A stretch of 64,000 nucleotides of DNA from Ghiorsea bivora (GTDB taxonomy: Bacteria > Pseudomonadota > Zetaproteobacteria > Mariprofundales > Mariprofundaceae), in assembly GCF_000744415.1 (NCBI RefSeq), contig NZ_JQLW01000010.1:1-64000 (forward strand), given 5' to 3'. The number at the start of each line of letters is the position of its first letter. Within the stretch, counting starts at the first letter, position 1. This document shows, piece by piece, positions 1 to 64,000 of the stretch. The notes under the pieces were generated by a model. That model saw nothing but the letters and a program-made list of their open reading frames with translations. It was not told the origin of the DNA and made no database searches. The translations under genes and the position numbers were made by a program.

Positions 1-33
1 CGGTGTGTGTCAACATAGTTGCACCTTCATTGG

Positions 34-1095
34 TCACGCAGCATTGAGACAAGGCTCATTTTTTGCGCAAATTTCATTTTCAGGGTTAAGCCAAACGTGG
101 TTTAACCTACCCCAGTTTCTTGTGTTTCCTGACCAGCGTTTGGGCTGCTGTTTTTTTGCCATTTCATAGACCTTTTTTCGATGGTTAAGAATGCTTTCAT
201 CCTCACCACTATGCCGCTGCACAGGTGTTACAAACTTTAACGAACTATGCCTATGCTCAGTGTTGTACCACGTCACAAAAGTATGTATCCACGCTCTAGC
301 TTTTGCCAATGATTCAAAGGGTTGAGATGGGTAAGCTGGTGTATATTTCAGCGTCCTGAATAGAGATTCAGAATATGGGTTATCATCGCTGACTGATGGG
401 CGACTAAACGATGGTACAACACCCAAGCGTTGTAAGGTTGCCAACATGGTCGCACCTTTCATTGGTGAGCCGTTATCTGAGTGTAAAACAAGCTCTTTTT
501 CCACAGTGTTTTCAGTCAAACATGCCTTTTGAATCAATGCTGATGCGTGAGCGGCAGTTTCAGATTCATGCACTTCCCAACCTACAATTTTGCGGCTAAA
601 AATATCCATGGCCAAGTACAAACGGTAAAACTTACCCTTGATGCTGGCAGCCAAATAAGTGATGTCCCAACTCCATACTTGATTGGCTGCTGTAGCCTTA
701 AAAGCTTTAGGTTTTATAACCTTGCGAGGTGCCGCAGCTTTGCCTCGCCGATGCAGTTGCTTTGCTTCACGTAAAATACGATAAAAGCTTGATTCTGAAG
801 CAATATACCGCCCTTCATCTGCGAGCATAGGTACAATTTGTGAAGGTGGTAATGAGCGGTATGGTTCACTGTTACAGATGGTAAGCACTTGTTTTCTTTC
901 CTCTAAACTCAATTTATTGCTAGGTACACGCACAACCTGCGAGCGCTTATCTTCAAGCCCTCCAACCTTTTTCCAGCGCAAATATGTATGCGTAGAAATG
1001 CCCAGAATATGACAAGATTTATGCATACGCGCCCCTGCACTTATAGCTTCATGAAGTAGTGTGACAGCCACCTGACGTTCATCCTTGGCAATCAT
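34..1095 (-). CDS. IS3-family transposase OrfB (DDE integrase core)
   Basis: This 353-residue catalytic subunit joins the IS ends to target DNA. An N-terminal helical, HTH-like region is followed by an rve-type integrase core from about residue 130. The catalytic triad is visible as D144 (WSWDITYL), D207 (LHSDNGS) and E243 (YSESLF), with the DD(35)E spacing of IS3 elements. The ATG overlaps the OrfA stop as ATGA, so OrfB may be made by translational coupling or by a -1 frameshift to an OrfAB fusion. I see no obvious A6 slippery run at the junction. The frame is intact and the triad complete, so the element may still be active. Confidence 0.93.
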   Translation of the reverse strand: MIAKDERQVAVTLLHEAISAGARMHKSCHILGISTHTYLRWKKVGGLEDKRSQVVRVPSNKLSLEERKQVLTICNSEPYRSLPPSQIVPMLADEGRYIASESSFYRILREAKQLHRRGKAAAPRKVIKPKAFKATAANQVWSWDITYLAASIKGKFYRLYLAMDIFSRKIVGWEVHESETAAHASALIQKACLTENTVEKELVLHSDNGSPMKGATMLATLQRLGVVPSFSRPSVSDDNPYSESLFRTLKYTPAYPSQPFESLAKARAWIHTFVTWYNTEHRHSSLKFVTPVQRHSGEDESILNHRKKVYEMAKKQQPKRWSGNTRNWGRLNHVWLNPENEICAKNEPCLNAA

Positions 1096-1565
1096 TCTGC
1101 CTCGGGATCCCCCCAGATGGCATTGGCTTTTTTTGACAGTATCAACAGCGCAGCTGCCTCTGCCAAAGCCTTATCTTTGCGCTCAATATCACGCCGCAAA
1201 CGCGCCAACTCCTTACTTGCTTGGGTCGCGGTTTTCTTGGCTGCTATATCAAGTTCACCTTGCTCACGATTACCACGAATCGCTGCCTGCTTCCAAGCCT
1301 CAATATCCTCAACATAAATACCCTTCTTGCGGCAGTATTCGCCAAGCTCAACCGCACTGAATGCGGCTGTTTCAATCAAAGCATTAAACTTATCCTCACT
1401 GCGCCACTTCGTGGCACTAGAACGAGCACCACCAGCTTGTTTCCATCTATAAAGCGTGCTTCTAGCTATGCCCGTTTCTTTCGCCAAAGTTTCAACAGAA
1501 ACAGCAGGCGAAGACAGCATCTTTTCAACCAACTTATCTTTTAATTCTTCTGAATATCGCGTCAT
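1092..1565 (-). CDS. IS3-family transposase OrfA (helix-turn-helix)
   Basis: This 157-residue OrfA recognises the IS ends. The first 45 residues form a helix-turn-helix (ETLAKETGIARSTLYRWKQ). The last 50 residues are a charged coiled coil (ARLRRDIERKDKALAEAAAL) that typically mediates multimerisation in this family. It is longer than the usual OrfA of about 100 residues, with extra sequence in the middle. It ends in a TGA that overlaps the ATG of OrfB. The ATG at 1565 follows AGGAGATAGTGA, a good ribosome-binding site. Confidence 0.9.
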   Translation of the reverse strand: MTRYSEELKDKLVEKMLSSPAVSVETLAKETGIARSTLYRWKQAGGARSSATKWRSEDKFNALIETAAFSAVELGEYCRKKGIYVEDIEAWKQAAIRGNREQGELDIAAKKTATQASKELARLRRDIERKDKALAEAAALLILSKKANAIWGDPEAE

Positions 1566-1594
1566 TCACTATCTCCTGAATGCCTCATCATGAC

Positions 1595-3787
1595 TTATGA
1601 GACTTTTTTGAGAAGGCGGCAACTATCCTGACAGAGGGGGTATCCTAGAACTCTGTCCGATGAATAATGAATTACTATATCGGAACCTGGAATTGATATA
1701 TCTTCAGTAAATACACCCGACTCACAGTCTACTTTTGACCCAGGACAAACTTTTATTTCTTTGATAACTGTTGTAGCTAGCTTCTTAGTATTTGTTGCTT
1801 TCTTTGGTTTTGGAGCTTCTCTCCCTCCACCTCTACTCCTTGACCAATTTAGGTCAAATGGTGTGAAATGATTCACACTTGCCCGCCAATACCTAGCCCC
1901 TACCAAATAAACAGGGTTACCAACAATACCAGCCACTTCATCCGCAAATGAACCATTCCCATTTAAATCATTGGGCAAGCCATCACCCGTGCTATCCACT
2001 GCATCTACTACAGCATCATTATTAACATCAAGTAGCTGAACCACGACCCCATTATCCGATGGCATCCAAACCGCTTTGACACGGTCAAAATAACCAACTG
2101 GCACAACCGCTCCAACTGGGAAATTCAGGAAATTATCGACATACATAATGACAGGTTTTGAGAACTGTACTGAATCTGTCGGCAATGTTCCATCTATCCG
2201 AATATCAGCACAATAGGTAAACGCACTGGTGGGCGGTAGATTACCTGGCATGGTATCTGGGCGAATAAATTCTGTGGCTCGTACTGTAATCGGACCATTG
2301 AGTGAAGTTATAGAACCATCGGCATGTTTGACTGTTGCTGTGGTATCGCCTGAAAAGACCAAATGCGTGGCTCTTGTCCCATCCACATCAGTGACTGGTG
2401 TGGAGCTGTGCACAATTTTGGTATAGGGGTCACCATTAAATGTGACCACGGTGGCTTTTGTATCTTGAGCAATCAAAGCAACGGTTTCTGCGATATAGAT
2501 CTGATTCCATTCCGTTTTCACCTGACGTTGTACCATCAAATAATTGGCATGGGTCATATCCACCGTGAGCAATGCACCACCATCAACGGGCAAGGAGTAG
2601 CGGCCAGTAGCATCCGTAAGGCTGGAGCCATATTCAGGATGATTATGAATCATGGCTTTAACCCCTGAAATCGCATTGCCATTCAAGTCATTGACGATAC
2701 CTGTGATGATAGAGAAGCGTTTATCATCATAAGCTGCAATCGTGGCATCCGCTGGCACAAGGCTGCGATACAAGGCACCAAAACTGCCATCGGATATGGA
2801 TGCTGCCGCTTGTGACACTGGAGGAAGTGGCGGCGTATAGGTTACTGTAACCACCTGAGTAGCTGTTGCACTATTACCAGCGGCATCGGTTGCTGTGTAT
2901 GTCACGGTTGTTATGCCGACTGGGAAAGCATTGGGTGCGTCGTTGGTCACCGTCACTGTGCCATCAACCAAATCGGTTGCTGATGCTGTACCAATCACAT
3001 CAATCACAGGGTTACCATCAGTTGATGTGAGGTTCACATCTAGAGGTGCAGAGATAATCGGTGGTGTTGTATCTGTGATAGTTATAGTTTGCGTGGCACT
3101 TGCAGTGTTACCCGCTGCATCTGTTGCCGAATAGGTCACCGTGGTTATACCCACAGAAAATGTTGCTGGTGCATCATTGGTAATCACTACACTGGCATCC
3201 ACATTATCCGTTGCTGTGGCAATGCCTAAGTTTACAGTCGTTAATGCTGCTGTGGCTTCAAGGGTGATGTTGGCAGGCGGTGTAATCACGGGTGGTGCGA
3301 TGTCCACAAAGGTTACTGTTACCGACTGAGTTGCTGTAGCAGTATTACCATTGGCATCTGTCGCTGTCCAAGTCACCGTGGTTGTACCGACTGGGTAAGT
3401 CGCAGGCGCATCGTTGGTGATGGTGACTGCAAACAAGTCAGTAGCCGCAGGTGTGCCCAGTGCTAGGGGTACAGGTTGATTATCATTGGATGTTGCCTGA
3501 ATTACAGCGGGTGCTGTAATAGATGGGGGCGTGGTATCCACAATGGTTACCAATTGCGTTGCTGTGGCTGTGTTCCCCGCTGAATCGGCAACACTCCAAA
3601 CTACAGGTGTTGTACCGAAAGGGAACAATGCTGGTGCATTATGTGTAGCAATTAAACCTGTATCGACCAAATCTATTACGGTCGCAACACCTAAATTGAA
3701 TACTGGCGTAAACACTATGCTTGTTGCCTCTACCACCAAATCAATAGGTGGTGTAAGACTTGGTGCTGTAGTATCAGTGATTGTCAC
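1595..3787 (-). pseudogene. 3' part of a broken HYR-repeat / RHS-type secreted protein
   Basis: This 730-codon frame continues the upstream frame (3784-5478) in a different phase. It opens with four more HYR-type immunoglobulin-like repeats of about 78 residues. A linker, a carboxypeptidase-regulatory-like domain (TDATGRYSLPVDGG) and a module resembling the N-terminal part of large RHS/YD-repeat proteins (FPVGAVVPVGYFDR; HYSSDRVLGYP) follow. RHS proteins normally continue for hundreds of residues after the SDRVPGY-like motif. Here the frame runs into the IS end at 1633 and stops at 1595, so the last dozen residues are IS-encoded. The apparent GTG start at 3787 is an artefact of the frameshift; no signal peptide or ribosome-binding site precedes it. 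Confidence 0.8.
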
Positions 3788-5175
3788 TGCGTGGCAGTAC
3801 CCGTGTTTCCAGCCGCATCTGTGGCTGAATAAATGACAATGGTTGTACCTACTGGGAAAGCTGTTGGCGCATTGCTTGTAACTGGCAAAGTACCATCTAC
3901 AATATCAGCGGCTGAGGCTATGCCAAGGTTAACCGTGGTTAAAGCATTCGTAGCTTCAAGTGTGATGTTTGCAGGTGCTGTGACTGTTGGCGGTGTTATG
4001 TCCACAAGGGTTACAGTCACCAATTGCGTTGCTGTGGTAGCGTTTCCATTGGCATCTGTTGCAGTCCATGTCACTACCGTTGTCCCTACGGGAAAAGTCA
4101 CAGGTGCGTCATGGGTGATTGTGACCGTAAATAAGTCCGTTGCAATCGCTATTCCTATATTTACAGCGATAGGAAGATTGTCGCCTGATGTTGCAGACAC
4201 TGCGGCTGATGCAGTAATTGCAGGTGGTGTTGTGTCCACAACTGTAATCGTGCGAGAAAGTGATACGGCGGCATTACCCGAAGCATCGCTGACTTGATAC
4301 GCTAAAGTGTAGCTACCCAAAATATTTGTATCAACCGTTCCTGTTACAGAGATAAGACTAGAAATATTCCCATCAACCAAATCCACGGCGGTTGCGCCTG
4401 CATTTGTATAAACACTTCCAGCTTCTACAGTGATAGCTGTTGCTCCGATAAGCGACAATACTGGAGGCGTAGTATCAGTGACTGTTACGGTTTGAGTAGC
4501 AGTCGCAATGTTTCCTGCGGTATCTGTGGCTGTGTAGGTAACGGTTGTTGTTCCTACAAGGAATGAAACTGGCGCATCGTTGGCAACGCTAACAACACCA
4601 TCCACCAAGTCTGCTGCGCTTGCAACACCAAGGTTAACTGTTGTTAAAGCTGCTGTAGCTTCTACGGTAATATTGGCTGGCACTGTAATTGTAGGCGCAA
4701 TTGTATCAGTGACGGTAACTGTTTGCGTTCCCGTGCTGGTTAGTCCATTTCCATCAGTTGCAGTGTATGTAACTGTCGTAACTCCCACGGGGAATGTGGC
4801 AGGTGCATCATTCGTAACTGTTGCACCGAATATATCTGTGGCAGTTGCTGTACCCAATGTGACCGAAGTTTGAGAGCCAGTTGCTTCTGTGGTGATGCTT
4901 GTAGGTACACTTAGAACGGGTGCAGTTGCATCCACAACAGTGACTGTTTGCGTTGCAGTTGCTGTGTTACCAGCCGTATCTGTTGCTGTATATGTAATCC
5001 TTGTGACACCAAGTGGGAATGTTGCTGGTGCATTATTACTTACGGGTACAGTGCCATCAATATTATCCGTAGCACTTGCAGTGCCTAATGAAACAGGTGT
5101 TAGAATAGCTGTCGCCTCAATGGTTATGTTTGCAGGTACAGTTAAAACTGGAGGGGTAGTATCTGCGGGAGGAAC
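2840..5175 (-). repeat. Ten tandem HYR-domain repeats (about 230 bp each)
   Basis: Ten coding repeats follow one another across the two frames of the broken gene. Each starts with a D-x-x-P-P or D-x-x-A-P motif, has ITVEAT or a similar strand, then NDAP, FPVGTT and TVTYTATDAAGN, and ends with ATQTVTV. They are diverged at the DNA level but clearly homologous. HYR domains are immunoglobulin-like and usually occur in extracellular or adhesive proteins. Recombination between such repeats could change their number. Confidence 0.85.
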
Positions 5176-5478
5176 GCTATCTTCATCGTCAGGGTCAGAA
5201 CCTGCTGCAACTTCTTCTGCATCTGTATAACCATCACCATCATGGTCTTCATCTTGGCTATCTTTTATGCCGTCATTATCGTCGTCATCATCTTCACTAT
5301 TCGGAATACCATCATTATCACTGTCATTGGACGCAACTAAGATATGATATTGCGAGACTAGAACGAAACTATCGCTAGGTTGGTTAGTTTCTCCTGCCCT
5401 CAGTGTTGATGAATTCATAAGAAGAAAACTTCCCAACACCAAGCAAAGTATAGTTTTGACGTATTTCAAGTTAGACAT
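3784..5478 (-). pseudogene. 5' part of a broken HYR-repeat secreted protein (signal peptide, calcium-binding repeats, HYR domains)
   Basis: I place the start at the ATG at 5478, preceded by GGGAGGGG and followed by a signal peptide (MSNLKYVKTILCLVLGSF). The frame stays open upstream to 5700 but without a better start. After the leader comes an acidic thrombospondin-type-3-like stretch of D-x-D-x-D-G repeats (SDNDGIPNSEDDDDDNDG), then six HYR-like domains of 75-80 residues, one of them closer to the DUF5011 variant. The frame stops at 3784 inside a domain, at GTATQ, where its siblings continue with TVTVTD. That same sequence resumes in the next frame. The intact ancestor would have been a surface or secreted adhesin-like protein of at least 1,290 residues. 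Confidence 0.8.
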
Positions 5479-5713
5479 AAACCCCTCCCACAGAGTAAAA
5501 TGAACATGAGAGTGTGCCTTTATTTTGTTTTGAAAACAAGAGGTATTTGCCACCGTTGTTTCCAAATGTTTAAGTAAGGGTAACGATGAATTTAGGTATT
5601 TCTCTCTGCTACCTTTGTTTAATATGGCTTTTTGAATAATTATAAGATGGCTTTTTATGCCAACAGGGTGGCTTTTTGATGATATTCTATAAGTAAACAT
5701 TCAATATTATTAC

Positions 5714-6589
5714 CTACAAACTTTGTATCTTGGCAATCGTCTTTTTACTTTGTTGCACAATAAACTGTTGTAAACGTTTGACTATGTCAGGCTCAACTTG
5801 TTGTAGGGATAGCATAGCTGCCTTGTCTAAAGCAAGTAAATCCAACTGATTCGTAGCAACAACTGTACACCCATATTTACTGCCTTTATCCACGCGTACC
5901 TCACCCAAAACATCATTATCCCTGCGTATTTCCAAAAGCAATGTTTTGCCAGACTGTTGTATCAATACCTCAGCTTCACCCGATAAAATAATATAATATC
6001 GATCTGCGCTTTCACCTTGGGTAAATAGTGTCTCGCCGCGCTCTAATTCGGAAACTGTTAATTGCGTGGATAATGTATCCCGAACCGATGCTGGAAACGC
6101 TCTGAACACCACATGCGTACACAAAAAACTACTCAAAACACGCTGTTTCATAATAGAAAAAACTCTGGATTTAAAGTCTAAGTCTGCATCCAAGACCTGT
6201 TGTATAGCTTGCAAACCAACCCGTATAATAACTGAAGGCTCAGCGGTATATACAGATGCAAACCGTGTTTTTCCTCGCAGTACCCCATATTCCCCGTAAA
6301 AGTCACCAGCTTTTAAGGTAGCAACAACCAACGATTTTTCCGCATGTTTTTTAGCTACAGCCATAGAGCCTTGAGCAATAAAATATAAATCGTGCGGTGT
6401 ATCACCTGCCACCATCATCTCAACACCCTTGGTAACATTCATGACTTGTGAAGCCTGATTCAATACACGAAGATTTAGAGGTGATAGACCTTCTAATACT
6501 GGAAAATTGCTGCTACTAAGTTGTTGTTGATAATTATGCTGGTGAATGCCCGAAAGCTCTAAAAAACCTTCATCATTAATGTTTGCCAT
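5714..6589 (-). CDS. Protein with two cyclic-nucleotide-binding (Crp/cNMP-like) domains
   Basis: The protein has 291 residues with two tandem cNMP-binding beta-barrels and no DNA-binding or enzymatic domain. The first spans about residues 30-140 (GDFYGEYGVLRGKTRFASVY, the phosphate-binding-cassette region). The second spans about 155-280 (FTQGESADRYYIILSGEAEV). The short C-terminal helix ends the chain. Such stand-alone proteins may bind cAMP or cGMP or act as regulatory partners; the ligand cannot be read from sequence. It starts with an ATG at 6589 and lies 13 bp before the longest possible frame of the HYR gene, on the same strand. The family call is firm, the role unknown. Confidence 0.8.
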   Translation of the reverse strand: MANINDEGFLELSGIHQHNYQQQLSSSNFPVLEGLSPLNLRVLNQASQVMNVTKGVEMMVAGDTPHDLYFIAQGSMAVAKKHAEKSLVVATLKAGDFYGEYGVLRGKTRFASVYTAEPSVIIRVGLQAIQQVLDADLDFKSRVFSIMKQRVLSSFLCTHVVFRAFPASVRDTLSTQLTVSELERGETLFTQGESADRYYIILSGEAEVLIQQSGKTLLLEIRRDNDVLGEVRVDKGSKYGCTVVATNQLDLLALDKAAMLSLQQVEPDIVKRLQQFIVQQSKKTIAKIQSL

Positions 6590-7085
6590 GGTTTAATTCC
6601 ATCCGTTAATTTATAGGCATGACTATGGCTTATTTTAACATGTCTGCAAGACTGTCGTGGTTATATTTAAAGTGGAAACGTATATAAAGTATCAGCTTGG
6701 GTATATTCTACTGTGATAAACCCTTAATTATAACCCAAAACAAAACCAACTCCTTTAGCACTTTATCAACAAAGCGTATATACCACCTTCATCCCTGCTG
6801 AGCCTAATCTTGTACCTTTTAGTGATGGCATAAGCTCAAAAATACGAGTTAAACATCACCAATACGGATCGGTAAGATCACCCACAGAAATATCTAAACA
6901 GTTTCAGATACACAGTATTTTGAATACTGTGGCTCACCTACCTATTAACCAAACAATCAGTGAAAACAAACAGTATAAAAGAAATCATTTTCTTGATATT
7001 TATCTTTAAAAACAACATAGTTACAATTAAGGTGGGAGAGTTCATAAACACAACTAGCACTTTGTTAGTTTAAAACGAGGATAAC
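6590..7085. other. Divergent intergenic region between the cNMP protein and mgtE
   Basis: These 496 bp hold the promoters of two divergent genes. I see no open frame of note and no recognisable riboswitch on the mgtE strand. The clearest structure is the perfect palindrome at 6911-6931, listed separately. The region is AT-rich, especially near 6970-7020, where the mgtE promoter probably lies. Confidence 0.5.
6911..6931. promoter_or_regulatory. Perfect 9-bp palindrome, candidate operator
   Basis: CACAGTATT (6911-6919) and AATACTGTG (6923-6931) are exact reverse complements around the 3-base loop TTG. It has no T-run on either side, so it is not a typical terminator. It sits about 155 bp before the mgtE start in a divergent promoter region, which would suit a dimeric regulator. 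No regulator is assigned. Confidence 0.4.
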
Positions 7086-8417
7086 ATGCCAGAAGACAAT
7101 AAACATGTAGATATTGAAACATCTACCTTGGGATTGCAAAAAAGAATCGCAACCATGCATGCCTCTGAACTTGCTGAAGAACTGCTCGCCTGTCGCACCG
7201 ATCAAGAACGATTGCAACTGATGCAGCTTATTCCGGATGACTTACTTGGCGACACATTACTTGAATTACCCGAAGGCATCCAAGAAGATTTACTCGCACA
7301 ATTAAATGCCAGTGATATTGAAGATGTTGTTGAACACTTGGACTCTGATGATGCAACAGACATCTTACAAGCAGTTAAACCTGAAGTTGCTAATGAGGTT
7401 ATCAAAGGACTAGACCCCGAAGATAGGCGTGGCATTGAGCCCCTACTTGCTCATGACGAACAATCTGCTGGCGGATTAATGCAAGCAGAACTGTTCAAGG
7501 TTCGTGATGACTGGAAAGTAGAAAAAGTTTTAAACGTACTTCGACGTTGGGGTAAAGACATTGAAAACCTCAATTATATCTACACCGTAAACCAACATGA
7601 TAGATTAACAGGTGTCATTCAACTGCACTCTCTTCTTTTTTGCGAGCCTGACGAAGAGGTTTGGCGCATTTCTGATGCTGACTTCCCTCGTGTTTTAGTA
7701 GATGAAGACCAAGAAGAAGTTGCAAGAATATTCAACAAATATGATATATTAGCCCTTCCTGTTGTTGATAAACAAGGGGTATTGGTCGGCCGTATCACTG
7801 CAGATGACATCATTGATGTGGTACAAGATGAAGCCACTGAGGATATGTATCACTTGGCAGGTTTATCCAATCAAGACGACCTTGCTGAACCTGTAGGTAT
7901 TACGGCATGGCGGCGTGGTGTTTGGCTTATGTTTAACCTAGCCACTGCCATTATTGCATCCATAGTCATCTCCCAATTTGAAGCAACATTACAGCAAATC
8001 GTAGCACTTGCTGTATTGATGCCTATTGTCGCGAGCATGGGCGGCATCGCGGGCACGCAAACGCTCACCGTCATGGTTCGTGGTATTGCCCTTGGGCGCA
8101 TCACATTTAACAATGCCAAACGCGCACTACTCAAAGAAGTCGGCGTAAGCATAGTTACAGGTTTATGTTTTGCGTTTTTTGTTGGGCTTGTTGCTAAATT
8201 TTGGTTCCCTGAATATGGCCTCGCACTCAGCTTTGTCATTGCCGCTGCCATTATGGTCAACCTGATTGCAGCAGGTCTTGCTGGTGCACTCATTCCGCTC
8301 ACCCTACAGCGTTTACATATTGACCCAGCACTCGCCAGTGGCACCATACTCACAACGGTTACTGATGTGGTTGGCTTCTTGGCTTTCTTAGGTCTTGGAA
8401 CCATATATTTATTATGA
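7086..8417 (+). CDS. mgtE: Magnesium transporter MgtE
   Basis: This 443-residue protein is an inner-membrane, Mg2+-gated magnesium channel. The N-terminal superhelical MgtE_N domain covers about residues 25-135 (LDSDDATDILQAVKPE). Two CBS domains follow at about 140-260 (RITADDIIDVVQDEATEDM). Five membrane helices make up the C-terminal 180 residues, with the conserved PIVASMGGIAGTQTL pore segment. In the family, cytoplasmic Mg2+ binding to the acidic N and CBS domains closes the pore. The ATG follows GAGGATAAC. Its last four bases overlap the start of the next gene. Confidence 0.95.
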   Translation: MPEDNKHVDIETSTLGLQKRIATMHASELAEELLACRTDQERLQLMQLIPDDLLGDTLLELPEGIQEDLLAQLNASDIEDVVEHLDSDDATDILQAVKPEVANEVIKGLDPEDRRGIEPLLAHDEQSAGGLMQAELFKVRDDWKVEKVLNVLRRWGKDIENLNYIYTVNQHDRLTGVIQLHSLLFCEPDEEVWRISDADFPRVLVDEDQEEVARIFNKYDILALPVVDKQGVLVGRITADDIIDVVQDEATEDMYHLAGLSNQDDLAEPVGITAWRRGVWLMFNLATAIIASIVISQFEATLQQIVALAVLMPIVASMGGIAGTQTLTVMVRGIALGRITFNNAKRALLKEVGVSIVTGLCFAFFVGLVAKFWFPEYGLALSFVIAAAIMVNLIAAGLAGALIPLTLQRLHIDPALASGTILTTVTDVVGFLAFLGLGTIYLL

Positions 8418-9016
8418 TATTACAACGACTTGCATATATTATTGCATTGGGCATCAGCCTTCCCGCTGCTGCAGATATTTACACCTATCATAATGCTGAT
8501 GGTCAATTGTATTTTACAGACAAACGCATGGACGATTCATACAAACTTATCTCCATCTATCGCCCCAAACTTACGCAACAAAGTACAGCGGGTTACAACA
8601 TTGAAAAATACCAAACAAATAAAACCAAGTTTCTACCGCATATTCGCTATGCTGCCATCCAAAACCAATTGGATTACAAATTATTACAAGCCATTATTGA
8701 TACTGAATCTGCTTTTAACCCCCAAGCATACTCCAAAGCTGGTGCCATTGGGCTGATGCAGCTCATGCCCCAAACAGCCAAGCAACTCCAAGTTCAAAAC
8801 AGCTGGAACCCCATACAAAACATACAGGGTGGTGCAAAGTATTTCAGACAAATGTTAAATACATTTGGACAAAATATCGAATTATCCCTTGCAGCCTATA
8901 ATGCAGGGCCCAATGCCGTCAAACATGCGGGCAATGCCATACCCAACTACCCAGAAACCAAGCGTTATGTAAAAAAAGTTATGCAAACTTACCGCAAGCT
9001 CAAAACATCGAGTTAA
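8414..9016 (+). CDS. Secreted lytic transglycosylase (SLT, family 1 type)
   Basis: The 200-residue protein starts with a signal peptide (about residues 1-20, ending PAAADIY). A short DUF4124-like segment (YTYHNADGQLYFTDKR) follows, then an SLT goose-lysozyme-like domain from about residue 80. The catalytic glutamate is in ALIDTES-like context (AIIDTESAFNPQAYS). The family signatures GLMQLMPQTA and AAYNAGPNAV are present. It cleaves peptidoglycan glycan strands in the periplasm with 1,6-anhydro ring formation. The ATG overlaps the mgtE stop (ATGA), so the two are probably cotranscribed and coupled, although no functional link to magnesium uptake is evident. Confidence 0.9.
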   Translation: MILQRLAYIIALGISLPAAADIYTYHNADGQLYFTDKRMDDSYKLISIYRPKLTQQSTAGYNIEKYQTNKTKFLPHIRYAAIQNQLDYKLLQAIIDTESAFNPQAYSKAGAIGLMQLMPQTAKQLQVQNSWNPIQNIQGGAKYFRQMLNTFGQNIELSLAAYNAGPNAVKHAGNAIPNYPETKRYVKKVMQTYRKLKTSS

Positions 9017-9038
9017 AAATAACGAACAGGCAGGTTAC

Positions 9039-9205
9039 TTAAGGAAGCTCTGAATAAGTCTGAATGAAGAAAATTGTAGTTCAGAACATTCAAAATCTAG
9101 GCATGAGTTGTATGGAATAGCTAGGCTATTGCTCAAAATCACAACGCATAGTTTGGATGTTCTGGGCGCAAGGTACGAGTTCATGAGTATTCAGAGCTTC
9201 CTTAA
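9039..9205. repeat. 167-bp nested inverted-repeat element (MITE-like)
   Basis: The outer arms of 18 bp (9039-9056 and 9188-9205, TTAAGGAAGCTCTGAATA and its exact complement) enclose a second pair of arms. CAGAACATTCAAA (9082-9094) pairs with TTTGGATGTTCTG (9152-9164), with one mismatch. The centre is the perfect palindrome AATAGCTAGGCTATT (9116-9130). The whole element could fold into one long branched hairpin. It has no coding frame of note. The stop codon of the DUF455 gene lies in its right arm, and it may serve as a bidirectional terminator between convergent genes. A diverged relative lies at 31905-31998. Confidence 0.75.
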
Positions 9206-9999
9206 CCATCCAGCAATATTTGCAGTTCACGCTGTGAAAAACCTGCAGCTTCACGCGCATCCATATTATATGGTCCATATAAACCCTTAGGAAAATATTC
9301 ATCCAACAAAGCAAGAAATGTATCATCAGCCTTTTTATGCTCTTGTTTGCATAAATAACGAAACCAACGTGTGCCTACTTCGACATGCCCTATTTCATCG
9401 GCAAAAATAATATCCAATAATGTGGCTGCATGTTTATCCCCTGCTTGGCGTAATTTTTTCTGAATACCTGGTGTAACATCCAAGCCTCTTGCTTCTAACA
9501 CCCTAGGCACCAAGGCCATACGGTGTAACGCATTATGTGCTGTTTTCTCCACCATTTCCCATAAACCATTATGCGCTGGATAATCACCATAATCAGCACC
9601 TAGAAAACGTAAATGTGCGCGTATAAGTTCAAAATGATAAGCTTCTTCATCGGCAACCTGCAACCAATCTCGATAATACGCTTCAGGCATATCAGAAAAG
9701 CGTTGCACAGCATCCAAAGCCAAATTCATGGCATTAAATTCAATATGAGCAATAGCATGCATCATAATTGCCCTACCCTCAAGACTGCCAAAACCGCGCT
9801 TAGGAACACCTGTTGCTCTCACCAACTTTGGTTTATCAGGGCGACCATTTTCATTCACAGCCAACACATCACCAAAAGTCTGCAAGTTAATCACACAACC
9901 TTGACGCACATCTTTTGCCAATTGATGAATGAACGTCACCTTTGTATCTATATTTTTTTCTAATAAACAAGCGCGAACTTGGGTAAAAAAATCAACCAC
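9202..9999 (-). CDS. DUF455 family ferritin-like protein
   Basis: This 265-residue protein belongs to the DUF455 group, which has a ferritin-like four-helix fold with a predicted di-iron site. Carboxylate/histidine pairs are visible as EFNAMNLALD, DEEAYHFELIRAHL and DEIGHVEVGTRW, arranged E..E-x-x-H..E-x-x-H as in di-iron helices. Its substrate is unknown; distant similarity to tRNA hydroxylase MiaE has been noted for the superfamily. The start is GTG at 9999, preceded by GAGGTG. It is convergent with the lytic transglycosylase gene and its stop codon falls in the MITE-like repeat. Confidence 0.85.
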   Translation of the reverse strand: MVDFFTQVRACLLEKNIDTKVTFIHQLAKDVRQGCVINLQTFGDVLAVNENGRPDKPKLVRATGVPKRGFGSLEGRAIMMHAIAHIEFNAMNLALDAVQRFSDMPEAYYRDWLQVADEEAYHFELIRAHLRFLGADYGDYPAHNGLWEMVEKTAHNALHRMALVPRVLEARGLDVTPGIQKKLRQAGDKHAATLLDIIFADEIGHVEVGTRWFRYLCKQEHKKADDTFLALLDEYFPKGLYGPYNMDAREAAGFSQRELQILLDG

Positions 10000-10059
10000 A
10001 CCAACACCTCGATAAACCTATACTTGTGACATCCTATATACACCGCCACACTACGCCAC

Positions 10060-10701
10060 ATGAAAGCTGCACCCTACCACTCAAATGATAAAGCCCAACG
10101 CGAAAAACAACGTGCACTTGCTGTGGCTGCATTGGCGCAAACATCGTGCCTCATTACCGCTATCACCCAAACTGGAAAATGTGACCCTGTATATTTCAAA
10201 CACTGTATGGATGCCTTACTCAATGATGATTATACCCAAGACGGGCATTTCTCTCTAGGAAACACACAAGCCAAACGGCTTCTTCAAGGTCAAGACATCA
10301 AACATTCAAAACAAATTGTCAGCTATGCAGCAAGTATGCTTGCTGTAGAAAAGAAACTTGCCAAACGCGCCAATACTTTACAACACATCGGTGATGGTAT
10401 GCTAAGGATTCACAAACAAGTACAGTTCTTCAATGATCCATGCCATGAAAATATCATTGCAGCGATTGCACATCTGTATGGTGAAACAGTAAGCACCATA
10501 AAACCTCGTATCATCATCCGTGGTAAATCCGAACACCTCAAACAAAGTAAAAATACTGAACAAATTCGCTGTTTGTTACTTTCAGGTATTCGTGCTGCGT
10601 GGATTTGGCGCATCAATGGTGGTCATCCCTTTCGTTTTGTTATCGGGCGAAAAAAACTCGTTCATACCCTACAAAATTTAAGTAGTCACACACCCTTATG
10701 A
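10060..10701 (+). CDS. hflD: HflD family protein (DUF489)
   Basis: The 213-residue protein matches the HflD family along its length. The conserved N-terminal QRALAVAALAQ-like helix, the central TLQHIGDGMLRI segment, LYGETVSTIKPRIIIRG and the closing LLSGIRAAWIWR are all present. HflD is a helical, membrane-associated protein that in E. coli binds the phage lambda CII activator; its general role is unclear. In enterobacteria it lies beside mnmA and purB, whereas here it is upstream of ruvC, with a 4-bp overlap (ATGA). The tail is about 10 residues longer than usual. Confidence 0.85.
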   Translation: MKAAPYHSNDKAQREKQRALAVAALAQTSCLITAITQTGKCDPVYFKHCMDALLNDDYTQDGHFSLGNTQAKRLLQGQDIKHSKQIVSYAASMLAVEKKLAKRANTLQHIGDGMLRIHKQVQFFNDPCHENIIAAIAHLYGETVSTIKPRIIIRGKSEHLKQSKNTEQIRCLLLSGIRAAWIWRINGGHPFRFVIGRKKLVHTLQNLSSHTPL

Positions 10702-11198
10702 CAAACATCCGTTTTATGGGAATCGACCCTGGCTCTCGTAAAGCAGGCGTTGGCATTATTGATGTCAATGGCAATAAAGTACGCCATGTTCACCACCATG
10801 TGATTCACTGCGGAACGGGAGAGTTCACTGAGCGTTTGGGCATTTTATTCCAAGAATTATCAAGTATCATAGACATATACAAGCCTTCTTGCGCCGCCAT
10901 TGAAGATGTCTTTGTTTCTAAAAATGTGTCTTCTGCTTTAAAACTGGGGCAAGCTAGGGGCGCTTTGATTGCAGCATGTTGCCATGCAAACCTCCCTATC
11001 AATACATACTCTGCAACCGCAGTTAAACAAGCCATTGTAGGGCATGGGCGCGCTGATAAAAATCAAATTCAACACATGATTAAAGCTCTGCTGAAACCTC
11101 CCCTTCCTTTGCCCGAAGATGCGGCTGATGCATTGGCAGTTTGCTTATGTGATGCACACCATAGACCATTAAAAAACCGATTGGCTAATATAACTTAG
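10698..11198 (+). CDS. ruvC: Crossover junction endodeoxyribonuclease RuvC
   Basis: RuvC is a dimeric nuclease that cuts Holliday junctions symmetrically, in complex with RuvAB. The 166-residue sequence has the RNase H-like fold signatures: the first catalytic aspartate in MGIDPGSRKAG (D10), the glutamate in AAIEDVFVSKN, and the C-terminal acidic pair in PEDAADALAVCLC. The length is normal. Its ATG overlaps the hflD stop. ruvA and ruvB are not in this window, so the ruv genes are dispersed or lie elsewhere. Confidence 0.95.
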   Translation: MTNIRFMGIDPGSRKAGVGIIDVNGNKVRHVHHHVIHCGTGEFTERLGILFQELSSIIDIYKPSCAAIEDVFVSKNVSSALKLGQARGALIAACCHANLPINTYSATAVKQAIVGHGRADKNQIQHMIKALLKPPLPLPEDAADALAVCLCDAHHRPLKNRLANIT

Positions 11199-11280
11199 CG
11201 CATTTGCCTTGACATTGAGTATTGAACATTAACAATCGGCTTATCGGCATGGATATAAAGCCTGAAATACAGGAGACCTT

Positions 11281-13104
11281 TTGAGCTACACCCCAAAACA
11301 AAATCAACCCAGCGAAGACATAACGCACTTAGGTTCTTACATTATTGAATCACGCCTTGGTCAAGGTGGGATGGGGGTTGTCTACCGCGCTATCGACAAA
11401 GAATTGGGGCGACCTGTAGCGATTAAAGTATTACATCCACACTTGTTACGCCACGAAAATTTAAAACAACGTTTCCGCCGTGAAGCCCGCATGCATGCTA
11501 AGGTCATGCACCCCAACATCGTAACCTTGCTCTCTTTGTTTGAAGATGAAACCCATATGGCTTTGATTATGGAGTTGATTGAAGGTGAAGACTTAAAAGC
11601 CTACCTTAAAAGTCATCCAGACCTATCACTAGAGAAAAAACTTAGCATTGCTATCGATGTACTTACTGGCTTAGAAGCTGCACATCACTTTGACATGGTT
11701 CACCGTGACTTAAAACCTGCCAATGTGCTCGTTTCAAACAAAGGTGAAGTTAAACTATTGGATTTCGGGCTTGCCAAACCCGAACAAGGTGAAGACGACC
11801 TCACACAAAGTGGTGCCACCGTTGGTTCATTTCGCTACATGGCACCTGAACAAATTTTAAACAAACCCATTGATGCAAGAACCGACCTTTATGCTTTCGG
11901 TATTTTATTATTTTACATGGTCTTGGGTAAACTTCCCTTTGATGCTTCCAGCAATGGCGGCGAATTTGAAATCATGGAAAAACAAGTGCGCGAACCTGCA
12001 CCTATTCCGAACAAGTTAGAGCCATCCATACCACCAGCCTTATCTGACCTTATTCTTAAATTACTCAGCAAAAGTAAACATAGTCGCCCTGAAAGTGCTG
12101 CCGTTGTTCGCGATAAGATTGTTGATATCATGGCTCACCTTAAACCCGTGCCTACCAAGACGAGAAAATCACAGCAAAGTTCAAGTTCGAATGTTAGCAA
12201 AACCTCTATTATCCTTCCGCCCCCTAGCAATGCTGAGGTCGCACAGCAATGGATACAACATGGCAAAGAAAAACTTTACCGCTTTTGGCTTAGTACTTTC
12301 CCAAAACTTCAGAAGCTTTTTTCTGGCTTATCAGGCATTGCATTTCTTTTTATAGCTTTGGGTGCACTTGTCATCGCCGTGTTAACCATGGCAGAAAAAA
12401 CTGCATCACCATATCCACAAAAAACATCACGCCAAGAAGTGAAAACACAAACTAAACCTGCTTTAGCAAAAAAAGAAATAGCCAAAATGCAGCTTGAGCA
12501 ACCCAGTAATAAACAAACTAAAACTTCAAAACCTCTTGTGGCAAAACAAAGTACCAAGACTGTCAGTAAGCCAAAAAAAGAAGTCGCGCAAGCCAAAAAG
12601 AAAAAAACAGCACAAACAAAAAAAGTAAACAAACCTAAAAAAGAAAAAGTAACAGCACCCGTGCTCCTAACGAAACAAGTACGTTATACTGTAACACGTA
12701 GTGATAAGTCTAAAGCTCTACCCAGTGACAAACATGAATTCAAAGGCGGAAATCATGTTTTTTTTCAAAAGTCCTTTAGGAAAAACAGCAGTAAAACACA
12801 TAGGGTAATTAGCAGGACAGGTGAATCCAAGTTGGTTTTTGATCAACCCCAAGTGATTTCTAAAATTATCTTACATAAAGCCAGTGTTGGTCGTGCAGAC
12901 TTTAGTAAAGGATATGTTTATTTGGAAATTAAACCTGCCAATGGTTTTACCTGGAAACGTATTTTTGAACGCAAAGGTGATGATGTGGATATTCAAGTGA
13001 CCATCAATGATATTATTAAAATTGCACCACTCATTCAAGCCATACGTATCCGCTTCAAATCTACACGCCCGATTACGATTGGTCCTATTGATATTCTTTC
13101 TTAA
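11281..13104 (+). CDS. Membrane-anchored Ser/Thr protein kinase (PknB/Hanks type)
   Basis: The 607-residue protein begins with TTG at 11281 behind AGGAGACCTT. The kinase domain spans about residues 19-290: glycine loop LGQGGMGVVYRA, lysine VAIKV (K49), catalytic loop HRDLKPANV, DFG and APEQ. One membrane helix lies near residue 350-372 (IAFLFIALGALVIAVL). A very lysine-rich linker of about 110 residues and a folded C-terminal domain of about 130 residues follow. The latter resembles a beta-sandwich or discoidin-like module (RVISRTGESKLVFDQPQVIS), outside the membrane by topology. It may sense an extracytoplasmic ligand. No PASTA domains or phosphatase neighbour are present. Confidence 0.9.
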   Translation: MSYTPKQNQPSEDITHLGSYIIESRLGQGGMGVVYRAIDKELGRPVAIKVLHPHLLRHENLKQRFRREARMHAKVMHPNIVTLLSLFEDETHMALIMELIEGEDLKAYLKSHPDLSLEKKLSIAIDVLTGLEAAHHFDMVHRDLKPANVLVSNKGEVKLLDFGLAKPEQGEDDLTQSGATVGSFRYMAPEQILNKPIDARTDLYAFGILLFYMVLGKLPFDASSNGGEFEIMEKQVREPAPIPNKLEPSIPPALSDLILKLLSKSKHSRPESAAVVRDKIVDIMAHLKPVPTKTRKSQQSSSSNVSKTSIILPPPSNAEVAQQWIQHGKEKLYRFWLSTFPKLQKLFSGLSGIAFLFIALGALVIAVLTMAEKTASPYPQKTSRQEVKTQTKPALAKKEIAKMQLEQPSNKQTKTSKPLVAKQSTKTVSKPKKEVAQAKKKKTAQTKKVNKPKKEKVTAPVLLTKQVRYTVTRSDKSKALPSDKHEFKGGNHVFFQKSFRKNSSKTHRVISRTGESKLVFDQPQVISKIILHKASVGRADFSKGYVYLEIKPANGFTWKRIFERKGDDVDIQVTINDIIKIAPLIQAIRIRFKSTRPITIGPIDILS

Positions 13105-13107
13105 CGC

Positions 13108-14361
13108 ATGAGCGAGCAATACACAGCAACAGTGGAAGCCATACTACCTGGCGGTGAAGGTTTGGTGCGTGAACGCAATCATACGGTACTTATCCCCAAC
13201 ACTGTTGTCGGAGATAGAATCCAATTTCAGTATACAGAAAAAAAACGCGGTGTTTTTCGTGGTGAGATAAAGCATATTATCACGCCATCATCACAGCGTG
13301 TGCAAGCAAAATGCTCAGTTGCCAACACCTGCGGCGGCTGCGCCTTGCAGCATCTCTCCCAACCAACACAAGCTGAACTCAAAAACAAATGGGTAACGGA
13401 TGCTTTTCAAGCCTTCATAGACAAACATAGCACAGTCATCAGCTGCAGCCCTCAACCCAATAATAGTGGCTTTGCAGGACGCAGACGGGTTCGTTGGTTT
13501 ATGGACAATGGGAAATTAGGTTTTCGCAAACGATTTAGCCATCATATCGTACACAGTGATAGCTGCATGGCCATTACTCAAGACCTAGACACACTGCGCA
13601 AACAATTAGAAACAAGTCAATTGCCTCAATCTATTCAAAGCATTCAGGCTGTAGCGTTAAGTAATGGCACACATATTATTCTAGAATCTGAACAAAGCTG
13701 CCCCACTGATTTTACCCCTCCGAAACAAGACAACCAACAGTGGTGGTGGAGTAAACTTGGAACCCCATCCATTCAAGCACTGCATAAACCGGTACAAACT
13801 TTATTTGATACTATTCAAATCACGGAAAACAAGTCCATCAACATACAAATAGGCCCCAACGACTTCATTCAAGGTCATGCTAAGGGCAACCAAATCCTCA
13901 TTCAGCAAATTTTAGATTGGAGCAAAGATGCTAAGCGTGTTGTCGACTTATTTTCAGGCTGTGGCAACTTATCGCTGCCGCTTGCGGCAGCCACAGGTAT
14001 TGAAGTTGTCGGTGCAGAGTTAAACCCTGCCAGTGTTAAAGCTGCCAACAACAATGCCAAACGCTTAGGTTTAAATGCTAGCTATCAAACATTGGATTTA
14101 TTTGGTGTTTTTTCAACCGAACCTTTCATCAATGCCGACATACTTATATTAGACCCCCCACGCAAAGGGGCAAAACGTATTTGTCAGCAAATTGGGCAAC
14201 TTTTCCCCAAAAAAATTATTATGGTTAATTGTGATATTGCAGCAGGTGCACGAGATGCCAAAGCTTTAGCCGATGCAGGTTTTAAACTCAAAGCTTTGCG
14301 CCCCTTAGATTTATTTCCCTACACAGGACATGTGGAAGCATTAAGTTTATGGGAAGCGTGA
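13108..14361 (+). CDS. 23S rRNA (uracil-C5)-methyltransferase, RlmD/RumA-like
   Basis: The 417-residue protein is a SAM-dependent RNA m5U methyltransferase with an N-terminal TRAM domain (residues 1-60). A [4Fe-4S] cluster motif is visible at C69, C75 and C78 (CSVANTCGGC), with the fourth cysteine later in HSDSCMAI. The Rossmann methyltransferase part has the SAM loop LFSGCGNLSLPLA, LDPPRKGAKR, and the catalytic cysteine in VNCDIAAGARD, where most relatives have SCNP. RlmD-type function is the best guess, but RlmC or TrmA-type targets cannot be excluded. It begins 3 bp after the kinase gene and overlaps the next gene by 13 bp. Confidence 0.85.
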   Translation: MSEQYTATVEAILPGGEGLVRERNHTVLIPNTVVGDRIQFQYTEKKRGVFRGEIKHIITPSSQRVQAKCSVANTCGGCALQHLSQPTQAELKNKWVTDAFQAFIDKHSTVISCSPQPNNSGFAGRRRVRWFMDNGKLGFRKRFSHHIVHSDSCMAITQDLDTLRKQLETSQLPQSIQSIQAVALSNGTHIILESEQSCPTDFTPPKQDNQQWWWSKLGTPSIQALHKPVQTLFDTIQITENKSINIQIGPNDFIQGHAKGNQILIQQILDWSKDAKRVVDLFSGCGNLSLPLAAATGIEVVGAELNPASVKAANNNAKRLGLNASYQTLDLFGVFSTEPFINADILILDPPRKGAKRICQQIGQLFPKKIIMVNCDIAAGARDAKALADAGFKLKALRPLDLFPYTGHVEALSLWEA

Positions 14362-15851
14362 GAATCTATGCAATCATACTGCTGATACTCTTATCAGCTT
14401 GCCATCAAGATCAGCCTAAAAATAATACTCTGCGTATAGGCTTAGCATCGCCTCCGATTAGCCTCGATCCTCGATTCGCAACAGATGCCGCATCACACCG
14501 TGTACAAGAGCTCATACATTGTTCTTTAGTTCAACTCGGCGAAGATTTTTTACCCAAACCCAGTCTCGCTACCTCATGGCAACAAACAGACCCCTATACT
14601 TGGACATTTAAGTTGCGCCACGATTTTACCTTTCACAATGGACAAGCTGTCACCGCAACGGATGTTGCTGCAACCATTCATGCCGTATTAGACAAAACAT
14701 TATCCAGCCCGCTTAGAGCAGGTTTTACTGCTATTGAGCATATCACTGTCAACAACCCCTACCAACTTACCCTGAATCTAAATAAACCTGATGCTTCACT
14801 ACTTACACGTTTAAACCTCGGTATTTTACCAGCCTCAGAGGCCAATAAACCTCACCAAGCCAAACAAACCATAGGTTGTGGTGCATTTAAACTAAACAAG
14901 TGGAATAACACCATATATTTAGATCGTGCGAAACCCGATCATCATTCCATTCAAGCCATTGAACTACTTGCCATCAAAGACCCTGTAACCCGCGTACTAA
15001 AACTGGTACGTAATGAAATCGACTTTACACAAAATGATTTGCCACCCCACTTATTACCTTGGCTTAAAAAGCAAAAGAATCTAACCATTTCCAGCAAACC
15101 ATCCACCACCTTTTCTTATATCGGTTTAAACATGCAAGATGCGATTCTTAAACATCAAAAGGTACGTAAAGCTTTAGCTTTAGCACTGGATAGAAAACTA
15201 CTAAAACGAGCTTTATTTGCTAACCTACCCACCCTAGGCGAAACGGTGCTCACCCCAAGCCATTGGGCAGCAGCCAATATTCCCATTACTCCATTTAACC
15301 CTGACCAAGCAGAGAAGCTTTTGGATGAAGCTGGTTTTAAGCGGCATGCCAATGGTATTCGTTTTCATCTCAATTATCGAACCAGCACCAACCCCACCCG
15401 TTTACGTTTGGTCACTGCCATTGCTGACAGTTGGCAAAAAATTGGTGTGGATGTATCCATTGAATCACTCGAGTGGGGGGGCTTTTATGCCCGCATCAAA
15501 CGCGGTGATTTCCAAGTCTTTTCATTATCTTGGGTTGGTATTACTGACCCTGATATTTATCGCTGGATTTTATCCAGCAACATGCAGCCCCCCAAAGGAG
15601 CCAACCGTGGCCACTATAATAATGCGCAAGTTGATACATGGTTGAAACAAGCCGCAAGTAGTCAAAACTTAGCAGAACGCAAAGCATTATATGCCAAGGT
15701 ACAACAGCAAATGGCAGCTGACCAAGTCTATATTCCATTGTGGTATGATGCAGTTATTGCTGTATCTGGTATGCGTTTACAGGGGTTTACACCTAGAAAC
15801 GATGGCAGTCTTACACCATTGCTACAGGCTAGGCTAACAACACATGAATAA
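14349..15851 (+). CDS. Peptide/solute-binding lipoprotein of an ABC transporter (SBP family 5)
   Basis: The 500-residue protein has a lipoprotein signal with lipobox LLSAC at about residues 14-18 and the family 5 substrate-binding fold seen in OppA/DppA. Conserved segments include RIGLASPPISLDPRFATDAA, TWTFKLRHDFTFHNGQAVTA and VRKALALALDR. It would capture peptides or similar solutes in the periplasm. No permease or ATPase genes are adjacent, so it is an orphan binding protein that must use a transporter elsewhere. The ATG overlaps the 3' end of the methyltransferase gene by 13 bp. Confidence 0.9.
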   Translation: MGSVRIYAIILLILLSACHQDQPKNNTLRIGLASPPISLDPRFATDAASHRVQELIHCSLVQLGEDFLPKPSLATSWQQTDPYTWTFKLRHDFTFHNGQAVTATDVAATIHAVLDKTLSSPLRAGFTAIEHITVNNPYQLTLNLNKPDASLLTRLNLGILPASEANKPHQAKQTIGCGAFKLNKWNNTIYLDRAKPDHHSIQAIELLAIKDPVTRVLKLVRNEIDFTQNDLPPHLLPWLKKQKNLTISSKPSTTFSYIGLNMQDAILKHQKVRKALALALDRKLLKRALFANLPTLGETVLTPSHWAAANIPITPFNPDQAEKLLDEAGFKRHANGIRFHLNYRTSTNPTRLRLVTAIADSWQKIGVDVSIESLEWGGFYARIKRGDFQVFSLSWVGITDPDIYRWILSSNMQPPKGANRGHYNNAQVDTWLKQAASSQNLAERKALYAKVQQQMAADQVYIPLWYDAVIAVSGMRLQGFTPRNDGSLTPLLQARLTTHE

Positions 15852-15913
15852 CCCAATTCTTTGGCACTCAAGTTGCGTAAATACTAAGCTATATATGCAA
15901 CAAGGAGCAATAA

Positions 15914-18109
15914 GTGCCTAACACCAAAACTTCAACACTTAATTTTGATGCTATCAATAAGCTTTGGCTTAGCTTTAAAGATAAAAAAATGGAAGCATTA
16001 TACGAACGAGCTAGCCAGCCTACGCGAAAGTTGCAAATGCGTTTGGCATTACTTTTTGTTAGTGTTTTATATTTTATCGTTGCCTTCTTAGACTTTTACA
16101 TTCTACCTGAAGCATCCCAACAGCTTGCCCGAAATATTCATGTAAGCCAAGCTATTTTCTTTATAACATTGGTTGCCTTATCACTACATTTTAAATCGCA
16201 ATTCTTTCATACCACCATGATTGTCGGCTCGGTATGTATGGCTTGGCTGAATCACTTTTTATTGGAAAACATTACAACATCCTCATTGCTCTTTAGCGAA
16301 GCATACTTAATGGTCATATGGGTTTGGTTAATTACAGGGCTTCCTTTTCGCCATGCAGCAATGGTCAGTGTATTTTTCATATTATTTTATGAGCTCAATG
16401 CATTTACATTATCTCCCTTAAGCCAAACTGAAATGGTTGCCCAGCATTTTTTTATCTATGTATCCTTTATTTTTGGTGCTTTAGCTGGTTACTTAATCGA
16501 ATTTCATAAGCGACATAACTTTTTAAACCTGCAAAAAGTATCCATACAAGCCAATGAACTTACCCACACCAATGCCCTACTTGCATCTGAAAAAAACAAA
16601 CTACTCAAGTTATCACAAGCTGTTGAGCAATCAGACGAAGCTATTTTAATTGCCAATGAAGCTAGCATCACGGAATATATTAACCCCGCATTCACAACAA
16701 TCACAGGTTTCCAAGAAAATGAAGTTATTGGAAAAGTTAATAGCATTTTACAAGCCGAACAGCATCCCGATATGTGGAACACCTTACAACTGGGTAATAC
16801 TTGGCGTGGCACAATGAATGCTATAAAAAAAGATGGTGATACTTACCCTGCCCTTGTTTCAGTAACGCCTATCAAAAACAATCAACATAAAATTACACAC
16901 TATGTGTCAACACTAAGGGATATGACAGAACAGGAACATTTAGAAAACCAACTACGCCAAGCGCAAAAAATGGAAGCACTTGGCACATTGGTTGGTGGCA
17001 TCGCTCATGACTTCAATAATACACTCACCGGTATTACTGGCACTATATTTTTGGCAAAAGAAGAAGTGGCACATTTACCTAACACATTAAAGAAACTAAG
17101 TTTAATAGAAGACTTATCTTTTCAGGCCGCCGACATGATTAAACAACTCCTTGCTTTTGCTCGAAAAGGTGTTGTTAACCTCAAACCCATGTCGCTCACA
17201 GATTTCTTACAAGATGTTTCAAAGCTGCATAAAGTTACCCTTCCATCGCAGGTGACATTCACTCAAGAATTATATGCAACACATAACCTAATCGTACGTG
17301 CTGATGCCAACCAACTTCAACAAGTCATTATCAACCTACTTAATAATGCAAAAGATGCGGTTGCTGAGTCTGAAAACCCCTATATTTCTCTGCGTTTAGA
17401 CACTTACACCGCGAATGCTGACTTTAAAGCAGCCCATCCAGAGCTTCAAAGTCATACATTTGCTCGAATTACCATATCGGACAATGGGCATGGTATTAGC
17501 AAAGATAAACAAAATTATATTTTTGAACCCTTTTACACCACCAAGGATATTGATAAAGGTAGTGGGCTAGGTTTGTCCATGGCATTCGGTGCTATCCAGT
17601 CCCACGGTGGTCTGATTACCATCACTAGCACTCAGGGTAAAGGTGCAACTTTCAAATTATACCTACCTTTAATCGAAAATGAAACAGTAACTAAGCCATC
17701 TCAAGCTAAAACGAATATTCATTTAGGAAACAATGAACTTATCCTTCTTGTTGATGATGATCCATCGGTATTAATGACAGGCTCAGATATTCTAAAAAGT
17801 TTAGGCTACCAAGTCGTTCAAGCTTCTGATGGTCTACAAGCACTGGATGTATATAAAAGATACCAAAATGAAATTAGGCTTGTTGTTCTTGATATTGCCA
17901 TGCCAAAAATGGATGGTATTGAAGCAGCCAAGCAACTACGTAACATAAACCCTGAGATTAATATTATTTTTGTAACAGGGTTTGACCTTAACCAAAAATT
18001 AAATGTACATAAGCTTACAATCGAAAAAGTTATTCTTAAACCTTTCAAAGTCGGTGTATTCAGTCAAACTATAAAGTCAATCATGAAAAAAGGTAATGAA
18101 CAACCATGA
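15914..18109 (+). CDS. Hybrid sensor histidine kinase (membrane domain, PAS, HisKA, HATPase, receiver)
   Basis: The 731-residue protein starts at GTG 15914 behind AAGGAGCAATAA. About five or six membrane helices fill residues 35-195 with no long periplasmic loop. A PAS domain follows at about 235-350 (ITEYINPAFTTITGFQENEV). The HisKA dimerisation helix carries the phospho-acceptor histidine in GGIAHDFNNTLTG. The ATPase has DNGHGIS and GSGLGLSMA. The receiver at about 610-725 has DDDPS and the phospho-acceptor VLDIAMPKMDG. No partner response regulator is adjacent, so output would pass by phosphorelay. The stop overlaps the next gene by 4 bp. Confidence 0.92.
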   Translation: MPNTKTSTLNFDAINKLWLSFKDKKMEALYERASQPTRKLQMRLALLFVSVLYFIVAFLDFYILPEASQQLARNIHVSQAIFFITLVALSLHFKSQFFHTTMIVGSVCMAWLNHFLLENITTSSLLFSEAYLMVIWVWLITGLPFRHAAMVSVFFILFYELNAFTLSPLSQTEMVAQHFFIYVSFIFGALAGYLIEFHKRHNFLNLQKVSIQANELTHTNALLASEKNKLLKLSQAVEQSDEAILIANEASITEYINPAFTTITGFQENEVIGKVNSILQAEQHPDMWNTLQLGNTWRGTMNAIKKDGDTYPALVSVTPIKNNQHKITHYVSTLRDMTEQEHLENQLRQAQKMEALGTLVGGIAHDFNNTLTGITGTIFLAKEEVAHLPNTLKKLSLIEDLSFQAADMIKQLLAFARKGVVNLKPMSLTDFLQDVSKLHKVTLPSQVTFTQELYATHNLIVRADANQLQQVIINLLNNAKDAVAESENPYISLRLDTYTANADFKAAHPELQSHTFARITISDNGHGISKDKQNYIFEPFYTTKDIDKGSGLGLSMAFGAIQSHGGLITITSTQGKGATFKLYLPLIENETVTKPSQAKTNIHLGNNELILLVDDDPSVLMTGSDILKSLGYQVVQASDGLQALDVYKRYQNEIRLVVLDIAMPKMDGIEAAKQLRNINPEINIIFVTGFDLNQKLNVHKLTIEKVILKPFKVGVFSQTIKSIMKKGNEQP

Positions 18110-19023
18110 ATGAGATTCTCACTGCAATACAACAACTAGAGAAAGGTGGTCAATACAAAGTGTTGGAGCGTTTGGATGCGCCACAAGCTTACCATCAAGG
18201 TAACCCGCAAACACCACGTATTGGTATCGTGCTTGACACAGAAACTACAGGTTTAGATACCAGCAAGGATAAAATTATTGAGTTGGGTTTTATTGCTTTT
18301 CACTATGATGCTGGCACAGGTGCCATTTATGATATTTTACAGAGATATGGCGGTTTTGAAGACCCCAAAGAACCGCTTACAGAAATTGTAAAACAAGTTA
18401 CAGGTATCACCGATGACATGCTGATAGGGCAAAGCCTAGATGAAACTAAAATTGTGCATTGGCTCAACAAGTCCAGCTTAATTATTGCCCACAATGCTGC
18501 TTTTGACAGGCAAATGCTTGAGCGTCGTTTGCCCCAAATATCAGATAGCAATTGGGCTTGTACATTGAACGATATTCATTGGCAGGATGAAAATATTACC
18601 AGCCTAAAATTAGATTATATCGCATATAAGCTGGGTTATTTCTTTGAGGGACATAGAGCCGTTAATGATGCTGAAGCTACATTACACTTACTCAGTAAAA
18701 CTTTGCCTAATTCAGGTAAACTTGCCATGTCCGAATTACTCAACCATGCTAGAGTACAAAGCCGTCGTTATTTTGCCGTCGGTGCGCCTTTTGATAAAAA
18801 AGATGACTTAAAAGAACGTGGTTACCGTTGGTTGGCAGACTATGCTTACACTGACCAATACGGAAAAACAAAAAAAGGTGTATGGAGCAAAGCTATTCAC
18901 CAAGAAGAAACAAAAGAAGAAGAAATTTGGCTCCAGGATAACATCTATTCAGGTCAAAAAACAGTATTCACTTACAATGATCTTACCGCAAACAACCGTT
19001 ATTCTATGCAAGAGTTTAAATGA
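18106..19023 (+). CDS. DnaQ-like 3'-5' exonuclease (DEDDh)
   Basis: In this 305-residue protein the exonuclease domain occupies about residues 35-205. The DEDDh residues are visible in VLDTETTGLD, AHNAAFDRQM and HRAVNDAEAT. The arrangement matches DNA polymerase III epsilon-like exonucleases, but this is not the replicative epsilon subunit by context. The C-terminal 90 residues (RRYFAVGAPFDKKDDLKERG) resemble a small module found after exonuclease domains in other bacteria. It overlaps the hybrid kinase upstream and the membrane protein downstream by 4 bp each, forming one operon. Likely a repair or nucleic-acid-processing nuclease. Confidence 0.85.
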   Translation: MNEILTAIQQLEKGGQYKVLERLDAPQAYHQGNPQTPRIGIVLDTETTGLDTSKDKIIELGFIAFHYDAGTGAIYDILQRYGGFEDPKEPLTEIVKQVTGITDDMLIGQSLDETKIVHWLNKSSLIIAHNAAFDRQMLERRLPQISDSNWACTLNDIHWQDENITSLKLDYIAYKLGYFFEGHRAVNDAEATLHLLSKTLPNSGKLAMSELLNHARVQSRRYFAVGAPFDKKDDLKERGYRWLADYAYTDQYGKTKKGVWSKAIHQEETKEEEIWLQDNIYSGQKTVFTYNDLTANNRYSMQEFK

Positions 19024-19775
19024 TAAAAAGCCTGTCCAGCCATAAAGAAGTCATTCGTTCGATATTCTTCTTAATTTTTGGTGTGCCTACCTTTTTGCTA
19101 CTCGACAGTGAATATGGTGATGCACTGGTTGGCAATGGGCAATGGGTAGCAACAATTTTAGTATTCCTAGCTTTTATCCGCGCTTACCGAAACGGTACCA
19201 AGCGAGTTCGCAATGTCTTGTTAATTGGCATTATCATTGGGCTTACAGGTGAATACCTTTTTTCCAAAGTATTGAGCATGTACCATTACCGTCTCGATAA
19301 TATTCCGCTTTGGTTGGCTTTTGCCCATGGTCTAATTTTTGCTTGGACACTCAAAATGTCGAAAAAACTGCACAGACAAACATACAATATACATCTGCAA
19401 CGTGTATTGCTCATGATTTCCATCGCATACAGTGTTTTTTGGCTATTCTGGACCAATGATGTTTATGGTTTTGTTGCCGCAGCCACTTTCATGCTTATCT
19501 TGCTCTTCACTAAAAAATCACGCTCCTTTTTCCTCATTATGTTTGTTGTTGTATGTTATATTGAGCTGGTTGGCACAAGCACAGGCTGTTGGTATTGGCC
19601 TGAAACTGCATTTGGCATATTCAACTGGTTACCTAGCGGCAACCCACCCAGCGGTATTGCCGTATTCTATTTTCTGTTTGATGCCATCGTATTTTGGGTA
19701 TACCTGTACCTATTGCATCCCACAACACGATTGCGTTACCAACGCCTACGTAAAGTGACCAGCTCATCACTTTGA
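19020..19775 (+). CDS. Polytopic membrane protein, unknown function
   Basis: The 251-residue protein has about seven predicted membrane helices, for example IRSIFFLIFGVPTFLLL, ILVFLAFIRAY, VLLIGIIIGLTGEYLF and AVFYFLFDAIVFWVYLYLL. Conserved-looking polar residues lie near GTSTGCWYWPE and GNPPSGIA, which could form a site near the membrane surface. I do not recognise the family. The start overlaps the exonuclease stop (ATGA), so it is translationally coupled to that gene and cotranscribed with the sensor kinase. Confidence 0.7.
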   Translation: MIKSLSSHKEVIRSIFFLIFGVPTFLLLDSEYGDALVGNGQWVATILVFLAFIRAYRNGTKRVRNVLLIGIIIGLTGEYLFSKVLSMYHYRLDNIPLWLAFAHGLIFAWTLKMSKKLHRQTYNIHLQRVLLMISIAYSVFWLFWTNDVYGFVAAATFMLILLFTKKSRSFFLIMFVVVCYIELVGTSTGCWYWPETAFGIFNWLPSGNPPSGIAVFYFLFDAIVFWVYLYLLHPTTRLRYQRLRKVTSSSL

Positions 19776-19805
19776 TGTTCACTATACCTAGGTTAAACTT
19801 AACCC

Positions 19806-21839
19806 ATGCCGATTGAAATTTACCCAAGCTTTTACCTGCCCATTGAGCGTATCGATGGTATTGGTCCTGTAGCTGCAAAAAAGCTGCAAAACTTGGGCTA
19901 TCATACTTTAGGTTCTTTATTGTTTCATCTTCCCAAATCATGGATTGATGACCGTATGGTTACCCCCATCAAGGATTTAATCGCCAAACAAGAGGCACGG
20001 GTTCAAGGGGTGATTCAAAGCCGTCGAAGCCATGGTTTTGGGCGCAAAGCGACTGTGCATATCACCCTAGCTGATGATACTGGGGCAAGCATTCAATTAT
20101 CCTTTTTCCATGCCAAGTACATGATGAGTGATGCAAGGTTGCAAGAGGGACAAAAAATTACGGTGCGCGGCATACCCGACAAATGGGGCAATCAATATCA
20201 AATGACACACCCCGATTGGTTGCCCCTTGACCGCTTTCAAGCGGGTTGGGTTGCCAAATATGCATCCTTGGCAGGATTTAACGGCAAAAAAGTGGGCGGA
20301 TGGATAAAAAAAGCCGTGCAAATGCTAGCCAAAGAAGCACAAAGTCCCTTGGACAAACATTTGCCTGACTTCCCCAGCCTTGTCCAAGCTTTAAGCCTGC
20401 TGCACAACAACGAACATTTTGCACCCGACTCTGAAACCATGCAGCAAGCATTAATACGACTGCAACTTGAAGAATTACTGGTGTATTTACAACTCATGCA
20501 ATCCCAACGCAAACAAGCCCAAGTGTTAACCAAAGCAATGCCTGCAACAGAAAAGGAACAAACATTTATCAAGGCTTTGCCTTATGAACTCACTGCAGGG
20601 CAGCAACATGTCTGGCAAGAGATTGGTGATGACTTGGCATCGGGAAAACGTATGCACCGCTTATTGCAGGGTGATGTAGGTGCGGGAAAAACTTGGATTG
20701 CCGCATTAGGTATGGTTCGCCTTGCTGCACACGGTAGACAAAGCGCAATCATGGCTCCCACTGAAGTCTTGGCACAGCAACATGCCGTCACCCTACGTGA
20801 ATTATTAGAGCCACACGGCATTGTAGTTGCCCTGCTCACAGGCAGCACCAAAAAACGCGAACGCAACACCATGCTCAAAGCACTGGCGGCAGGTGATATT
20901 GATGTTTTGGTAGGCACACATGCTCTACTCACCCCTGACGTGGTGTTTCAAGACCTTGGGCTTGCCATGATTGATGAGCAACATCGCTTTGGTGTACAAC
21001 AGCGTTGGGCACTCTCAGAAAAGAATAAAAATGAAGCCGTCCACTTACTCGCCATGACTGCCACACCCATCCCCCGCTCTTTGGCACTTGCATTGTATGG
21101 CGATATGCATCTAAGCATCATGCAAGGCTTGCCCCAAGGGCGAAAAACCATTGAAACACGCGTGATTGCGGCAGATAAAATGCCTGCGCTTGCTAATGCA
21201 GTGCAACGCATGCTTACCCAAGATGGTAGGGTGTATTGGATTGTACCGCGCATTGATGAAGATGATGATATGGTCAGCGTAAATGAACGTTTGGACACTT
21301 TAAAACAACGCTTCCCCCAAGAAAATGTATTGGGTTTACATGGCAAAATGAAAGCCAAGGATAAACAAGATACGCTCAATGCTTTTGCTGATGGTCGTTG
21401 TAAGCTGATTGTCTCCACCACCGTGGTTGAGGTTGGGGTCAATGTACCCGAAGCACGTGTCATTGTGATTGAACATGCGGATATGTATGGCTTAGCCCAG
21501 CTGCATCAGCTTAGAGGACGCGTAGGCAGATCTAACTTACAAAGTTATTGTATGTTAATCTCCAGTAAACTCGCCACTGAAACCGCGCAAAATAGATTAA
21601 AACTGATGACCACATGCTATGATGGGTTACAACTCGCTGAAGCAGATCTGCAACACCGCGGTGCAGGCGATGCCGTGGGTACACGCCAAAGTGGTGAAGC
21701 AGGATTTCGACTGATTGACCCAGCCTTGGATGCCGATTTGATTCGACAGTGGTGTGCTAGCCCTATCTTAAACCAACTGGAACAAGTGCCAGAACCTATG
21801 CTTAGATTTTGGCGACCGCTTGCTGAAGAAGTCGATTAA
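19806..21839 (+). CDS. recG: ATP-dependent DNA helicase RecG
   Basis: The 677-residue RecG reverses stalled replication forks and migrates branched DNA. The N-terminal wedge/OB domain spans about residues 1-240 (RIDGIGPVAAKKLQNLGY). The helicase motifs are present: Walker A GDVGAGKTW, the DEQH box IDEQHRFGVQQR, TATPIPR, and the C-terminal RGRVGRS and HRGAGDAVGTRQSG signatures. The length is normal. The ATG at 19806 lies 30 bp after the membrane-protein gene. Confidence 0.97.
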   Translation: MPIEIYPSFYLPIERIDGIGPVAAKKLQNLGYHTLGSLLFHLPKSWIDDRMVTPIKDLIAKQEARVQGVIQSRRSHGFGRKATVHITLADDTGASIQLSFFHAKYMMSDARLQEGQKITVRGIPDKWGNQYQMTHPDWLPLDRFQAGWVAKYASLAGFNGKKVGGWIKKAVQMLAKEAQSPLDKHLPDFPSLVQALSLLHNNEHFAPDSETMQQALIRLQLEELLVYLQLMQSQRKQAQVLTKAMPATEKEQTFIKALPYELTAGQQHVWQEIGDDLASGKRMHRLLQGDVGAGKTWIAALGMVRLAAHGRQSAIMAPTEVLAQQHAVTLRELLEPHGIVVALLTGSTKKRERNTMLKALAAGDIDVLVGTHALLTPDVVFQDLGLAMIDEQHRFGVQQRWALSEKNKNEAVHLLAMTATPIPRSLALALYGDMHLSIMQGLPQGRKTIETRVIAADKMPALANAVQRMLTQDGRVYWIVPRIDEDDDMVSVNERLDTLKQRFPQENVLGLHGKMKAKDKQDTLNAFADGRCKLIVSTTVVEVGVNVPEARVIVIEHADMYGLAQLHQLRGRVGRSNLQSYCMLISSKLATETAQNRLKLMTTCYDGLQLAEADLQHRGAGDAVGTRQSGEAGFRLIDPALDADLIRQWCASPILNQLEQVPEPMLRFWRPLAEEVD

Positions 21840-21847
21840 TAAACTGG

Positions 21848-21964
21848 TTAATAAACCAAATAGGTCACAACAAAAACCAATAACAAAAGAAATGATACGC
21901 GTTGCAAAAAACGCTTTTGTTTGCTGCTCAGCTTCTGTGCTTGGCTACGCCTATTCCAATCCAT
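21848..21964 (-). CDS. Small single-span membrane protein (38 residues)
   Basis: The frame is open from 22057, but an ATG at 21964 preceded by AAAAGGAGAGCCC is the likely start. The 38-residue product has a basic N-terminus (WNRRSQAQKLSSKQKRFLQR) and one hydrophobic helix at the end (VSFLLLLVFVVTYLVY). It would be an inner-membrane peptide with the N-terminus inside. Its stop is 9 bp from the recG stop, in convergent orientation. It is not recognised as a named family; the strong ribosome-binding site is the main support. Confidence 0.5.
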   Translation of the reverse strand: MDWNRRSQAQKLSSKQKRFLQRVSFLLLLVFVVTYLVY

Positions 21965-22036
21965 GGGCTCTCCTTTTATCTTTGCCACTCTATATATAGC
22001 AGAGTAGTCAAAAGAACGCAAAAAAGAGTGCCATAT

Positions 22037-22079
22037 AAAAAAACCTTCACAACACAAAATAGGTTGCGAAGGTTTTTAT
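22037..22079 (-). terminator. Rho-independent terminator after trx (probably bidirectional)
   Basis: The arms are AAAAACCTTCACAAC (22039-22053) and GTTGCGAAGGTTTTT (22063-22077), nearly perfect complements around a 9-base loop. A T-run follows in the trx direction (the A-run on the plus strand before 22041). The A/T runs on both sides would let it work in either direction. Confidence 0.8.
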
Positions 22080-22100
22080 AAAAAGCGTCTTAAAGTTGTA

Positions 22101-22475
22101 CTATGCTTTCTTTTCTGCTTGCTCTTTAGCCACTGCAGCCCGAACTTCATCCATATCCACTTCTTTGATTTGTTTCACCAAATCTTCCAATGCATTTTTA
22201 GGCAATGCGCCTGCTTGTGAAAAAATCACAATATTCTCACGAATCACCATCAACGTCGGAATAGAACGAATATTAAACTGCGCCCCCAATTGTTGCTCAA
22301 CTTCTGTATTCACCTTGGCAAACATCACATCGGGATGATTCTTAGAAACTTCTTCATATGTTGGCGCAAAAGCTTTACATGGTCCACACCAAGGTGCCCA
22401 AAAATCAATAATAGTGATAGCACTATTACTTACCTTTTCTTCAAAATTTGCTGCTGTTAAATCCACTGTTGCCAT
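22101..22475 (-). CDS. trxA: Thioredoxin
   Basis: The 124-residue thioredoxin reduces disulfides in the cytoplasm through the WAPWCGPCK active site (C30 and C33). The cis-proline is in RSIPTLMV. The fold is standard, and a charged tail of about 20 residues (DMDEVRAAVAKEQAEKKA) extends beyond the usual end. I use the ATG at 22475 behind AGGAG with 7-base spacing; a GTG immediately before it is the alternative. It stands alone, with its own terminator. Confidence 0.93.
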   Translation of the reverse strand: MATVDLTAANFEEKVSNSAITIIDFWAPWCGPCKAFAPTYEEVSKNHPDVMFAKVNTEVEQQLGAQFNIRSIPTLMVIRENIVIFSQAGALPKNALEDLVKQIKEVDMDEVRAAVAKEQAEKKA

Positions 22476-22534
22476 CACTGCTCTCCTGTTAATATATTAT
22501 CATATGCTAATATATAAGGCTTTGTTTTTTTAAT

Positions 22535-24490
22535 TCAACCCCTATCTTTATATTGCGCACAGAAAACTTTGATATCTTGTATATAAGCCTGATATTCTTC
22601 TTGCATCACATCGCTCAATCCTGCTGCTGCATAATGCTGAATATCATGCAGCCTTGCCAATTGATACCATTTTCCCGCTTCAATTCGTACCAACCACTGC
22701 TGTACAGTCTCCCCATTTCTACGCCCTAAACCAACCATGGCTAAAGCTTGCTCTATTTTCAACCAATCTTGAGCCTCTTTTTCCACTGTCTTTGCATCTG
22801 CATGTTGCTTTGTTTTCACCCTTCTTAACACCCGAATCGTAAGGTAACCAAATAAGATACTTAGCAATATATACCACCATTGCTTATCAATTTCGCTATC
22901 GCCATAGCGCCACTTTTTAAACTGAAAACGAATATCTGAAAACCAGTCCCAAAGCCCTTGAAACTGGCTTTGCTTCGCATTTTCAATGCTGAACCAATTT
23001 GGTGGTGTATTATCAATATTTATCCATGTATCATCAACTTTGGCAACCGCCCAAGCATGGGCATCACGCCCACGCACAAGATATAAATCTTTATCAGCAT
23101 CATATTCTGACATGCTAAATCCCACCGCATACCGCGTAGGAATACCCAAAGCTCGCAGCAGCAACACCGTCGCCGATGCAAAATATTCACAATGACCTTG
23201 TTTATCCTCAAGCAGAAAAGATGAAAGCGGTGTTTGGGCTGATTGTTGGCTGATTTGTAGCCATGTGGTGTAAGTATATTGCTGCAAAAAATATTGGTGT
23301 AAAACTTTAATCACCTTTTCTACACCATATTTATTTTTAATCTCATGCAAATCAAGCATGGCGACCACCTTAGCGACTGCCTCTTTTTCATTCTTAGGAA
23401 TATCCAAGTCACTTCGTTGTACTTCACCCCTTAGCATAAACTTATGAACATCTTGATAAAAAACATCATAAGCAGCAAAAGGCGGTAAACCTTGTATCTC
23501 CACCCTTTGCCCCTGCCGAATGCTTAAACTTTTCACATCAAGCTTGGCAATAGCAAGCGTGTTCATGGGCAAAGCCAATACATGTTTATCACCATCAAAA
23601 CTTTGATAAAATGTTAAATGCGAAGTACCAAGCTCTCCTTCATACAATTGCCATCTCTCATGGATATAAGGAATATTAATATCCTTCCATCCACCACCAA
23701 ACCATGTTTGCCCACGGTAACGCTGGTAAGTACCTTCCAATAACAACATCGGCTCGCTTCGTTTTTTTTCACTTTTTACACGAAACAACACACTATCGGA
23801 TAATTGTAAGCGCCCCACTTCACCAATGGCTGTGCTGCCCTGATGTCCATCGTTATAACTGAGCAGCCACGCATTCATTTTGGCTTGCAAGCGCATTTGT
23901 AAATCTTGCATACCATAAACAATGCCCATGCCCATCACTTCAGCGAGCAAAAATATCGCAATCAATAGCAAAACATAACGTGTTTGTTTGTAATGCTGTT
24001 GAACAAGTATAAAAGCAAGTAATAATGCAGAGATACCTGTAAAATAAACCCAACCTTGGTGCACTGTTGCCCCTGCACTTAATAAACAAACAAAGATAAA
24101 CAAGACCGATACATCAAACCAAGTCGGTTGTATTACATGTTTACGCTGAAAAAATAATAAAGCACTGCTAGGTACAAGATGCTGTTTATACAAATATTGC
24201 AAGAGCAACAAAGGTAATAAAGCCAAAGGCAAAAGACGTATGCTAGGCAAGATAGCTTTAGAAGCATTGTCATCCAACCAATAAAACACAAAGACAGCTG
24301 CAATAATTAACCCACATAAATTACCGATTTGATAAAATGCATTGTATTCAAAGTTATATTGCCCACGTTTGATATATGCGCCGCATAACAACAAACCCAG
24401 CAAACCTGCCAGCCACAAAACATCGGTTAACCAACCCCAAAATAATAAGGAAAACAGCGTGAGTATAAACATCAATAAAGGCTGTTTCAT
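22535..24490 (-). CDS. TgpA-like transmembrane transglutaminase (DUF3488 + transglutaminase core)
   Basis: The 651-residue inner-membrane protein has about six N-terminal helices (DUF3488 region, residues 1-190), then a periplasmic transglutaminase-like domain. The catalytic triad is Cys in QGHCEYFASA, His in GRDAHAWAVA and Asp in WINIDNTPPN. One membrane helix (WWYILLSILFGYLTI) and a cytoplasmic tail follow. The ATG at 24490 overlaps the DUF58 stop (ATGA); the frame also opens at a TTG three codons earlier. It is the third gene of a MoxR-DUF58-TgpA operon found widely in proteobacteria. Its periplasmic substrate is unknown. Confidence 0.92.
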   Translation of the reverse strand: MKQPLLMFILTLFSLLFWGWLTDVLWLAGLLGLLLCGAYIKRGQYNFEYNAFYQIGNLCGLIIAAVFVFYWLDDNASKAILPSIRLLPLALLPLLLLQYLYKQHLVPSSALLFFQRKHVIQPTWFDVSVLFIFVCLLSAGATVHQGWVYFTGISALLLAFILVQQHYKQTRYVLLLIAIFLLAEVMGMGIVYGMQDLQMRLQAKMNAWLLSYNDGHQGSTAIGEVGRLQLSDSVLFRVKSEKKRSEPMLLLEGTYQRYRGQTWFGGGWKDINIPYIHERWQLYEGELGTSHLTFYQSFDGDKHVLALPMNTLAIAKLDVKSLSIRQGQRVEIQGLPPFAAYDVFYQDVHKFMLRGEVQRSDLDIPKNEKEAVAKVVAMLDLHEIKNKYGVEKVIKVLHQYFLQQYTYTTWLQISQQSAQTPLSSFLLEDKQGHCEYFASATVLLLRALGIPTRYAVGFSMSEYDADKDLYLVRGRDAHAWAVAKVDDTWINIDNTPPNWFSIENAKQSQFQGLWDWFSDIRFQFKKWRYGDSEIDKQWWYILLSILFGYLTIRVLRRVKTKQHADAKTVEKEAQDWLKIEQALAMVGLGRRNGETVQQWLVRIEAGKWYQLARLHDIQHYAAAGLSDVMQEEYQAYIQDIKVFCAQYKDRG

Positions 24491-25887
24491 GATTGCCAAA
24501 CCAATGCATCCAAATCTTGTTGAATGCGCCCCATGCGTAAGCCAAATACATGCTCACTGCGGATAAGTTTTTCATCCGAGCCCTGTATCACCAACACCAA
24601 ACAAGGCACGGATAAAGCTAATAATTGTTGCAATAGTAATTGTCTGGACGCATCCCAAGTGGAGGCAATTAAAACACAGCCATTTAAACGTTCTGCTTGC
24701 TGCAATAGCATTTGCGACAAACCTTTAAAATCACCTGCACATGGTTGTAGCGTTGCTAAGCTTTCCAACATTTGTTCAGCATGAGCAATGGATCTGCCTG
24801 TAAGTGTATGTTCTGCTTTGCCTTGTTCACCAACAAACAACAAGTCTAACAACATCTCTTGCCCATGTTCATCCATTGCAAAACCTGCTGCAACTGACAC
24901 CGCTTCTTCAAGCTTTGCCCAATGTTTAGAGCTGACAAAATTATCCACCACCAATGCTGCACGCGAAAAGTATTCTTCCTGATAATTTTTCACCAATGGC
25001 GTTTGTAAACGCGCAAGACTAGGCCAAAACACGCGTCGTAAGGCATCTCCTGCCTGATATTCTCGCAAATGACTAAACTCTTCAGCATCACCCATATGCG
25101 AAGCTTGTGCAACGCCCCCCTGCTGAAATGCCCGCTTACCACCCCACATCAAATCATGGGGTAAACGATATGCTTTGGGTAACACAAGCATGCGATTAAA
25201 GACATCATGCTCTTCAAACGAGTACACCAAACCCAAAGGTTCAGCCAAACGCAACCTCAGCTTGCTCAAATGAATATACCCCCGCCGCATAGGGGTTAAT
25301 GCCATTGTGATGGTCTTGCTTTGCCCCGCTTGGATATGCCCGATGGTTTCAGGTGTAAAGATTGCCCCACGCAACCAATCTTGTAACCAAACAAAGCGGT
25401 AGAACCCTGTGTGTCTATCATACCAATTTCGCTTTTCTTCATTGGGCTCTCTCATATTGATAAACTGTAAAAGCGTAGGTTTATATTGCGGTAATCGCTC
25501 TGTAATGCTCAGTTTATATACATCTTGAGCTGAAGTATTAGCTATAAAAACACGGTATGTTATGGCTGTATCCACTGTGGCGAACTTGGGCACATCCCGA
25601 TGCATTTCAAAACATGGTTTACGCTTTACAGCGCTTTTCAGCCACACCACCAATAATGCCATCAGCAAAAGTGCAACCAGCAAAGCAAACAATTGGTAAA
25701 TGGATGATAATTTAATATTGGCACCCAATATTAAGGTAAGCAATATCGTAGCAGCCACAGCCAAACCTAAGCTTGATAATCGTTGCTTAAACTTATCACT
25801 CCAAAATGTAATGCGGCTAAGCCCTTGCAATAACCAAGCACGATAACGAAGCTGAAAGCCTTGTACCAAACCTTGCCATCTATTCAT
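24487..25887 (-). CDS. DUF58 domain membrane protein (MoxR-associated)
   Basis: The 466-residue protein has two membrane helices near residues 37-90 (LAVAATILLTLILGANI; LFALLVALLLMALLVVWL) and a beta-sandwich-like stretch. The DUF58 signature follows at about 290-340 (REYQAGDALRRVFWPSLAR). DUF58 proteins have a von Willebrand factor A-like part and are thought to be clients or adaptors of MoxR AAA+ ATPases. The start ATG lies 9 bp after the moxR stop, and the end overlaps the transglutaminase gene. Confidence 0.9.
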   Translation of the reverse strand: MNRWQGLVQGFQLRYRAWLLQGLSRITFWSDKFKQRLSSLGLAVAATILLTLILGANIKLSSIYQLFALLVALLLMALLVVWLKSAVKRKPCFEMHRDVPKFATVDTAITYRVFIANTSAQDVYKLSITERLPQYKPTLLQFINMREPNEEKRNWYDRHTGFYRFVWLQDWLRGAIFTPETIGHIQAGQSKTITMALTPMRRGYIHLSKLRLRLAEPLGLVYSFEEHDVFNRMLVLPKAYRLPHDLMWGGKRAFQQGGVAQASHMGDAEEFSHLREYQAGDALRRVFWPSLARLQTPLVKNYQEEYFSRAALVVDNFVSSKHWAKLEEAVSVAAGFAMDEHGQEMLLDLLFVGEQGKAEHTLTGRSIAHAEQMLESLATLQPCAGDFKGLSQMLLQQAERLNGCVLIASTWDASRQLLLQQLLALSVPCLVLVIQGSDEKLIRSEHVFGLRMGRIQQDLDALVWQS

Positions 25888-25896
25888 CTGGCACCA

Positions 25897-26820
25897 TCAC
25901 TGTGGGATAACAAGCTGCTCCAATATTTCTGCAACTACATGAGATGCATTCAGCCCTGCATATTTAAGCTGAGGCTCCAATACTAAGCGATGTGCAATCA
26001 CAGGGCTTGCTGCCTCTTGCACATGATCAGGTGTGATAAAATCTTGCCCATCCATCAATGCCAAGGCTTGAGAAATTTGTTTTAACCCTAGCGAAGCACG
26101 CGGGCTTGCACCAAGCTTCACCCCTTCATGACTACGGGTACGCTGTACAATATCCACAATATAGCCTTTCATCGCATCGCTGATAAACACCTCAGCAACA
26201 GCTTGTTGCAACTGCAATACTTCCTCAACACTGACCACAGGCTGTAAGTTATGCAGTGGGTGTAAAGTTTGTTTGTCCAACATTTCAATTTCTTGCGCTT
26301 TGGATACATAACCCAAGGCAAAAGACATCATAAAACGGTCAAGTTGTGCTTCAGGCAAAGGATAAGTGCCATGAAATTCCACTGGATTTTGCGTTGCCAT
26401 GACAAAAAACGGGGCTTCTAACTTGCGTGTTTTCCCTTCCACACTTACTTGGTATTCACTCATGGCTTCCAACAATGCCGACTGGGTACGCGGGCTAGCG
26501 CGGTTGATTTCATCAGCAAGTAAGATATGGGTAAACACAGGACCTGCACGAAATTCAAAGTCTTGCTGTTGTTGTTTATACACCGATACCCCCACAATAT
26601 CACTGGGCATCAAATCAGGTGTAAATTGAATGCGTTTAAAGTCTGCAGATACGGATTTTGCCAAGGCTTTGGCGAGTGTTGTTTTTCCTGTGCCGGGCAA
26701 ATCTTCAAGCAACACATGCCCACCTGCAACAAAACTTGCCAGCAACCAGCGAATAGCATGCTGCTCATGTTGAATCACTTGTTGGATATTCACTTCAATT
26801 TTTCGAATCAAGTTTTGCAC
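25897..26820 (-). CDS. MoxR-family AAA+ ATPase
   Basis: The 307-residue ATPase has Walker A at LPGTGKTT (about residue 41), Walker B ILLADEINRA, the sensor and arginine-finger region TYPLPEAQLDRFM, and the C-terminal lid with GASPRASLGL. MoxR proteins are chaperone-like ATPases that remodel or activate partner proteins, often VWA-containing ones such as DUF58 proteins. The start is GTG 26820, behind GGAG with 7-base spacing. It leads a three-gene operon with DUF58 and the transglutaminase. Confidence 0.93.
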   Translation of the reverse strand: MQNLIRKIEVNIQQVIQHEQHAIRWLLASFVAGGHVLLEDLPGTGKTTLAKALAKSVSADFKRIQFTPDLMPSDIVGVSVYKQQQQDFEFRAGPVFTHILLADEINRASPRTQSALLEAMSEYQVSVEGKTRKLEAPFFVMATQNPVEFHGTYPLPEAQLDRFMMSFALGYVSKAQEIEMLDKQTLHPLHNLQPVVSVEEVLQLQQAVAEVFISDAMKGYIVDIVQRTRSHEGVKLGASPRASLGLKQISQALALMDGQDFITPDHVQEAASPVIAHRLVLEPQLKYAGLNASHVVAEILEQLVIPQ

Positions 26821-26866
26821 GCAAGCACTCCATTAAAGCCATATATTTTCAACAAAAAGCATCACT

Positions 26867-29005
26867 TTATGAAGCTAACCTACGAAGCTCAGCATCTGCC
26901 ATGCGTAAATTTTCACTCATATCATGCCCCAAACGCATCAAAACACGCATACCCAAATCGGCATGTTGCGCACAAAGTTTTTTTAGCTGTTTATGTTGAA
27001 AAACAGCCACTTCACCACCCACAATGACATGCGCATCAGCAGAGCGTTCTCCGGGTTCTAAAAAAGCAATCTCACCCACCGTCATCCCAGGACCAAAACT
27101 GGCAAGCCGTAGCTTTCTTTTCTTAGCATAAGGTAATAATATTTCAATTTCACCGCGCAAAATGACAAACAACTCTTCCCCAAAATCCCCACTATGAAAA
27201 AGAAAGTCTCCTTTTTTTATTTTTTTTGTTTTAAAAAATGGGTGTAAAATTTCTCGTTCTTTTGCATTAAAAACAGACATCAACTCCGTTTCATCCAAAC
27301 TCACTGCGTGGTTCTCCTCTGTGGAAGTACCACAAAGCCCTTTTAACAATTCACTCTCTGCGTATTCTAAAGCTCTGTCTGAGTCTGCAAAGGCACGCAG
27401 ACGTGTTTTTTTATGATAAGGCACCAAGCGTTCATGCCTATGTCCCTCGCGTTTTACCAAGCCCATACTTTTGGGAACATGCGCCAGAATCAGCTCGCCG
27501 CCTCGGTCATGCATCATGCCATTCATGTGTTCAATCAAACGCAGTGCAGTTAAATCCACCTGATTGACACCACGCATATCCAAAATAATATATTTAGCAC
27601 GCTTTAAATCATTTGCCATAGTGTCAAACAAGTGATCTGTTGTACCAAAAAACAATGTACCTTTAAGGTTATAACCCACAATACTTTCGGCATGACTTGT
27701 CAAACATTTGCATTCTTTTTTAATTCTACGTCGCAATGATGTACGCTCACCAACTGTCCAACGCCGTTGAATCACTGCCGATTGCACTTGTGTTCGAATA
27801 AATTCAATAGCTGCCAATAAAATACCCAAACCAACAGCAACCATAAGGTCATAAGACACCGTAACCCCTGTAACAACAACGGCAATTAGACCATCAATTC
27901 TCGCTTGTGGAGAAGCCAACCAACGCGGAATATCTTTATCCAACATGCCAAAGATAGCGACATGAAGAATAATACCTGCAAATACACTGATGGGTAAGAT
28001 GGCTGCAATAGGTCCCATAAATAAAATAAGTAACAGCATGCCAATGCCTGTCACCAAACCTGTCCATAATCGACCACCGCTTTGAATGGCAACCAAGGTT
28101 GCCCCGGTTGTACCAGCGCCAGCCATACCCCCAGCTAAAGCACTCAACATATGCCCTGCACCCTGCCCCATCAGTTCGCGTTGGGCATCATGACGTTCGC
28201 CTGTGGATACATCGGCAATCACTGCCGTGAGCAAGGTATCTAAAGATGCCAACACCGCCAAAGCTAGTGCAGAACCCGCCATAAGCAGCCAAGGAAAATC
28301 GGCACTGTTTTCTAAACGAATACCAAAATGTAAGTCGGTAATACTTGGCAAACTACCTACCACCCAAAATGATGGAGTGATATGCCCTTGTATCAAAGAA
28401 AAAGCATGGAATGCAAGTGTGCCAGCCACCAAACCCAAAATTGTACCGGGAACTTTTTTAATCCATCGCGGCAACCACGCCATGCTTGCCAAAGTGATAC
28501 CTGCCGCTGCCATAGGCACCCAAGCTCCTTGGGCCATGGTTAAATCCGAATCTCCACCCAAAATAGACGATGATTGCGACATAATCATCAAAATCGCCGA
28601 GCCTGTCATAAAGCCTGAGACCACGGGGTATGGAATAAATTTAATCAAGTGACCTAACCTAAGCCCACCAATTATGATTTGAAAAAGACCTGCCAAGGCA
28701 ACGGTTATCAGTGTCGCCGTCACCAGCGCATCCCCCATAAGCCCTGTTGCAGCAAGTGCTGCTATTGCACCTGACAATAAAACCAAGGTTGGTCCTGTAG
28801 GAGCTGCAACCAAACCAGAAGTACCCCGAAATAAACCCGAAGCAATACATAAACATGCTGCTGCAACCAAACCTGACATGGCTGCTGCTGCTGGATCATT
28901 GGTATAAGGCGACCATAGGGTAATACCAAAAGCCATCGCTTGCGGCAATACCAACGCCGAAGCTGACAAACCACCCCACACATCACCCATTGGAATTTTC
29001 TTCAT
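26867..29005 (-). CDS. SulP-family anion transporter fused to STAS and cNMP-binding domains
   Basis: The 712-residue protein begins with the SLC26/SulP transport domain (residues 1-400; about 12-14 helices; GLSASALVLPQAMAFGI, GTSGLVAAPTGPT). A STAS domain follows at about 440-545 (AKYIILDMRGVNQVDLTALR). A C-terminal cyclic-nucleotide-binding-like domain at about 570-695 has FHSGDFGEELFVILRGEIE and GMTVGEIAFLEPGERSADA. SulP proteins carry sulfate, bicarbonate or dicarboxylates. The added cNMP domain suggests ligand-gated regulation of transport. The substrate is not predictable here. It is monocistronic by spacing. Confidence 0.9.
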   Translation of the reverse strand: MKKIPMGDVWGGLSASALVLPQAMAFGITLWSPYTNDPAAAAMSGLVAAACLCIASGLFRGTSGLVAAPTGPTLVLLSGAIAALAATGLMGDALVTATLITVALAGLFQIIIGGLRLGHLIKFIPYPVVSGFMTGSAILMIMSQSSSILGGDSDLTMAQGAWVPMAAAGITLASMAWLPRWIKKVPGTILGLVAGTLAFHAFSLIQGHITPSFWVVGSLPSITDLHFGIRLENSADFPWLLMAGSALALAVLASLDTLLTAVIADVSTGERHDAQRELMGQGAGHMLSALAGGMAGAGTTGATLVAIQSGGRLWTGLVTGIGMLLLILFMGPIAAILPISVFAGIILHVAIFGMLDKDIPRWLASPQARIDGLIAVVVTGVTVSYDLMVAVGLGILLAAIEFIRTQVQSAVIQRRWTVGERTSLRRRIKKECKCLTSHAESIVGYNLKGTLFFGTTDHLFDTMANDLKRAKYIILDMRGVNQVDLTALRLIEHMNGMMHDRGGELILAHVPKSMGLVKREGHRHERLVPYHKKTRLRAFADSDRALEYAESELLKGLCGTSTEENHAVSLDETELMSVFNAKEREILHPFFKTKKIKKGDFLFHSGDFGEELFVILRGEIEILLPYAKKRKLRLASFGPGMTVGEIAFLEPGERSADAHVIVGGEVAVFQHKQLKKLCAQHADLGMRVLMRLGHDMSENLRMADAELRRLAS

Positions 29006-29065
29006 ACTAAAGCTTACGACCTAGCACCACGATATTCAATACCGTATGATACAAACCATACTGAT

Positions 29066-29647
29066 TTAGCATCCAACCACGCCATCAATACCAAAAGCTA
29101 AAACCACTGCTAGCATGGGTGCACCTGAATTAATTTGCCCATTTTTCACCATGGCTACAGCCTCTTCTCGAGGTACCCAAAAGCTGCGAATATCTTCATG
29201 TTCATGTTTCAAACCACCACCTGCCGCCACGGGTTTATCCTTATCCACATAACCCAAATACAACAACAGTGATTCCGATGTGCCGCCTGGTGATGCATAA
29301 TATTTACCCAAATATTTGATGTCATACGGCTTATAACCTGCCTCTTCGATAGACTCACGAACCGCACAAACCTCTGCATCTTCACCTGCATCCAACATGC
29401 CCGCCACCACTTCCGTCATCCACGCATCATCCCCACGCGCCGCAGGCCCCACACGAAACTGCTCAATCAACAGCACTTCATCACAATATTTATCATACAA
29501 CAGAATAGCAACCGCATCACCGCGCTCCAAAAGCTCGCGGTTAACCGTAAACGATCCACCAGCAAAGGTGTCATGCTCAACCTCAAGCCCCTCAAACTTA
29601 AAAAAGCCCTGAAACAACGTATTCTTTTTAAGGATTTTATATTTCAT
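29066..29647 (-). CDS. Nudix hydrolase, ADP-ribose pyrophosphatase type
   Basis: The 193-residue protein has a full Nudix box, GMLDAGEDAEVCAVRESIEE followed by AGY (G-x5-E-x7-R-E-x-x-E-E-x-G). The preceding VLLIEQFRVGP and following YYASPGGTSESL are typical of NudF-like ADP-ribose pyrophosphatases, which hydrolyse ADP-ribose to AMP and ribose 5-phosphate. Length and architecture fit NudF. It starts 15 bp after the yjbQ-like gene, and the two are probably cotranscribed. Confidence 0.88.
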   Translation of the reverse strand: MKYKILKKNTLFQGFFKFEGLEVEHDTFAGGSFTVNRELLERGDAVAILLYDKYCDEVLLIEQFRVGPAARGDDAWMTEVVAGMLDAGEDAEVCAVRESIEEAGYKPYDIKYLGKYYASPGGTSESLLLYLGYVDKDKPVAAGGGLKHEHEDIRSFWVPREEAVAMVKNGQINSGAPMLAVVLAFGIDGVVGC

Positions 29648-29662
29648 TCGCCCAAAGCCCCC

Positions 29663-30097
29663 CTATTCACCAACAAGGTGCAGCAACACATGTCTACGCA
29701 TCGGCATATACCTATGCTCATACAAATACACAGCCTGCCAAATGCCCAAAGCCGCTCGCCCCTGAACCACTGGGATATTCAACGACACATTGGTCAGCGC
29801 CATGCGAATATGGGCAGACATATCATCATCCCCCTCATCCCTGTGCAAAAAATCAGGATGCCCATCTTGCACCAAATCATTCATAAAGGTTTCCATATCG
29901 GTGAGCACATCAGGGTCAGCATTTTCTTGAATGATGAGGGAACAACTGGTGTGTTGCACAAATAAAGTCACTTGCCCCGTTTGAATGCCTGTCTGCCCAA
30001 TCCATGATTGCATATCGCGGGTGAAGTTGGTGAAGCCACGCCCATTGGCGTTGATGGTTAAGGTTGTTTGCGCTTGTTTAAACATAAAACCAAGCAT
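29663..30097 (-). CDS. YjbQ family protein (UPF0047)
   Basis: The 144-residue protein belongs to the YjbQ/UPF0047 family of small beta-rich trimers. Recognisable segments are GQVTLFVQHTSCSLIIQENAD, the histidine in QDGHPDFLHRDEGDDD, and QAVYLYEHR near the end. Some members have weak thiamine-phosphate synthase activity; the physiological role is uncertain. It is first in a likely two-gene unit with the Nudix hydrolase. Confidence 0.9.
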   Translation of the reverse strand: MLGFMFKQAQTTLTINANGRGFTNFTRDMQSWIGQTGIQTGQVTLFVQHTSCSLIIQENADPDVLTDMETFMNDLVQDGHPDFLHRDEGDDDMSAHIRMALTNVSLNIPVVQGRAALGIWQAVYLYEHRYMPMRRHVLLHLVGE

Positions 30098-30176
30098 GAA
30101 GTATTATCGTCAATCTCTCAACCATCAAACCAAACAACATTGACAAGCTATAAGCCATTGGATTACACTTGTCTTT

Positions 30177-30509
30177 ATGCAGACGATTGTCGAACTACCT
30201 GAATTTCTGAAAAGATCAGAAAAAACACTTAGTGATGAAGAAAAGCAGAGTATTATCAATTATTTGGCAGCACATCCCGCAGCAGGTGTTGTCATGCAGA
30301 AAACAGGTGGTATTCGCAAACTTCGATGGTCTGCACAAGGCAAAGGAAAAAGTGGTGGTGTTCGCATCATTTATTATTACCACAATACATCCATGCCGCT
30401 ATTTTTATTAACGCTGTTTGGTAAAGGTGAGAAAGCCAATCTATCCACAGCAGAATGCCAAGAGCTTGCGAAGCTAACTTCGCTACTCAAGAAAAGTTAT
30501 GGAGAATGA
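30177..30509 (+). CDS. HigB2/RelE-like toxin
   Basis: The 110-residue protein resembles the HigB2/COG4737 branch of RelE-type mRNA interferases. The recognisable core runs from KTGGIRKLRWSAQGKGKSGG through VRIIYYYH to LLTLFGKGEKANLS. Toxins of this family cut mRNA on the ribosome. It precedes its antitoxin gene, the order typical of higBA and opposite to relBE. The toxin stop is 1 bp before the antitoxin start, implying coupled translation. It begins a small accessory island between yjbQ and the SRA nuclease. Confidence 0.85.
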   Translation: MQTIVELPEFLKRSEKTLSDEEKQSIINYLAAHPAAGVVMQKTGGIRKLRWSAQGKGKSGGVRIIYYYHNTSMPLFLLTLFGKGEKANLSTAECQELAKLTSLLKKSYGE

Positions 30510-30510
30510 T

Positions 30511-30798
30511 ATGAATGAAGCAATGAACAGTATTCAACAAGGTTTAAACGAAGCATTGAACTTTGCCAAAGGTAAACAAAGTAAAGCAGTCGTGCATGAC
30601 TTTTCACCCATTGATGTAAAAAATATCCGCACCCAAATTGGCATGTCACAAAATGAATTTGCCTCTGCATTTGGCATCAGCGTCAGCACACTTCGCCATT
30701 GGGAACGCGGCGACAGAAAACCGCAAGGCCCTGCATTGGTGTTGCTCAATGTGGTTGCTAAAGAACCTCAAACTGTGCTCAGAGCTTTGGCGAACTAA
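30511..30798 (+). CDS. HigA2-like antitoxin with XRE helix-turn-helix
   Basis: I choose the ATG at 30511, six bases after GGAG; an in-frame ATG at 30499 has no ribosome-binding site. The 95-residue product has a disordered or helical N-terminal half that should mask the toxin. The C-terminal XRE domain (RTQIGMSQNEFASAFGISVS, then TLRHWERGDRKP) would repress the operon promoter. This architecture is typical of HigA2. Repression of the promoter before 30177 together with the toxin is inferred from the family. Confidence 0.85.
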   Translation: MNEAMNSIQQGLNEALNFAKGKQSKAVVHDFSPIDVKNIRTQIGMSQNEFASAFGISVSTLRHWERGDRKPQGPALVLLNVVAKEPQTVLRALAN

Positions 30799-30924
30799 GA
30801 CTAATCACATTGACACCCAAGCCAACAAACGACAAACTATCAGCCACAAACATTATTAACTTCCTTGTTTGTGCTTTAATATCCAATAGCAGAGAATTTT
30901 TGGGCGTATAAGGGAGCGTAATAG

Positions 30925-30990
30925 ATGGAATTTGAAGTCATGCTATTACCAAGTTATGCATATAAGGATCTAAATGCGCACTTTCGGTGA
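30925..30990 (+). CDS. Possible 21-residue leader peptide overlapping the SRA-HNH gene
   Basis: A short frame starts with an ATG at 30925 behind AGGGAG with 8-base spacing, and ends with TGA inside the SRA-HNH gene. The peptide is MEFEVMLLPSYAYKDLNAHF plus one arginine. It has no recognisable function. Its translation across the downstream start could couple or limit expression of the nuclease. It may be fortuitous; only the ribosome-binding site supports it. Confidence 0.25.
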   Translation: MEFEVMLLPSYAYKDLNAHFR

Positions 30991-31828
30991 AATAAATGGA
31001 GTTAGTCCAGGCGATATCTTTGATAATAGAGAGACTTTAGCTAAAGCTAAAGTTCATCCTCCTTTAGTTGCAGGAATAAGTGGTGGTAAAAACGAAGGTG
31101 CTGATTCTATCGTACTTTCTGGCGGGTATGAGGATGACGAAGATTTTGGTGACATTATAATCTATACAGGCGCAGGAGGCCAAAAGAATGGTAACCAGGT
31201 CTCAGATCAAGAGCTAGATGGTGTAAACCTAGCTTTAGCTAAAAGTAAAATAGAAAACCTTCCTGTCCGAGTAACTCGTGGACATAAACATAAACACGAA
31301 CTAAGTCCAGTAAAAGGTTACCGCTATGCAGGACTATATAAAGTAGAAGATTACTGGTACGAAACAGGTAAGTCGGGTTATAGAGTTTGGAGGTACAGGT
31401 TAATTGTTCAAGAGGGTTCGCCTGCTGACTGCATAGTAAAAGAGCCAACTGATGAATATGATGCACCAGGTAGAAAACCATTAACGGTCAATCGTATTGT
31501 AAGAAACTATCAAAAAGCTAAGAATGTAAAATCTTGGCATAACTACAAATGCCAAGTATGTGGGATAGCAATTGGAACTAGCGCTGGTTTTTACGCTGAA
31601 GCAGCCCATATTAAACCTTTAGGCGAACCACATAACGGGCCAGATATAGAAGGCAACCTTTTGTGTTTATGCCCTAACCATCATGTTATGTTTGATAATG
31701 GTGGCTTTGCTATAAGTGATAATTTAGAGCTAATTGGTATTAAGGGTAAACTTAGAGTCGTAAAAAAACACCTCATCAATATCGACTTTATTAAATACCA
31801 TCGAGAGCATTACCATAAAAATGTATAA
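30974..31828 (+). CDS. SRA (YDG)-HNH modification-dependent endonuclease
   Basis: The 284-residue protein has an N-terminal SRA/YDG domain over about residues 1-150 (GISGGKNEGADSIVLSGGYE; DFGDIIIYTGAGG; RVTRGHKH). It has a C-terminal HNH nuclease at about 190-265 (CQVCG...AAHIKPLG...CLCPNHHVMFD). SRA domains flip out modified cytosine, so such fusions act as type IV restriction enzymes against 5-methyl- or 5-hydroxymethyl-cytosine DNA. No methyltransferase gene is nearby, as expected for type IV. It sits beside a toxin-antitoxin pair. Start ATG lies behind AAGGATCTAA. Confidence 0.88.
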   Translation: MRTFGEINGVSPGDIFDNRETLAKAKVHPPLVAGISGGKNEGADSIVLSGGYEDDEDFGDIIIYTGAGGQKNGNQVSDQELDGVNLALAKSKIENLPVRVTRGHKHKHELSPVKGYRYAGLYKVEDYWYETGKSGYRVWRYRLIVQEGSPADCIVKEPTDEYDAPGRKPLTVNRIVRNYQKAKNVKSWHNYKCQVCGIAIGTSAGFYAEAAHIKPLGEPHNGPDIEGNLLCLCPNHHVMFDNGGFAISDNLELIGIKGKLRVVKKHLINIDFIKYHREHYHKNV

Positions 31829-31841
31829 CAAAAAAAATCGA

Positions 31842-31876
31842 GAGGGACGTGCTAACGCACGCCCTCATTTAGGGCG
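31842..31876 (+). terminator. Terminator-like hairpin after the SRA-HNH gene
   Basis: GAGGG-A-CGTGC (31842-31852) pairs with GCACGCCCTC (31857-31866) around the loop TAAC, with one bulged A. An alternative fold pairs CGCCCT (31860-31865) with AGGGCG (31871-31876). There is only a short ATTT after the first stem, so it is a weak intrinsic terminator or an attenuator-like pair of mutually exclusive hairpins. Confidence 0.4.
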
Positions 31877-31904
31877 TTAGAGTAAAAGTCGTACTAGAAA
31901 TAAG

Positions 31905-31998
31905 TAATTCAAAATATTCAAGTTCAAGGCATAAGCCGAAGGATATAGCAGCGCTATTTCCGAGGTAAAATAACGCGAAAGTTGGATGTTTTGGGTTG
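31905..31998. repeat. Diverged relative of the nested inverted-repeat element
   Basis: The layout follows that of the 9039-9205 element: CAAAATATTCAAGT (31910-31923) pairs imperfectly with AGTTGGATGTTTTG (31980-31993). A central palindrome ATAGC-AGC-GCTAT lies at 31945-31957. Shared blocks include ATTCAA, AGGCAT, ATAGC...GCTATT and TTGGATGTT. The long outer arms of the first copy are not evident here. It lies between convergent genes, as the first copy does. Confidence 0.5.
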
Positions 31999-32001
31999 CT
32001 G

Positions 32002-32922
32002 TCAGGGTGCGCCGTGAACGACTTGTGTCATGTTGTCATCTGTTTCAACCGCCCGCCACCGTCTATGCATCCACAACCACTGTTCAGGGTTCTCTTTAAT
32101 CACATCATCAAAACTCTTACACGCTGCAGTCATAATCAAAACCTCATTGGTGGCTTTATCGTCTGTGAGTTCAGGGCAAGGCACATCCCAAAATTTGAGG
32201 GTGAACTTAAAATCATTGTTTTGACGAACCAATGCCATGCCAATCATAGGCACACCTTTGGCAACGAATGGTGCGGGCAGATGCGATGTGCTGGCGATAT
32301 GCCCTAAAAATGGCACTTTGATGCCGTTGCCTGCGCCCATGTGTTGGTCTAGAGCGGATACGATACAGTGATTATTTTTTAAGGCTTTGAGCAGCCAACG
32401 TACACCTGTATTTCGTGAATAAAGATGTGTACCAAAGCGAGAACGTGAAGCCAACGTATAAGCATCCAATGGTTTTTGATTGAGCTGGCGGTAAATCATG
32501 GAGGTTTGATAACCCATCATCGCAGGCATCAAACCCATCAATTCCCAGTTGCTAAAATGCGAGGCAAGCAGAAACACGCCTTTTTGCTGCGCCAAAGCAT
32601 CAGTGAGCACATCTTTGTTTTCAATCTCAACATGCGCCAACAAATCTTCACGACTTTCTGAAAACACATAAGGAATTTCCATCAAGGTGCGACCCATTTG
32701 TTTGAATGCTTTTTTGGCAATTTTTTTGCGCTCTTTTTTGGGCTTTTCGGGGAAAACACGGGCAAGGTTTCTTAGGGCAATGTTTCGGTGCCGTTTGTCC
32801 AATGTGTAATACAACCAACCCAACACATCACCCAAGGCATGCATAATGGGCATGGGCACTTTGGCAAGCCCGCTAAAAAGAAGGCGTGTCCAAATGGGTA
32901 CTTTGATGGTCTCCTTAGACAT
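32002..32922 (-). CDS. Lipid A biosynthesis acyltransferase (LpxL/HtrB family)
   Basis: The 306-residue protein transfers a secondary acyl chain to Kdo2-lipid IVA at the inner membrane. The catalytic H-x4-E/D motif is ASHFSNWELMG. Other family segments are RHRNIALRNLARVFPEK, near residue 43, and ALDQHMGAGNGIKVPFLG. Length is normal. The ATG overlaps the last base of the Trm112-like stop codon (TAATG), so the two are coupled. LpxL versus LpxM cannot be decided. Confidence 0.9.
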   Translation of the reverse strand: MSKETIKVPIWTRLLFSGLAKVPMPIMHALGDVLGWLYYTLDKRHRNIALRNLARVFPEKPKKERKKIAKKAFKQMGRTLMEIPYVFSESREDLLAHVEIENKDVLTDALAQQKGVFLLASHFSNWELMGLMPAMMGYQTSMIYRQLNQKPLDAYTLASRSRFGTHLYSRNTGVRWLLKALKNNHCIVSALDQHMGAGNGIKVPFLGHIASTSHLPAPFVAKGVPMIGMALVRQNNDFKFTLKFWDVPCPELTDDKATNEVLIMTAACKSFDDVIKENPEQWLWMHRRWRAVETDDNMTQVVHGAP

Positions 32923-33092
32923 TAATCAGCCAAAGACTTTGCCTCATCAATCAACATCACTGGAATATCATCACGAATTGGGTATTCCAATTTGCATTTA
33001 TCACAAGTTAGACCCGTTTTATCGGCATTATACTGCACCTCACCTTTACACTTGGGGCAAGCTAAAATCTCAAACAAACCTTGGTCAATCAT
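32922..33092 (-). CDS. Trm112 family zinc-ribbon protein (YcaR-like)
   Basis: The 56-residue protein has two CxxC pairs, CPKCKGE and CDKCKLEYPIRDDIPVML, typical of the Trm112/YcaR family. In bacteria it is usually found beside lipid A genes such as lpxK and kdsB, and here it lies directly upstream of an lpxL-like gene. I use the ATG at 33092, eight bases after GGAG; an in-frame ATG at 33104 contains that GGAG. In eukaryotes Trm112 activates methyltransferases; the bacterial role is less clear. Confidence 0.88.
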   Translation of the reverse strand: MIDQGLFEILACPKCKGEVQYNADKTGLTCDKCKLEYPIRDDIPVMLIDEAKSLAD

Positions 33093-33246
33093 GAAAAACT
33101 CCATTAAACACTAACATATCTGGCGCAAGCATAACCTTGATAGAGGCATACGAAAACAAAAACAAACATGATGATTGCAGCATAAAGAAGCCTGCCTATA
33201 CTTGCGCCAGCTTTATCCCTATTTTTTATGCAAAGGTGGTTGTTTG

Positions 33247-33855
33247 ATGTACGAATTTATTTCTCAAGGCGGCGCAGTGATGTACATCCTGATTGCCACT
33301 TCGCTTCTTTCACTCACAATAATTTTTGAGCGCTTGTGGAGCCTTCGCTCATCGGTTGTAATTCCTGTGAAAAAGATAAAAAAGGTTGAAGAAGCCGTGC
33401 GTGAAGGTAATGCTGAACAAGCCTTAGAATTATGTAAAAATAGCAACACTGCCATGAGTCGAATCCTTTGGGTGGCACTGAAAAACCGTGGTGTAAAACG
33501 CAGTATCATGAAAGAGATTTTAGAAGAAGTGGGCAGACAAGAAGTTGCCCACCTTGAGCGGTTTGTTGGCATTTTGGCATTAATTGCTGCCATTGCTCCG
33601 CTTTTGGGTTTATTGGGTACAGTGATTGGGATGATTGAAGTGTTTCAAGTGATTTCTGTCGAAGGTGTAGGTAAGGCTGACGTGTTGGCATCAGGTATTT
33701 CTAAAGCATTGAATACCACTGCCGCAGGTATGTCAATTGCCATCCCTACGCTGGTTGCCTACCGCTTCTTCGAAGCCAAAATCAACCGTTATGTGGTAGA
33801 TATTGAGCAACATGCTTTGTATTTCGTTGATTTGCTCAAAGGCGAACGTGAATGA
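33247..33855 (+). CDS. exbB: ExbB/TolQ-family proton channel protein
   Basis: The 202-residue inner-membrane protein has three predicted helices (AVMYILIATSLLSLTIIF; HLERFVGILALIAAIAPLLG; ALNTTAAGMSIAIPTLVAY) with the family signature APLLGLLGTVIGMIEVFQ. With ExbD it uses the proton gradient to energise TonB or TolA. I use the ATG at 33247 behind AAAGGTGG; the frame stays open upstream but without a leader of interest. Its stop overlaps the exbD start (ATGA). No tonB lies in the window, so TolQ versus ExbB is decided only loosely. Confidence 0.88.
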   Translation: MYEFISQGGAVMYILIATSLLSLTIIFERLWSLRSSVVIPVKKIKKVEEAVREGNAEQALELCKNSNTAMSRILWVALKNRGVKRSIMKEILEEVGRQEVAHLERFVGILALIAAIAPLLGLLGTVIGMIEVFQVISVEGVGKADVLASGISKALNTTAAGMSIAIPTLVAYRFFEAKINRYVVDIEQHALYFVDLLKGERE

Positions 33856-34265
33856 ATTTACGCCCAAGACAAAAACGCAGCGACTTAATTGTTGATTTAA
33901 CACCCATGATTGATGTGGTATTCCTCATGTTGATTTTCTTCATGGTCAGCACAAGTTTTACTGCCAATAACAGCATCAAATTGGATTTACCCCAAAGCAA
34001 GGCGCAAGCAGCCAATAAAGAAGAAAAACAAGTAGTGATTAGCATCAAAGCTGATGGGCAACTTTATGTGCAAGATGAGCGCGTCAAAGATGCCGATTTA
34101 CGCCGTCGTATTCTGAACATCACCAAAGGTGACCCCAATATGCGTGTTGTGATTCGCGCTGATGCCGACGCTAGACACAAACGTCTGGTATATGCTTTAG
34201 ATACCATTCGTGAATTGGGTATGGGTAAAGTTGGTATTGCCACAGTACCGTTAGGCGGAAAATAA
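33852..34265 (+). CDS. exbD: ExbD/TolR-family biopolymer transport protein
   Basis: The 137-residue protein has a cytoplasmic N-terminus (RPRQKRSDLIVDLTPMIDVV), in which the essential membrane aspartate is in TPMIDVVFLMLIFFM. One transmembrane helix and a periplasmic domain ending ELGMGKVGIATVPLGGK follow. It partners ExbB in the proton-driven motor. It starts within the exbB stop codon and ends one base before lysC. Confidence 0.9.
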   Translation: MNLRPRQKRSDLIVDLTPMIDVVFLMLIFFMVSTSFTANNSIKLDLPQSKAQAANKEEKQVVISIKADGQLYVQDERVKDADLRRRILNITKGDPNMRVVIRADADARHKRLVYALDTIRELGMGKVGIATVPLGGK

Positions 34266-34266
34266 G

Positions 34267-35481
34267 ATGAGAATTGTACAAAAATTTGGTGGCACTTCTG
34301 TGGGTTCAATCGAACGCATTCAAGCCACTGCTAAAATCATCAAGGGTGAATTGGATAACGGCAATGAAATTGCTGTGGTGGTCTCTGCAATGAGTGGTGA
34401 AACCAACCGCCTGCTACATCTCGCCAATAGCATGAATGACAACCCACCCATGCGTGAAGTGGATGCTTTGGTTGCCACAGGCGAACAAGTCACCGCTGCA
34501 TTGTTGGCGATTGAGCTGCATAAACTTGGTGTATCAGCTTATTCATTCAGCGGCGCACAAGCTGGTTTTAAAACTGAAGGCAGCCATAGCAAAGCACGCA
34601 TTAAAGCTGTGCAAAGTGACCACCTGATTCAACACATGGAAAAAGGCAGTGTACCTGTCGTCACGGGTTTCCAAGGCGTGGATGCCAATGGCAATACCAC
34701 TACTTTGGGGCGCGGTGGCTCTGATACTTCTGCGGTGGCACTCGCCATTGCCGTTAAAGCTGATTCTTGTGATATTTATACCGATGTGGACGGGGTTTAT
34801 ACCACAGACCCTCGCATAGAACCCAAAGCCCGAAAAATGGACAGCATCAGCTATGAAGAAATGCTGGAGTTTGCATCATTGGGTGCAAAAGTATTACAAA
34901 CCCGAAGCGTGGAACTCGGCATGCGCTACAACATGCCGATTCATTTGCGTTCAAGCTTTGATTTGGTGCAAGGCACAATGGTTACAAGAGAGGATTCAAA
35001 CATGGAACGTGCAGAAATTTCAGGCGTTGCTTACAACCGCGATGAGGCAAAAGTCACCATCAAAGGAATCCCCGACCAACCAGGCATTGCTGCTGCAGTT
35101 TTTGGTCCTGTTGCGGATGCTGACATCAATGTCGATGTGATTGTACAAAACATCTCCGAAGATGGACAAACTGATTTAACATTTACCGTACCCCGCAGCG
35201 ATTACGATGCAACCATGGCTTTATTACAAACACTGTGTGATAAAATGAAAGCGCGTGAAGTGATGGGAGATAATACTGTCGCTAAAGTGTCGATTATTGG
35301 TGTAGGTATGCGCTCACACACGGGTGTTGCCAAGAAAATGTTTGATGTACTCGCCCAAGAAAACATCAACATTCAAATGATTACCACCAGTGAAATCAAA
35401 GTAACTGTGGTTTTAGAAGAAAAGTATGTAGAGCTTGCCGTGCGCGCATTGCATGAGGCTTTTGCTTTAGACCAAGTTTAA
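34267..35481 (+). CDS. lysC: Aspartate kinase (aspartokinase)
   Basis: The 404-residue enzyme phosphorylates aspartate as the first step to lysine, threonine, methionine and diaminopimelate. The kinase domain starts KFGGTSVGSIERI and includes LGRGGSDTSAVALA and DVDGVYTTDPRI. Two ACT domains at about residues 262-400 (GIPDQPGIAAAVF; GVGMRSHTGVAKKMF) bind lysine or threonine for feedback inhibition. It follows exbD by one base, an unusual operon partner. Length fits monofunctional class II aspartokinases. Confidence 0.96.
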   Translation: MRIVQKFGGTSVGSIERIQATAKIIKGELDNGNEIAVVVSAMSGETNRLLHLANSMNDNPPMREVDALVATGEQVTAALLAIELHKLGVSAYSFSGAQAGFKTEGSHSKARIKAVQSDHLIQHMEKGSVPVVTGFQGVDANGNTTTLGRGGSDTSAVALAIAVKADSCDIYTDVDGVYTTDPRIEPKARKMDSISYEEMLEFASLGAKVLQTRSVELGMRYNMPIHLRSSFDLVQGTMVTREDSNMERAEISGVAYNRDEAKVTIKGIPDQPGIAAAVFGPVADADINVDVIVQNISEDGQTDLTFTVPRSDYDATMALLQTLCDKMKAREVMGDNTVAKVSIIGVGMRSHTGVAKKMFDVLAQENINIQMITTSEIKVTVVLEEKYVELAVRALHEAFALDQV

Positions 35482-35810
35482 CTTCTTTTTTCACCACAAA
35501 GACCACAGAGAACACGAAGAAAAAACGTGAACGTATCAGCAATCAATCTCCCTTTGCTAATCTGCGCCGAAGTGTCTTACAGCAAAAGGATTGGCGCAGT
35601 AACACGCGCCCTTTTGATGTAAGTGTAAACAAAGGAAACGAGCAGATTCTAAAAGGCAGCTTTTTGGTTCGGGGCATCCTCCCCTCAGGGCAAGCCCCGC
35701 CCTAAAGTGCGCCCATATCTGCTGTCCATGCAGATATGGGGTTCGTTTTTGGCTGCCCAAAAATGAACATAAAGACTTCAACTCTAAGTATCTAACAAGG
35801 TATCAAAAAA
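35482..35810. other. Intergenic region with a dispersed repeat and a strong hairpin
   Basis: This 329-bp stretch between convergent lysC and the HAD gene has no credible gene. Its left end (about 35490-35520) has the CACCACAAAGACCACAGAGA type of dispersed repeat. Its right part is GC-richer and contains the hairpin at 35712-35740. A 74-codon minus-strand frame (35557-35781) exists but has no start signals and an unusual Cys/His/Arg-rich composition, so I do not call it a gene. Confidence 0.5.
35712..35740. other. 11-bp perfect hairpin in the lysC-HAD gap
   Basis: CCCATATCTGC (35712-35722) and GCAGATATGGG (35730-35740) are exact complements around a 7-base loop. GTTCGTTTTT follows on the plus strand, so it could end lysC transcription. 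It could also be part of a structured RNA or of an old mobile element. Confidence 0.45.
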
Positions 35811-36449
35811 CTACTTCACTAATAAATCAACGAACGATTCTGCTGCAATATCCCAATCATGCTTTTGTTGGTGTGCATCCGCATGAATCCACACTGTTTT
35901 TGCACCCGCTTGTTTCGCCACAGCCAAATTATCCTGCATATCATCAATCACCACCACATCTTTCGGTTGCACCCCTTCGGCTTCACAGAGCTGATAAAAC
36001 GTATCCACGCATGGTTTGGGCGTATATTGGTTAAAACGAATATCATAAATTGCAGCAAAACAATCCCAAATGCCCAATGCCTTCAAAATCGTTTCGGCAT
36101 GTTCTGTTGTACCGTTGGTATGAATCACTTTCCGTTGTGGAATCGCTTGCAAGACATCACGCAGCTCATCATGCGCTGATAACAACTCATACGCATTCAC
36201 ATCATGGGCTTCCAATAAAAAAGGCTCAGCCTCATGCCCATGATGTTGCATCAAACCTTTAAGCGTTGAGCCATATTGTTTCCAATATTTCACCCGCAAC
36301 ATATTGGCTTCTTCTCGCCCTACATCAAGCTCACGCTGAATATAGGTTATCATCTTCTCGTCCATACGCGCAAACACGCCATTATCTGCCGCATACAAGG
36401 TGTTGTCCAAGTCAATAACAGCCAATTTAAAATCTATCGTTGAAAGCAT
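35811..36449 (-). CDS. HAD-family pyrimidine 5'-nucleotidase-like phosphatase
   Basis: The 212-residue protein is a haloacid-dehalogenase-type hydrolase with motif I AVIDLDNTLYAA, motif II VIHTNGT, the lysine in TPKPCVDTF and motif III VVVIDDMQDNLAVAKQAG. The helical cap matches the pyrimidine 5'-nucleotidase (SDT1/PpnN-like) branch. It would dephosphorylate UMP/CMP or similar compounds; the substrate is inferred. The ATG at 36449 is divergent from the secreted-protein cluster to its right. Confidence 0.88.
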   Translation of the reverse strand: MLSTIDFKLAVIDLDNTLYAADNGVFARMDEKMITYIQRELDVGREEANMLRVKYWKQYGSTLKGLMQHHGHEAEPFLLEAHDVNAYELLSAHDELRDVLQAIPQRKVIHTNGTTEHAETILKALGIWDCFAAIYDIRFNQYTPKPCVDTFYQLCEAEGVQPKDVVVIDDMQDNLAVAKQAGAKTVWIHADAHQQKHDWDIAAESFVDLLVK

Positions 36450-36603
36450 GGCAGCAAACTAATCTCCCAACTTAAAATTCCCATGTTTTTTGTTTCTGCT
36501 AACTCATTGGTGTCTAATGGAGTCTATGAACACGCTATACTTGACTCCCCCCCTAGCAACTAAGCTGCCAAATTCGGCATGTTTTTCTTGGGAGGGCAAC
36601 AGT

Positions 36604-38538
36604 GTGGTCAATCAACGCATCCAAACAACATTTCTTTTTTTCATCTTGTTTGCATGGCACAGCACTAGCTATGCGGTCACAGCATCAGGGAATATAACTA
36701 TTCAAGGTTCCAATGTCATTTTAACATTACAAGCAACTCAAGATACCAAAGCATTATATGCTATAGCTTCAATATATCCATCTAGCACCAATGCAACACC
36801 ATATGGTCTTGGAATCAAGCGTATGTATTGTTCTCTTAGCATCAGTACACAGTACGCCAATCGATTAAAAGTAAGTACATGTTTAAGGTCTTTATTCCCA
36901 CAAGGCTCCTTTTCTTTTGACATGAATGCTGTGGATATCATTCCTGACCCACGCAGAGGAACTACAACGGCAGGTAGAACATTCACCACAAAAAGCATTA
37001 CCATTGATAACACTCCATTGTTACAGTCCATTCGCCTTGCTTCAAACTTTGCTTTTCAACCCTATGCGTTTACAGGACAGGTGATTTTCCCTGGTGGTGG
37101 TGTGTGGCCACACCGGGGACATGCACCAGTTATTATCGACATCATTGATGTAAGCGGAAACACAGTGAAATCTTATGTTTTCGATACATTAAATGGTAGA
37201 GGTTCCGCACCAAATATCATCGATTTGTCCAAGCAGTATACAAATCTTAGTGTATTACCAGATGGGAACTACACAGCAAAGTTTACAGCAAGGGCAATCA
37301 ATGGTACACAAGCAACCACTACGCTTAGTTTTCAAATCAAACGCTCCCCTACTGTGCATGTTATACTTGGTAAAACACAAGTTACAGGCTGTGAAACACT
37401 AACAGGTTCTCTCACAATCAGCGATCCCTCTGGTCAAGGCGGCACGGTGACATTAAGCTTACCTGATGGTAGCACACAATCATTTACATACACAGGCGGC
37501 ACATCTGCCCCTATACCATTTAGCTATGCAGTGTCTGAACCTGTGGGTTCTACATTGACCTTTACCGCCACAGCCACCAGCAACTCAGGTGCAACAAGCA
37601 AGCAGCCTGCAACTGCATCCGCCAATATCATTGCAGGTGGGCTGAATGTAACCATCACCCCTGCAAAAGCTGTTGTTGAGCCGACTTTGAATAACCGAAG
37701 AAGCTGGATGCAAACAGTAGGAGCAAATCAAACATCGGTTATCATTGATGTAAAAGACCCAAACAATCAGCCTGTTTCTGGTGCATCAATATCACTCAAA
37801 ACACAATTGGGTGCTGGTAATTTCGGCGGACACGATCATGGTGCAGACCCAGCCAATGCAGCATTAAAGCCCTTGGGCACAACAAGTGCTATTGTTGATA
37901 ACAATGATGGCACTTATACCACTACATACACGGCATCCATGTTTGCCTCGGAAGAAAAAGTTGTCGCAGATGCTTCGTTTAGAGGCTGTATAGGCTCCGC
38001 AGCATCTCCTGTAATTACTTCGAAGGTTTCTAATTTGCAGGCCATTGTTCTGCCCGCAGGGGGGCTGCACACATTTGTTGGAGGGACTTGCCAACATTAT
38101 GGTGCTGCCACGCCGTGGAAACCTGATAAAACGGCTGCGTGCGGAGGGATAACGGGCAGTAATAACCAATATTTGACAGCATATCGTGCGGGACTGCTGG
38201 ACAGGCTGTTAAAGCTATATGAGCAGAGATGGGGTGCAGGCTTATACATCAATGATGCCAGCTTAAAGTTTGGGGGAGCCTTTGATACCAATGGCAACTG
38301 GGCATATAAGCCGCATAGCAATCATAGGCTTGGCTTGGATGTGGATTTGGCGCTAAAGGATACAAGTATTCCCATGATGACTCTGCCAACATCTGTGGGT
38401 GCGGATGTTGTATACAAGAAGCTTTTATCTGCTATAGAAGAACTAGACTCTGAGCTTCTGAAACAGATCGAAGTTAAAAAGCATGGTGGCAATCACCTTC
38501 ATATTAAACCAAATATGAATAACTGGAGGGGCAAATGA
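36604..38538 (+). CDS. Secreted protein with Ig-like domains and C-terminal LAS-type metallopeptidase (copy 1)
   Basis: I start at GTG 36604, seven bases after GGAGGG, which gives a clear signal peptide (VNQRIQTTFLFFILFAWHST); the frame is open to 36490 without a signal. The 644-residue product has several immunoglobulin-like beta domains, one with the motif GGHDHG. The C-terminal 130 residues resemble LAS (M15/M74) peptidases: GAGLYINDASLKFGG, then HRLGLDVD (H-x-x-G-x-x-x-D) and HLH (38494-38502). H, D and H would bind zinc. Relatives cut peptidoglycan stems or D-amino peptides. The next gene overlaps by 4 bp. Confidence 0.75.
   Translation: MVNQRIQTTFLFFILFAWHSTSYAVTASGNITIQGSNVILTLQATQDTKALYAIASIYPSSTNATPYGLGIKRMYCSLSISTQYANRLKVSTCLRSLFPQGSFSFDMNAVDIIPDPRRGTTTAGRTFTTKSITIDNTPLLQSIRLASNFAFQPYAFTGQVIFPGGGVWPHRGHAPVIIDIIDVSGNTVKSYVFDTLNGRGSAPNIIDLSKQYTNLSVLPDGNYTAKFTARAINGTQATTTLSFQIKRSPTVHVILGKTQVTGCETLTGSLTISDPSGQGGTVTLSLPDGSTQSFTYTGGTSAPIPFSYAVSEPVGSTLTFTATATSNSGATSKQPATASANIIAGGLNVTITPAKAVVEPTLNNRRSWMQTVGANQTSVIIDVKDPNNQPVSGASISLKTQLGAGNFGGHDHGADPANAALKPLGTTSAIVDNNDGTYTTTYTASMFASEEKVVADASFRGCIGSAASPVITSKVSNLQAIVLPAGGLHTFVGGTCQHYGAATPWKPDKTAACGGITGSNNQYLTAYRAGLLDRLLKLYEQRWGAGLYINDASLKFGGAFDTNGNWAYKPHSNHRLGLDVDLALKDTSIPMMTLPTSVGADVVYKKLLSAIEELDSELLKQIEVKKHGGNHLHIKPNMNNWRGK
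37434..37612 (+). repeat. Near-identical segment shared with 39543-39721 (first copy)
   Basis: About 180 bp from GTCAAGGCGGCACGGTGA onward are almost identical to the start of the second peptidase-like frame, with four differences by eye. Identity drops sharply after the AAGCAGCCTGCAAC block. On either side the two genes are only moderately similar. Confidence 0.85.
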
Positions 38539-39527
38539 AATTTTTTAATATTTGTTTAGTAGCAACCATAATTATGGTTGGAGTTTCATTTGCACAAGCT
38601 AGAGTTTTACCTGGTTGGTTTGATTCTCAGGGGAACCCCGTGCATACGGCGGATGAAGTGAATGTTCAAGTGAATGTCACCGTCCAAGCTACACCACAAG
38701 GCTATAGATATACCTATTCTATAACTTCTCTACCAAACAGTTTACAAAATTTAGTGGTTTTTGAAGTTGCTTTGTCGGATCCGTATAGTGTGGTTGCAGG
38801 AACCGAGGCATCCCCATGGCCACACTCTCAAGGAACCTACTTTGGTAACCCAAAACATCCAAGTACGCTCGGTTATCAACCAAGTTTAGAAACACTTTCT
38901 ATATTATGGTCAAATAGGTTCTCTACATTTTCACCTGGACTTACTTTATCAGGGTTTATGTTTATTTCACCCTATCCACCAGCTATGATAAGTGGACGTA
39001 TTGAAGGTGATACAGAGCCACCTGTTATTTGGGATGAGGAGCAAGATATTCCAGAGTTTTACAATCAAACCATTTACGGTCCTGGCAAAATTATTCCCGT
39101 TATCGGTCCTGTTAAACCCACCACACCCAATGTCACCGATAATTATTCGGTGCTGGGTTGCGTAGGTGGGATATGCGATGTGCAACTGGATATTACAGGT
39201 CCGCAAGACCCGTATGGCACGGCATATACCTACACTTGGAGCGGTGCGTTCGGCACAGCTATGGGTGCAAAACCTGTGGTGCAGCTTGCGGCAGGCACAT
39301 ATCAAGTCTCTGTTGCCGTGAGCGACCCTTACGCCACCTTGGTGACGGCGACCATGCCCATCACCGTGGTTGACCCCAATCCACCTGCTGGTGGTGGTAA
39401 CGCTGGTGGTGCAGGTTCGCCCAGCAACGACATGGATCATGATGGTATTGATGATGAACATGACGATGACCGCGATGGTGATGGTAAACCCAACAATGAG
39501 GATGATGACCCCGACCACCCTGATTAA
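38535..39527 (+). CDS. Secreted PKD-like protein with acidic calcium-binding tail (copy 1)
   Basis: The 330-residue protein begins with a signal peptide (FNICLVATIIMVGVSFAQA). The middle is all-beta. A PKD-like domain spans about residues 200-280 (DVQLDITGPQDPYG; VSVAVSDPYATLVTATM). The C-terminus is a glycine-rich linker and a thrombospondin-type-3-like tail of alternating acidic residues (DHDGIDDEHDDDRDGDG), which should bind calcium. It overlaps the peptidase gene by 4 bp, so the two are made together. I do not recognise a named family; it may present or inhibit the partner peptidase at the cell surface. Confidence 0.7.
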   Translation: MKFFNICLVATIIMVGVSFAQARVLPGWFDSQGNPVHTADEVNVQVNVTVQATPQGYRYTYSITSLPNSLQNLVVFEVALSDPYSVVAGTEASPWPHSQGTYFGNPKHPSTLGYQPSLETLSILWSNRFSTFSPGLTLSGFMFISPYPPAMISGRIEGDTEPPVIWDEEQDIPEFYNQTIYGPGKIIPVIGPVKPTTPNVTDNYSVLGCVGGICDVQLDITGPQDPYGTAYTYTWSGAFGTAMGAKPVVQLAAGTYQVSVAVSDPYATLVTATMPITVVDPNPPAGGGNAGGAGSPSNDMDHDGIDDEHDDDRDGDGKPNNEDDDPDHPD

Positions 39528-39542
39528 AACATCTTGCTTCTA

Positions 39543-39721
39543 GTCAAGGCGGCACGGTGATATTAAGCTTACCTGATGGCAGCACACAATCATTTACATA
39601 CACAGGCGGCACATCTGCCCCTATACCATTTAGCTATGCAGTGTCTGAACCTGTGGGTTCTACATTGACCTTTACCGCCACAGCCACCAGCAATTCAGGC
39701 GCAACAAGCAAGCAGCCTGCA
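39543..39721 (+). repeat. Near-identical segment shared with 37434-37612 (second copy)
   Basis: This segment lies at the very 5' edge of the second peptidase-like frame, immediately after the first PKD-like gene. The duplication boundary is at about AGTCAAGGCGG. No signal peptide or N-terminal domain precedes it. Confidence 0.85.
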
Positions 39722-40573
39722 ACAGCAACTGCGAATGTGATTGCAGGTGGGCTGAATGTAACGATAACGCCTGCGAAAGTATTGTTAGAGCCAAGACTCC
39801 GCCATCGTGCAGATGTAAAACCAAGTCAAGTTGCTTCAGCTTACAAAACACCAGTTGATATATTGGTTACGGATATGTTTGGGGTTGCTATAACTGGCGC
39901 AAGTGTTTCTTTAACCATATTAACTGTAGATGAAGGTTTTGGTGGTCACGATCATGGCAACTGGCTGCCACCAAAATTAATTATACCTAAACCTAAAGGT
40001 ATTATATTTCCTGCATCAGGTACAACAATAACAGGACATGTCTTTACTGAATATATAGGCAATGAAATTTCCTCATTGGAAAAGATAGAAGCAAATGTTT
40101 ATTATCAAGGATGCTCATTAACTGCCACATCCTCAGCAATAACCTCAGAAATATCTAATTTAACACAATTGGCTGTGAATTCACCGCATTTCAAAATAGG
40201 TGGCACTGATGCACATCATGGCAATAACTGGAATGGCTTTCCAACCACGCCTGATAATAATCATTGGGTTTCATCATCTACTGCAGCAAAAATGAATATT
40301 ATTATGACTGAGTATCCTAAAAAATTTAGTGGTGCTGGATTATATATTAATGATGCTAGTTTACCCAAAGGTGGAAGGTTTGATGCGAAGGGAAATTGGT
40401 TAGATCCGCATCAAACACATAGGCGTGGCATTGATATTGATGTTCATACACTCGACTCAACGAGCCAAAATGTAAAAAGTCGATTAGAATTAATTAAGCT
40501 TTCTGATAAAGATTTATTTAGAGAAATACTAGATGAAGGCAACCACCTTCATATTTATTTCTATCCGAACTAA
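39557..40573 (+). pseudogene. 5'-truncated second copy of the Ig-like/LAS metallopeptidase gene
   Basis: The frame encodes about 338 residues collinear with the C-terminal half of copy 1, starting inside an Ig-like domain. The only start is a GTG at 39557 with a weak AAGGCGG before it. The N-terminal domains and signal peptide are missing. The peptidase motifs remain intact: GGHDHG, GAGLYINDASLPKGG, HRRGIDID and HLH. Downstream of the near-identical edge the protein has diverged strongly. It is either a decaying copy or a cytoplasmic remnant, though selection seems to have kept the active site. It lies 12 bp before the second PKD-like gene. Confidence 0.65.
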
Positions 40574-40585
40574 TTAGGAGTTTAT

Positions 40586-41599
40586 ATGTATAAATCAAAT
40601 TTTTTTATTTTATTAGGAATATTATTTCTTGCGATACCCTCATTTGCTAAAGTTATTCCTGGATTAATAGATAGAAGTGGAAATGCCGTGCATACAGCAG
40701 ATGAGTTTAATTTATCAATCACAACAACTGTAGCACCCAAGCCTCAAGGGTATCAGTATACTTATAATTTATCACTAGGCATAAACAGCATACAACCAAT
40801 ATGGCAATTTATGATTTTTTTACCTGATGTAGCTTCACTCATTCCTAATTCGTCTAGTTCTTTTTGGGGGAAAGGTTGGGGGCCTAAGGTAGGTAGTTCA
40901 AAAGAAAACACTTCTATTCGCTGGGGAACTATTCCAGAAAAAAACAATCAAAACCTCCTGACTCCAACAGGAACTCACACATTTACCTTTACATCTCCTT
41001 ACCCTCCAGGCATTGCTGAAGCTTATGCGGAGGGTGTCACAGCAGGTCCTTGGGTTCCAACTGATATGGCTTCAGGAAATCCGCTCGGGTTTAGTAACCA
41101 CACACCATACGGCCCTGGTAAAGTGTTTCCAGTCATCGGTCCTGTTAAGCCCGCCACACCCAATGTGACGGATAATTATTCGGTTGTAGGTTGTGCGGGT
41201 GGCATATGCGATGTGCAGTTGGATATTACTGGACCGCAAGACCCATACGGTACGACATATACCTACACTTGGACAGGTGCATTCGGCACCGCAACAGGTG
41301 CCAAGCCTCTCGTGCAACTTGCCGTAGGAAACTACAATATATCCGTAGCCGTGAGCGACCCTTATGCCACGTTGGTAACCGCCACCATGCCCATCACCGT
41401 GATTGATCCCAATCCACCTGTAATCACTCCCCCTGCTGGCGGTGGTAACGCTGGTGCTGGTGGGGCAGGTCAAGGTAGCAATACTGGCAGCTCAAACAGC
41501 GACATCGACCATGACGGCATCCCCGATGATGAAGATGATGACCGAGACGGTGACGGCAAGAAAAATAGCGAGGATCAAGACCCCGACCACCCAGATTGA
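40586..41599 (+). CDS. Secreted PKD-like protein with acidic calcium-binding tail (copy 2)
   Basis: The 337-residue paralogue of the 38535 gene begins with a signal peptide (NFFILLGILFLAIPSFA). The N-terminal part is diverged (NAVHTADEFNLSITTTVA versus NPVHTADEVNVQVNVTVQ in copy 1). The PKD-like domain is about 80-85% identical by eye, and the tail is acidic (DIDHDGIPDDEDDDRDGDG). The ATG follows AGGAGTTTAT. The frame is intact even though its upstream partner is truncated, so it could still be expressed, possibly from the copy 1 promoter. Confidence 0.7.
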   Translation: MYKSNFFILLGILFLAIPSFAKVIPGLIDRSGNAVHTADEFNLSITTTVAPKPQGYQYTYNLSLGINSIQPIWQFMIFLPDVASLIPNSSSSFWGKGWGPKVGSSKENTSIRWGTIPEKNNQNLLTPTGTHTFTFTSPYPPGIAEAYAEGVTAGPWVPTDMASGNPLGFSNHTPYGPGKVFPVIGPVKPATPNVTDNYSVVGCAGGICDVQLDITGPQDPYGTTYTYTWTGAFGTATGAKPLVQLAVGNYNISVAVSDPYATLVTATMPITVIDPNPPVITPPAGGGNAGAGGAGQGSNTGSSNSDIDHDGIPDDEDDDRDGDGKKNSEDQDPDHPD

Positions 41600-41680
41600 T
41601 ACGCTTCATCGACAATTAAACATTGCAAAATGTGGTGCAAATCACAATCATGCGATGGTTATCGTTTTGAGGGTGTGTAT

Positions 41681-42571
41681 ATGTCATTTTTTAGTCGTCT
41701 TAGCAAAGGGTTGAGCAAAACCCGTGAAAGTATTGGTGGTTTATTCCCCAGTGAAACCAAAGAAAAAATAAGTGATAGCCAATGGCAAGACATTGAAGAT
41801 GCCTTAATTATGGCAGATTGTGGCGCACAATTAGCCATGGACTTGGTTAGAAAAGCAAAGAAATCAAAGCAACCCATGCAAACCTTAAAAGACAATATGC
41901 AAGCCACCTTGGTGACAGGCAGTGAAATCAAAGAAGCAAAACCTTTTGTGCTTTTGGTTGCAGGCGTGAATGGCACGGGCAAAACCACCACGATTGGTAA
42001 ACTTGCCAATATGTATGCCGACCAAGGTAAAAAAGTATTGATTGGCGCAGCAGACACCTTTCGTGCTGCAGCCGTTGAACAATTAGCTGTATGGGTGGAA
42101 CGCGCTGGCGCAGATATTGTTAAACAAGCAGAAGGTGCGGATCCTGCATCGGTTGCTTTTGATACTATCTCACGTGGCATAGCCAAAAATTATGATGTGA
42201 TTATTATTGATACTGCAGGTCGTGTACAAACCGATACCAGCCTGATGAATGAGTTGGCCAAAGTATACCGCGTGATTGGCAAAGCCCTAGATGGTGCACC
42301 GCATGAAGTTTGGCATGTGGTTGATGGTGGTACAGGGCAAAATGCAATTGTACAGGTCGAAAAATTCCGTGAAATCATTCATACCACAGGTTTGATTGTG
42401 ACCAAGCTTGATGGCACTGGCAAAGGTGGTGTGGTATTGCAACTATGTGATAAGTTTAAGTTACCCGTGCGTTATATTGGGGTGGGTGAAAGTTTGGAAG
42501 ACTTGATGCCTTTTCATGCAGGAGCATATATCGATAGTTTACTGCCTGAAACAACACAAACCTCAACATAA
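41681..42571 (+). CDS. ftsY: Signal recognition particle receptor FtsY
   Basis: The 296-residue GTPase docks SRP-ribosome complexes at the membrane. The NG domain has the P-loop GVNGTGKTTTIGKLA, DTFRAAAVEQL, DTAGR and TKLDGTGKGG. The acidic A domain of E. coli FtsY is absent, as in many bacteria; the N-terminus is a short amphipathic helix (MSFFSRLSKGLSKTRES). I use the ATG at 41681 behind GAGGGTG; the frame is open to 41630. Its 3' end overlaps that of cheR by 9 bp, convergently. Confidence 0.95.
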   Translation: MSFFSRLSKGLSKTRESIGGLFPSETKEKISDSQWQDIEDALIMADCGAQLAMDLVRKAKKSKQPMQTLKDNMQATLVTGSEIKEAKPFVLLVAGVNGTGKTTTIGKLANMYADQGKKVLIGAADTFRAAAVEQLAVWVERAGADIVKQAEGADPASVAFDTISRGIAKNYDVIIIDTAGRVQTDTSLMNELAKVYRVIGKALDGAPHEVWHVVDGGTGQNAIVQVEKFREIIHTTGLIVTKLDGTGKGGVVLQLCDKFKLPVRYIGVGESLEDLMPFHAGAYIDSLLPETTQTST

Positions 42572-43387
42572 ACGCCAAATTCTTTGCCGTTGAACATCAA
42601 CCCGTTGCCACTTGGATATATTTCCTTCAGGTAAGTCTGCGGCACCTGTAATGAGGTAACCACCTTTACGCATCGTTCTGGCTATGCGGTCAATCACGCG
42701 TTTGCGCTCTTCAATACTAAAATAAATCAACACATTACGCAAAAACACAACATCAAATAAACCAAACCGGTGCATTTGTGTCACCAGTGTATCTAACACC
42801 AAATTTCCCTCATAAAAGCTTGCCATTGCTCTTAAATCATCATTCACCACCCACGATGGCCCCATTGGACGAAAAAATTTATTTAACCTTGGCATGGAAA
42901 CACCACGCTTTACTTCAATATCTGAATAAGTCCCTTGCTTGGCAAACGCAACCGATTCCGCAGATAAATCTGTGCCTACAATTTGTACACGCTGCCTAGC
43001 ATTGGGCATAACCTCGCAGGCTGTCATAGCAATAGAATATGCCTCCTGACCTCTGGATGCAGCAGCTGACCATATATTTATAGGTGAACTCATACCTTTA
43101 CCTTGGTTTATTTCAGGAAAAATATGTTCTTGTAATGCAACAAAAGGGTAACCATCCCGAAAAAACAATGTTTCATTGGTAGTCATCAAATCAATCGCTT
43201 CAGCAGCAAGTGCCGAGTTTTCTTGCTGCTTTATCTTAAGAATAAGTGCATTCAAATCATCTGCGTTATATTTTGTCAAAATCGGCTGAAGTCTTGATTT
43301 GACCAAATATGCTTTTTCCTTGGTAATTACGATACCACTTTTCCTTTCTAGAAACTCTCTAAACCATGTAAATTTATGCTCTTTCAC
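42563..43387 (-). CDS. cheR: Chemotaxis protein methyltransferase CheR
   Basis: The 274-residue enzyme transfers methyl groups from SAM to glutamates of chemoreceptors. An N-terminal helical CheR_N region is followed by the Rossmann domain, with NIWSAAASRGQEAYSIAM, VGTDLS and VFLRNVLIYFS. The start is GTG at 43387 behind GGAGC. It is last in the seven-gene chemotaxis operon and, with CheB, provides adaptation. Its 3' end overlaps ftsY. Confidence 0.93.
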   Translation of the reverse strand: MKEHKFTWFREFLERKSGIVITKEKAYLVKSRLQPILTKYNADDLNALILKIKQQENSALAAEAIDLMTTNETLFFRDGYPFVALQEHIFPEINQGKGMSSPINIWSAAASRGQEAYSIAMTACEVMPNARQRVQIVGTDLSAESVAFAKQGTYSDIEVKRGVSMPRLNKFFRPMGPSWVVNDDLRAMASFYEGNLVLDTLVTQMHRFGLFDVVFLRNVLIYFSIEERKRVIDRIARTMRKGGYLITGAADLPEGNISKWQRVDVQRQRIWRLC

Positions 43388-43413
43388 GTTTCTAGCTCCA
43401 TATAATACTCAGC

Positions 43414-44487
43414 TTAGGCCACATGCCTGAGCATAGCTTTAGCTATATCAGCTAAAGGTAAGACTTCATTAGCAGCACCATTGCGAAAGGTTTCACCTGC
43501 CATACCCCACACCACACTGCTTTCCTCATTTTGGACAAGCACATGATTTCCTTGTTCTGACAGTAACTTGGCGCCTTTAGCACCATCGTTACCCATGCCC
43601 GTCAAAACCACAGCCAAGGTTTTTACTGCTGGCGATAACGCAACCAAAGATTCGTAAGTTACATCTACCGACGGAATGGCATGGTTTACCCGTACCCCCG
43701 CCTCTAACTGTGCAACCAAAGCTGAACCACGTTGCATAATTTTCATATGCACATCACCTGGTGCCATATATACATGCCCAGCTTGAAGCACCTCACCTTG
43801 CCCTGCCACACGACAAACCAGCGGACTGCTTTGATTCAAACGTGTCGCAAGTGATGTAATAAATGCTTTGGGCATATGCTGAGTTACCACAACCGGCACT
43901 GAAAAATTTTCAGGAAGCTGACTTAACACCTCTTGCAAAGCAGCAGGTCCTCCTGTGCTTGAACCAATGGCAACCACATCTGCCTTAAATACACCACGCG
44001 TTACCTTATGACTTGTTTTTAAAGGAGAGGCGGCTGCGTTTACTGCTGTTGGAGTAACTTTTACAGGCACATGCACACGTTTAAATACCGATTTTAAGCT
44101 TCGCGCTTGCTGAATTTCAGGTAACAATTTATCTTGCAAGTAAGTTTTTTTATCGACAACATTGGTATCAGGTTTAAGAATAAAATCAAATGCACCCAAC
44201 TCCATAGCTTTTAAGGTTTTCTCTGCATCTGTTTCCGTGCTACAAGCCACAACAATCACTTTAATATGTGGGTACTTTTCTCGCATTTGATACAAAATTT
44301 CTATGCCGTCCATATCTGGCATCTTCATGCTTAAGGTAATTAAATCTGGTTGCAAGTGCGCAATCATATCCAATGCTTTTTTTCCATTATTGGCAACACC
44401 AATAATTTCCGTATCGGGTAAGTCGGATAAACATGTGCGTAATAACAAACGAAATGGAGCGGAACTATCAACTATAAGGATTTTCAT
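43414..44487 (-). CDS. cheB: Chemotaxis response regulator methylesterase CheB
   Basis: The 357-residue protein has an N-terminal receiver (MKILIVDSSAPFRLLLRTCL; phospho-acceptor region DLITLSMKMPDMDG, where the usual aspartate appears as a serine-methionine variant, see findings). The C-terminal esterase has serine in AIGSSTGGPAAL, histidine in VVTQHMPKAF and aspartate in GMGNDGAKG. I use the ATG at 44487, giving MKILIVDS; the frame stays open into cheW. It removes methyl groups from receptors and balances CheR. Confidence 0.9.
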   Translation of the reverse strand: MKILIVDSSAPFRLLLRTCLSDLPDTEIIGVANNGKKALDMIAHLQPDLITLSMKMPDMDGIEILYQMREKYPHIKVIVVACSTETDAEKTLKAMELGAFDFILKPDTNVVDKKTYLQDKLLPEIQQARSLKSVFKRVHVPVKVTPTAVNAAASPLKTSHKVTRGVFKADVVAIGSSTGGPAALQEVLSQLPENFSVPVVVTQHMPKAFITSLATRLNQSSPLVCRVAGQGEVLQAGHVYMAPGDVHMKIMQRGSALVAQLEAGVRVNHAIPSVDVTYESLVALSPAVKTLAVVLTGMGNDGAKGAKLLSEQGNHVLVQNEESSVVWGMAGETFRNGAANEVLPLADIAKAMLRHVA

Positions 44488-44494
44488 ATGCTGT

Positions 44495-45019
44495 CTAATG
44501 CATAGTGATTTCTTTGGTATTGGGTGCCGATGCATTGGGAATGGTCAATGCAACAAATCTATCCACATTCACCAGTAACAACACTCTATCCTCTTGTTTT
44601 AACACCCCATCACTCACTTGCCGCCACACTTCGTTTAAAGAACTCGGTGTTGCCTCAAACAAATCTTCATCCAACACAATCACTTCGCCAACATCATCCA
44701 CAATCAGACCAAAGTCTTCACCACTCATGGTTTCAATAATAACCACGTGAAAAGGCTCATCTTCTCCTCTATCTGGCTCACCAATCACACGGCGCACTTC
44801 AAGCTCTGTAATCACCCTTCCCCGCAAGTTAATCAAACCCGCGACTGCATAGGGTGCCATAGGCATAGTGGTTCGCTTTTGTTGTTTTACCACCTCCCGC
44901 ACCTGTTGTACGCGAAAACCAATCCATTGATCAGCGATGCGACACGTCAAAAGCTCAACAGGTTTATTGTCTTTCATCACCGTGACGGATGACGTTTCAT
45001 GAACCAATACATTTGACAT
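44495..45019 (-). CDS. cheW: Chemotaxis coupling protein CheW
   Basis: The 174-residue SH3-like adaptor links receptors to CheA. Family segments include CRIADQWIGFRVQQVREVV, GLINLRGRVITELEVRR and DFGLIVDDVGEVIVLDED. The tail is slightly longer than usual. It starts 10 bp after the cheA stop and its stop is 7 bp before the cheB start. Confidence 0.92.
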   Translation of the reverse strand: MSNVLVHETSSVTVMKDNKPVELLTCRIADQWIGFRVQQVREVVKQQKRTTMPMAPYAVAGLINLRGRVITELEVRRVIGEPDRGEDEPFHVVIIETMSGEDFGLIVDDVGEVIVLDEDLFEATPSSLNEVWRQVSDGVLKQEDRVLLLVNVDRFVALTIPNASAPNTKEITMH

Positions 45020-45028
45020 ATTTACCCC

Positions 45029-47632
45029 TTAACTCACAGTGATAGCTGGCTGTACATCTTTCGTTTGTGCTTCAAGCACATCGTATACCGACAAAGCCTG
45101 CTTTAATTCTTTAGCCAATTGCGTGCTATCTTTTTTCGAAAGCACTTGGTCAAACAACGTTTTGGCTTGTTGCTCATCAATACTTTGCTGTGCTGTTAAC
45201 GCAACCACTGGCACATCAGACAAGTGCGCTTGCATTTTTACCCATTTACCCAACTCATATCCATTCATAATCGGCATTTCAATATCGGTTAAAATAAAGT
45301 CTGGTGTGTAATCTTCCAAGAGTTTACAAGCTTGGGTACCATCCGCTGCCGTACGCACCACAAAACCCAAGGATTCAATAATAGGTGTAACCATTTGCCG
45401 GAAGAACTGTGAATCCTCAACAAACAATACCGACTTCTTGGCTTGGTCATGCGTGGGAACAAACCAGTTTGGATCTGCTCTTTGCACCACTTCAAAAACA
45501 TCAACCACTTCGGTTGCAATGCCTTCAATCACAGTTGTACCTAATAAAAGCGGTGTATCTGAAATTTGCTTAATTTCAAAACTTACTTCTAAAATATCCA
45601 CCACTTGATCAACCTGCAAACACATACGTTTTCCATTGTCAGCTAAGATAAGGCAATACTCATCTTCACCCGTAGATACGGCAGGTTTTTTCCCTAACAT
45701 TTCACCCCAACGCAGCACTCGAACCACATCACCACGGTATTGTAAGACCTCACCCGAAGCCGTTTTTTCAATGCGTGATGCTTCAAAATACTCCAAACGC
45801 TCAATTAAAGTCATTGGAATCACAAAACGCTGCTCACCTTGGGTAAATACCAATGCATGTTGCCGTTCTTCTGCCAGCCCATCATCATGCTCACCCATAT
45901 AATCAATCGCTTCGGCAGGCGCGCTTTCAAGTTGAATCATGGATGCCAAACCATTGCAATCAAAAATTGGAATCACCGTACCGTCACCCAAAATACTACA
46001 GCCACCATAAAAATTCAGATGTTGAAAATGAATACCCAACGGTTTGACCACAATTTCTTCGGCACCAAGAATTTCATCCACCAAAATCCCATACGTTCTA
46101 TCACCAATATCAGCCACGACGATAGAGCCTGATAAAGTTGTATCACTGGCATCAGATAAACCCAAAGCTTCATTTAAACGTAACACGGGTAAAAGTTTCC
46201 CACGTAAACGATAAAAAACTTGCCCTGCAATCACCCGCCAATCATCTGAATCTTTGGGTGCGCTTAATAACTCTTGCACACTCATCTGAGGAATTGCAAA
46301 CCGTTTATCTTCACAAACCACAATCATGGCTGAAATAATTGCCAAGGTAAGCGGAATACGAATCCGAAGTGTAGTGCCTTTACCAAGCTCACTATCAATA
46401 TCTACGCTTCCACCAACGCGCTCAATTTCAGTGCGTACCACATCCATACCCACGCCTCGCCCTGAAAAATTAGTCACCTTCTCTGCGGTGGAAAGACCTG
46501 CATTAAAAATAAGCTGTAAAGCAGCTTTGTCAGTCATATTGGCTGCTTGCTCTGCATTGATCACACCCATATGCATCGCTTTGTCCTTGATGCGTTGTGC
46601 ATCAATGCCACCGCCATCATCATGAATCGTAATCACAATAAACCCTGATTCTTGTACCGCTGAAAGCTTAAGTATACCCGTTGCTTGTTTTTCAGCCGCT
46701 AACCTAACCTTGGGCGATTCAATACCATGGTCACAGCTATTACGGATAATATGAGTGAGTGGGTCTTTAAGCGCATTTAATATGGTTCTATCCAGCTCGG
46801 TATCTTCACCTTCCATCACCACTTTAATTTTTTTATCTAACTGCTTACCAATATCACGAACAATACGTGGCACACTGCTCCAAATAGTTTGAATGGGCTG
46901 CATCCGTGTACGCAATAACTGCTCTTGTAACTGCTCAGTAATTTGATCCACATCACGACCAATACGCACAAATTCCATAGAGCCAGAGGCTTGAATCATC
47001 TGCACCAGACTATTCCGAGTTAACACCAGCTCACCAACTTGGTTCATCAACTCGTCTAGCAATTCAATATCCACACGAATACTTTCATGGCTTACAGGTC
47101 GTTTTTGTTTGGTTTTACTCACACCTTTTTCTTGCGATGTCGTTTGCACGGCTTTGCTTTCTAGTGTTTTGTTTTGTACTGCGGGAGGCGTTGCCACAGT
47201 TTCCGTAGACTCTTGCGTACTGCTTTGCACCGTTTCATTACTTTTTTTGGTTTCCAATTTTGGCGCTTTCGTTGGCTTTTCTTTGCTTCCACTTTCAGTG
47301 TGTACGGACACACTTACTTCTACATCCTCACCCGATTCCACACGCGCCCTAGCCATACCCAAGATTTTCAAGGCATCCGCAGGCGTCAAAGGCTCAAGGT
47401 TACGTAAAGTTGCAAAACCAGCCTCAATCAAACTCGAAGCCGTCGTCAGGTTGTTGGCAATCATGGCTGCAATCACCGCATCTTCAAAACCTTGCAACCA
47501 TGTCAAAGGCTCAGCTTTATTGTCTTGTTCTTGCGCAACCTGAACATTTTCAGCTTCCATTGGTGCTTGCCCATGATCATCGCCTCCCTGTTGACCTTCC
47601 CCCCGCTGACCTCCCCCCCTCTTGACCTTCAT
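45029..47632 (-). CDS. cheA: Hybrid CheA histidine kinase, main part (P3-P5, second CheW-like domain, receiver), separated from its P1 by a frameshift
   Basis: The 867-codon frame begins inside the G-rich linker and has no credible start. In order it has a helical hairpin domain (about 42-100), P3 dimerisation helices (about 185-240, LLDELMNQVGELVLTRN), the ATPase (HIIRNSCDHGIES, GRGVGMDVV), a CheW-like P5 (435-570), a second CheW-like domain (590-730), and a receiver (745-860, VLFVEDSQFFR, phospho-acceptor ILTDIEMPIMNG). The kinase needs the P1 histidine encoded by the upstream frame. The two frames overlap by 56 bp and would be one 1,000-residue protein if a single G were removed from the run of seven at 47613-47619. 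Confidence 0.85.
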   Translation of the reverse strand: MKVKRGGGQRGEGQQGGDDHGQAPMEAENVQVAQEQDNKAEPLTWLQGFEDAVIAAMIANNLTTASSLIEAGFATLRNLEPLTPADALKILGMARARVESGEDVEVSVSVHTESGSKEKPTKAPKLETKKSNETVQSSTQESTETVATPPAVQNKTLESKAVQTTSQEKGVSKTKQKRPVSHESIRVDIELLDELMNQVGELVLTRNSLVQMIQASGSMEFVRIGRDVDQITEQLQEQLLRTRMQPIQTIWSSVPRIVRDIGKQLDKKIKVVMEGEDTELDRTILNALKDPLTHIIRNSCDHGIESPKVRLAAEKQATGILKLSAVQESGFIVITIHDDGGGIDAQRIKDKAMHMGVINAEQAANMTDKAALQLIFNAGLSTAEKVTNFSGRGVGMDVVRTEIERVGGSVDIDSELGKGTTLRIRIPLTLAIISAMIVVCEDKRFAIPQMSVQELLSAPKDSDDWRVIAGQVFYRLRGKLLPVLRLNEALGLSDASDTTLSGSIVVADIGDRTYGILVDEILGAEEIVVKPLGIHFQHLNFYGGCSILGDGTVIPIFDCNGLASMIQLESAPAEAIDYMGEHDDGLAEERQHALVFTQGEQRFVIPMTLIERLEYFEASRIEKTASGEVLQYRGDVVRVLRWGEMLGKKPAVSTGEDEYCLILADNGKRMCLQVDQVVDILEVSFEIKQISDTPLLLGTTVIEGIATEVVDVFEVVQRADPNWFVPTHDQAKKSVLFVEDSQFFRQMVTPIIESLGFVVRTAADGTQACKLLEDYTPDFILTDIEMPIMNGYELGKWVKMQAHLSDVPVVALTAQQSIDEQQAKTLFDQVLSKKDSTQLAKELKQALSVYDVLEAQTKDVQPAITVS

Positions 47633-48029
47633 CCAAACCCATCACCTTTTTCTCACATGCTTGTAAACGCTCAATCAAGTCATCATGATCTAAAACGGGT
47701 TCTTGCCCTGTTTCTTCTAAACCTGTGAGCACATCCTTAATTGCATCTGCGCACTCCAAAAGTAAGGATACAATATCTTCATCCACATGATACTTAAGCT
47801 CTCGAATACGGCTTAATAGATTCTCACCTGCATGGGCTACTTTTTCCAACCTGCTTAAGTTGAGAAAACCACAGCTACCTTTCACCGTATGAATGGCACG
47901 AAAGATAGAGTCCAAAAGCTCTGAATCATCAGGGGAAGCTTCCAAATCCATGAGCTGCTGCTCAATGGATTCTAGGCTTTCATTGCTTTCTGTTAAAAAT
48001 TCACCTAAGAGTTCTTCATCCATGTCCAT
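47577..48029 (-). CDS. cheA: CheA P1 (Hpt) domain, 5' part of the split cheA
   Basis: The 150-residue frame holds the CheA histidine phosphotransfer domain with the phospho-acceptor H47 in IFRAIHTVKGSCGFL. Residues 1-130 are the helical bundle. The last 20 (EGGRSAGGRSTGRR) come from reading the wrong frame after the G7 run. In the alternative frame the same DNA reads GGGQRGEGQQGGDDHGQ and joins the rest of CheA. As read, it makes an isolated Hpt protein that could be phosphorylated in trans by the separate kinase part. Confidence 0.8.
   Translation of the reverse strand: MDMDEELLGEFLTESNESLESIEQQLMDLEASPDDSELLDSIFRAIHTVKGSCGFLNLSRLEKVAHAGENLLSRIRELKYHVDEDIVSLLLECADAIKDVLTGLEETGQEPVLDHDDLIERLQACEKKVMGLDEGQEGGRSAGGRSTGRR
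47613..47619 (-). repeat. Run of seven G (minus strand) at the cheA frame break
   Basis: The minus strand reads CAAGAGGGGGGGAGGTCA. A second, six-base run lies at 47599-47604. Six instead of seven G would fuse the two cheA frames without any stop. Runs of this kind mutate by slippage and are a usual basis of phase variation, and also a frequent place for sequencing errors. Confidence 0.75.
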
Positions 48030-48065
48030 TCTCCTACATTTGTACGACGCAACACTTGCAGTGCC

Positions 48066-48440
48066 TTAAAAAAGCATGCCACCGACTGTTTCAATTAAAG
48101 CTTCAGGCTGAAAAGGTTTAACCAACCATGCTGAAATACCTGAGTTGTGCCCAATAGCTTTTTTATCTTCGCCAGATTCCGTCGTTAACATCACGATTGG
48201 TGTGTGTGCATAAGCCTCTGTTTCTCTCAACTTTTGAATCATGGTTAACCCATCCATATTGGGCATGTTTAAATCGGTTAGAATCAAATCAAAAGGTGTT
48301 TCAGCTTGTATTGCTTTATCCAAACCTTCTTGTCCATCTTTGGCTTCTTCCACACCAAAATCAACAGACATCAGTGTTCGTTTCACTGTAATTCTTACCA
48401 TTGCCGAGTCTTCAACAATTAAAATCCGTGGACCACTCAT
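48066..48440 (-). CDS. cheY: Chemotaxis response regulator CheY
   Basis: The 124-residue single receiver domain has the acidic pair in ILIVEDSAMVR, phospho-acceptor D in LILTDLNMPNMDG, the threonine in IVMLTTESGE and lysine in WLVKPFQPE. When phosphorylated it would bind the flagellar switch or, in this operon, another output. Its ATG overlaps the stop of the channel gene upstream (ATGA), so the two proteins are made in coupled fashion. Confidence 0.93.
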   Translation of the reverse strand: MSGPRILIVEDSAMVRITVKRTLMSVDFGVEEAKDGQEGLDKAIQAETPFDLILTDLNMPNMDGLTMIQKLRETEAYAHTPIVMLTTESGEDKKAIGHNSGISAWLVKPFQPEALIETVGGMLF

Positions 48441-51400
48441 AACTCACCTCTCAATACAATTCGCTCTTCTTCCATCACATAACGTTTGGCAACTTCTTCT
48501 TCCCAAGCTGCTTTTTCTGTAGCTTCAGGCTGTGCATCTGCCCATTCACTCAAACATGATTTCACATTGTTCAGACGTTGGTTTACCCGATCGATATTTT
48601 GTAAATCGGTCAGTGCTTCCATCAGCTTGGCTTCCACTTCAGGAGCTACACCCATTTCCAAAATATCCATGAGTTTTACCAAACCCTCTTCACTGCTTGT
48701 TGCCAATAGCTCCACTGAGCCTTGCACTTGTTTTTCCAATACCCGCAACAAACGTTTATCTACCTGCTTAGGCCAAATTGATTCACGCATCACTTCTCCT
48801 TCAACAGCCATATCAACCACTGCAACGGATTGTATGTCTTGGTTTTCTTCTTTAATCACTTCATCACTTGGAGCCGCTTCACACGTTTCTTCTTCTCTTA
48901 CTACTTCCTCTTGGGCTTCAACTGGTGTGTTGGTAGCAACAACCGTTTCTTCTGTGTTGAGCGTTAATGTTTGCTCAGCTTCGTTTTCGTCATTATTCAA
49001 CACACCACGACGACAAAATAAAAATGAAGCCGTTTGATAGGGCGCATCCATTTCCATCACAGGTGAGCCCGCCAACAACTGCATATTACCCACATGCCCT
49101 GAATGCAAAGGAAACACATGATCCAAAGCATGAAACAAACTTTTTGCATCTGTATCCTTATCATGTTTCAAATATGCCATCAGCATCCAACCACGGCGCA
49201 GTGCTTCCCGATAAACCGACTCCCAACTGGGTTGTTTCCCACCCTCAAGCAAGTGTATCGCTTCTACATCTTCCACCAACACAGCATCACCAAGCATATT
49301 GTCCATAAAGTCATAAGCATACTTATCTTCAACAGCTTCCTCAGGGTATTGCATCTTTCTTGCTTGTGTAAGCAATTGCCTTGCCATAAACACATCATGG
49401 AACGCATCAGGCGAGCCAACCCGCACATCCAAAAGTGGGTAGCGCTGACCAGCATTAACCAAACTTTCAATATTTTCTGCCATACGCGGCAAGACCATCA
49501 GTTTGGGTGGTGTCCACCATTTCACTTGTTCTTTGCGTGCAGAGAGCATGGATGCCACTTCATGCAACCAAAGCTCCAACATCGAATCCTCATTACCCTC
49601 TTCCCCACTTTCAGGGTAAAACATGATAACTTTACAACCGCGAAGTTGTTTGCTTAATACTTCGGTATCCAAACCATCCCATGCATGAACCGACACATTT
49701 AAGGTGCATGATATGTTTTCTTTCACATGTTCTTCAACACTTCGCAAAGCACGCATTTGTGCTGTTAACAATGTTTCATCATGGGTACTAAAAACATGGC
49801 ATGTTAGCTTATGATGTCGCTCTGCCATCTCTTCAATCATGGCTGGCAAACCAGGGTGCCAACCCAAAAACATCATGGATAAATCCCAAGTTTCTGGCCA
49901 AGTAAAGGTTTGCAATTGATTTTCATGAGGCATAAGCCCTAAATCAAAGCTTTGCTCTAAAATACCCGACCATAAAATTCTATCTCTGCCCAAAGCAATG
50001 ATGCCTTCAAAAGCTTCATCTTTTTTGTGTTTGACCAAATCACTGAACAAAATAAATATTCCATCATGTCGCCGTGCTGCCAACACATTCAGCCCCAAAC
50101 CAAAACAATTGGTTAACCAAGGTTCGAGCAACAGTTGTTCATTTTCAAATTTAATTGCAGCACCCGCACTGCTGGTTACAATCTCAAACTGCCACGACAT
50201 GCTGTATAAACCTGTTTCCCCCGACACCACATCAAACATATGAATACCCAACTCTGGCATATGGCTGCAATGATGCATTTGATACAACATACGGGCGCGA
50301 ATCGAAGATGAGTCCACCACATGCATTGCCAATGAATGTTCATAAACTTGGGATAAACTTAAGGGTAACCGACTGTCTGTAACCACCAACCCATCGGTAT
50401 CCAACTCACGTGCCAAATGGTGAATATCCGCAACCTTGGCTGTATCTGGCTCATGCTGTTTCTGCATGAATACAATAAATTGAGTAATACCTGTAAGTTT
50501 AAAATGTTCAATCAAAGCGCGACTTCCCGTTTGCACCTCGCGCACACTTAACCAACTACCCACTTGTGCCGCACCATCCACCACTTTATCATGAAAAATC
50601 CACACTGAAGGAAAAGAATAACGCAACCTTGCCGCCAGTTGTCCAAGCTTGTGTAAAATGGGCATAGCCTGTTCATTGTATCCCATAAACAATAAGTGTT
50701 CACGCGCTGAAAGTGGGCTATTGGCAAGCTCGTCTAACATATATTTCATCACATTCGAGCCAAGGCTGACCACCAAAGCAAAGAAAAACACACCTGAAAG
50801 CACCAAAACAACTGTCAAACCCGTTAACCAAGGTGTAAATGCCACCGTGGGTGCAGCGCCAGGGTCTATCATCAAACGAAAGACAAATAACAACACCTGA
50901 AACGGCGCATAATCCCCAGCATTCACATCACCATCGTCATTAATATCAATATGCGGATAAAAATACCAAATGGCAATAAAACCTATAATCATGAATGCCA
51001 TAAACATGGCTGCCAACATGCTGCCTTCACGGCGAATTTCAGGTCTAGCCACTACTTTTTTCACGGCAAGCCAAATATTACCCAAGGGATTGAGCATAAT
51101 AAGGAAACGAACGAGGCGTAACAAAACCCAAGTGCTACTTAATTCAGGTACAATACCCATCAAAGCAATAGCAGCAAACATATCAGGGGCGATAAAAAAG
51201 ACTTCCCACCGTCTGCGTTTTCCAGCGGATAAAACGCGGTATAAAGAATACCAGCGATAACTGGTTTCAATCAACAAAATCATGCCAATATACAAACCAA
51301 TACTAGACACCGCCCAAGCAAGAGCTGCAAGCCCCACCATCACCAAAGAAAATGGCAATGAAAACACCAAAGTATCAAAGGTTAAAAAGCGGAAAATACG

Positions 51401-52036
51401 CAACATCCGTAACATATACATGCCACGGAATAGCCTTGCGATACGCAAATAAATGCCCTGCTCCAACAAACCTGCTGGCATCAACAACGAGGCATACATA
51501 CTGATAGTCGCTAAGCCATCAAAAAAGAGAAAAAACAGCTCCATTTTGTTGCGATAGCCACTTTCCTTTTGCAGCCAAAAGCGAAGCACCCACTCCACTG
51601 TAAAAAAGATCGCCAGCGGTGCCATAACAAACCAATAGCGCTCAAACACGCATAAACCCAAAGCAATCATGACAATAACAGCATAACGGGGATGCGAAAA
51701 GACACGTTCGCCCAATAATAACCATTCACGTTTGGAATGAGGACCCGATAAACGCGCCATCCACTCTGATGACCACGATGAACTGCGATGGTTTAAGTTG
51801 GAACTTTCAACATCATTTTTTGTAACAGACGATGTTTCAACACTAACTTGATTTCGTGAACCTTCATTCACTACTGCATTCACATCAGCTATAACCTGCT
51901 CAGCTTTGGCTTGTTGAACATCTTCAGCTTCAAATTTTATTGTTTTCTCAGCCACCTGAATACTCTTACAACTTGCCATCGATAACGTAGGTTTCACCAC
52001 TGTATTTAACAGTGCCGTAACTGGTGGTGTTGTCAA
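48437..52036 (-). CDS. CASTOR/POLLUX-like voltage-sensor channel with RCK-like part and CheZ-like C-terminal tail
   Basis: The 1199-residue protein has a polar N-terminus (1-100) and membrane helices from about 113. An S4-like helix has arginine at every third position (R198, R201, R204, R210, R213, R216). A second set of helices precedes the pore. An EF-hand loop (D364-D375) precedes the pore helix (FRLMIDPGAAP). The final membrane helix leads into an RCK-like part (LLFMGYNEQAMPILHKLG) of about 550 residues. A disordered acidic linker and a helical tail (about 1081-1199) follow. The tail has LQNIDRVNQRL, in which D1149 and Q1153 match the D-x-x-x-Q of CheZ. It lies between the MCP gene and cheY. 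Channel similarity is to plant CASTOR/POLLUX-type proteins. Confidence 0.65.
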   Translation of the reverse strand: MTTPPVTALLNTVVKPTLSMASCKSIQVAEKTIKFEAEDVQQAKAEQVIADVNAVVNEGSRNQVSVETSSVTKNDVESSNLNHRSSSWSSEWMARLSGPHSKREWLLLGERVFSHPRYAVIVMIALGLCVFERYWFVMAPLAIFFTVEWVLRFWLQKESGYRNKMELFFLFFDGLATISMYASLLMPAGLLEQGIYLRIARLFRGMYMLRMLRIFRFLTFDTLVFSLPFSLVMVGLAALAWAVSSIGLYIGMILLIETSYRWYSLYRVLSAGKRRRWEVFFIAPDMFAAIALMGIVPELSSTWVLLRLVRFLIMLNPLGNIWLAVKKVVARPEIRREGSMLAAMFMAFMIIGFIAIWYFYPHIDINDDGDVNAGDYAPFQVLLFVFRLMIDPGAAPTVAFTPWLTGLTVVLVLSGVFFFALVVSLGSNVMKYMLDELANSPLSAREHLLFMGYNEQAMPILHKLGQLAARLRYSFPSVWIFHDKVVDGAAQVGSWLSVREVQTGSRALIEHFKLTGITQFIVFMQKQHEPDTAKVADIHHLARELDTDGLVVTDSRLPLSLSQVYEHSLAMHVVDSSSIRARMLYQMHHCSHMPELGIHMFDVVSGETGLYSMSWQFEIVTSSAGAAIKFENEQLLLEPWLTNCFGLGLNVLAARRHDGIFILFSDLVKHKKDEAFEGIIALGRDRILWSGILEQSFDLGLMPHENQLQTFTWPETWDLSMMFLGWHPGLPAMIEEMAERHHKLTCHVFSTHDETLLTAQMRALRSVEEHVKENISCTLNVSVHAWDGLDTEVLSKQLRGCKVIMFYPESGEEGNEDSMLELWLHEVASMLSARKEQVKWWTPPKLMVLPRMAENIESLVNAGQRYPLLDVRVGSPDAFHDVFMARQLLTQARKMQYPEEAVEDKYAYDFMDNMLGDAVLVEDVEAIHLLEGGKQPSWESVYREALRRGWMLMAYLKHDKDTDAKSLFHALDHVFPLHSGHVGNMQLLAGSPVMEMDAPYQTASFLFCRRGVLNNDENEAEQTLTLNTEETVVATNTPVEAQEEVVREEETCEAAPSDEVIKEENQDIQSVAVVDMAVEGEVMRESIWPKQVDKRLLRVLEKQVQGSVELLATSSEEGLVKLMDILEMGVAPEVEAKLMEALTDLQNIDRVNQRLNNVKSCLSEWADAQPEATEKAAWEEEVAKRYVMEEERIVLRGEL
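50912..50947 (-). other. EF-hand-like calcium-binding loop in the channel protein
   Basis: These 36 bases encode DINDDGDVNAGD (residues 364-375). Positions 1, 3, 5, 7, 9 and 12 are D, N, D, D, N and D with glycine at position 6, a canonical EF-hand/dockerin loop. It lies between the helix SMLAAMFMAFMIIGFIAIW and the pore helix, so it should face the periplasm. Confidence 0.7.
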
Positions 52037-52083
52037 AACAACACCAACAAAAGGCTCTAGTTTGTCGTCTGCGCAACACCTGT

Positions 52084-54333
52084 CTAACGGTTGCGCAAGC
52101 TGGCTAAAAAATCAGTCACACGAGCCGATAAAGACTCTCCTTTTTGTCGAATTAATGACGATACACTTTTTACTTCACTGGCTGATCTACCCGTATCTTC
52201 AGCTGCTTGTCGCACATCCGAAATGGCAGTCGTCACCCGCACTGTTGCATCGGATGCATGGTGAACACTCTGTGCAATATCTTGTGTTGCTCTGCTCTGC
52301 TCACTGGCTGCCATAGCGATAGCTTCATTGATAGTATTCATTTTTTGAATGGTTTGACCAATCTTTTCAATTGCCGTTGCCGCCCCTTGGCTTTCCTGTT
52401 GAATCGCTGTTATTTGCAAGGAAATCTGTTCAGTTGCTTTGGCAGTTTGATTTGCAAGTTCTTTCACTTCTCCTGCCACTACAGCAAAACCACGCCCTGC
52501 ATCACCTGCTCTAGCAGCTTCAATGCTTGCATTAAGTGCAAGTAAATTGGTTTGTTCTGCAATATCTGTAATTACACCCACAACTTCACCAATTTCTTGC
52601 GATGCTACAGATAGTTTAGCGACGGTTTTATTGGTCGTTTCTGCTTCAGACACAGCTTGTGACGACATATCCACAGCACCTTGTACCTGCTGTGTGATTT
52701 CAGAAATCGAAGAGGAAAGCTCCTCTGTTGCTGATGCCACATTGGCAACATTATGATTCGCCTCTTCAGCACCAGCAGACACACTGGTTGCTTGCCCTAA
52801 AGATTGCTCAGCCATCGCTGAAAGCGTTTCGGATGATGATTGCATTTGTGTTGCTGCAGCGATTAATTCATCCACTGTTGCCCCAATATTAGTCTCAAAA
52901 TCTTTGGCCAGTTGCACAGCATGGGTTACATCATTCCAAGATACCAAAATAGATACCCAGTCACCATCAATATTCTTAATCGTATGTGCACTAAATTCAA
53001 TGGTTCGATCAGCAATTTCAAACGATGCAGACATCGGAAATGACTGTTCATTTTTGAGAACTTGACGCTGATGTGATGGTTTTTCATGAAAGATATCGAT
53101 GTTTTTACCTACCAATTCTGAAGCAGCACATGGCAATGCACCTTCAATACCCTGAAACAATGCAAGCGCCGCTGGGTTCATATAACTAATCACCAATGAA
53201 TCCTTATCCGCAAGCATCATGGCTTGTGGTGAAGACTCCACAACTTGCTTTAACATATTGCTTTCCACAGATTGTTTTTGGAACTTTCTCAGTGAATCTA
53301 ACAGCTCACTTATTGCTCCCTTCATTGGATATGATACCTCGCGAATTTCTCCCCGCTCCAATACATCCATAGCTTCTGCAACCTTATTTAACGGTGTTGT
53401 AATGGTTTTACCAATCCTAACAATTAAAAGAGTAATCAATACAATAGCAATGGTTAAGATTCCCCAAAACTGATACTTTTGAGATGTTTGTCGAGCAGCC
53501 TGCTCTTCATATAATTTATCAAGATAAGATTGGAACCCTTGGTCTAATAACTTTATTTCCGCACTAAGCTCAGTTTGGTAAATTTTCTCCAGTTCTGTTT
53601 CAACTTGAATCAAACTTAAAAGTTTTTCAGCATAACTTTCAAATGACTTTTCGTATTCCCCCATATCTCTTTCTATATTATGTTTCACTTGCATGCTTAA
53701 GTTTGATTGTCGTAGCAGGGTCTTAAATCTTTGTACTTCTTTGTGAAACTTGTCCACATATTTGGGTTGCTGGCGCAGCATAAAGTCTTTTTCATGCCGT
53801 CTTAACATGAGCATAGAAACCATAAGATTATTTTTGTTGTATTTTTTCAGGTTTGCCTCAACATTATGTACAGCTTTCCGCAACTGACCGGTAAGCCCAT
53901 CATTTTTATTCAAACCTAATTTTTCACGCTCAACCGCAGCTTGCTCAAAAATACTATCAAACTTCTGCATAGCTTGCTGTAAATTGACCGTCTCTTGATT
54001 TAACGCAGTGGTCGGAAGACCATGAACCAATGTTTGAATATCCTTATCATTATCTGCTGAATACGCTAGCCATGCTTCTTTCCCTTGTTTATCTTTATAT
54101 TTTAAATACCGAGCAGCTGATTCAAATTCAACAAAAACATTTCCCAACAACCTACCTAGTACACCTTGTAGATGCATGGCATCGGTTACTCTAACCGTGA
54201 CCTCACGCACTTGATTACTTGAACTATTGTGAACTGCACCCGCCACCAACATACCAATAACAGCAACTGTACCAATCAAACGTAAACGTCCGACAATTGT
54301 AAGTTCTGCAAACCATGTTTTGATATTAACCAT
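52084..54333 (-). CDS. Methyl-accepting chemotaxis protein with PAS domain
   Basis: I start at the ATG 54333, eight bases after GGAG; the frame is open to 54348 at a GTG. The 749-residue receptor has a membrane helix ([15 protein letters not shown]), a helical periplasmic domain of about 270 residues, and a second helix ([17 protein letters not shown]). A HAMP-like region ([17 protein letters not shown]) and a PAS domain (about 380-490, [14 protein letters not shown]) follow. The signalling hairpin tip has [20 protein letters not shown]. It is first in the chemotaxis operon and presumably its dedicated receptor. The gene to its left starts 48 bp away. Confidence 0.92.
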
Positions 54334-54408
54334 TCTCAACTCCAACACTGAGCTTATTTTTCTAAAAGTTTTACAATTTAAAGCAAAAGCAATGCCATTT
54401 CTTTTGCT

Positions 54409-54830
54409 TAAACTACAATCACCTCATGGCGAACCGTTAAACATGTAATAGCTGATAAATTATACACACCTAATTTTTTCATAATATGCATACGATGTAC
54501 CCAAACAGTTTTAGGCCTCAAGTTAAGCAAGGACGAAATATCCTTTACTGACACCCCTTCTGCCAAAACAGCAAACACTTCGAACTCACGCGAACTGAAA
54601 ATATCAAGCAGATCTTGATATATTGGACATGACTAAGCCTTATGCCAAAGAAAGCTCAATATAAACGCGCCTTATCCACCAAGCGTACCTCCTTAATCAA
54701 CTCATCAGGCTACGTACGTTTGGTCAAATAACCTTAATGCCTAGCTTAATCGCGTGGGCAGTAAATATTTTGCTTTCATACGTTACGTGGATAATATCAT
54801 CAATTTGGGATTGTATTGAGGTAATTGCCA
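54409..54830 (-). pseudogene. Decayed NarL-type response regulator
   Basis: No intact frame exists, but the minus strand keeps recognisable pieces. 54409-54630 reads YQDLLDIFSSREFEVFAVLA and then VKDISSLLNLRPKTVWVHRM, a LuxR/GerE helix-turn-helix ending in a normal stop. Upstream, in shifted frames, AHAIKLGIK, GYLT and PDELIKEVRLVDKG match the end of a receiver domain. Stops and frameshifts separate them. The receiver's start is lost at the IS3 relic. The neighbouring kinase relic suggests the two were once a two-component pair. Confidence 0.65.
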
Positions 54831-55046
54831 TGATTATGCTGTTTCTGAAAGCTTTTTCTCAATACTAAAAACCGAGAGTATTAAGAAAATATATATAAAA
54901 CAATGCCTTAGATTCGCTCAGATATTTTTGGTTATATTGAATTGTTCTATAACCCAGTACGTCATCATGGGAACAACAATAGACTCTCACCTGTAAGGTT
55001 TGCAAATAAGTATGATGAGAAACTCTTAGCTGTCTACATAAACTAG
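54820..55046 (+). pseudogene. IS3-family transposase OrfB relic (C-terminal fragment)
   Basis: On the plus strand GNCHDYAVSESFFSILKTE (from about 54820), then, after a frameshift, DIFGYIELFYNPVRHHGNNN and LSPVRFANKY (54921-55046) give the last catalytic part of an IS3 OrfB. The E of the DDE triad is in the AVSESFF segment. Everything upstream is missing. It differs from the intact IS at the window start, so it comes from a different IS3 element. Confidence 0.75.
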
Positions 55047-55049
55047 GGG

Positions 55050-55335
55050 CTCGCCAAAGCCATTAAATCTTGTGGTGAATTCTACAAACCAAACTTATCC
55101 AAATTACTAGGGTATAACCGATACATACTGGTATACAATTGATCCGTAAGGGAGACAATACTCTCCGCCAAGGTGCGTTTTCCTAGCTTCGCTTTACCTT
55201 ATGCATCAACTACGCAGAGATACGGATAGCCGTTAAGTTTTGCCCAATTTCATTATGCAATTCAAAAACAATTTCTCGCCGTTCATTTCAATAAACATAA
55301 GGTTCTGACGTATCAATGTGTTATTTCCTAGCGGC
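55050..55335 (-). pseudogene. Decayed NarX/UhpB-type sensor histidine kinase
   Basis: On the minus strand RREIVFELHNEIGQNLTAIR (from about 55290 down) is the HisKA_3 phospho-acceptor helix, with the histidine in ELHNE. In a shifted frame TLAESIVSLTDQLYTSMYRL and YPSNLDKFGL continue the same domain, as in UhpB and NarX. In-frame stops interrupt it. The sensor and ATPase parts are not seen. Its 3' side abuts the IS3 relic, and the response-regulator relic lies beyond. Confidence 0.65.
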
Positions 55336-55508
55336 TGATCCAAGGTTAAAAAATCCTTGATCCGTAATCACTTGTTTTTATTGAAATACTTGCATTTTAA
55401 GACCCAACGTAAATTAAAATAAATACCAAGTCGAGCGAAACAAATGAAAGCAACACTTGTGCCGAAGTATTTTACGCCATATAATCGGGAAAAAAGGAGT
55501 GTGTATTT
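55336..55508. other. Promoter region of the erpA gene
   Basis: This AT-rich stretch after the kinase relic has no gene. A TTGCAT (near 55391) followed after 17 bases by an AT-rich -10-like sequence could be a promoter, and AAAAAAGGAGTGTGTATTT before 55509 is the ribosome-binding site. GGTTAAAAAATCCTTGATCC contains no strong hairpin. Confidence 0.35.
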
Positions 55509-55877
55509 ATGTCTGTTTCAATGACCGAAAGTGCTGCTATGAAAGTGAAATCCTTAATGGATAGCGAAGAAAACAAAGACCTTAAACTTCGTATTTTTGT
55601 ATCGGGTGGCGGTTGCTCAGGCTTTGAATATGGTTTCACTTTTGACGATGATGTAAAAGATACCGACACTGTTGTTGAAAGTTTTGGTGTGCCCCTCTTG
55701 GTAGACCAAATGAGCATGGATATGCTTAAAGGCTCTGAAGTGGATTATCAAACTTCCTTACAAGGCGAATCTTTTGTGATTAAAAATCCCAATGCAGGTT
55801 CAACTTGTGGTTGTGGTAAGTCATTCACCCCTGCTGATACAGGTGCTGGCTGTGGTCATGCCGCTGCGGAGTATTAA
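55509..55877 (+). CDS. erpA: Iron-sulfur cluster insertion protein ErpA (HesB/IscA family)
   Basis: The 122-residue A-type carrier delivers Fe-S clusters to apoproteins. The three ligand cysteines are C36 ([11 protein letters not shown]), C100 and C102 (STCGCGKSF). An extra C-terminal stretch of about 20 residues ([12 protein letters not shown]) includes a further cysteine and a histidine. The ATG follows AAGGAGTGTGTATTT. It is monocistronic or begins the unit with the ABC transporter 12 bp further on. Confidence 0.92.
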
Positions 55878-55889
55878 ACTTCACAAACT

Positions 55890-56825
55890 ATGAGCATTGC
55901 CCTAGCGGTTAAACAACTCACCAAAACATATTCCAACGGTAAAAAAGCCCTAGAAGGCGTAGATTTAACTGTACCTGAAGGTTCGTTTTTTGCTTTGCTC
56001 GGCCCTAATGGTGCGGGTAAATCCACCCTGATTAATATTTTGGCAGATACTGTCAAACCAAGTGCTGGTGAAGTCAGTTTTTTAGGGCATGATTTATTTA
56101 CAGAGCGTAAATGGTGCAAACAGCGTTTAGGCGTTGTCCCCCAAGAGATTGCTTTTGACCCCTTCTTTAATCCGCGTGATATTCTCAAAATTATGTCAGG
56201 CATGTTTGGTGTTAAACCCGATTTAAAATGGATAGATGAACTCTTAGAACACTTGGAGCTTGCAGAACACGCACAAAAAAATGCCCGTATGTTATCAGGC
56301 GGCATGCGAAGACGTTTACTGGTAGCACAAGCCTTGGTACACAAACCCAAAGTGGTCATTTTAGATGAACCAACGGCTGGTGTAGATGTAGAGCTTAGAA
56401 AACGTTTATGGGGATTCATGCGTGAACTCAACAACAATGGCACAACCATACTATTAACCACTCACTACCTCGAAGAAGCTGAAGAATTGTGCGACCATGT
56501 TGCCATTATCAACCAAGGTAAACTACTCACCTCGCAGTCTATGAAAGGTTTATTGGATAATGTTGGCAGTTCATCCTTGGTATTGGAATACGCTGATACC
56601 AAGGTCATCAGTGATGACATCAAAAATAAACTTGCTGATTTTTGCCCGAGAACCCAAGGAAATAAAGTTATTTTAAGCCTTAAAAAATGCGAAGGACATA
56701 CCAATTTTAATGATGCCTACCAAGCAGCTTTGGCTTGTTGGGGTGAAGCAGTATCAGTAAATATCCAAGATGAAGACTTGGAAGACGTATTTTTACGTAT
56801 CACCCACAATGGAGCAACCGCATGA
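55890..56825 (+). CDS. ABC-2 type exporter, ATP-binding protein
   Basis: The 311-residue ATPase has Walker A GPNGAGKSTL, signature LSGGMRRRL, Walker B VVILDEPTAG and the H-loop TTHYLEEAEEL. It belongs to the ABC-2 exporter group, related to YadG and drug- or polysaccharide-exporter ATPases. The stop overlaps the permease start (ATGA). The substrate is unknown. Confidence 0.93.
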   Translation: MSIALAVKQLTKTYSNGKKALEGVDLTVPEGSFFALLGPNGAGKSTLINILADTVKPSAGEVSFLGHDLFTERKWCKQRLGVVPQEIAFDPFFNPRDILKIMSGMFGVKPDLKWIDELLEHLELAEHAQKNARMLSGGMRRRLLVAQALVHKPKVVILDEPTAGVDVELRKRLWGFMRELNNNGTTILLTTHYLEEAEELCDHVAIINQGKLLTSQSMKGLLDNVGSSSLVLEYADTKVISDDIKNKLADFCPRTQGNKVILSLKKCEGHTNFNDAYQAALACWGEAVSVNIQDEDLEDVFLRITHNGATA

Positions 56826-57583
56826 ATTGGTATGGTTGCTGGACCTTATATTCTCGTGAAACGCGCCGCTTTTTAAATGTCAAAATGCAAACCGTTGTTG
56901 CGCCAGCGTTAACGGCAGTGATGTATTTGATTGTGTTTCGTTATGCCATGGGTGAACGATCCGTACCCGATTTGGATGTGCCATATTTTAACTTCTTAAT
57001 CCCAGGTTTGGTGATGATGGCAATGATGCAAAATGCATTTGCCAACACATCCAGCTCCATCATGGTCGGCAAGTTGATGAATATGCAAATTTTCTTGATG
57101 ATGGCACCACTGACTGCTTTTGAAGTCACCCTTGCCTTCTTGGCTGCCGCTGTCACCCGCGCATTTATTGTTGCCGTGGTTTTATTGTTGGTGCTTGTAC
57201 CATTCACCAACATGCATATCGAACATCTTTGGATGATTATGTTTTACGGTGTGTGTGGCAGTATTATTATGGGTGGTATGGGCATGATTGGTGGTATGTG
57301 GTCGAAAACATTCGATGATATGGCGCTCTTAAACAACTTCATCATTATGCCGCTCACTTTTTTATCGGGTGTGTTTTATTCCGTCAAACAACTCCCTGAA
57401 ACATGGCAAACTGCCAACCATTTCAACCCATTTTTTTATCTGATTGACGGCTTCCGCCACGGTTTCTTAAACGTAGGCGACACAGACCCTAGCCAAGCTG
57501 TGCTTATCGTATCCCTAGCTACCGCAACAACAATGTTCGCCTGTTGGGCACTATGGCGCAGCGGTTGGAAGTTAAAAGACTAA
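56822..57583 (+). CDS. ABC-2 type exporter, permease protein (YadH-like)
   Basis: The 253-residue membrane protein has six predicted helices and the ABC-2 signature LNNFIIMPLTFLSGVFYSVK. The first helix is in TVVAPALTAVMYLIVF. It pairs with the overlapping ATPase gene. YadGH-type transporters occur widely in proteobacteria, but the substrate is not established. Confidence 0.92.
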   Translation: MNWYGCWTLYSRETRRFLNVKMQTVVAPALTAVMYLIVFRYAMGERSVPDLDVPYFNFLIPGLVMMAMMQNAFANTSSSIMVGKLMNMQIFLMMAPLTAFEVTLAFLAAAVTRAFIVAVVLLLVLVPFTNMHIEHLWMIMFYGVCGSIIMGGMGMIGGMWSKTFDDMALLNNFIIMPLTFLSGVFYSVKQLPETWQTANHFNPFFYLIDGFRHGFLNVGDTDPSQAVLIVSLATATTMFACWALWRSGWKLKD

Positions 57584-57815
57584 ATTTTACCACAGAGTAC
57601 ACAGAGAAACACAGCGTTTTAATCACCTGTCAGTCGAGCACCGTCGAGACATCTCTAAAACCCCTCGCCTACGCTCGGGATGACACAGTCCCACCCTTTG
57701 TTAGCCTTTTCTTTAACAGCAAAGAAATGAACAAGCTAAAAAAGCCACAGATGAACACGGATAAACAATGATAAAACAAACACTATCATTTTGATATGAG
57801 TGGGTGCGCACTCAG
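57584..57815. other. Intergenic region with three dispersed-repeat motifs
   Basis: Between the ABC permease and the flavoprotein gene there is no credible gene. ACCACAGAGTACACAGAG (57590-57607), CGCCTACGCTCGGGATGACA (57666-57685) and GCCACAGATGAACACGGAT (57744-57762) each resemble short sequences found repeated in intergenic regions of many bacteria, from memory. The first is a relative of the sequence after lysC. None looks like a terminator. Confidence 0.5.
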
Positions 57816-59003
57816 CTATGCAACTGCACTTCCTGCAGCAAAGCCACTTGACCAAGCCCATTGAAAGTTGAACCCACCAAGATGGCCTGTCACATCCACA
57901 ACTTCACCAATAAAGTATAAACCTTCTACTTTCTTAGCTTGCATGGTTTTAGAATCCAAGTCAGCAGTGTCCACACCACCCACTGTCACCTCAGCTGTGC
58001 GATAACCTTCCGTGCTGCTGGGTTTAATCACCCAAGCTTGCAAAAAATCTTCTAAGTGCTGAACATCTTTATCGGATAATGATGCTACTTTTTGTTGCAT
58101 AGGGAATTCATCCACTAATAGTGAAACCAAACGCTTGGGGAAGGCATGACTTAATACTGTCGCCAATAAGGCTTGGGGATGTTCTTTCTTTTTTTTATCC
58201 ATAAAAGCTTTCAAATCCAAATCAGGAATTAAATTGATACTGATACTATCACCGGGCAACCAATAGGAAGAAATTTGCAATATCACAGGTCCTGAAAGAC
58301 CTCTATGTGTAAACAACATCGCTTCTTTGAAACTTGGTGCTTTGCGCTCAACAAGTGAGACCACCACGGGTAATGCAATGCCAGCAAGTGCCTTAAAATC
58401 ATCTTTATTTTTACCTGTAAAGGTAAAGGGAACCAAACCTGGTCGCGTTTGAATCGTGTTCAAACCAAACTGTTTGGCAACTTTAAAGCCAAAACCTGTA
58501 GCGCCCATTTTAGGAATCGATAATGCACCCGTTGCGATTACCAAAGATTCACATGCCAGTTCACCTATATTGGTTTCTAGTTTAAAATCATCTTTTTTTT
58601 CAATGGATTTCACCTTAACATCCAACTCAAGCTGCACACCATAACCATCGCACTTGTCCAAAAGCATTTTAATAATTTCATTCGCTGATTTATCACAAAA
58701 TAACTGCCCATGCTCACGCTCATGATAATCAATACCTGCTTGCACCACCCAATCAATAAAATCCCACTGATTAAACCCTGCCAATGCTGATTTGCAAAAA
58801 TGTTTGTTGTTGGAGATATAGTTTTCAGCAGTGACATCCAAGTTGGTGAAGTTGCACTTACCACCACCTGAAATACGAACTTTCTCCGCAGCCTTAGTCG
58901 ATTTATCCAACACCAACACAGATTTTCCGCGAGATGCCGCTGTAATCGCACACATCAAACCCGCCGCACCTGCACCAATCACCACTACATTCGCTTCATT
59001 CAT
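57816..59003 (-). CDS. FAD/NAD(P)-dependent oxidoreductase, HI0933/YhiN family
   Basis: The 395-residue flavoprotein has an N-terminal dinucleotide-binding fold (VVIGAGAAGLMCAITAASRG), a second glycine-rich segment (RISGGGKCNFTN) and the C-terminal FAD motif (GLYFIGEVVDVTGHLGGFNF). HI0933/YhiN-type proteins are conserved but their reaction is not established. The ATG at 59003 is divergent from thiC. Alone in its transcription unit. Confidence 0.88.
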   Translation of the reverse strand: MNEANVVVIGAGAAGLMCAITAASRGKSVLVLDKSTKAAEKVRISGGGKCNFTNLDVTAENYISNNKHFCKSALAGFNQWDFIDWVVQAGIDYHEREHGQLFCDKSANEIIKMLLDKCDGYGVQLELDVKVKSIEKKDDFKLETNIGELACESLVIATGALSIPKMGATGFGFKVAKQFGLNTIQTRPGLVPFTFTGKNKDDFKALAGIALPVVVSLVERKAPSFKEAMLFTHRGLSGPVILQISSYWLPGDSISINLIPDLDLKAFMDKKKKEHPQALLATVLSHAFPKRLVSLLVDEFPMQQKVASLSDKDVQHLEDFLQAWVIKPSSTEGYRTAEVTVGGVDTADLDSKTMQAKKVEGLYFIGEVVDVTGHLGGFNFQWAWSSGFAAGSAVA

Positions 59004-59139
59004 GCCCCCATATTGGAAAAATTCGCTTATTTTGCAAAGGCTTATTTCATACCCTTGTACACATACTATGTTTAGCTATATCTTACCCTAGAAGATGGTT
59101 ATCATTGCGCTTCTTTTTTGATACACAAAGGATGTCTAG

Positions 59140-61029
<1,890 letters not shown>

Positions 61030-61051
61030 AACTTTAGCCTTAAAAATAACA

Positions 61052-61088
61052 AGCCGCTTTATATTCAGTCATAAAGCGGCTTTTTTTT
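61052..61088 (+). terminator. Rho-independent terminator after thiC
   Basis: AGCCGCTTTAT (61052-61062) pairs perfectly with ATAAAGCGGCT (61071-61081) around an 8-base loop and is followed by eight T. It is the strongest intrinsic terminator in the window. Confidence 0.9.
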
Positions 61089-61169
61089 ATACCATAAAAA
61101 ATACAAAAAAATAACCCACTATTTCTAGCAGGTTATATTTATATAGTTACCATTAAGGTATAAGATACA

Positions 61170-61613
61170 CTAAAATGGGATATCATCATCCACGGGTGCT
61201 GAGTTAAAGTCTGGCTGGTCTGCAAACGGGTCATTTTGTTTTGCAGGTTGGGCTTGTTGTTGCCCACCACCTTGATAACCACCGCCAGATTGACCGCCAC
61301 CATCGCGACCACCAATAAGATCAAGTTTATCTACAGAAACTTCAACTGAAGTACGTTTCACACCTTCTTTATCATCATATTCACGAATCCTAAGTTCACC
61401 AGAAATAGCAACTTGTGTACCTTTCTTTAAATACTGTGGTAAACCACCCTCAGCACGTTTACCAAACAAAGATGCACGAATCCAGTTGGTGCCTTTATTA
61501 TCACCAAAACCATAATCAACTGCGACTGAAAACGAACAAATTGCCATACCACTTTGTGTAAAACGTTGCTCGCAATCTCGCGCTAAACGCCCTGTGAAAC
61601 TATATACATTCAT
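61170..61613 (-). CDS. ssb: Single-stranded DNA-binding protein Ssb
   Basis: The 147-residue protein has the OB fold (NVYSFTGRLARDCEQRFTQS; TNWIRASLFGKRAE), a glycine/glutamine-rich linker from about residue 110, and the acidic tip DDDIPF that recruits replication and repair proteins. It is a little shorter than E. coli Ssb. The ATG follows AAGGAGTAGGGT. Confidence 0.95.
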   Translation of the reverse strand: MNVYSFTGRLARDCEQRFTQSGMAICSFSVAVDYGFGDNKGTNWIRASLFGKRAEGGLPQYLKKGTQVAISGELRIREYDDKEGVKRTSVEVSVDKLDLIGGRDGGGQSGGGYQGGGQQQAQPAKQNDPFADQPDFNSAPVDDDIPF

Positions 61614-61640
61614 ACCCTACTCCTTCTTTCCTCTAAACTT

Positions 61641-62864
61641 TTAAGACCGATACTCGGCATTGATGGTGATATATTCATGGGTTAAATCACCTGTCCACAC
61701 TTTGGCAGATGCATCACCCAATCCAATATCCACAGACAACGTAAATTCTTGCTTGGCAAACACTGCCATACCCATGTCATCACGGTAATCAGGATGTAAG
61801 TTACCATCTTTTAAAATCAAAACATCATCGGCTTTGATGCTCACCTTATCCGATTGGATATACGAACCACTATTACCAATCGCCATAATAATTCTACCCC
61901 AGTTCGCATCTGAGCCTGCAAATGCAGTTTTTACCAATGGCGACACGGCAATGGTTCGCCCTAATTCACGTGCTTGTGTCTCATTTTCTGCACCTGAAAC
62001 TTCAATGGTAACAAACTTGGTCACACCTTCACCATCGCGTACAATCAATTGCGCTAGTTCAATAGCAACTTCGCTTAAAGCTTTCTCAAAAACTGTGATA
62101 TCTTGAAGCTCTGTGTCACCTAAACCCAAACCTGATGATAATAAATACACCGTGTCATTGGTTGATGTATCACCGTCTACGCTAATGCTATTAAACGACT
62201 CATCAGTAACCCTTGATAATATATCCTGCAACACTTCCGCGCGAATTGGCGCATCGGTCGCCATAAAACCCAGCATAGTTGCCATATTAGGGTGAATCAT
62301 GCCACTGCCCTTAGATACACCTGTAATCGTATACGTTTTGCCATTCGTCTCAAACTGACGTGAGGTATACTTAGCAAAAGTATCGGTAGTACGAATGGCT
62401 TCAGCAGCTTGCAGCCAATTGTCTTCTGCCAACGAACTTCCTGCCTCGTCAATCGCATCACGAATACGTTCGATAGGGAAAGGTTCACCAATCACACCTG
62501 TTGATGCAGACAACACTTGATATGATGAAACTTCTGCAACCTCAGCACCCAAATCAATCAACTGCTGTGACCACACCCGCTCCATCTCACCCACACCCGC
62601 ATTGGCATTACCCGCATTGGCAACAATGGCACGGATATTGGTGGCATGTTCACGCACTGTTTGCTCACCCAAGTCTACACATGCCGCACGAAATGCATTC
62701 TGCGTAAATACTGCGGCTGCTTGCGCAGGCACATCAGCCACAATCAAAGTAACATCTTGGCGTTTACCTTTTAAGTCAGCTGATTTTACACCGCACGAAG
62801 CCGAACCAACCTTAAATCCAGGAACTGGAAGCGGCTTTTGCAAAGTATAAGGCAATACTGGCAT
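61641..62864 (-). CDS. argJ: Bifunctional ornithine/N-acetylglutamate acetyltransferase ArgJ
   Basis: The 407-residue enzyme recycles the acetyl group in arginine synthesis, giving acetylglutamate and ornithine. The autoproteolysis and nucleophile site is in KGSGMIHPNMATMLGF, the threonine of MATML becoming the N-terminus of the beta chain. The length is full. Its ATG is 3 bp after the secA stop, and the two may be cotranscribed. Confidence 0.96.
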   Translation of the reverse strand: MPVLPYTLQKPLPVPGFKVGSASCGVKSADLKGKRQDVTLIVADVPAQAAAVFTQNAFRAACVDLGEQTVREHATNIRAIVANAGNANAGVGEMERVWSQQLIDLGAEVAEVSSYQVLSASTGVIGEPFPIERIRDAIDEAGSSLAEDNWLQAAEAIRTTDTFAKYTSRQFETNGKTYTITGVSKGSGMIHPNMATMLGFMATDAPIRAEVLQDILSRVTDESFNSISVDGDTSTNDTVYLLSSGLGLGDTELQDITVFEKALSEVAIELAQLIVRDGEGVTKFVTIEVSGAENETQARELGRTIAVSPLVKTAFAGSDANWGRIIMAIGNSGSYIQSDKVSIKADDVLILKDGNLHPDYRDDMGMAVFAKQEFTLSVDIGLGDASAKVWTGDLTHEYITINAEYRS

Positions 62865-62866
62865 GA

Positions 62867-64000
62867 TTAACGCTTCTTACCGTGACACTGTTTATACTTT
62901 TTACCCGAACCACAAGGGCATGGGTCGTTACGTCCAATTTTTTCACCTTGGCGTTGGTATGTTTCAGTAACAGCTTCAGGTTCTTTATTCACAATATTGT
63001 ATTTAATTTTTTCTGGTTCGGGTTGCGGCTCGGGTTCTTTGACTTCAACACGGAACAATGAAATCACAGTTTCTGTGCGAATTTTACCCAACATACTGCT
63101 AAACAACTCATATGATTCATGTTTGTATTCTTGAATTGGATTTTTTTGTGCATAACCACGCAAACCAACACTTTGACGCAGGTGATCCATCGCCAACAAG
63201 TGCTCTTTCCAATGATGATCAAGGATTTGCAATAGCAGCCATTTCTCAAAACCACGCATTTGCTCAGCACCCGTAGCTTCTTCTTTTTCAGCCAGATGCG
63301 CTTTTAGGGCTTCAACCAACTTGTTACGCATACCCTCTGCTGATTCAACATCATCGCTCTCAGCCCAAGCTTGCACATCAGCTTCAATGGTAAGTTTCTC
63401 AAGCAATGTTGTTTTTAAACCTTCAACATCCCAGTTATCTGGAATATCCGATAAAAACTCAGCAACAAGTTCATCCACATAGTCCAACATCATGTCTTCA
63501 ATGACTTCTTGTACATCATCCAATTCAAGCAGTTCACGGCGTTGCGAGTAAATCACTTCACGTTGCTGGTTCATCACATCATCATACTCAAGCAGTTGTT
63601 TACGCATATCAAAGTTGCGTCCTTCCACTTTTTTCTGCGAGTTGGCAATGGCTTTACTTACCCAAGGATGCTCAATCACTTCCCCTTTATCAAAACCCAT
63701 CTTGGTGAGCATGCCTTGCATTTTTTCACCACCAAAAATACGCATCAAGTCATCTTCAAGCGATAAGTAAAAACGGGTTGAACCTGGGTCACCTTGCCTA
63801 CCCGCACGACCTCGAAGCTGGTTATCAATACGACGCGATTCATGACGCTCTGTACCAATAATATGCAAACCACCCAAAGCAATCACTTCATCATGCTCTT
63901 TTTGACAAGCCGCCTTGATTTCAGCTACTTTCTTCGCACGTTCTTCATCACTTAACTTATCCGACAACTGTGCAATCAGCATATTGGGATTACCACCCAA
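62867..64000 (-). CDS. secA: Preprotein translocase ATPase SecA (3' part, cut by the window edge)
   Basis: Only the C-terminal 377 residues are in the window. The sequence enters in NBD2 ([20 protein letters not shown]), then the helical scaffold and wing domains, and ends with the zinc-binding SEC-C motif [14 protein letters not shown]. SecA drives preproteins through SecYEG. The 5' end lies beyond position 64000. argJ follows directly on the same strand. Confidence 0.96.

Follow-up and report, generated by a model that had tools for sequence, protein, structure and literature searches.

The flagellar-type cheA gene of the sequenced Ghiorsea bivora stock is broken into two overlapping reading frames at a run of seven G, and the explanation that we favor on balance is a recent, revertible single-base slippage frameshift (G6 to G7) in this TAG-1 stock. 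We infer that the sequenced strain is TAG-1, a cultured isolate described with 2.16 Mb, 42.68% GC and 13 contigs (PMC8250860); the genome analyzed here has 2,154,483 bp in 13 contigs and is rated 100% complete, and the 64,000-nucleotide stretch under study (the window, 42.7% GC) lies on a 208-kb contig.

The divided cheA gene and its repeat linker

The 5' frame of cheA is an Hpt ORF at 48029-47577 on the minus strand (150 aa), and the 3' frame is a kinase ORF at 47632-45029 on the same strand (867 aa, ATG at 47632). They share 56 bp (47577-47632), and the exact G7 stands inside this overlap at 47619-47613. These coordinates bear out the sequence-only reading, which had described the 56-bp overlap of an Hpt and a kinase frame with a G7 at 47613-47619, as well as its claim that dropping one G restores a single frame of about 1,000 residues: without that base, 48029-45029 is one frame of 999 codons and a stop, and its junction peptide would be GGGQRGEGQQGG.

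The first ORF matches PF01627 (Hpt) in Pfam with an E-value of 8.6e-17 and carries, as the P1 domain, the phosphorylatable-His motif HTVKGS; its frame (47577..48029) continues into GRSAGGRSTGRR and ends at the stop at 47577. Pfam matches of the second ORF are H-kinase_dim, HATPase_c, CheW and Response_reg, and together with the motifs they assign to 45029..47632 a linker domain, the P3 dimerization and P4 ATPase domains, CheW-like domains and a C-terminal receiver. Direct reading of the sequence finds the kinase motifs NALKDPLTHIIRNSCDHG, DDGGG and GRGVGMDVV, and all kinase motifs are intact. The domain order of a CheA protein (P1, P3, P4, P5) is thus present and divided between two frames. 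Codon-usage scoring shows the best coding frame switching across the G7, and therefore the frame break is a real coding signal. After the linker, kinase-frame residues of about 42-105 (47509-47318) form a conserved small domain, WLxGFEDAVI...LTTASSLIEAGFATLRNLEPLTPADALKILGMAR, which is common to Mariprofundales CheA proteins and has no Pfam match.

Around the tract, positions 47582..47627 of the minus strand form a tandem repeat, rich in G, whose unit is about 15 nt long (5 codons, GQxGG-like; TRF period 15, 2.6-2.8 copies). The GGTCA unit starts at 47627, 47611 and 47596, that is, with a spacing of 16 nt and then of 15 nt, and the unit out of register is unit 1, which holds the G7 (47613..47619); for this reason the extra base is most likely one G of the G7, with an ancestral G6 that would be in frame on both sides. 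The register agrees with the earlier proposal that one extra G in this run constitutes the lesion, and it rules out a lesion in the neighboring G6 run of repeat unit 2 (47599..47604, minus strand).

The genes of the surrounding cluster listed here lie on the minus strand; outside cheA the operon is intact, as the sequence-only reading had stated. By Pfam the cluster includes a methyl-accepting chemotaxis protein (MCP) with a PAS domain (52084..54348) and a CheY-like receiver (48066..48440) upstream of the broken gene, together with cheW (44495..45019), cheB (43414..44535) and cheR (42563..43387). Between the MCP and cheY genes, a protein of 1,199 aa (48437-52036, minus strand) gave no Pfam or NCBIfam match; its N-terminal part has a membrane or ion-channel-like look.

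FliM, FlgH and FlgI are all encoded in the genome, and for this reason the cell probably builds flagella. H-kinase_dim was matched by the window cheA only in the whole genome. A second CheA, on contig C7, adjoins a PilB-like ATPase with receiver, CheW and an MCP and probably serves type IV pili. A redundant CheA taking over was rejected on these two observations. By gene content, then, the lesion strikes the one canonical CheA that this flagellated genome has, and since the only other CheA-like kinase is found with pilus-type genes, loss of the window CheA should impair flagellar chemotaxis. In the accessible literature, neither motility nor chemotaxis of TAG-1 was found described.

Relatives, age of the break and fidelity of the record

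The cheA genes of relatives outside the species G. bivora were searched in 61 genomes. Thirteen congeners, and no fewer than ten relatives beyond them, have a cheA that runs through the P1-core junction as a single open frame; its length is about 850-1,050 codons, in some cases cut short by a contig end. No relative found (the same 13 congeners and at least ten others) has a G run at the corresponding place of the P1-core linker. At this place TAG-1 has GLDEGQE-(G tract)-GQRGEGQQGGDDHGQAPMEAENVQVAQEQDNKAEPL and the nearest congener (L009, 89% identity) has GLNEDEQGEVSSATESIQPEQEQGDKVEPL; the 15-nt G-rich repeat linker is absent from L009-L011. By this comparison, the tract is private to TAG-1 and sits within an inserted, fast-evolving linker, and its position goes beyond chance in that it breaks a gene that is one open frame at the junction in every relative found. 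A cheA frameshift of an unrelated kind was observed in another congener (L048/L022, MAG TAG_MAG_00014), where it affects the C-terminal receiver domain only and leaves the kinase part intact.

When TAG-1 is compared with the nearest congener, the Hpt part has a dN/dS of 0.025 and the kinase part one of 0.069, and neither value exceeds those between intact congeners. Strong purifying selection is thus evident in both halves, so that the lesion is young: the break is young relative to the species split, or not fixed. An ancient pseudogene is ruled out by the same values, which also uphold the earlier view that the loss is not of long standing.

Intact relatives, a full operon and purifying selection are all compatible with a gene that was never broken; the chromosome would then carry G6 and the G7 would be a sequencing or assembly error. 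The neighboring G7 and G6 runs inside a repeat would make a difficult spot on any platform. This explanation was already raised by the sequence-only reading as an alternative, and we regard it as unlikely, although the strongest of the rival explanations. A pattern search located the tracts of the genome, and sampled stretches served to read them: the genome holds 27 separate G/C runs with a length of at least 7, and at 14 G7/G8 tracts besides that of cheA, among them the G8 of flgH, the ORF is intact and its frame preserved, which makes a general homopolymer error of this assembly unlikely. In the window and some 150 kb of sampled contigs, a scan for frame breaks recovered normal operon overlaps, an IS3-like element and the cheA break; no second G run was found to interrupt the frame of a gene that is sound in other respects. 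Genome-wide homopolymer errors were accordingly discarded, none being seen among the coding tracts and sampled stretches, while an error confined to the cheA site keeps the standing given above. Another G7, at C8:187006, is found in a gene fragment that also bears an in-frame stop. At C5, a gap of 10 N within a tandem repeat suggests a scaffolded short-read assembly; these Ns may also be masking.

Homopolymeric tracts and the possibility of switching

True phase variation would imply frequent flips between G6 (on) and G7 (off), with chemotactic and non-chemotactic cells coexisting. A pure G7 exactly at the frame break of the flagellar CheA fits such a system, as a one-unit change of the homopolymer toggles the cheA frame, and there are precedents for short tracts. 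Meningococcal siaD (Neisseria meningitidis), as cited in PMC5953494, switches on and off by one base at a tract of the same G7 length, but siaD is a capsule gene and its tract is part of a known phase-variable locus. Helicobacter pylori fliP (Josenhans et al. 2000, cited in PMC12838425) likewise combines a short homopolymer, a motility-system gene and a one-base frame break that is reversible in principle; there, however, switching was demonstrated experimentally, whereas the TAG-1 cheA is known from a single genome state and the tract lies in a kinase linker. Within the genus, a private pure G8 in TAG-1 flgH and a G10 at a frame break in congener G014 can also be counted in favor of switching.

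On the other hand, the tract occurs in no relative found, and among the congeners no orthologue keeps it in on and off lengths. At G7 it is shorter than the G>=9 cut-off of the phasome survey (PMC5953494) for a hypermutable length. Nor is it longer than chance would give, as the window has 3 G/C runs of at least 7, vs 2.64 in dinucleotide shuffles. MutS and MutL are both encoded in the genome, and of the 30 tracts in the genus that reach a length of 9, 26 lie outside genes, a distribution that also led us to reject a genus-wide phase-variation system. Literature searches yielded no case of a phase-variable cheA. The reversible G6/G7 chemotaxis switch that had been proposed from the sequence was therefore left without support, and phase variation is in our estimate a doubtful explanation. 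Slightly more doubtful still is its fuller form, in which G6/G7 slippage in the CheA linker, perhaps joined by the private flgH G8, would let a free-living deep-sea iron and hydrogen oxidizer toggle all of its flagellar chemotaxis.

Other tracts deserve mention in their own right. The flgH G8 (G000:C8:56361-56368; L090 2962-2969) reads GGG GGG GGC GGT, four glycines in frame, at a site where four congeners with readable codons show mixed GGT/GGC, and the flgH product matches FlgH models through to its C-terminus. The G10 of congener G014 (L128, near 1502) coincides with a frame break of a large protein rich in repeats and is a better phase-variation candidate than cheA. A pure G17/C17 run of a length far above chance (G000:C9:200681-200697; L093 4682-4698) is flanked by the short inverted repeats CCTGTCAATTT and AATTGGCAGG and precedes a B12-binding/radical-SAM-like gene, and a G14 run (G000:C6:194877-194890; L086 4878-4891), possibly a length-variable promoter or leader, separates lpxK-like and sodium/solute symporter-like genes.

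Expression of the two halves and significance

The two frames might also yield a functional kinase without any change in the DNA. In one such scheme, P1 and the core would be made as two proteins, the latter by reinitiation at the ATG at 47632 or 47560, and would act in trans. Start codons are present in the kinase frame at both positions, all kinase motifs are intact, and in Rhodobacter sphaeroides the CheA3/CheA4 pair is a known working arrangement with P1 on one polypeptide and the P3-P4 core on another (PMC3591291). That system differs, however, in being stable and evolved, with localization domains on both parts, CheA3 retaining P5 for docking, whereas the P1 fragment of TAG-1 has no other domain and the two halves overlap out of frame. 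Additionally, the ribosome-binding sites judged by eye are poor and have long spacing, and the split is seen in no relative, all those found having a single ORF across the P1-core junction. A working split kinase, conceivable at a low level from these internal starts, is quite improbable. In a second scheme, some full-length CheA would arise at the G run through transcriptional slippage or a +1 shift of the ribosome; a Gly-tRNA could re-pair from GGG to GGG within the run, and in an IS3-like element elsewhere in the window the two ORFs meet at an A7, as in known programmed slippage. A +1 slippage on a G run is not known as an efficient signal, and the site is conserved in no orthologue among the relatives, which makes programmed slippage unlikely; we give recoding, which includes the ribosomal slippage offered earlier as an alternative, hardly any credence. 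The IS3-like element itself occurs in two copies (window 135-1550, minus strand, and G000:C2:~400-1500), and its OrfA/OrfB junction, an A7 run plus G6, fits known programmed frameshifting.

The favored explanation, a recent slippage frameshift, can be put as a sequence of events. The segment that links P1 (Hpt) to the kinase core would have expanded in the TAG-1 lineage as G-rich 15-nt in-frame repeats, creating runs of G6, one of which then gained a G to become the G7. Translation from the cheA start would stop just past P1, and the kinase core would be lost or poorly made from internal starts, so that the sequenced stock may represent a chemotaxis-kinase-off or impaired genotype whose DNA state is in principle revertible. 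The frame break, its site, its restriction to this lineage and its young age are shown by the comparison of sequences. Three further points are our inference: a true presence of the G7 in the DNA, a lowering of chemotaxis by it, and its origin as a chance mutation, tolerated or favored in culture, rather than as an evolved switch. A parallel is known in Campylobacter jejuni, where homopolymer slippage in broth culture in the laboratory led to the loss of motility functions through flgR, flgS, flhA and flhB (PMC7677240); those genes are regulators and export genes of a contingency-locus-rich genome, unlike the cheA of TAG-1 in a genome with MutS and MutL.

If the G7 is an error, one base in the record needs correction. 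If it is real, the published gene counts of the Ghiorsea bivora type strain conceal a disabled chemotaxis kinase, and behavior tests on the TAG-1 stock, such as those of gradient positioning by iron oxidizers, would mislead. Were switching to prove true, it would be an unusual instance of phase-variable chemotaxis in a free-living chemolithotroph, outside the host-associated bacteria.

Follow-up and report, generated by a model that had tools for sequence, protein, structure and literature searches.

A voltage-sensor ion channel with a CheZ-like tail in the chemotaxis operon of Ghiorsea bivora and other Zetaproteobacteria

The main chemotaxis cluster of iron-oxidising Zetaproteobacteria carries a large voltage-sensor ion channel whose build recalls plant CASTOR and animal BK channels. 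Since the small tail domain of this protein resembles CheZ, the enzyme that turns off the CheY swimming signal, voltage or ions may have a direct line to the motor signal. The reading that we favour, though tentatively, is that of a channel-fused CheY~P phosphatase feeding the voltage or ion state into CheY. If true, one bacterial protein would physically unite an ion channel with the output step in chemotaxis and so link the electrical or ionic state to behaviour.

In the window, the whole 64-kb stretch of G. bivora DNA that was analysed, the open reading frame at 48437-52036 on the minus strand runs uninterrupted for 1199 codons from a TTG. The 1199-residue protein that the initial annotation had described between an MCP gene and cheY is real, and the interpretation given there is partly supported. 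Pfam, NCBIfam and single-sequence PDB searches with the protein gave no significant match. Orthologues at 36-89% identity keep both the full length and the gene neighbourhood, which places the gene far beyond chance. In the alignment, the first ~95 residues vary among orthologues, and residue 20 is a Met that could serve as the start instead.

Table 1. Features of the channel gene and of the surrounding chemotaxis operon, with positions in the window (res, residues of the channel protein).
Feature	Position	Strand	Basis
MCP gene (PAS and MCPsignal domains) that opens the conserved run	52084..54348	(-)	domain matches
Channel gene (1199 aa), starting at TTG or further downstream	48437..52036	(-)	open frame; conserved full-length orthologues
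Voltage-sensor bundle 1 (res ~115-224): S2 F145/E148/R152, S3 D173, S4 R198-R216	51365..51694	(-)	profile matches to Kv1.2/2.1 and KCNQ; residue conservation; AF2 helices
S4 arginine ladder (res 195-219)	51380..51454	(-)	residue conservation
Second voltage-sensor-like bundle (res 225-330): E257, R261, D285, R307, R310 invariant	51047..51364	(-)	internal repeat
Pore domain S5-P-S6 (res 332-438)	50723..51043	(-)	AF2 helices; weak KvAP S3-S6 profile match, E 0.3-0.5
EF-hand/dockerin-like loop, outer pore mouth (res 364-376, DINDDGDVNAGDY)	50909..50947	(-)	D364 invariant, D368 and D375 near-invariant
Selectivity filter DPGAAP (res 391-396), D-P-G invariant	50849..50866	(-)	residue conservation; compared with CASTOR AD265SGNHA (PMC6697748)
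Double RCK gating-ring domain (res 440-1013)	48998..50719	(-)	AF2 + Foldseek
Acidic linker, variable length (res 1014-1075), start predicted disordered	48812..48997	(-)	alignment; pLDDT ~33 at res ~1013-1035
CheZ-like C-terminal domain (res 1076-1199), helical hairpin and short C-terminal helices	48440..48811	(-)	model; homology to McpA/CttP C-terminus, E 3e-10
D1149-x-x-x-Q1153, aligned through McpA to the catalytic D/Q of CheZ	48578..48592	(-)	invariant in 34 copies
cheY (124 aa), start codon overlapping the stop of the channel gene	48066..48440	(-)	PF00072; 4-bp overlap
cheA 5' part (Hpt), separated from remainder by frameshift	47577..48029	(-)	
cheA 3' part (kinase, two CheW domains, receiver)	45029..47632	(-)	
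cheW	44495..45019	(-)	
cheB	43414..44535	(-)	
cheR	42563..43387	(-)	

The MCP gene, the channel gene, cheY and the other che genes form a single same-strand run, and the order MCP-channel-cheY-cheA-cheW-cheB-cheR is retained in relatives wherever contigs permit. All 42 related loci belong to Zetaproteobacteria (Ghiorsea and Mariprofundus). The initial annotation had placed an ion channel inside a chemotaxis operon and had made this claim depend on a similar gene beside cheY in related genomes; the gene proves to be a fixed part of the operon there too, with cheY directly downstream at 30 loci and an MCP gene directly upstream at 37. Of 41 zetaproteobacterial genomes, 24 have this cheA, and 21 of these also carry the channel; none of the 17 without this cheA does. 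Literature searches for a link between channels and chemotaxis in Zetaproteobacteria found none. In the G. bivora genome, FliM is present, and no family match was found for CheZ, CheC or CheX. We also noted two channel paralogues outside the che operon of this genome, which share the channel part and have no tail.

Ten transmembrane (TM) helices are predicted, and they form two tandem voltage-sensor bundles followed by S5-pore-S6. The first bundle carries the hallmarks of a voltage-sensor domain (VSD), namely F145 and E148 in S2, D173 in S3, and R198, R201, R204, R210 and R213 in S4. An S4 ladder of six arginines at every third position had been proposed; R198, R201, R204, R210, R213 and R216 are indeed present, but they occupy six of seven such positions rather than six consecutive ones because residue 207 is a tyrosine. 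Across 38 orthologues, R198, R201, R204 and R213 are invariant and Y207 is kept in 37. When a profile of the TM part was compared with the PDB, the best 24 matches were Kv, KCNQ or KvAP channels (best E 0.006), and all matches except two were voltage-gated K channels. The two bundles are repeats of each other (hhalign score 62.9, E 5e-11, against a maximum of 18.4 in 150 shuffles). Two voltage sensors ahead of a single pore make an unusual channel architecture, and no description of such a tandem was found in the literature searched. Neither the second bundle nor the C-terminal domain (residues 1076-1199) had been part of the initial annotation.

The pore sequence FRLMIDPGAAP, pointed out earlier, is present, and its D391-P392-G393 is invariant. 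The filter reads I-D-P-G-A-A-P in the window and T-D-P-G-N in the paralogues; where a TVGYG-type K+ filter was looked for, the channel has DPGAAP. The EF-hand-like loop at the outer pore mouth also occurs in the non-che paralogues. The S2-S4 residues of the first bundle and the profile matches support a channel of the voltage-gated superfamily, with voltage-dependent conduction as a prediction.

An RCK-like cytoplasmic part beginning 'LLFMGYNEQAMP' had likewise been proposed; the sequence is there, and the AF2 model of a single subunit contains a double RCK as well as a pore helix pair, so that at the level of one subunit the structural check set in the initial annotation came out in its favour. 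In a Foldseek search with this model, the best PDB match was LjCASTOR (6o7a, E 2.1e-15, prob 1.0), with Slo1 nearly equal in fold score (5tj6, E 4.3e-15), followed by MtDMI1 (7vm8, E 3.5e-14) and GsuK (E 7e-13). The fold class is therefore evident at the level of the model, which supports the reading as a voltage-sensor ion channel whose double-RCK gating ring resembles those of CASTOR and Slo. The plant nuclear Ca2+ channels LjCASTOR and MtDMI1 (POLLUX) also share a non-TVGYG filter that keeps D and G: the CASTOR filter is A-D-S/A-G-N-H-A (AD265SGNHA; PMC6697748), to be compared with D391-P-G. Unlike the zetaproteobacterial channel, however, they have four TM helices rather than ten with two VSDs, whereas the channel lacks N-H-A and has a CheZ-like tail and an operon setting of its own. 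The CASTOR/POLLUX likeness noted earlier is supported for the gating ring, and not for the number of TM helices or for family membership. PF06241 was not matched in an hmmscan of 38 orthologues, nor in the G. bivora genome, a search whose controls were silent as well; membership of this Pfam family was rejected. Slo1 (BK) shares the order VSD, pore, double RCK, while both Slo1 and GsuK differ from the channel in that the latter has no TVGYG K+ filter signature and has a second VSD. A GxGxxG nucleotide-binding motif is not visible in the RCK part, and for this reason the earlier idea of an input from the nucleotide state was dropped.

The tail is homologous to the C-terminus of McpA/CttP-type proteins (hhalign E 3e-10, score 66 against a maximum of 23 in shuffles). 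These proteins in turn resemble CheZ (score 36.9, against at most 21.7 for shuffles and 15.1 for the reversed sequence), with the catalytic D and Q in register, and some of them have independent weak Pfam CheZ matches. By contrast, the tail and CheZ showed no significant similarity when compared directly (hhalign score 16.3, shuffles up to 24.5), and the family profile search gave no PF04344 match; membership of the tail in the CheZ Pfam family was rejected on these grounds. The link to CheZ runs only through McpA, and its CheZ-McpA step is of moderate strength. Like CheZ, the tail has a hairpin whose second helix (57-92 in the tail model) bears DxxxQ, and it has CheY as a neighbour; unlike CheZ, it is fused to a channel and lacks the AxxFQ motif that precedes DxxxQ there (PMC7750401). 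The AF2 model of the tail is a monomer hairpin (pLDDT 87) with unspecific PDB matches: no CheZ was among those listed, and the best were generic hairpins at E 0.8 or worse. We judged these generic hairpins, WXG100/ROP-like ones among them, uninformative. The C-terminal profile gave no match to the PDB.

McpA/CttP (PA0180 type) of F7 chemosensory clusters has the same C-terminal module directly upstream of cheY-cheA, and the gammaproteobacterial genes of this type directly precede cheY. There, however, the module is borne by an MCP signalling domain rather than a channel, and a C-terminal D-[IV]-T-F-F-like motif is present that the zetaproteobacterial channel lacks. The role of the McpA C-terminus has been stated as unclear (PMC7184735). 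Our comparison suggests a testable role for this conserved, unexplained region in F7 clusters (PMC7184735), that of a CheZ-like module where cheZ is lacking.

One genome (G022) has the tail without the channel, between MCP and cheA, and the tail is therefore a module in its own right; another (G039) has tandem tail copies on one channel, in a protein of 1674 aa. An apparent standalone tail in G017 lies at a contig end and was not counted, and the same caution applies to the matches in G063 and G079, which are also at contig ends. A separation of tail and channel in L101/G008 falls in a stretch of unknown residues and was left out. The occurrence of the module alone or in tandem, and the acidic, length-variable linker, modelled with low confidence, would suit a protein that is only an anchor, holding domains that dephosphorylate CheY~P (or bind CheY) at the membrane or pole, while conduction serves another purpose without control of the tail. 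Indeed, a flexible linker of variable length is more in line with tethering than with a tight mechanical link. We nevertheless regard an anchor alone as rather unlikely: the channel strictly co-occurs with the che operon, and its VSDs, filter and gating ring are all conserved, which suggests that channel function matters, since a plain anchor needs none of these.

In the proposed channel-fused phosphatase, a voltage-sensing cation channel built like CASTOR and Slo, presumably a tetramer, would carry one CheZ-like helical hairpin per subunit on a flexible tether. Paired hairpins could form CheZ-like four-helix bundles that act on CheY~P produced by the neighbouring CheA and dephosphorylate it through D1149/Q1153. 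Gating would respond to membrane voltage, via the two VSDs, and to ion binding at the outer EF-like loop and the RCK ring; it might then rearrange the hairpins or shift the ion concentration nearby, and thereby change how long CheY~P persists at the membrane. Alongside the MCP-CheA route, motility would have an input that acts on CheY itself. The stricter version, in which gating of the tandem-VSD CASTOR-like channel directly controls the CheZ-like phosphatase and so provides a CheA-independent voltage or ion route to the flagellar motor, is possible but more doubtful.

The signal might also run in reverse, with CheY~P binding the tail and gating the channel, so that chemotaxis would control ion flux or membrane potential as an output, for example in electrical signalling. 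The channel stop and the cheY start overlap by 4 bp (ATGA); this translational coupling of cheY to the channel gene, and the high conservation of CheY (87-99% identity across most of the genus), would agree with such a scheme. We consider it improbable, however, as DxxxQ is catalytic in CheZ, the nearest characterised relative, and McpA/CttP-type proteins carry the same module without a pore. In addition, we know of no CheY-gated channel.

NavBP of alkaliphilic Bacillus is an ordinary voltage-gated Na+ channel with six TM helices and a single VSD. Like the proposed channel-phosphatase, it is a bacterial voltage-gated channel tied to motility and chemotaxis, but it is not fused to a CheY-acting module. 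It offers a precedent, in the passage of PMC4225499 that cites Ito et al. 2004, for a voltage-gated channel with a part in motility and chemotaxis. By analogy with what NavBP may do, the zetaproteobacterial channel could serve ion homeostasis or energy taxis by flux alone (e.g. if entering Ca2+ or K+ is sensed elsewhere), with the C-terminal domain as a scaffold for components of the CheA/MCP array, and the existence of non-che paralogues that share the channel part would be in keeping with this. We find this quite improbable: neither paralogue outside the operon has the tail, and the one G. bivora gene that carries it is the che-linked gene immediately ahead of cheY.

The initial annotation had placed the channel gene between an MCP gene and cheY, and this was borne out by a single-strand run in the order MCP, channel gene, cheY, cheA, cheW, cheB and cheR, in which the stop codon of the channel gene and the start codon of cheY overlap by four bases. 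The Hpt part of cheA and its remainder lie in different frames that meet at a C-rich stretch; in a related genome, G013 (locus L031), cheA is a single 964-aa ORF, and the split may be either a frameshift or a sequencing error. Remnants of a LuxR-type response regulator and a histidine kinase are also present in the window; the same pair is intact upstream of the MCP gene in G013 (L031:10744-12060), and the window copy looks decayed.

Features of the chemotaxis operon and other genes in the window
Feature	Coordinates	Strand	Remark
Channel ORF	48437-52036	-	open, 1199 codons
MCP	52084-54348	-	first in same-strand run
cheY	48066-48440	-	directly after channel gene
cheA	48029-45029	-	split in two frames; after cheY
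cheA, Hpt part	47577-48029		
cheA, remainder	45029-47632		
cheA frame break, C-rich	47570-47632		
Regulator remnant	54411-54733		LuxR-type
Histidine kinase remnant	55046-55287		
Gene pair 1	36490-38538/38535-39527		secreted-looking products
Gene pair 2	39557-40573/40586-41599		secreted-looking products

No Pfam or NCBIfam family matches the channel protein. An AF2 model built from 38 orthologues (pLDDT 81, pTM 0.76) had as its closest PDB folds the gating ring of LjCASTOR (E 2.1e-15), Slo1 (4.3e-15), MtDMI1 (3.5e-14) and GsuK (6.7e-13), which supports the earlier proposal of a CASTOR/POLLUX likeness for the RCK-like part. When a profile of the transmembrane part, which included non-che paralogues, was searched against the PDB, the top 24 matches were all voltage-gated K channels (best E 0.006, over the first voltage-sensor bundle, VSD1), and KvAP matched the second bundle and pore at E 0.3-0.5. 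Compared by hhalign, the two four-helix bundles prove to be repeats of each other (score 62.9, E 5e-11; maximum of 150 column shuffles 18.4, reversed profile 15.5, VSD1 versus pore 9.5), and the ten predicted TM helices are therefore arranged as VSD, VSD and S5-P-S6. The six arginines reported at every third position from R198 to R216 are present and conserved (R198, 201, 204, 210, 213 and 216), but their spacing is broken by Tyr at 207. Altogether, the protein is very probably a VSD-RCK channel.

In the filter, D-P-G-x-x-x, the first three residues never vary; CASTOR has AD265SGNHA there and loses its currents in the D265N mutant (PMC6697748). An EF-hand-like loop, D-x-N-x-D-G-x5-D, lies between S5 and the pore helix and is kept even in paralogues. 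Filter and loop together make a cation channel, possibly Ca2+-permeable, the likeliest reading of selectivity from sequence.

Full-length orthologues (36-89% identity) were found among 60 relatives searched. A wider scan of one genome per species (84,980 species) returned 42 loci, all zetaproteobacterial as far as titles tell (Ghiorsea, Mariprofundus, Mariprofundaceae; two titles say no more than 'proteobacteria'), and a channel-part profile found no match outside Zetaproteobacteria among 249 sampled Pseudomonadota genomes. Each of the 37 loci that extend far enough has an MCP gene immediately upstream, and in 30 loci cheY follows immediately downstream. The operon cheA (at least 50% identity) occurs in 24 of 41 zetaproteobacterial genomes compared; the channel accompanies it in 21 of these and is found in 0/17 others. 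Among the three exceptions, cheA sits at the extreme start of a contig in G005 and the tail, the C-terminal domain of the channel protein, at a contig end in G017, leaving G022 as the sole true absence, where the tail stands alone between MCP and cheA. In the one-contig genome G023, cheA is more distant, the che genes are arranged differently and the channel is missing. That VSDs, filter and gating ring are all strictly kept in the che-linked branch speaks for the importance of channel function. Two paralogues of ~950 aa in the same genome (L051:6786-9614 on contig C13; L052:6603-9473 on C9) have tandem VSDs, a D-P-G-N filter and the EF-like loop; both lie outside che operons and carry no CheZ-like tail, and such paralogues are common across Zetaproteobacteria.

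The tail (residues 1076-1199) follows an acidic linker of variable length and is predicted to fold into two long helices that form a hairpin, accompanied by two short helices (pLDDT 87). Its invariant residues include D1149 and Q1153, within 'LQNIDRVxQ'; in CheZ, the phosphatase motif is DxxxQ (PMC7750401). Outside Zetaproteobacteria, the tail profile found gammaproteobacterial proteins of ~400 aa that combine an MCP signalling domain with 'LQFQDRxSQ' at the C-terminus, and the reverse search recovered the zetaproteobacterial tails. These proteins are encoded directly upstream of cheY and cheA in F7 cluster order, the place held there by McpA/CttP/PA0180 (PMC7184735); we infer that they are McpA-like because of their place in the gene order and the conservation of their C-terminus. 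The tail matches these McpA-like proteins strongly (score 66; shuffles at most 23), and they in turn give a moderate match to CheZ that is clear of controls (36.9; shuffles at most 21.7, reversed 15.1), with FQDRTSQ aligned on FQDLTGQ. Some McpA-type proteins match Pfam CheZ weakly, and some carry the full CheZ AxxFQDxxxQ pattern. Direct profile comparison of tail and CheZ gave no significant match, and CheZ was not among the Foldseek matches listed for the tail model. We call the tail CheZ-like because of this two-step chain, the DxxxQ pattern, the neighbouring cheY and a genome in which no CheZ, CheC or CheX was found. FliM is present in this genome. A CheZ-like module could explain the conserved, hitherto unexplained McpA C-terminus. 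Gammaproteobacterial McpA/CttP-type proteins from F7-like clusters (L135:8376-9584, L136:6572-7774, L199, L200, L201, L206) appear to end in such a DxxxQ module.

We propose that the tail would act on CheY~P, which we consider reasonably probable, and that the channel would either control the tail or position it. Control by gating is the more tentative suggestion, and the variable linker would be compatible with either. Every module belongs to some known superfamily; the combination of a tandem-VSD CASTOR-like channel with a CheY-partner module in a chemotaxis operon was absent from the family libraries, PDB and literature searched, and there is a real chance that the fusion is a new kind of chemotaxis input.

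Locus L041/L091:1922-7373 encodes a 1674-aa channel with three CheZ-like tails in tandem and a fourth as a separate ORF ahead of cheY; there are signs of tandem tails in several Mariprofundus-type loci too (L079, L085, L088). A 191-aa gammaproteobacterial protein (L198:5106-5681; 'FQFYDRLSQRLEHV...SYSLECER', D-I-E-L-F end) resembles the tail, and no che gene was recognised in its surroundings. Elsewhere in the window (36490-41599), the two adjoining, alike gene pairs are apparently a tandem duplication.

Follow-up and report, generated by a model that had tools for sequence, protein, structure and literature searches.

The last 119 residues of a 1199-residue channel-like protein, encoded in a chemotaxis operon of the window (the whole stretch of 64,000 nucleotides that was analysed, on contig C10 of a genome of 2.15 Mb), are probably a miniature CheZ-type auxiliary phosphatase of phosphorylated CheY (CheY-P), tethered to a voltage-sensor/RCK channel-like protein. 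We favour this reading because of the invariant Q-x-x-D-x-x-x-Q signature of the tail, a chain of profile matches that leads to CheZ, the coupling to cheY, and the exchange with CheX between related operons. Residues 1081-1199 are a real and conserved domain, and a module in their own right.

The gene of the fusion protein lies on the reverse strand at 48437-52036, as do the other features of the window described here, with TTG, the first in-frame start, as the putative start codon. The ORF proved to be real, and a check of ORF and codons placed D1149 and Q1153 where the preliminary description had put them. Full-length relatives with 39-89% identity were found in many Zetaproteobacteria. The protein comprises a channel-like membrane part (residues ~105-435, 50732-51724), a cytoplasmic part (residues ~440-1010, 49007-50719), a linker (residues 1011-1080, 48797-49006), and the CheZ-like helical-hairpin domain, the interval of which includes the stop codon (residues 1081-1199, 48437-48796). 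The cytoplasmic part probably consists of RCK-type gating-ring domains, as judged from matches of paralogues to Slo-like_RCK and DMI1. The linker is variable and mostly acidic, with low conservation, and is rich in repeats in the relatives.

The operon runs in the order MCP, channel-like protein, cheY, cheA, cheW, cheB and cheR. The upstream gene encodes a methyl-accepting chemotaxis protein (52084-54348; MCPsignal, E 3e-32), and cheY follows the tail at 48066-48440 (Response_reg, E 6e-25). The overlap of the tail gene with cheY, as previously described, was confirmed: the two genes share the four bases ATGA, and the same overlap was present in 37 of the 39 relatives with a placeable cheY, including the free-standing tail copies of genomes G039 and G040. 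The genes cheW (44495-45019), cheB (43414-44535) and cheR (42563-43387), which together span 42563-45019, were named from their ORF translations alone. The cheA gene (45029-48029) is split into two ORFs, an Hpt part (47577-48029) and the remainder with a C-terminal receiver (45029-47632), by a frameshift at a run of seven G within 47560-47640 (GAGGGGGGGAGG). In a close relative (L241), the CheA of which is 89% identical, cheA is one intact ORF of 981 residues. The split is either an assembly error or a phase-variable tract.

Our best guess for the membrane part, from hydropathy segments, invariant alignment columns and weak profile matches to Kv1.3, KvAP and MthK, is a channel. The Pfam search of the protein itself returned nothing. 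Paralogues in the same genome matched Slo-like_RCK with E 2e-4, which narrowly misses the cut-off, and one of them matched DMI1 at E 0.04. With a nine-sequence profile, the best match was the Kv1.3 voltage sensor (columns 119-207) at a weak E of 0.012; KvAP (283-424, E 0.1) and MthK (376-514, E 0.74) were also weak, and the three stand in a coherent order. To speak of a channel, as the preliminary description did, is plausible, but the resemblance to Kv sensors and to the MthK pore/RCK is weak. The arginines R201-R204-R210-R213 and R307-R310 are invariant and suggest two S4-like elements, and the invariant D391-P392-G393 in the pore-like region suggests an unusual filter region. S4-like arginine repeats, one pore-like region and an RCK-like cytoplasmic part are features that the protein appears to have in common with the CASTOR/POLLUX/DMI1 channels, the Slo/MthK-type RCK channels and the Kv sensors. 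The similarity to them is weak, however, and the protein differs from them in that there are apparently two voltage-sensor-like units ahead of the one pore. The loop DINDDGDVNAGD just before the pore resembles an EF-hand/dockerin calcium loop. We know of no phosphatase-like tail of this kind in CASTOR/POLLUX/DMI1, Slo/MthK or Kv channels, and to our knowledge a CheZ-like domain fused to a channel-like protein is new.

The tail had been described as helical, and the last 119 residues are indeed predicted to be almost all-helical. AlphaFold2 with an alignment of 38 sequences, however, gave a helical hairpin rather than one helix (mean pLDDT 88.6; pLDDT 69 when modelled without the alignment). 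In tail numbering the helices span residues 14-47 and 52-88, followed by short C-terminal helices at 99-105 and 109-118. Helix 1 of the hairpin corresponds to residues 1094-1127 (48656-48757) and helix 2, which bears the putative active-site stripe, to residues 1132-1168 (48533-48643). The signature Q1146-x-x-D1149-x-x-x-Q1153 (QNIDRVNQ) is encoded at 48578-48601, with the codons CAA AAT ATC GAT CGG GTA AAC CAA read from 48601 to 48578. D1149 and Q1153 are D69 and Q73 of the tail, in the middle of helix 2 of the model. Q66, D69, Q73 and N77 lie on one face of this helix (mean vector length 0.87), and the stripe points away from the mean hydrophobic direction, a direction that is itself weakly defined. 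Searches with the tail model in Foldseek and VIA-align returned generic hairpins alone (ESAT-6-like proteins and designed bundles, Z under 9), and CheZ was absent from the returned lists. Since the two-helix hairpin is a common fold, such matches are unspecific and speak neither for nor against CheZ.

The bare D-x-x-x-Q motif was rejected as evidence, because 22.6% of shuffled tails contain one. It is through conservation, as judged from the alignments, that the signature is beyond chance. D and Q are among the 22 columns that are invariant in 19 of 19 representative tails of the window's order. The four nearest relatives, all Ghiorsea MAGs (Zetaproteobacteria), are 76-97% identical over the tail; in the alignment of 38 sequences, with relatives at about 20% identity and the most distant at 16%, Q1146, D1149 and Q1153 are the sole invariant residues.

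The tail profile reaches beyond the Zetaproteobacteria, to L114 (E 3.4e-6) and L117 (E 0.0098). Both are C-termini of chemoreceptor-like proteins, their signature reads QFQDRVSQ, and their genes immediately precede cheY. In the reverse search, a profile of these two found the Zetaproteobacterial tails at E 2.5e-5 to 1e-3. When 299 sampled genomes of the phylum were searched with a joint profile, 132 gave matches, and 44 of these belong to the window's order. Twenty remote places were chosen from this match list by HMM score and fetched, and the three signature columns read Q, D and Q in every one. HH comparison of the tails with the wider family gave 96.5% (E 8.9e-10). Since the profiles match in both directions with the signature in register, the tail is, on sequence grounds, a member of a broader, apparently unnamed family in Pseudomonadota. 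The module had no Pfam or NCBIfam name in the members searched, and where it is fused to a receptor it is annotated just as 'methyl-accepting chemotaxis protein'. A literature search that covered few subscription papers found no description of a Q-x-x-D-x-x-x-Q family and no relevant report on CheZ with a channel or chemoreceptor.

The remote members occur as free-standing proteins of 148-191 residues, as receptor C-termini and as proteins of 330-345 residues. Stand-alone CheZ-like members are L208, L209, L210, L213 and L207; receptor C-termini are L114, L117, L151 and L217. For several of the genes, a single-domain cheY follows at a distance of 23-72 bp. FQD occurs in many members, and several of the proteins end in a CheY-binding-like peptide, for example VTQSEMDAGSIELF, to be compared with VSQDDIDALF of CheZ. 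The family (L114, L117, L157, L208 and others) has the Q-x-x-D-x-x-x-Q signature and the adjacency to cheY in common with the tail, and L114, L117 and L157 also share with it a Y-x-M-x-x-x-R-like block after the signature. In contrast to the window's tail, the family ends in an acidic peptide of the D/E-I-D/E-L-F type or in D-I-T-F-F, and its members are not fused to a channel. A second Zetaproteobacterial type (L219, L220, L221 and L222), about 330-360 residues long, has QFED[IV]xxQ or a similar motif and ends in a sequence like NPVSQQSMDKGEVELF; it was not found in the window's genome.

The catalytic residues of E. coli CheZ are D143 and Q147. CheZ carries an AXXFQ motif just ahead of D-x-x-x-Q (PMC7750401), and in the D/Q mechanism the acidic and amide pair coordinates the attacking water (PMC3510030). 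The lack of a CheZ profile match for residues 1081-1199 had been set beforehand as part of the refuting test, and no such match was obtained: the Pfam and NCBIfam profiles did not match the tail, the genome-wide CheZ search gave nothing at this locus, and direct HH comparison of the tails with CheZ gave a non-significant 0.3-0.4%. AXXFQ is absent from the tail, which reads TDLQNIDRVNQ at this position, and so is the C-terminal CheY-binding peptide, the tail ending in MEEERIVLRGEL. Since it lacks a direct profile match, AXXFQ and the C-terminal peptide, the tail is not filed as CheZ.

The wider family, however, bridges the tail and CheZ. In HH comparison it matched alpha-CheZ at 70% (E 4e-5) and gamma/beta-CheZ at 68% (E 4.8e-5), and both alignments place FQD-x-x-x-Q on FQD-x-x-x-Q, D over D and Q over Q. 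The score was 37, whereas none of 200 column permutations (100 per target) exceeded 16.4, control alignments with MCP, Hpt and the CheA dimerisation domain reached at most 25, and reversal gave 11-19. When the eight motif columns were masked, the score fell to 20, and the similarity therefore rests largely on the active-site helix. As an independent indication, a search of 8041 ORFs with the family HMM retrieved an alpha-CheZ that Pfam recognises (E 1.1e-5), and the alignment pairs D with D and Q with Q. The NCBIfam CheZ model touched two family members weakly at the motif helix (E 0.008 and 0.016). Two versions of a merged alignment of family and tails gave 4.6% and 30-65% against CheZ; the CheZ link thus depends on the sampling of the family. 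Among PDB sequences, the tail and family profiles did not return CheZ; on a stretch reading LQ-x-x-D-x-x-x-Q they matched subunit 10 of the human Mediator (E 0.01-0.03). Since this match is chance-like, short helical matches at such E values were taken as noise. Homology of the tail and its family to CheZ is likely on these sequence comparisons, and a possible alternative is that the same active-site helix arose by convergence.

CheZ (PF04344; E. coli, alpha-proteobacterial) resembles the tail in the helical hairpin, in D-x-x-x-Q on the second helix and in having cheY as the partner gene. Unlike CheZ, whose hairpin covers residues 35-168 in E. coli (PMC7750401), the tail has a much shorter hairpin of about 75 residues and is part of a membrane protein. 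Judged by sequence and context, the tail would work like CheZ.

Within the window's order, the tail profile found the domain in 43 genomes, most of which have it as a fusion to the channel-like protein. Free-standing copies were found in four genomes. In G038, G039 and G040 a separate tail gene for 117-152 residues lies ahead of cheY, and in G022 a flagellar cluster closes with an MCP and, after it, a gene for 161 residues. The fusion protein of G039 (L017, an ORF of 1674 residues) has three copies of the tail in tandem, in all of which W replaces the R after the putative catalytic Q (Q-W, not Q-R), and a separate normal copy stands after it, before cheY. Some tails at the start of a contig (L025, L033 and others) looked free-standing but were judged to be truncated fusions and set aside, and first-look matches in G097, G156, G122 and G382 were excluded because they are unrelated. 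In G008 the join of tail and channel lies in a run of N. A plasmid search with a stand-alone relative gave no match.

The absence of a separate cheZ from the operon, noted earlier, was confirmed, and searches of the window's genome and of 74 genomes of the family yielded no CheZ above the Pfam cut-off. CheC was not found in the window's genome either. There is, however, one remote CheC/CheX-like ORF outside the operon (204 residues, L227:1315-1926; G000:C6 near 42.6 kb), which has an E-x-x-N motif (ITEVGNILMN), lies beside a PAS histidine kinase and scores below the CheX cut-off. It is possibly a second receiver phosphatase of this genome.

CheA of the window's type is encoded in 20 of 38 compared genomes. 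The tail is present in 19 of these 20 and in none of the 18 others, and in the sole exception (G005) the contig ends just before cheA. Fisher's test gave p of about 1e-9, a value that ignores relatedness and operon linkage, and linkage by itself would yield much of the co-occurrence. Two complete Mariprofundaceae genomes (G023 and G075) have a different CheA, no tail, and a cheX gene beside cheR (L270 and L273). The CheX of G023 matches PF13690 at E 1.5e-21, and that of G075 is a close counterpart with the same ELTN (E-x-x-N) motif. The presence of CheX in operons without the tail fits the expectation if the tail occupies the phosphatase slot. The proposal of a CheY phosphatase module in the preliminary description thus fares unevenly: a direct CheZ match is lacking, while the bridging family, the free-standing forms, the translational coupling to cheY and the slot filled by CheX in related operons all point indirectly towards it.

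According to the proposed mechanism, the two long antiparallel helices would form a hairpin, which may dimerise into a four-helix bundle. By analogy with D143 and Q147 of E. coli CheZ, the role of D1149 would be to touch the active site of CheY, and that of Q1153 to position the water for hydrolysis. The substrate would be the CheY-P of the CheY encoded by the next gene; catalysis, this substrate and the dimer are what we infer. The flexible linker would tether the phosphatase to the membrane channel-like protein, so that CheY-P would be destroyed at the membrane. Speculatively, the channel state may set the rate of this destruction; otherwise the channel may serve merely as a membrane tether. 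A bolder version, which we regard as doubtful, is that gating of the voltage-sensor/RCK channel directly sets the CheY-P lifetime via the fused mini-CheZ. Membrane potential or an RCK ligand would then steer swimming while bypassing CheA, and the domain would belong to an unrecognised, widespread class of CheY phosphatases, with many members at chemoreceptor C-termini.

It is worth noting that there are other interpretations. In the main rival, the tail is a receptor for CheY-P and not an enzyme: docked CheY-P would gate the channel, and the signal would pass from chemotaxis to ion flow. CheZ-like surfaces bind CheY-P, and the fusion and the coupling to cheY suit either direction. However, D and Q never vary and are spaced like a catalytic pair, free-standing copies occur without a channel, and CheX is found in operons where the tail is missing. 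These points argue against it, and we consider this interpretation unlikely. It is still less probable that the tail is a non-catalytic coiled coil or oligomerisation element, which gathers channels together or anchors them to receptor arrays and in which D and Q are structural. Helical hairpins are commonplace and relatives are found at chemoreceptor C-termini, but the invariant residues form a polar stripe and not a hydrophobic core, and the wider family resembles CheZ in a matched register. Slightly less probable again is dephosphorylation of another receiver, alone or besides CheY, such as the C-terminal receiver that the CheA of this operon bears, since the conserved neighbour and overlap partner is a single-domain cheY and many wider-family members lie upstream of such a gene.

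Three other assignments of the tail were rejected. CheX, CheC and FliY have the same proposed role, and CheX sits in the che operon of relatives without the tail; CheX and CheC, however, carry E-x-x-N in an alpha/beta fold, whereas the tail is modelled as all-helical with D-x-x-x-Q, and no CheX or CheC profile matched it. HisKA_3 sensor kinases such as NarX likewise have a DxxxQ phosphatase motif on a helix (PMC3510030), but residues 1081-1199 contain no histidine, beside the motif or elsewhere, and the protein has no kinase or ATPase domain. An Hpt phosphotransfer domain was rejected because the tail lacks histidine.

If the tail is a phosphatase, as we think probable, the chemotaxis signal of these iron oxidisers ends at a membrane channel and not at a soluble enzyme, and motor control would be linked in a concrete way to membrane voltage or ions. 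The Q-x-x-D-x-x-x-Q module could also explain how CheY-P is switched off in che operons of Pseudomonadota that have no recognisable CheZ, CheC or CheX. In marine iron-oxidising bacteria, an ion channel and the swimming signal may be directly wired together.
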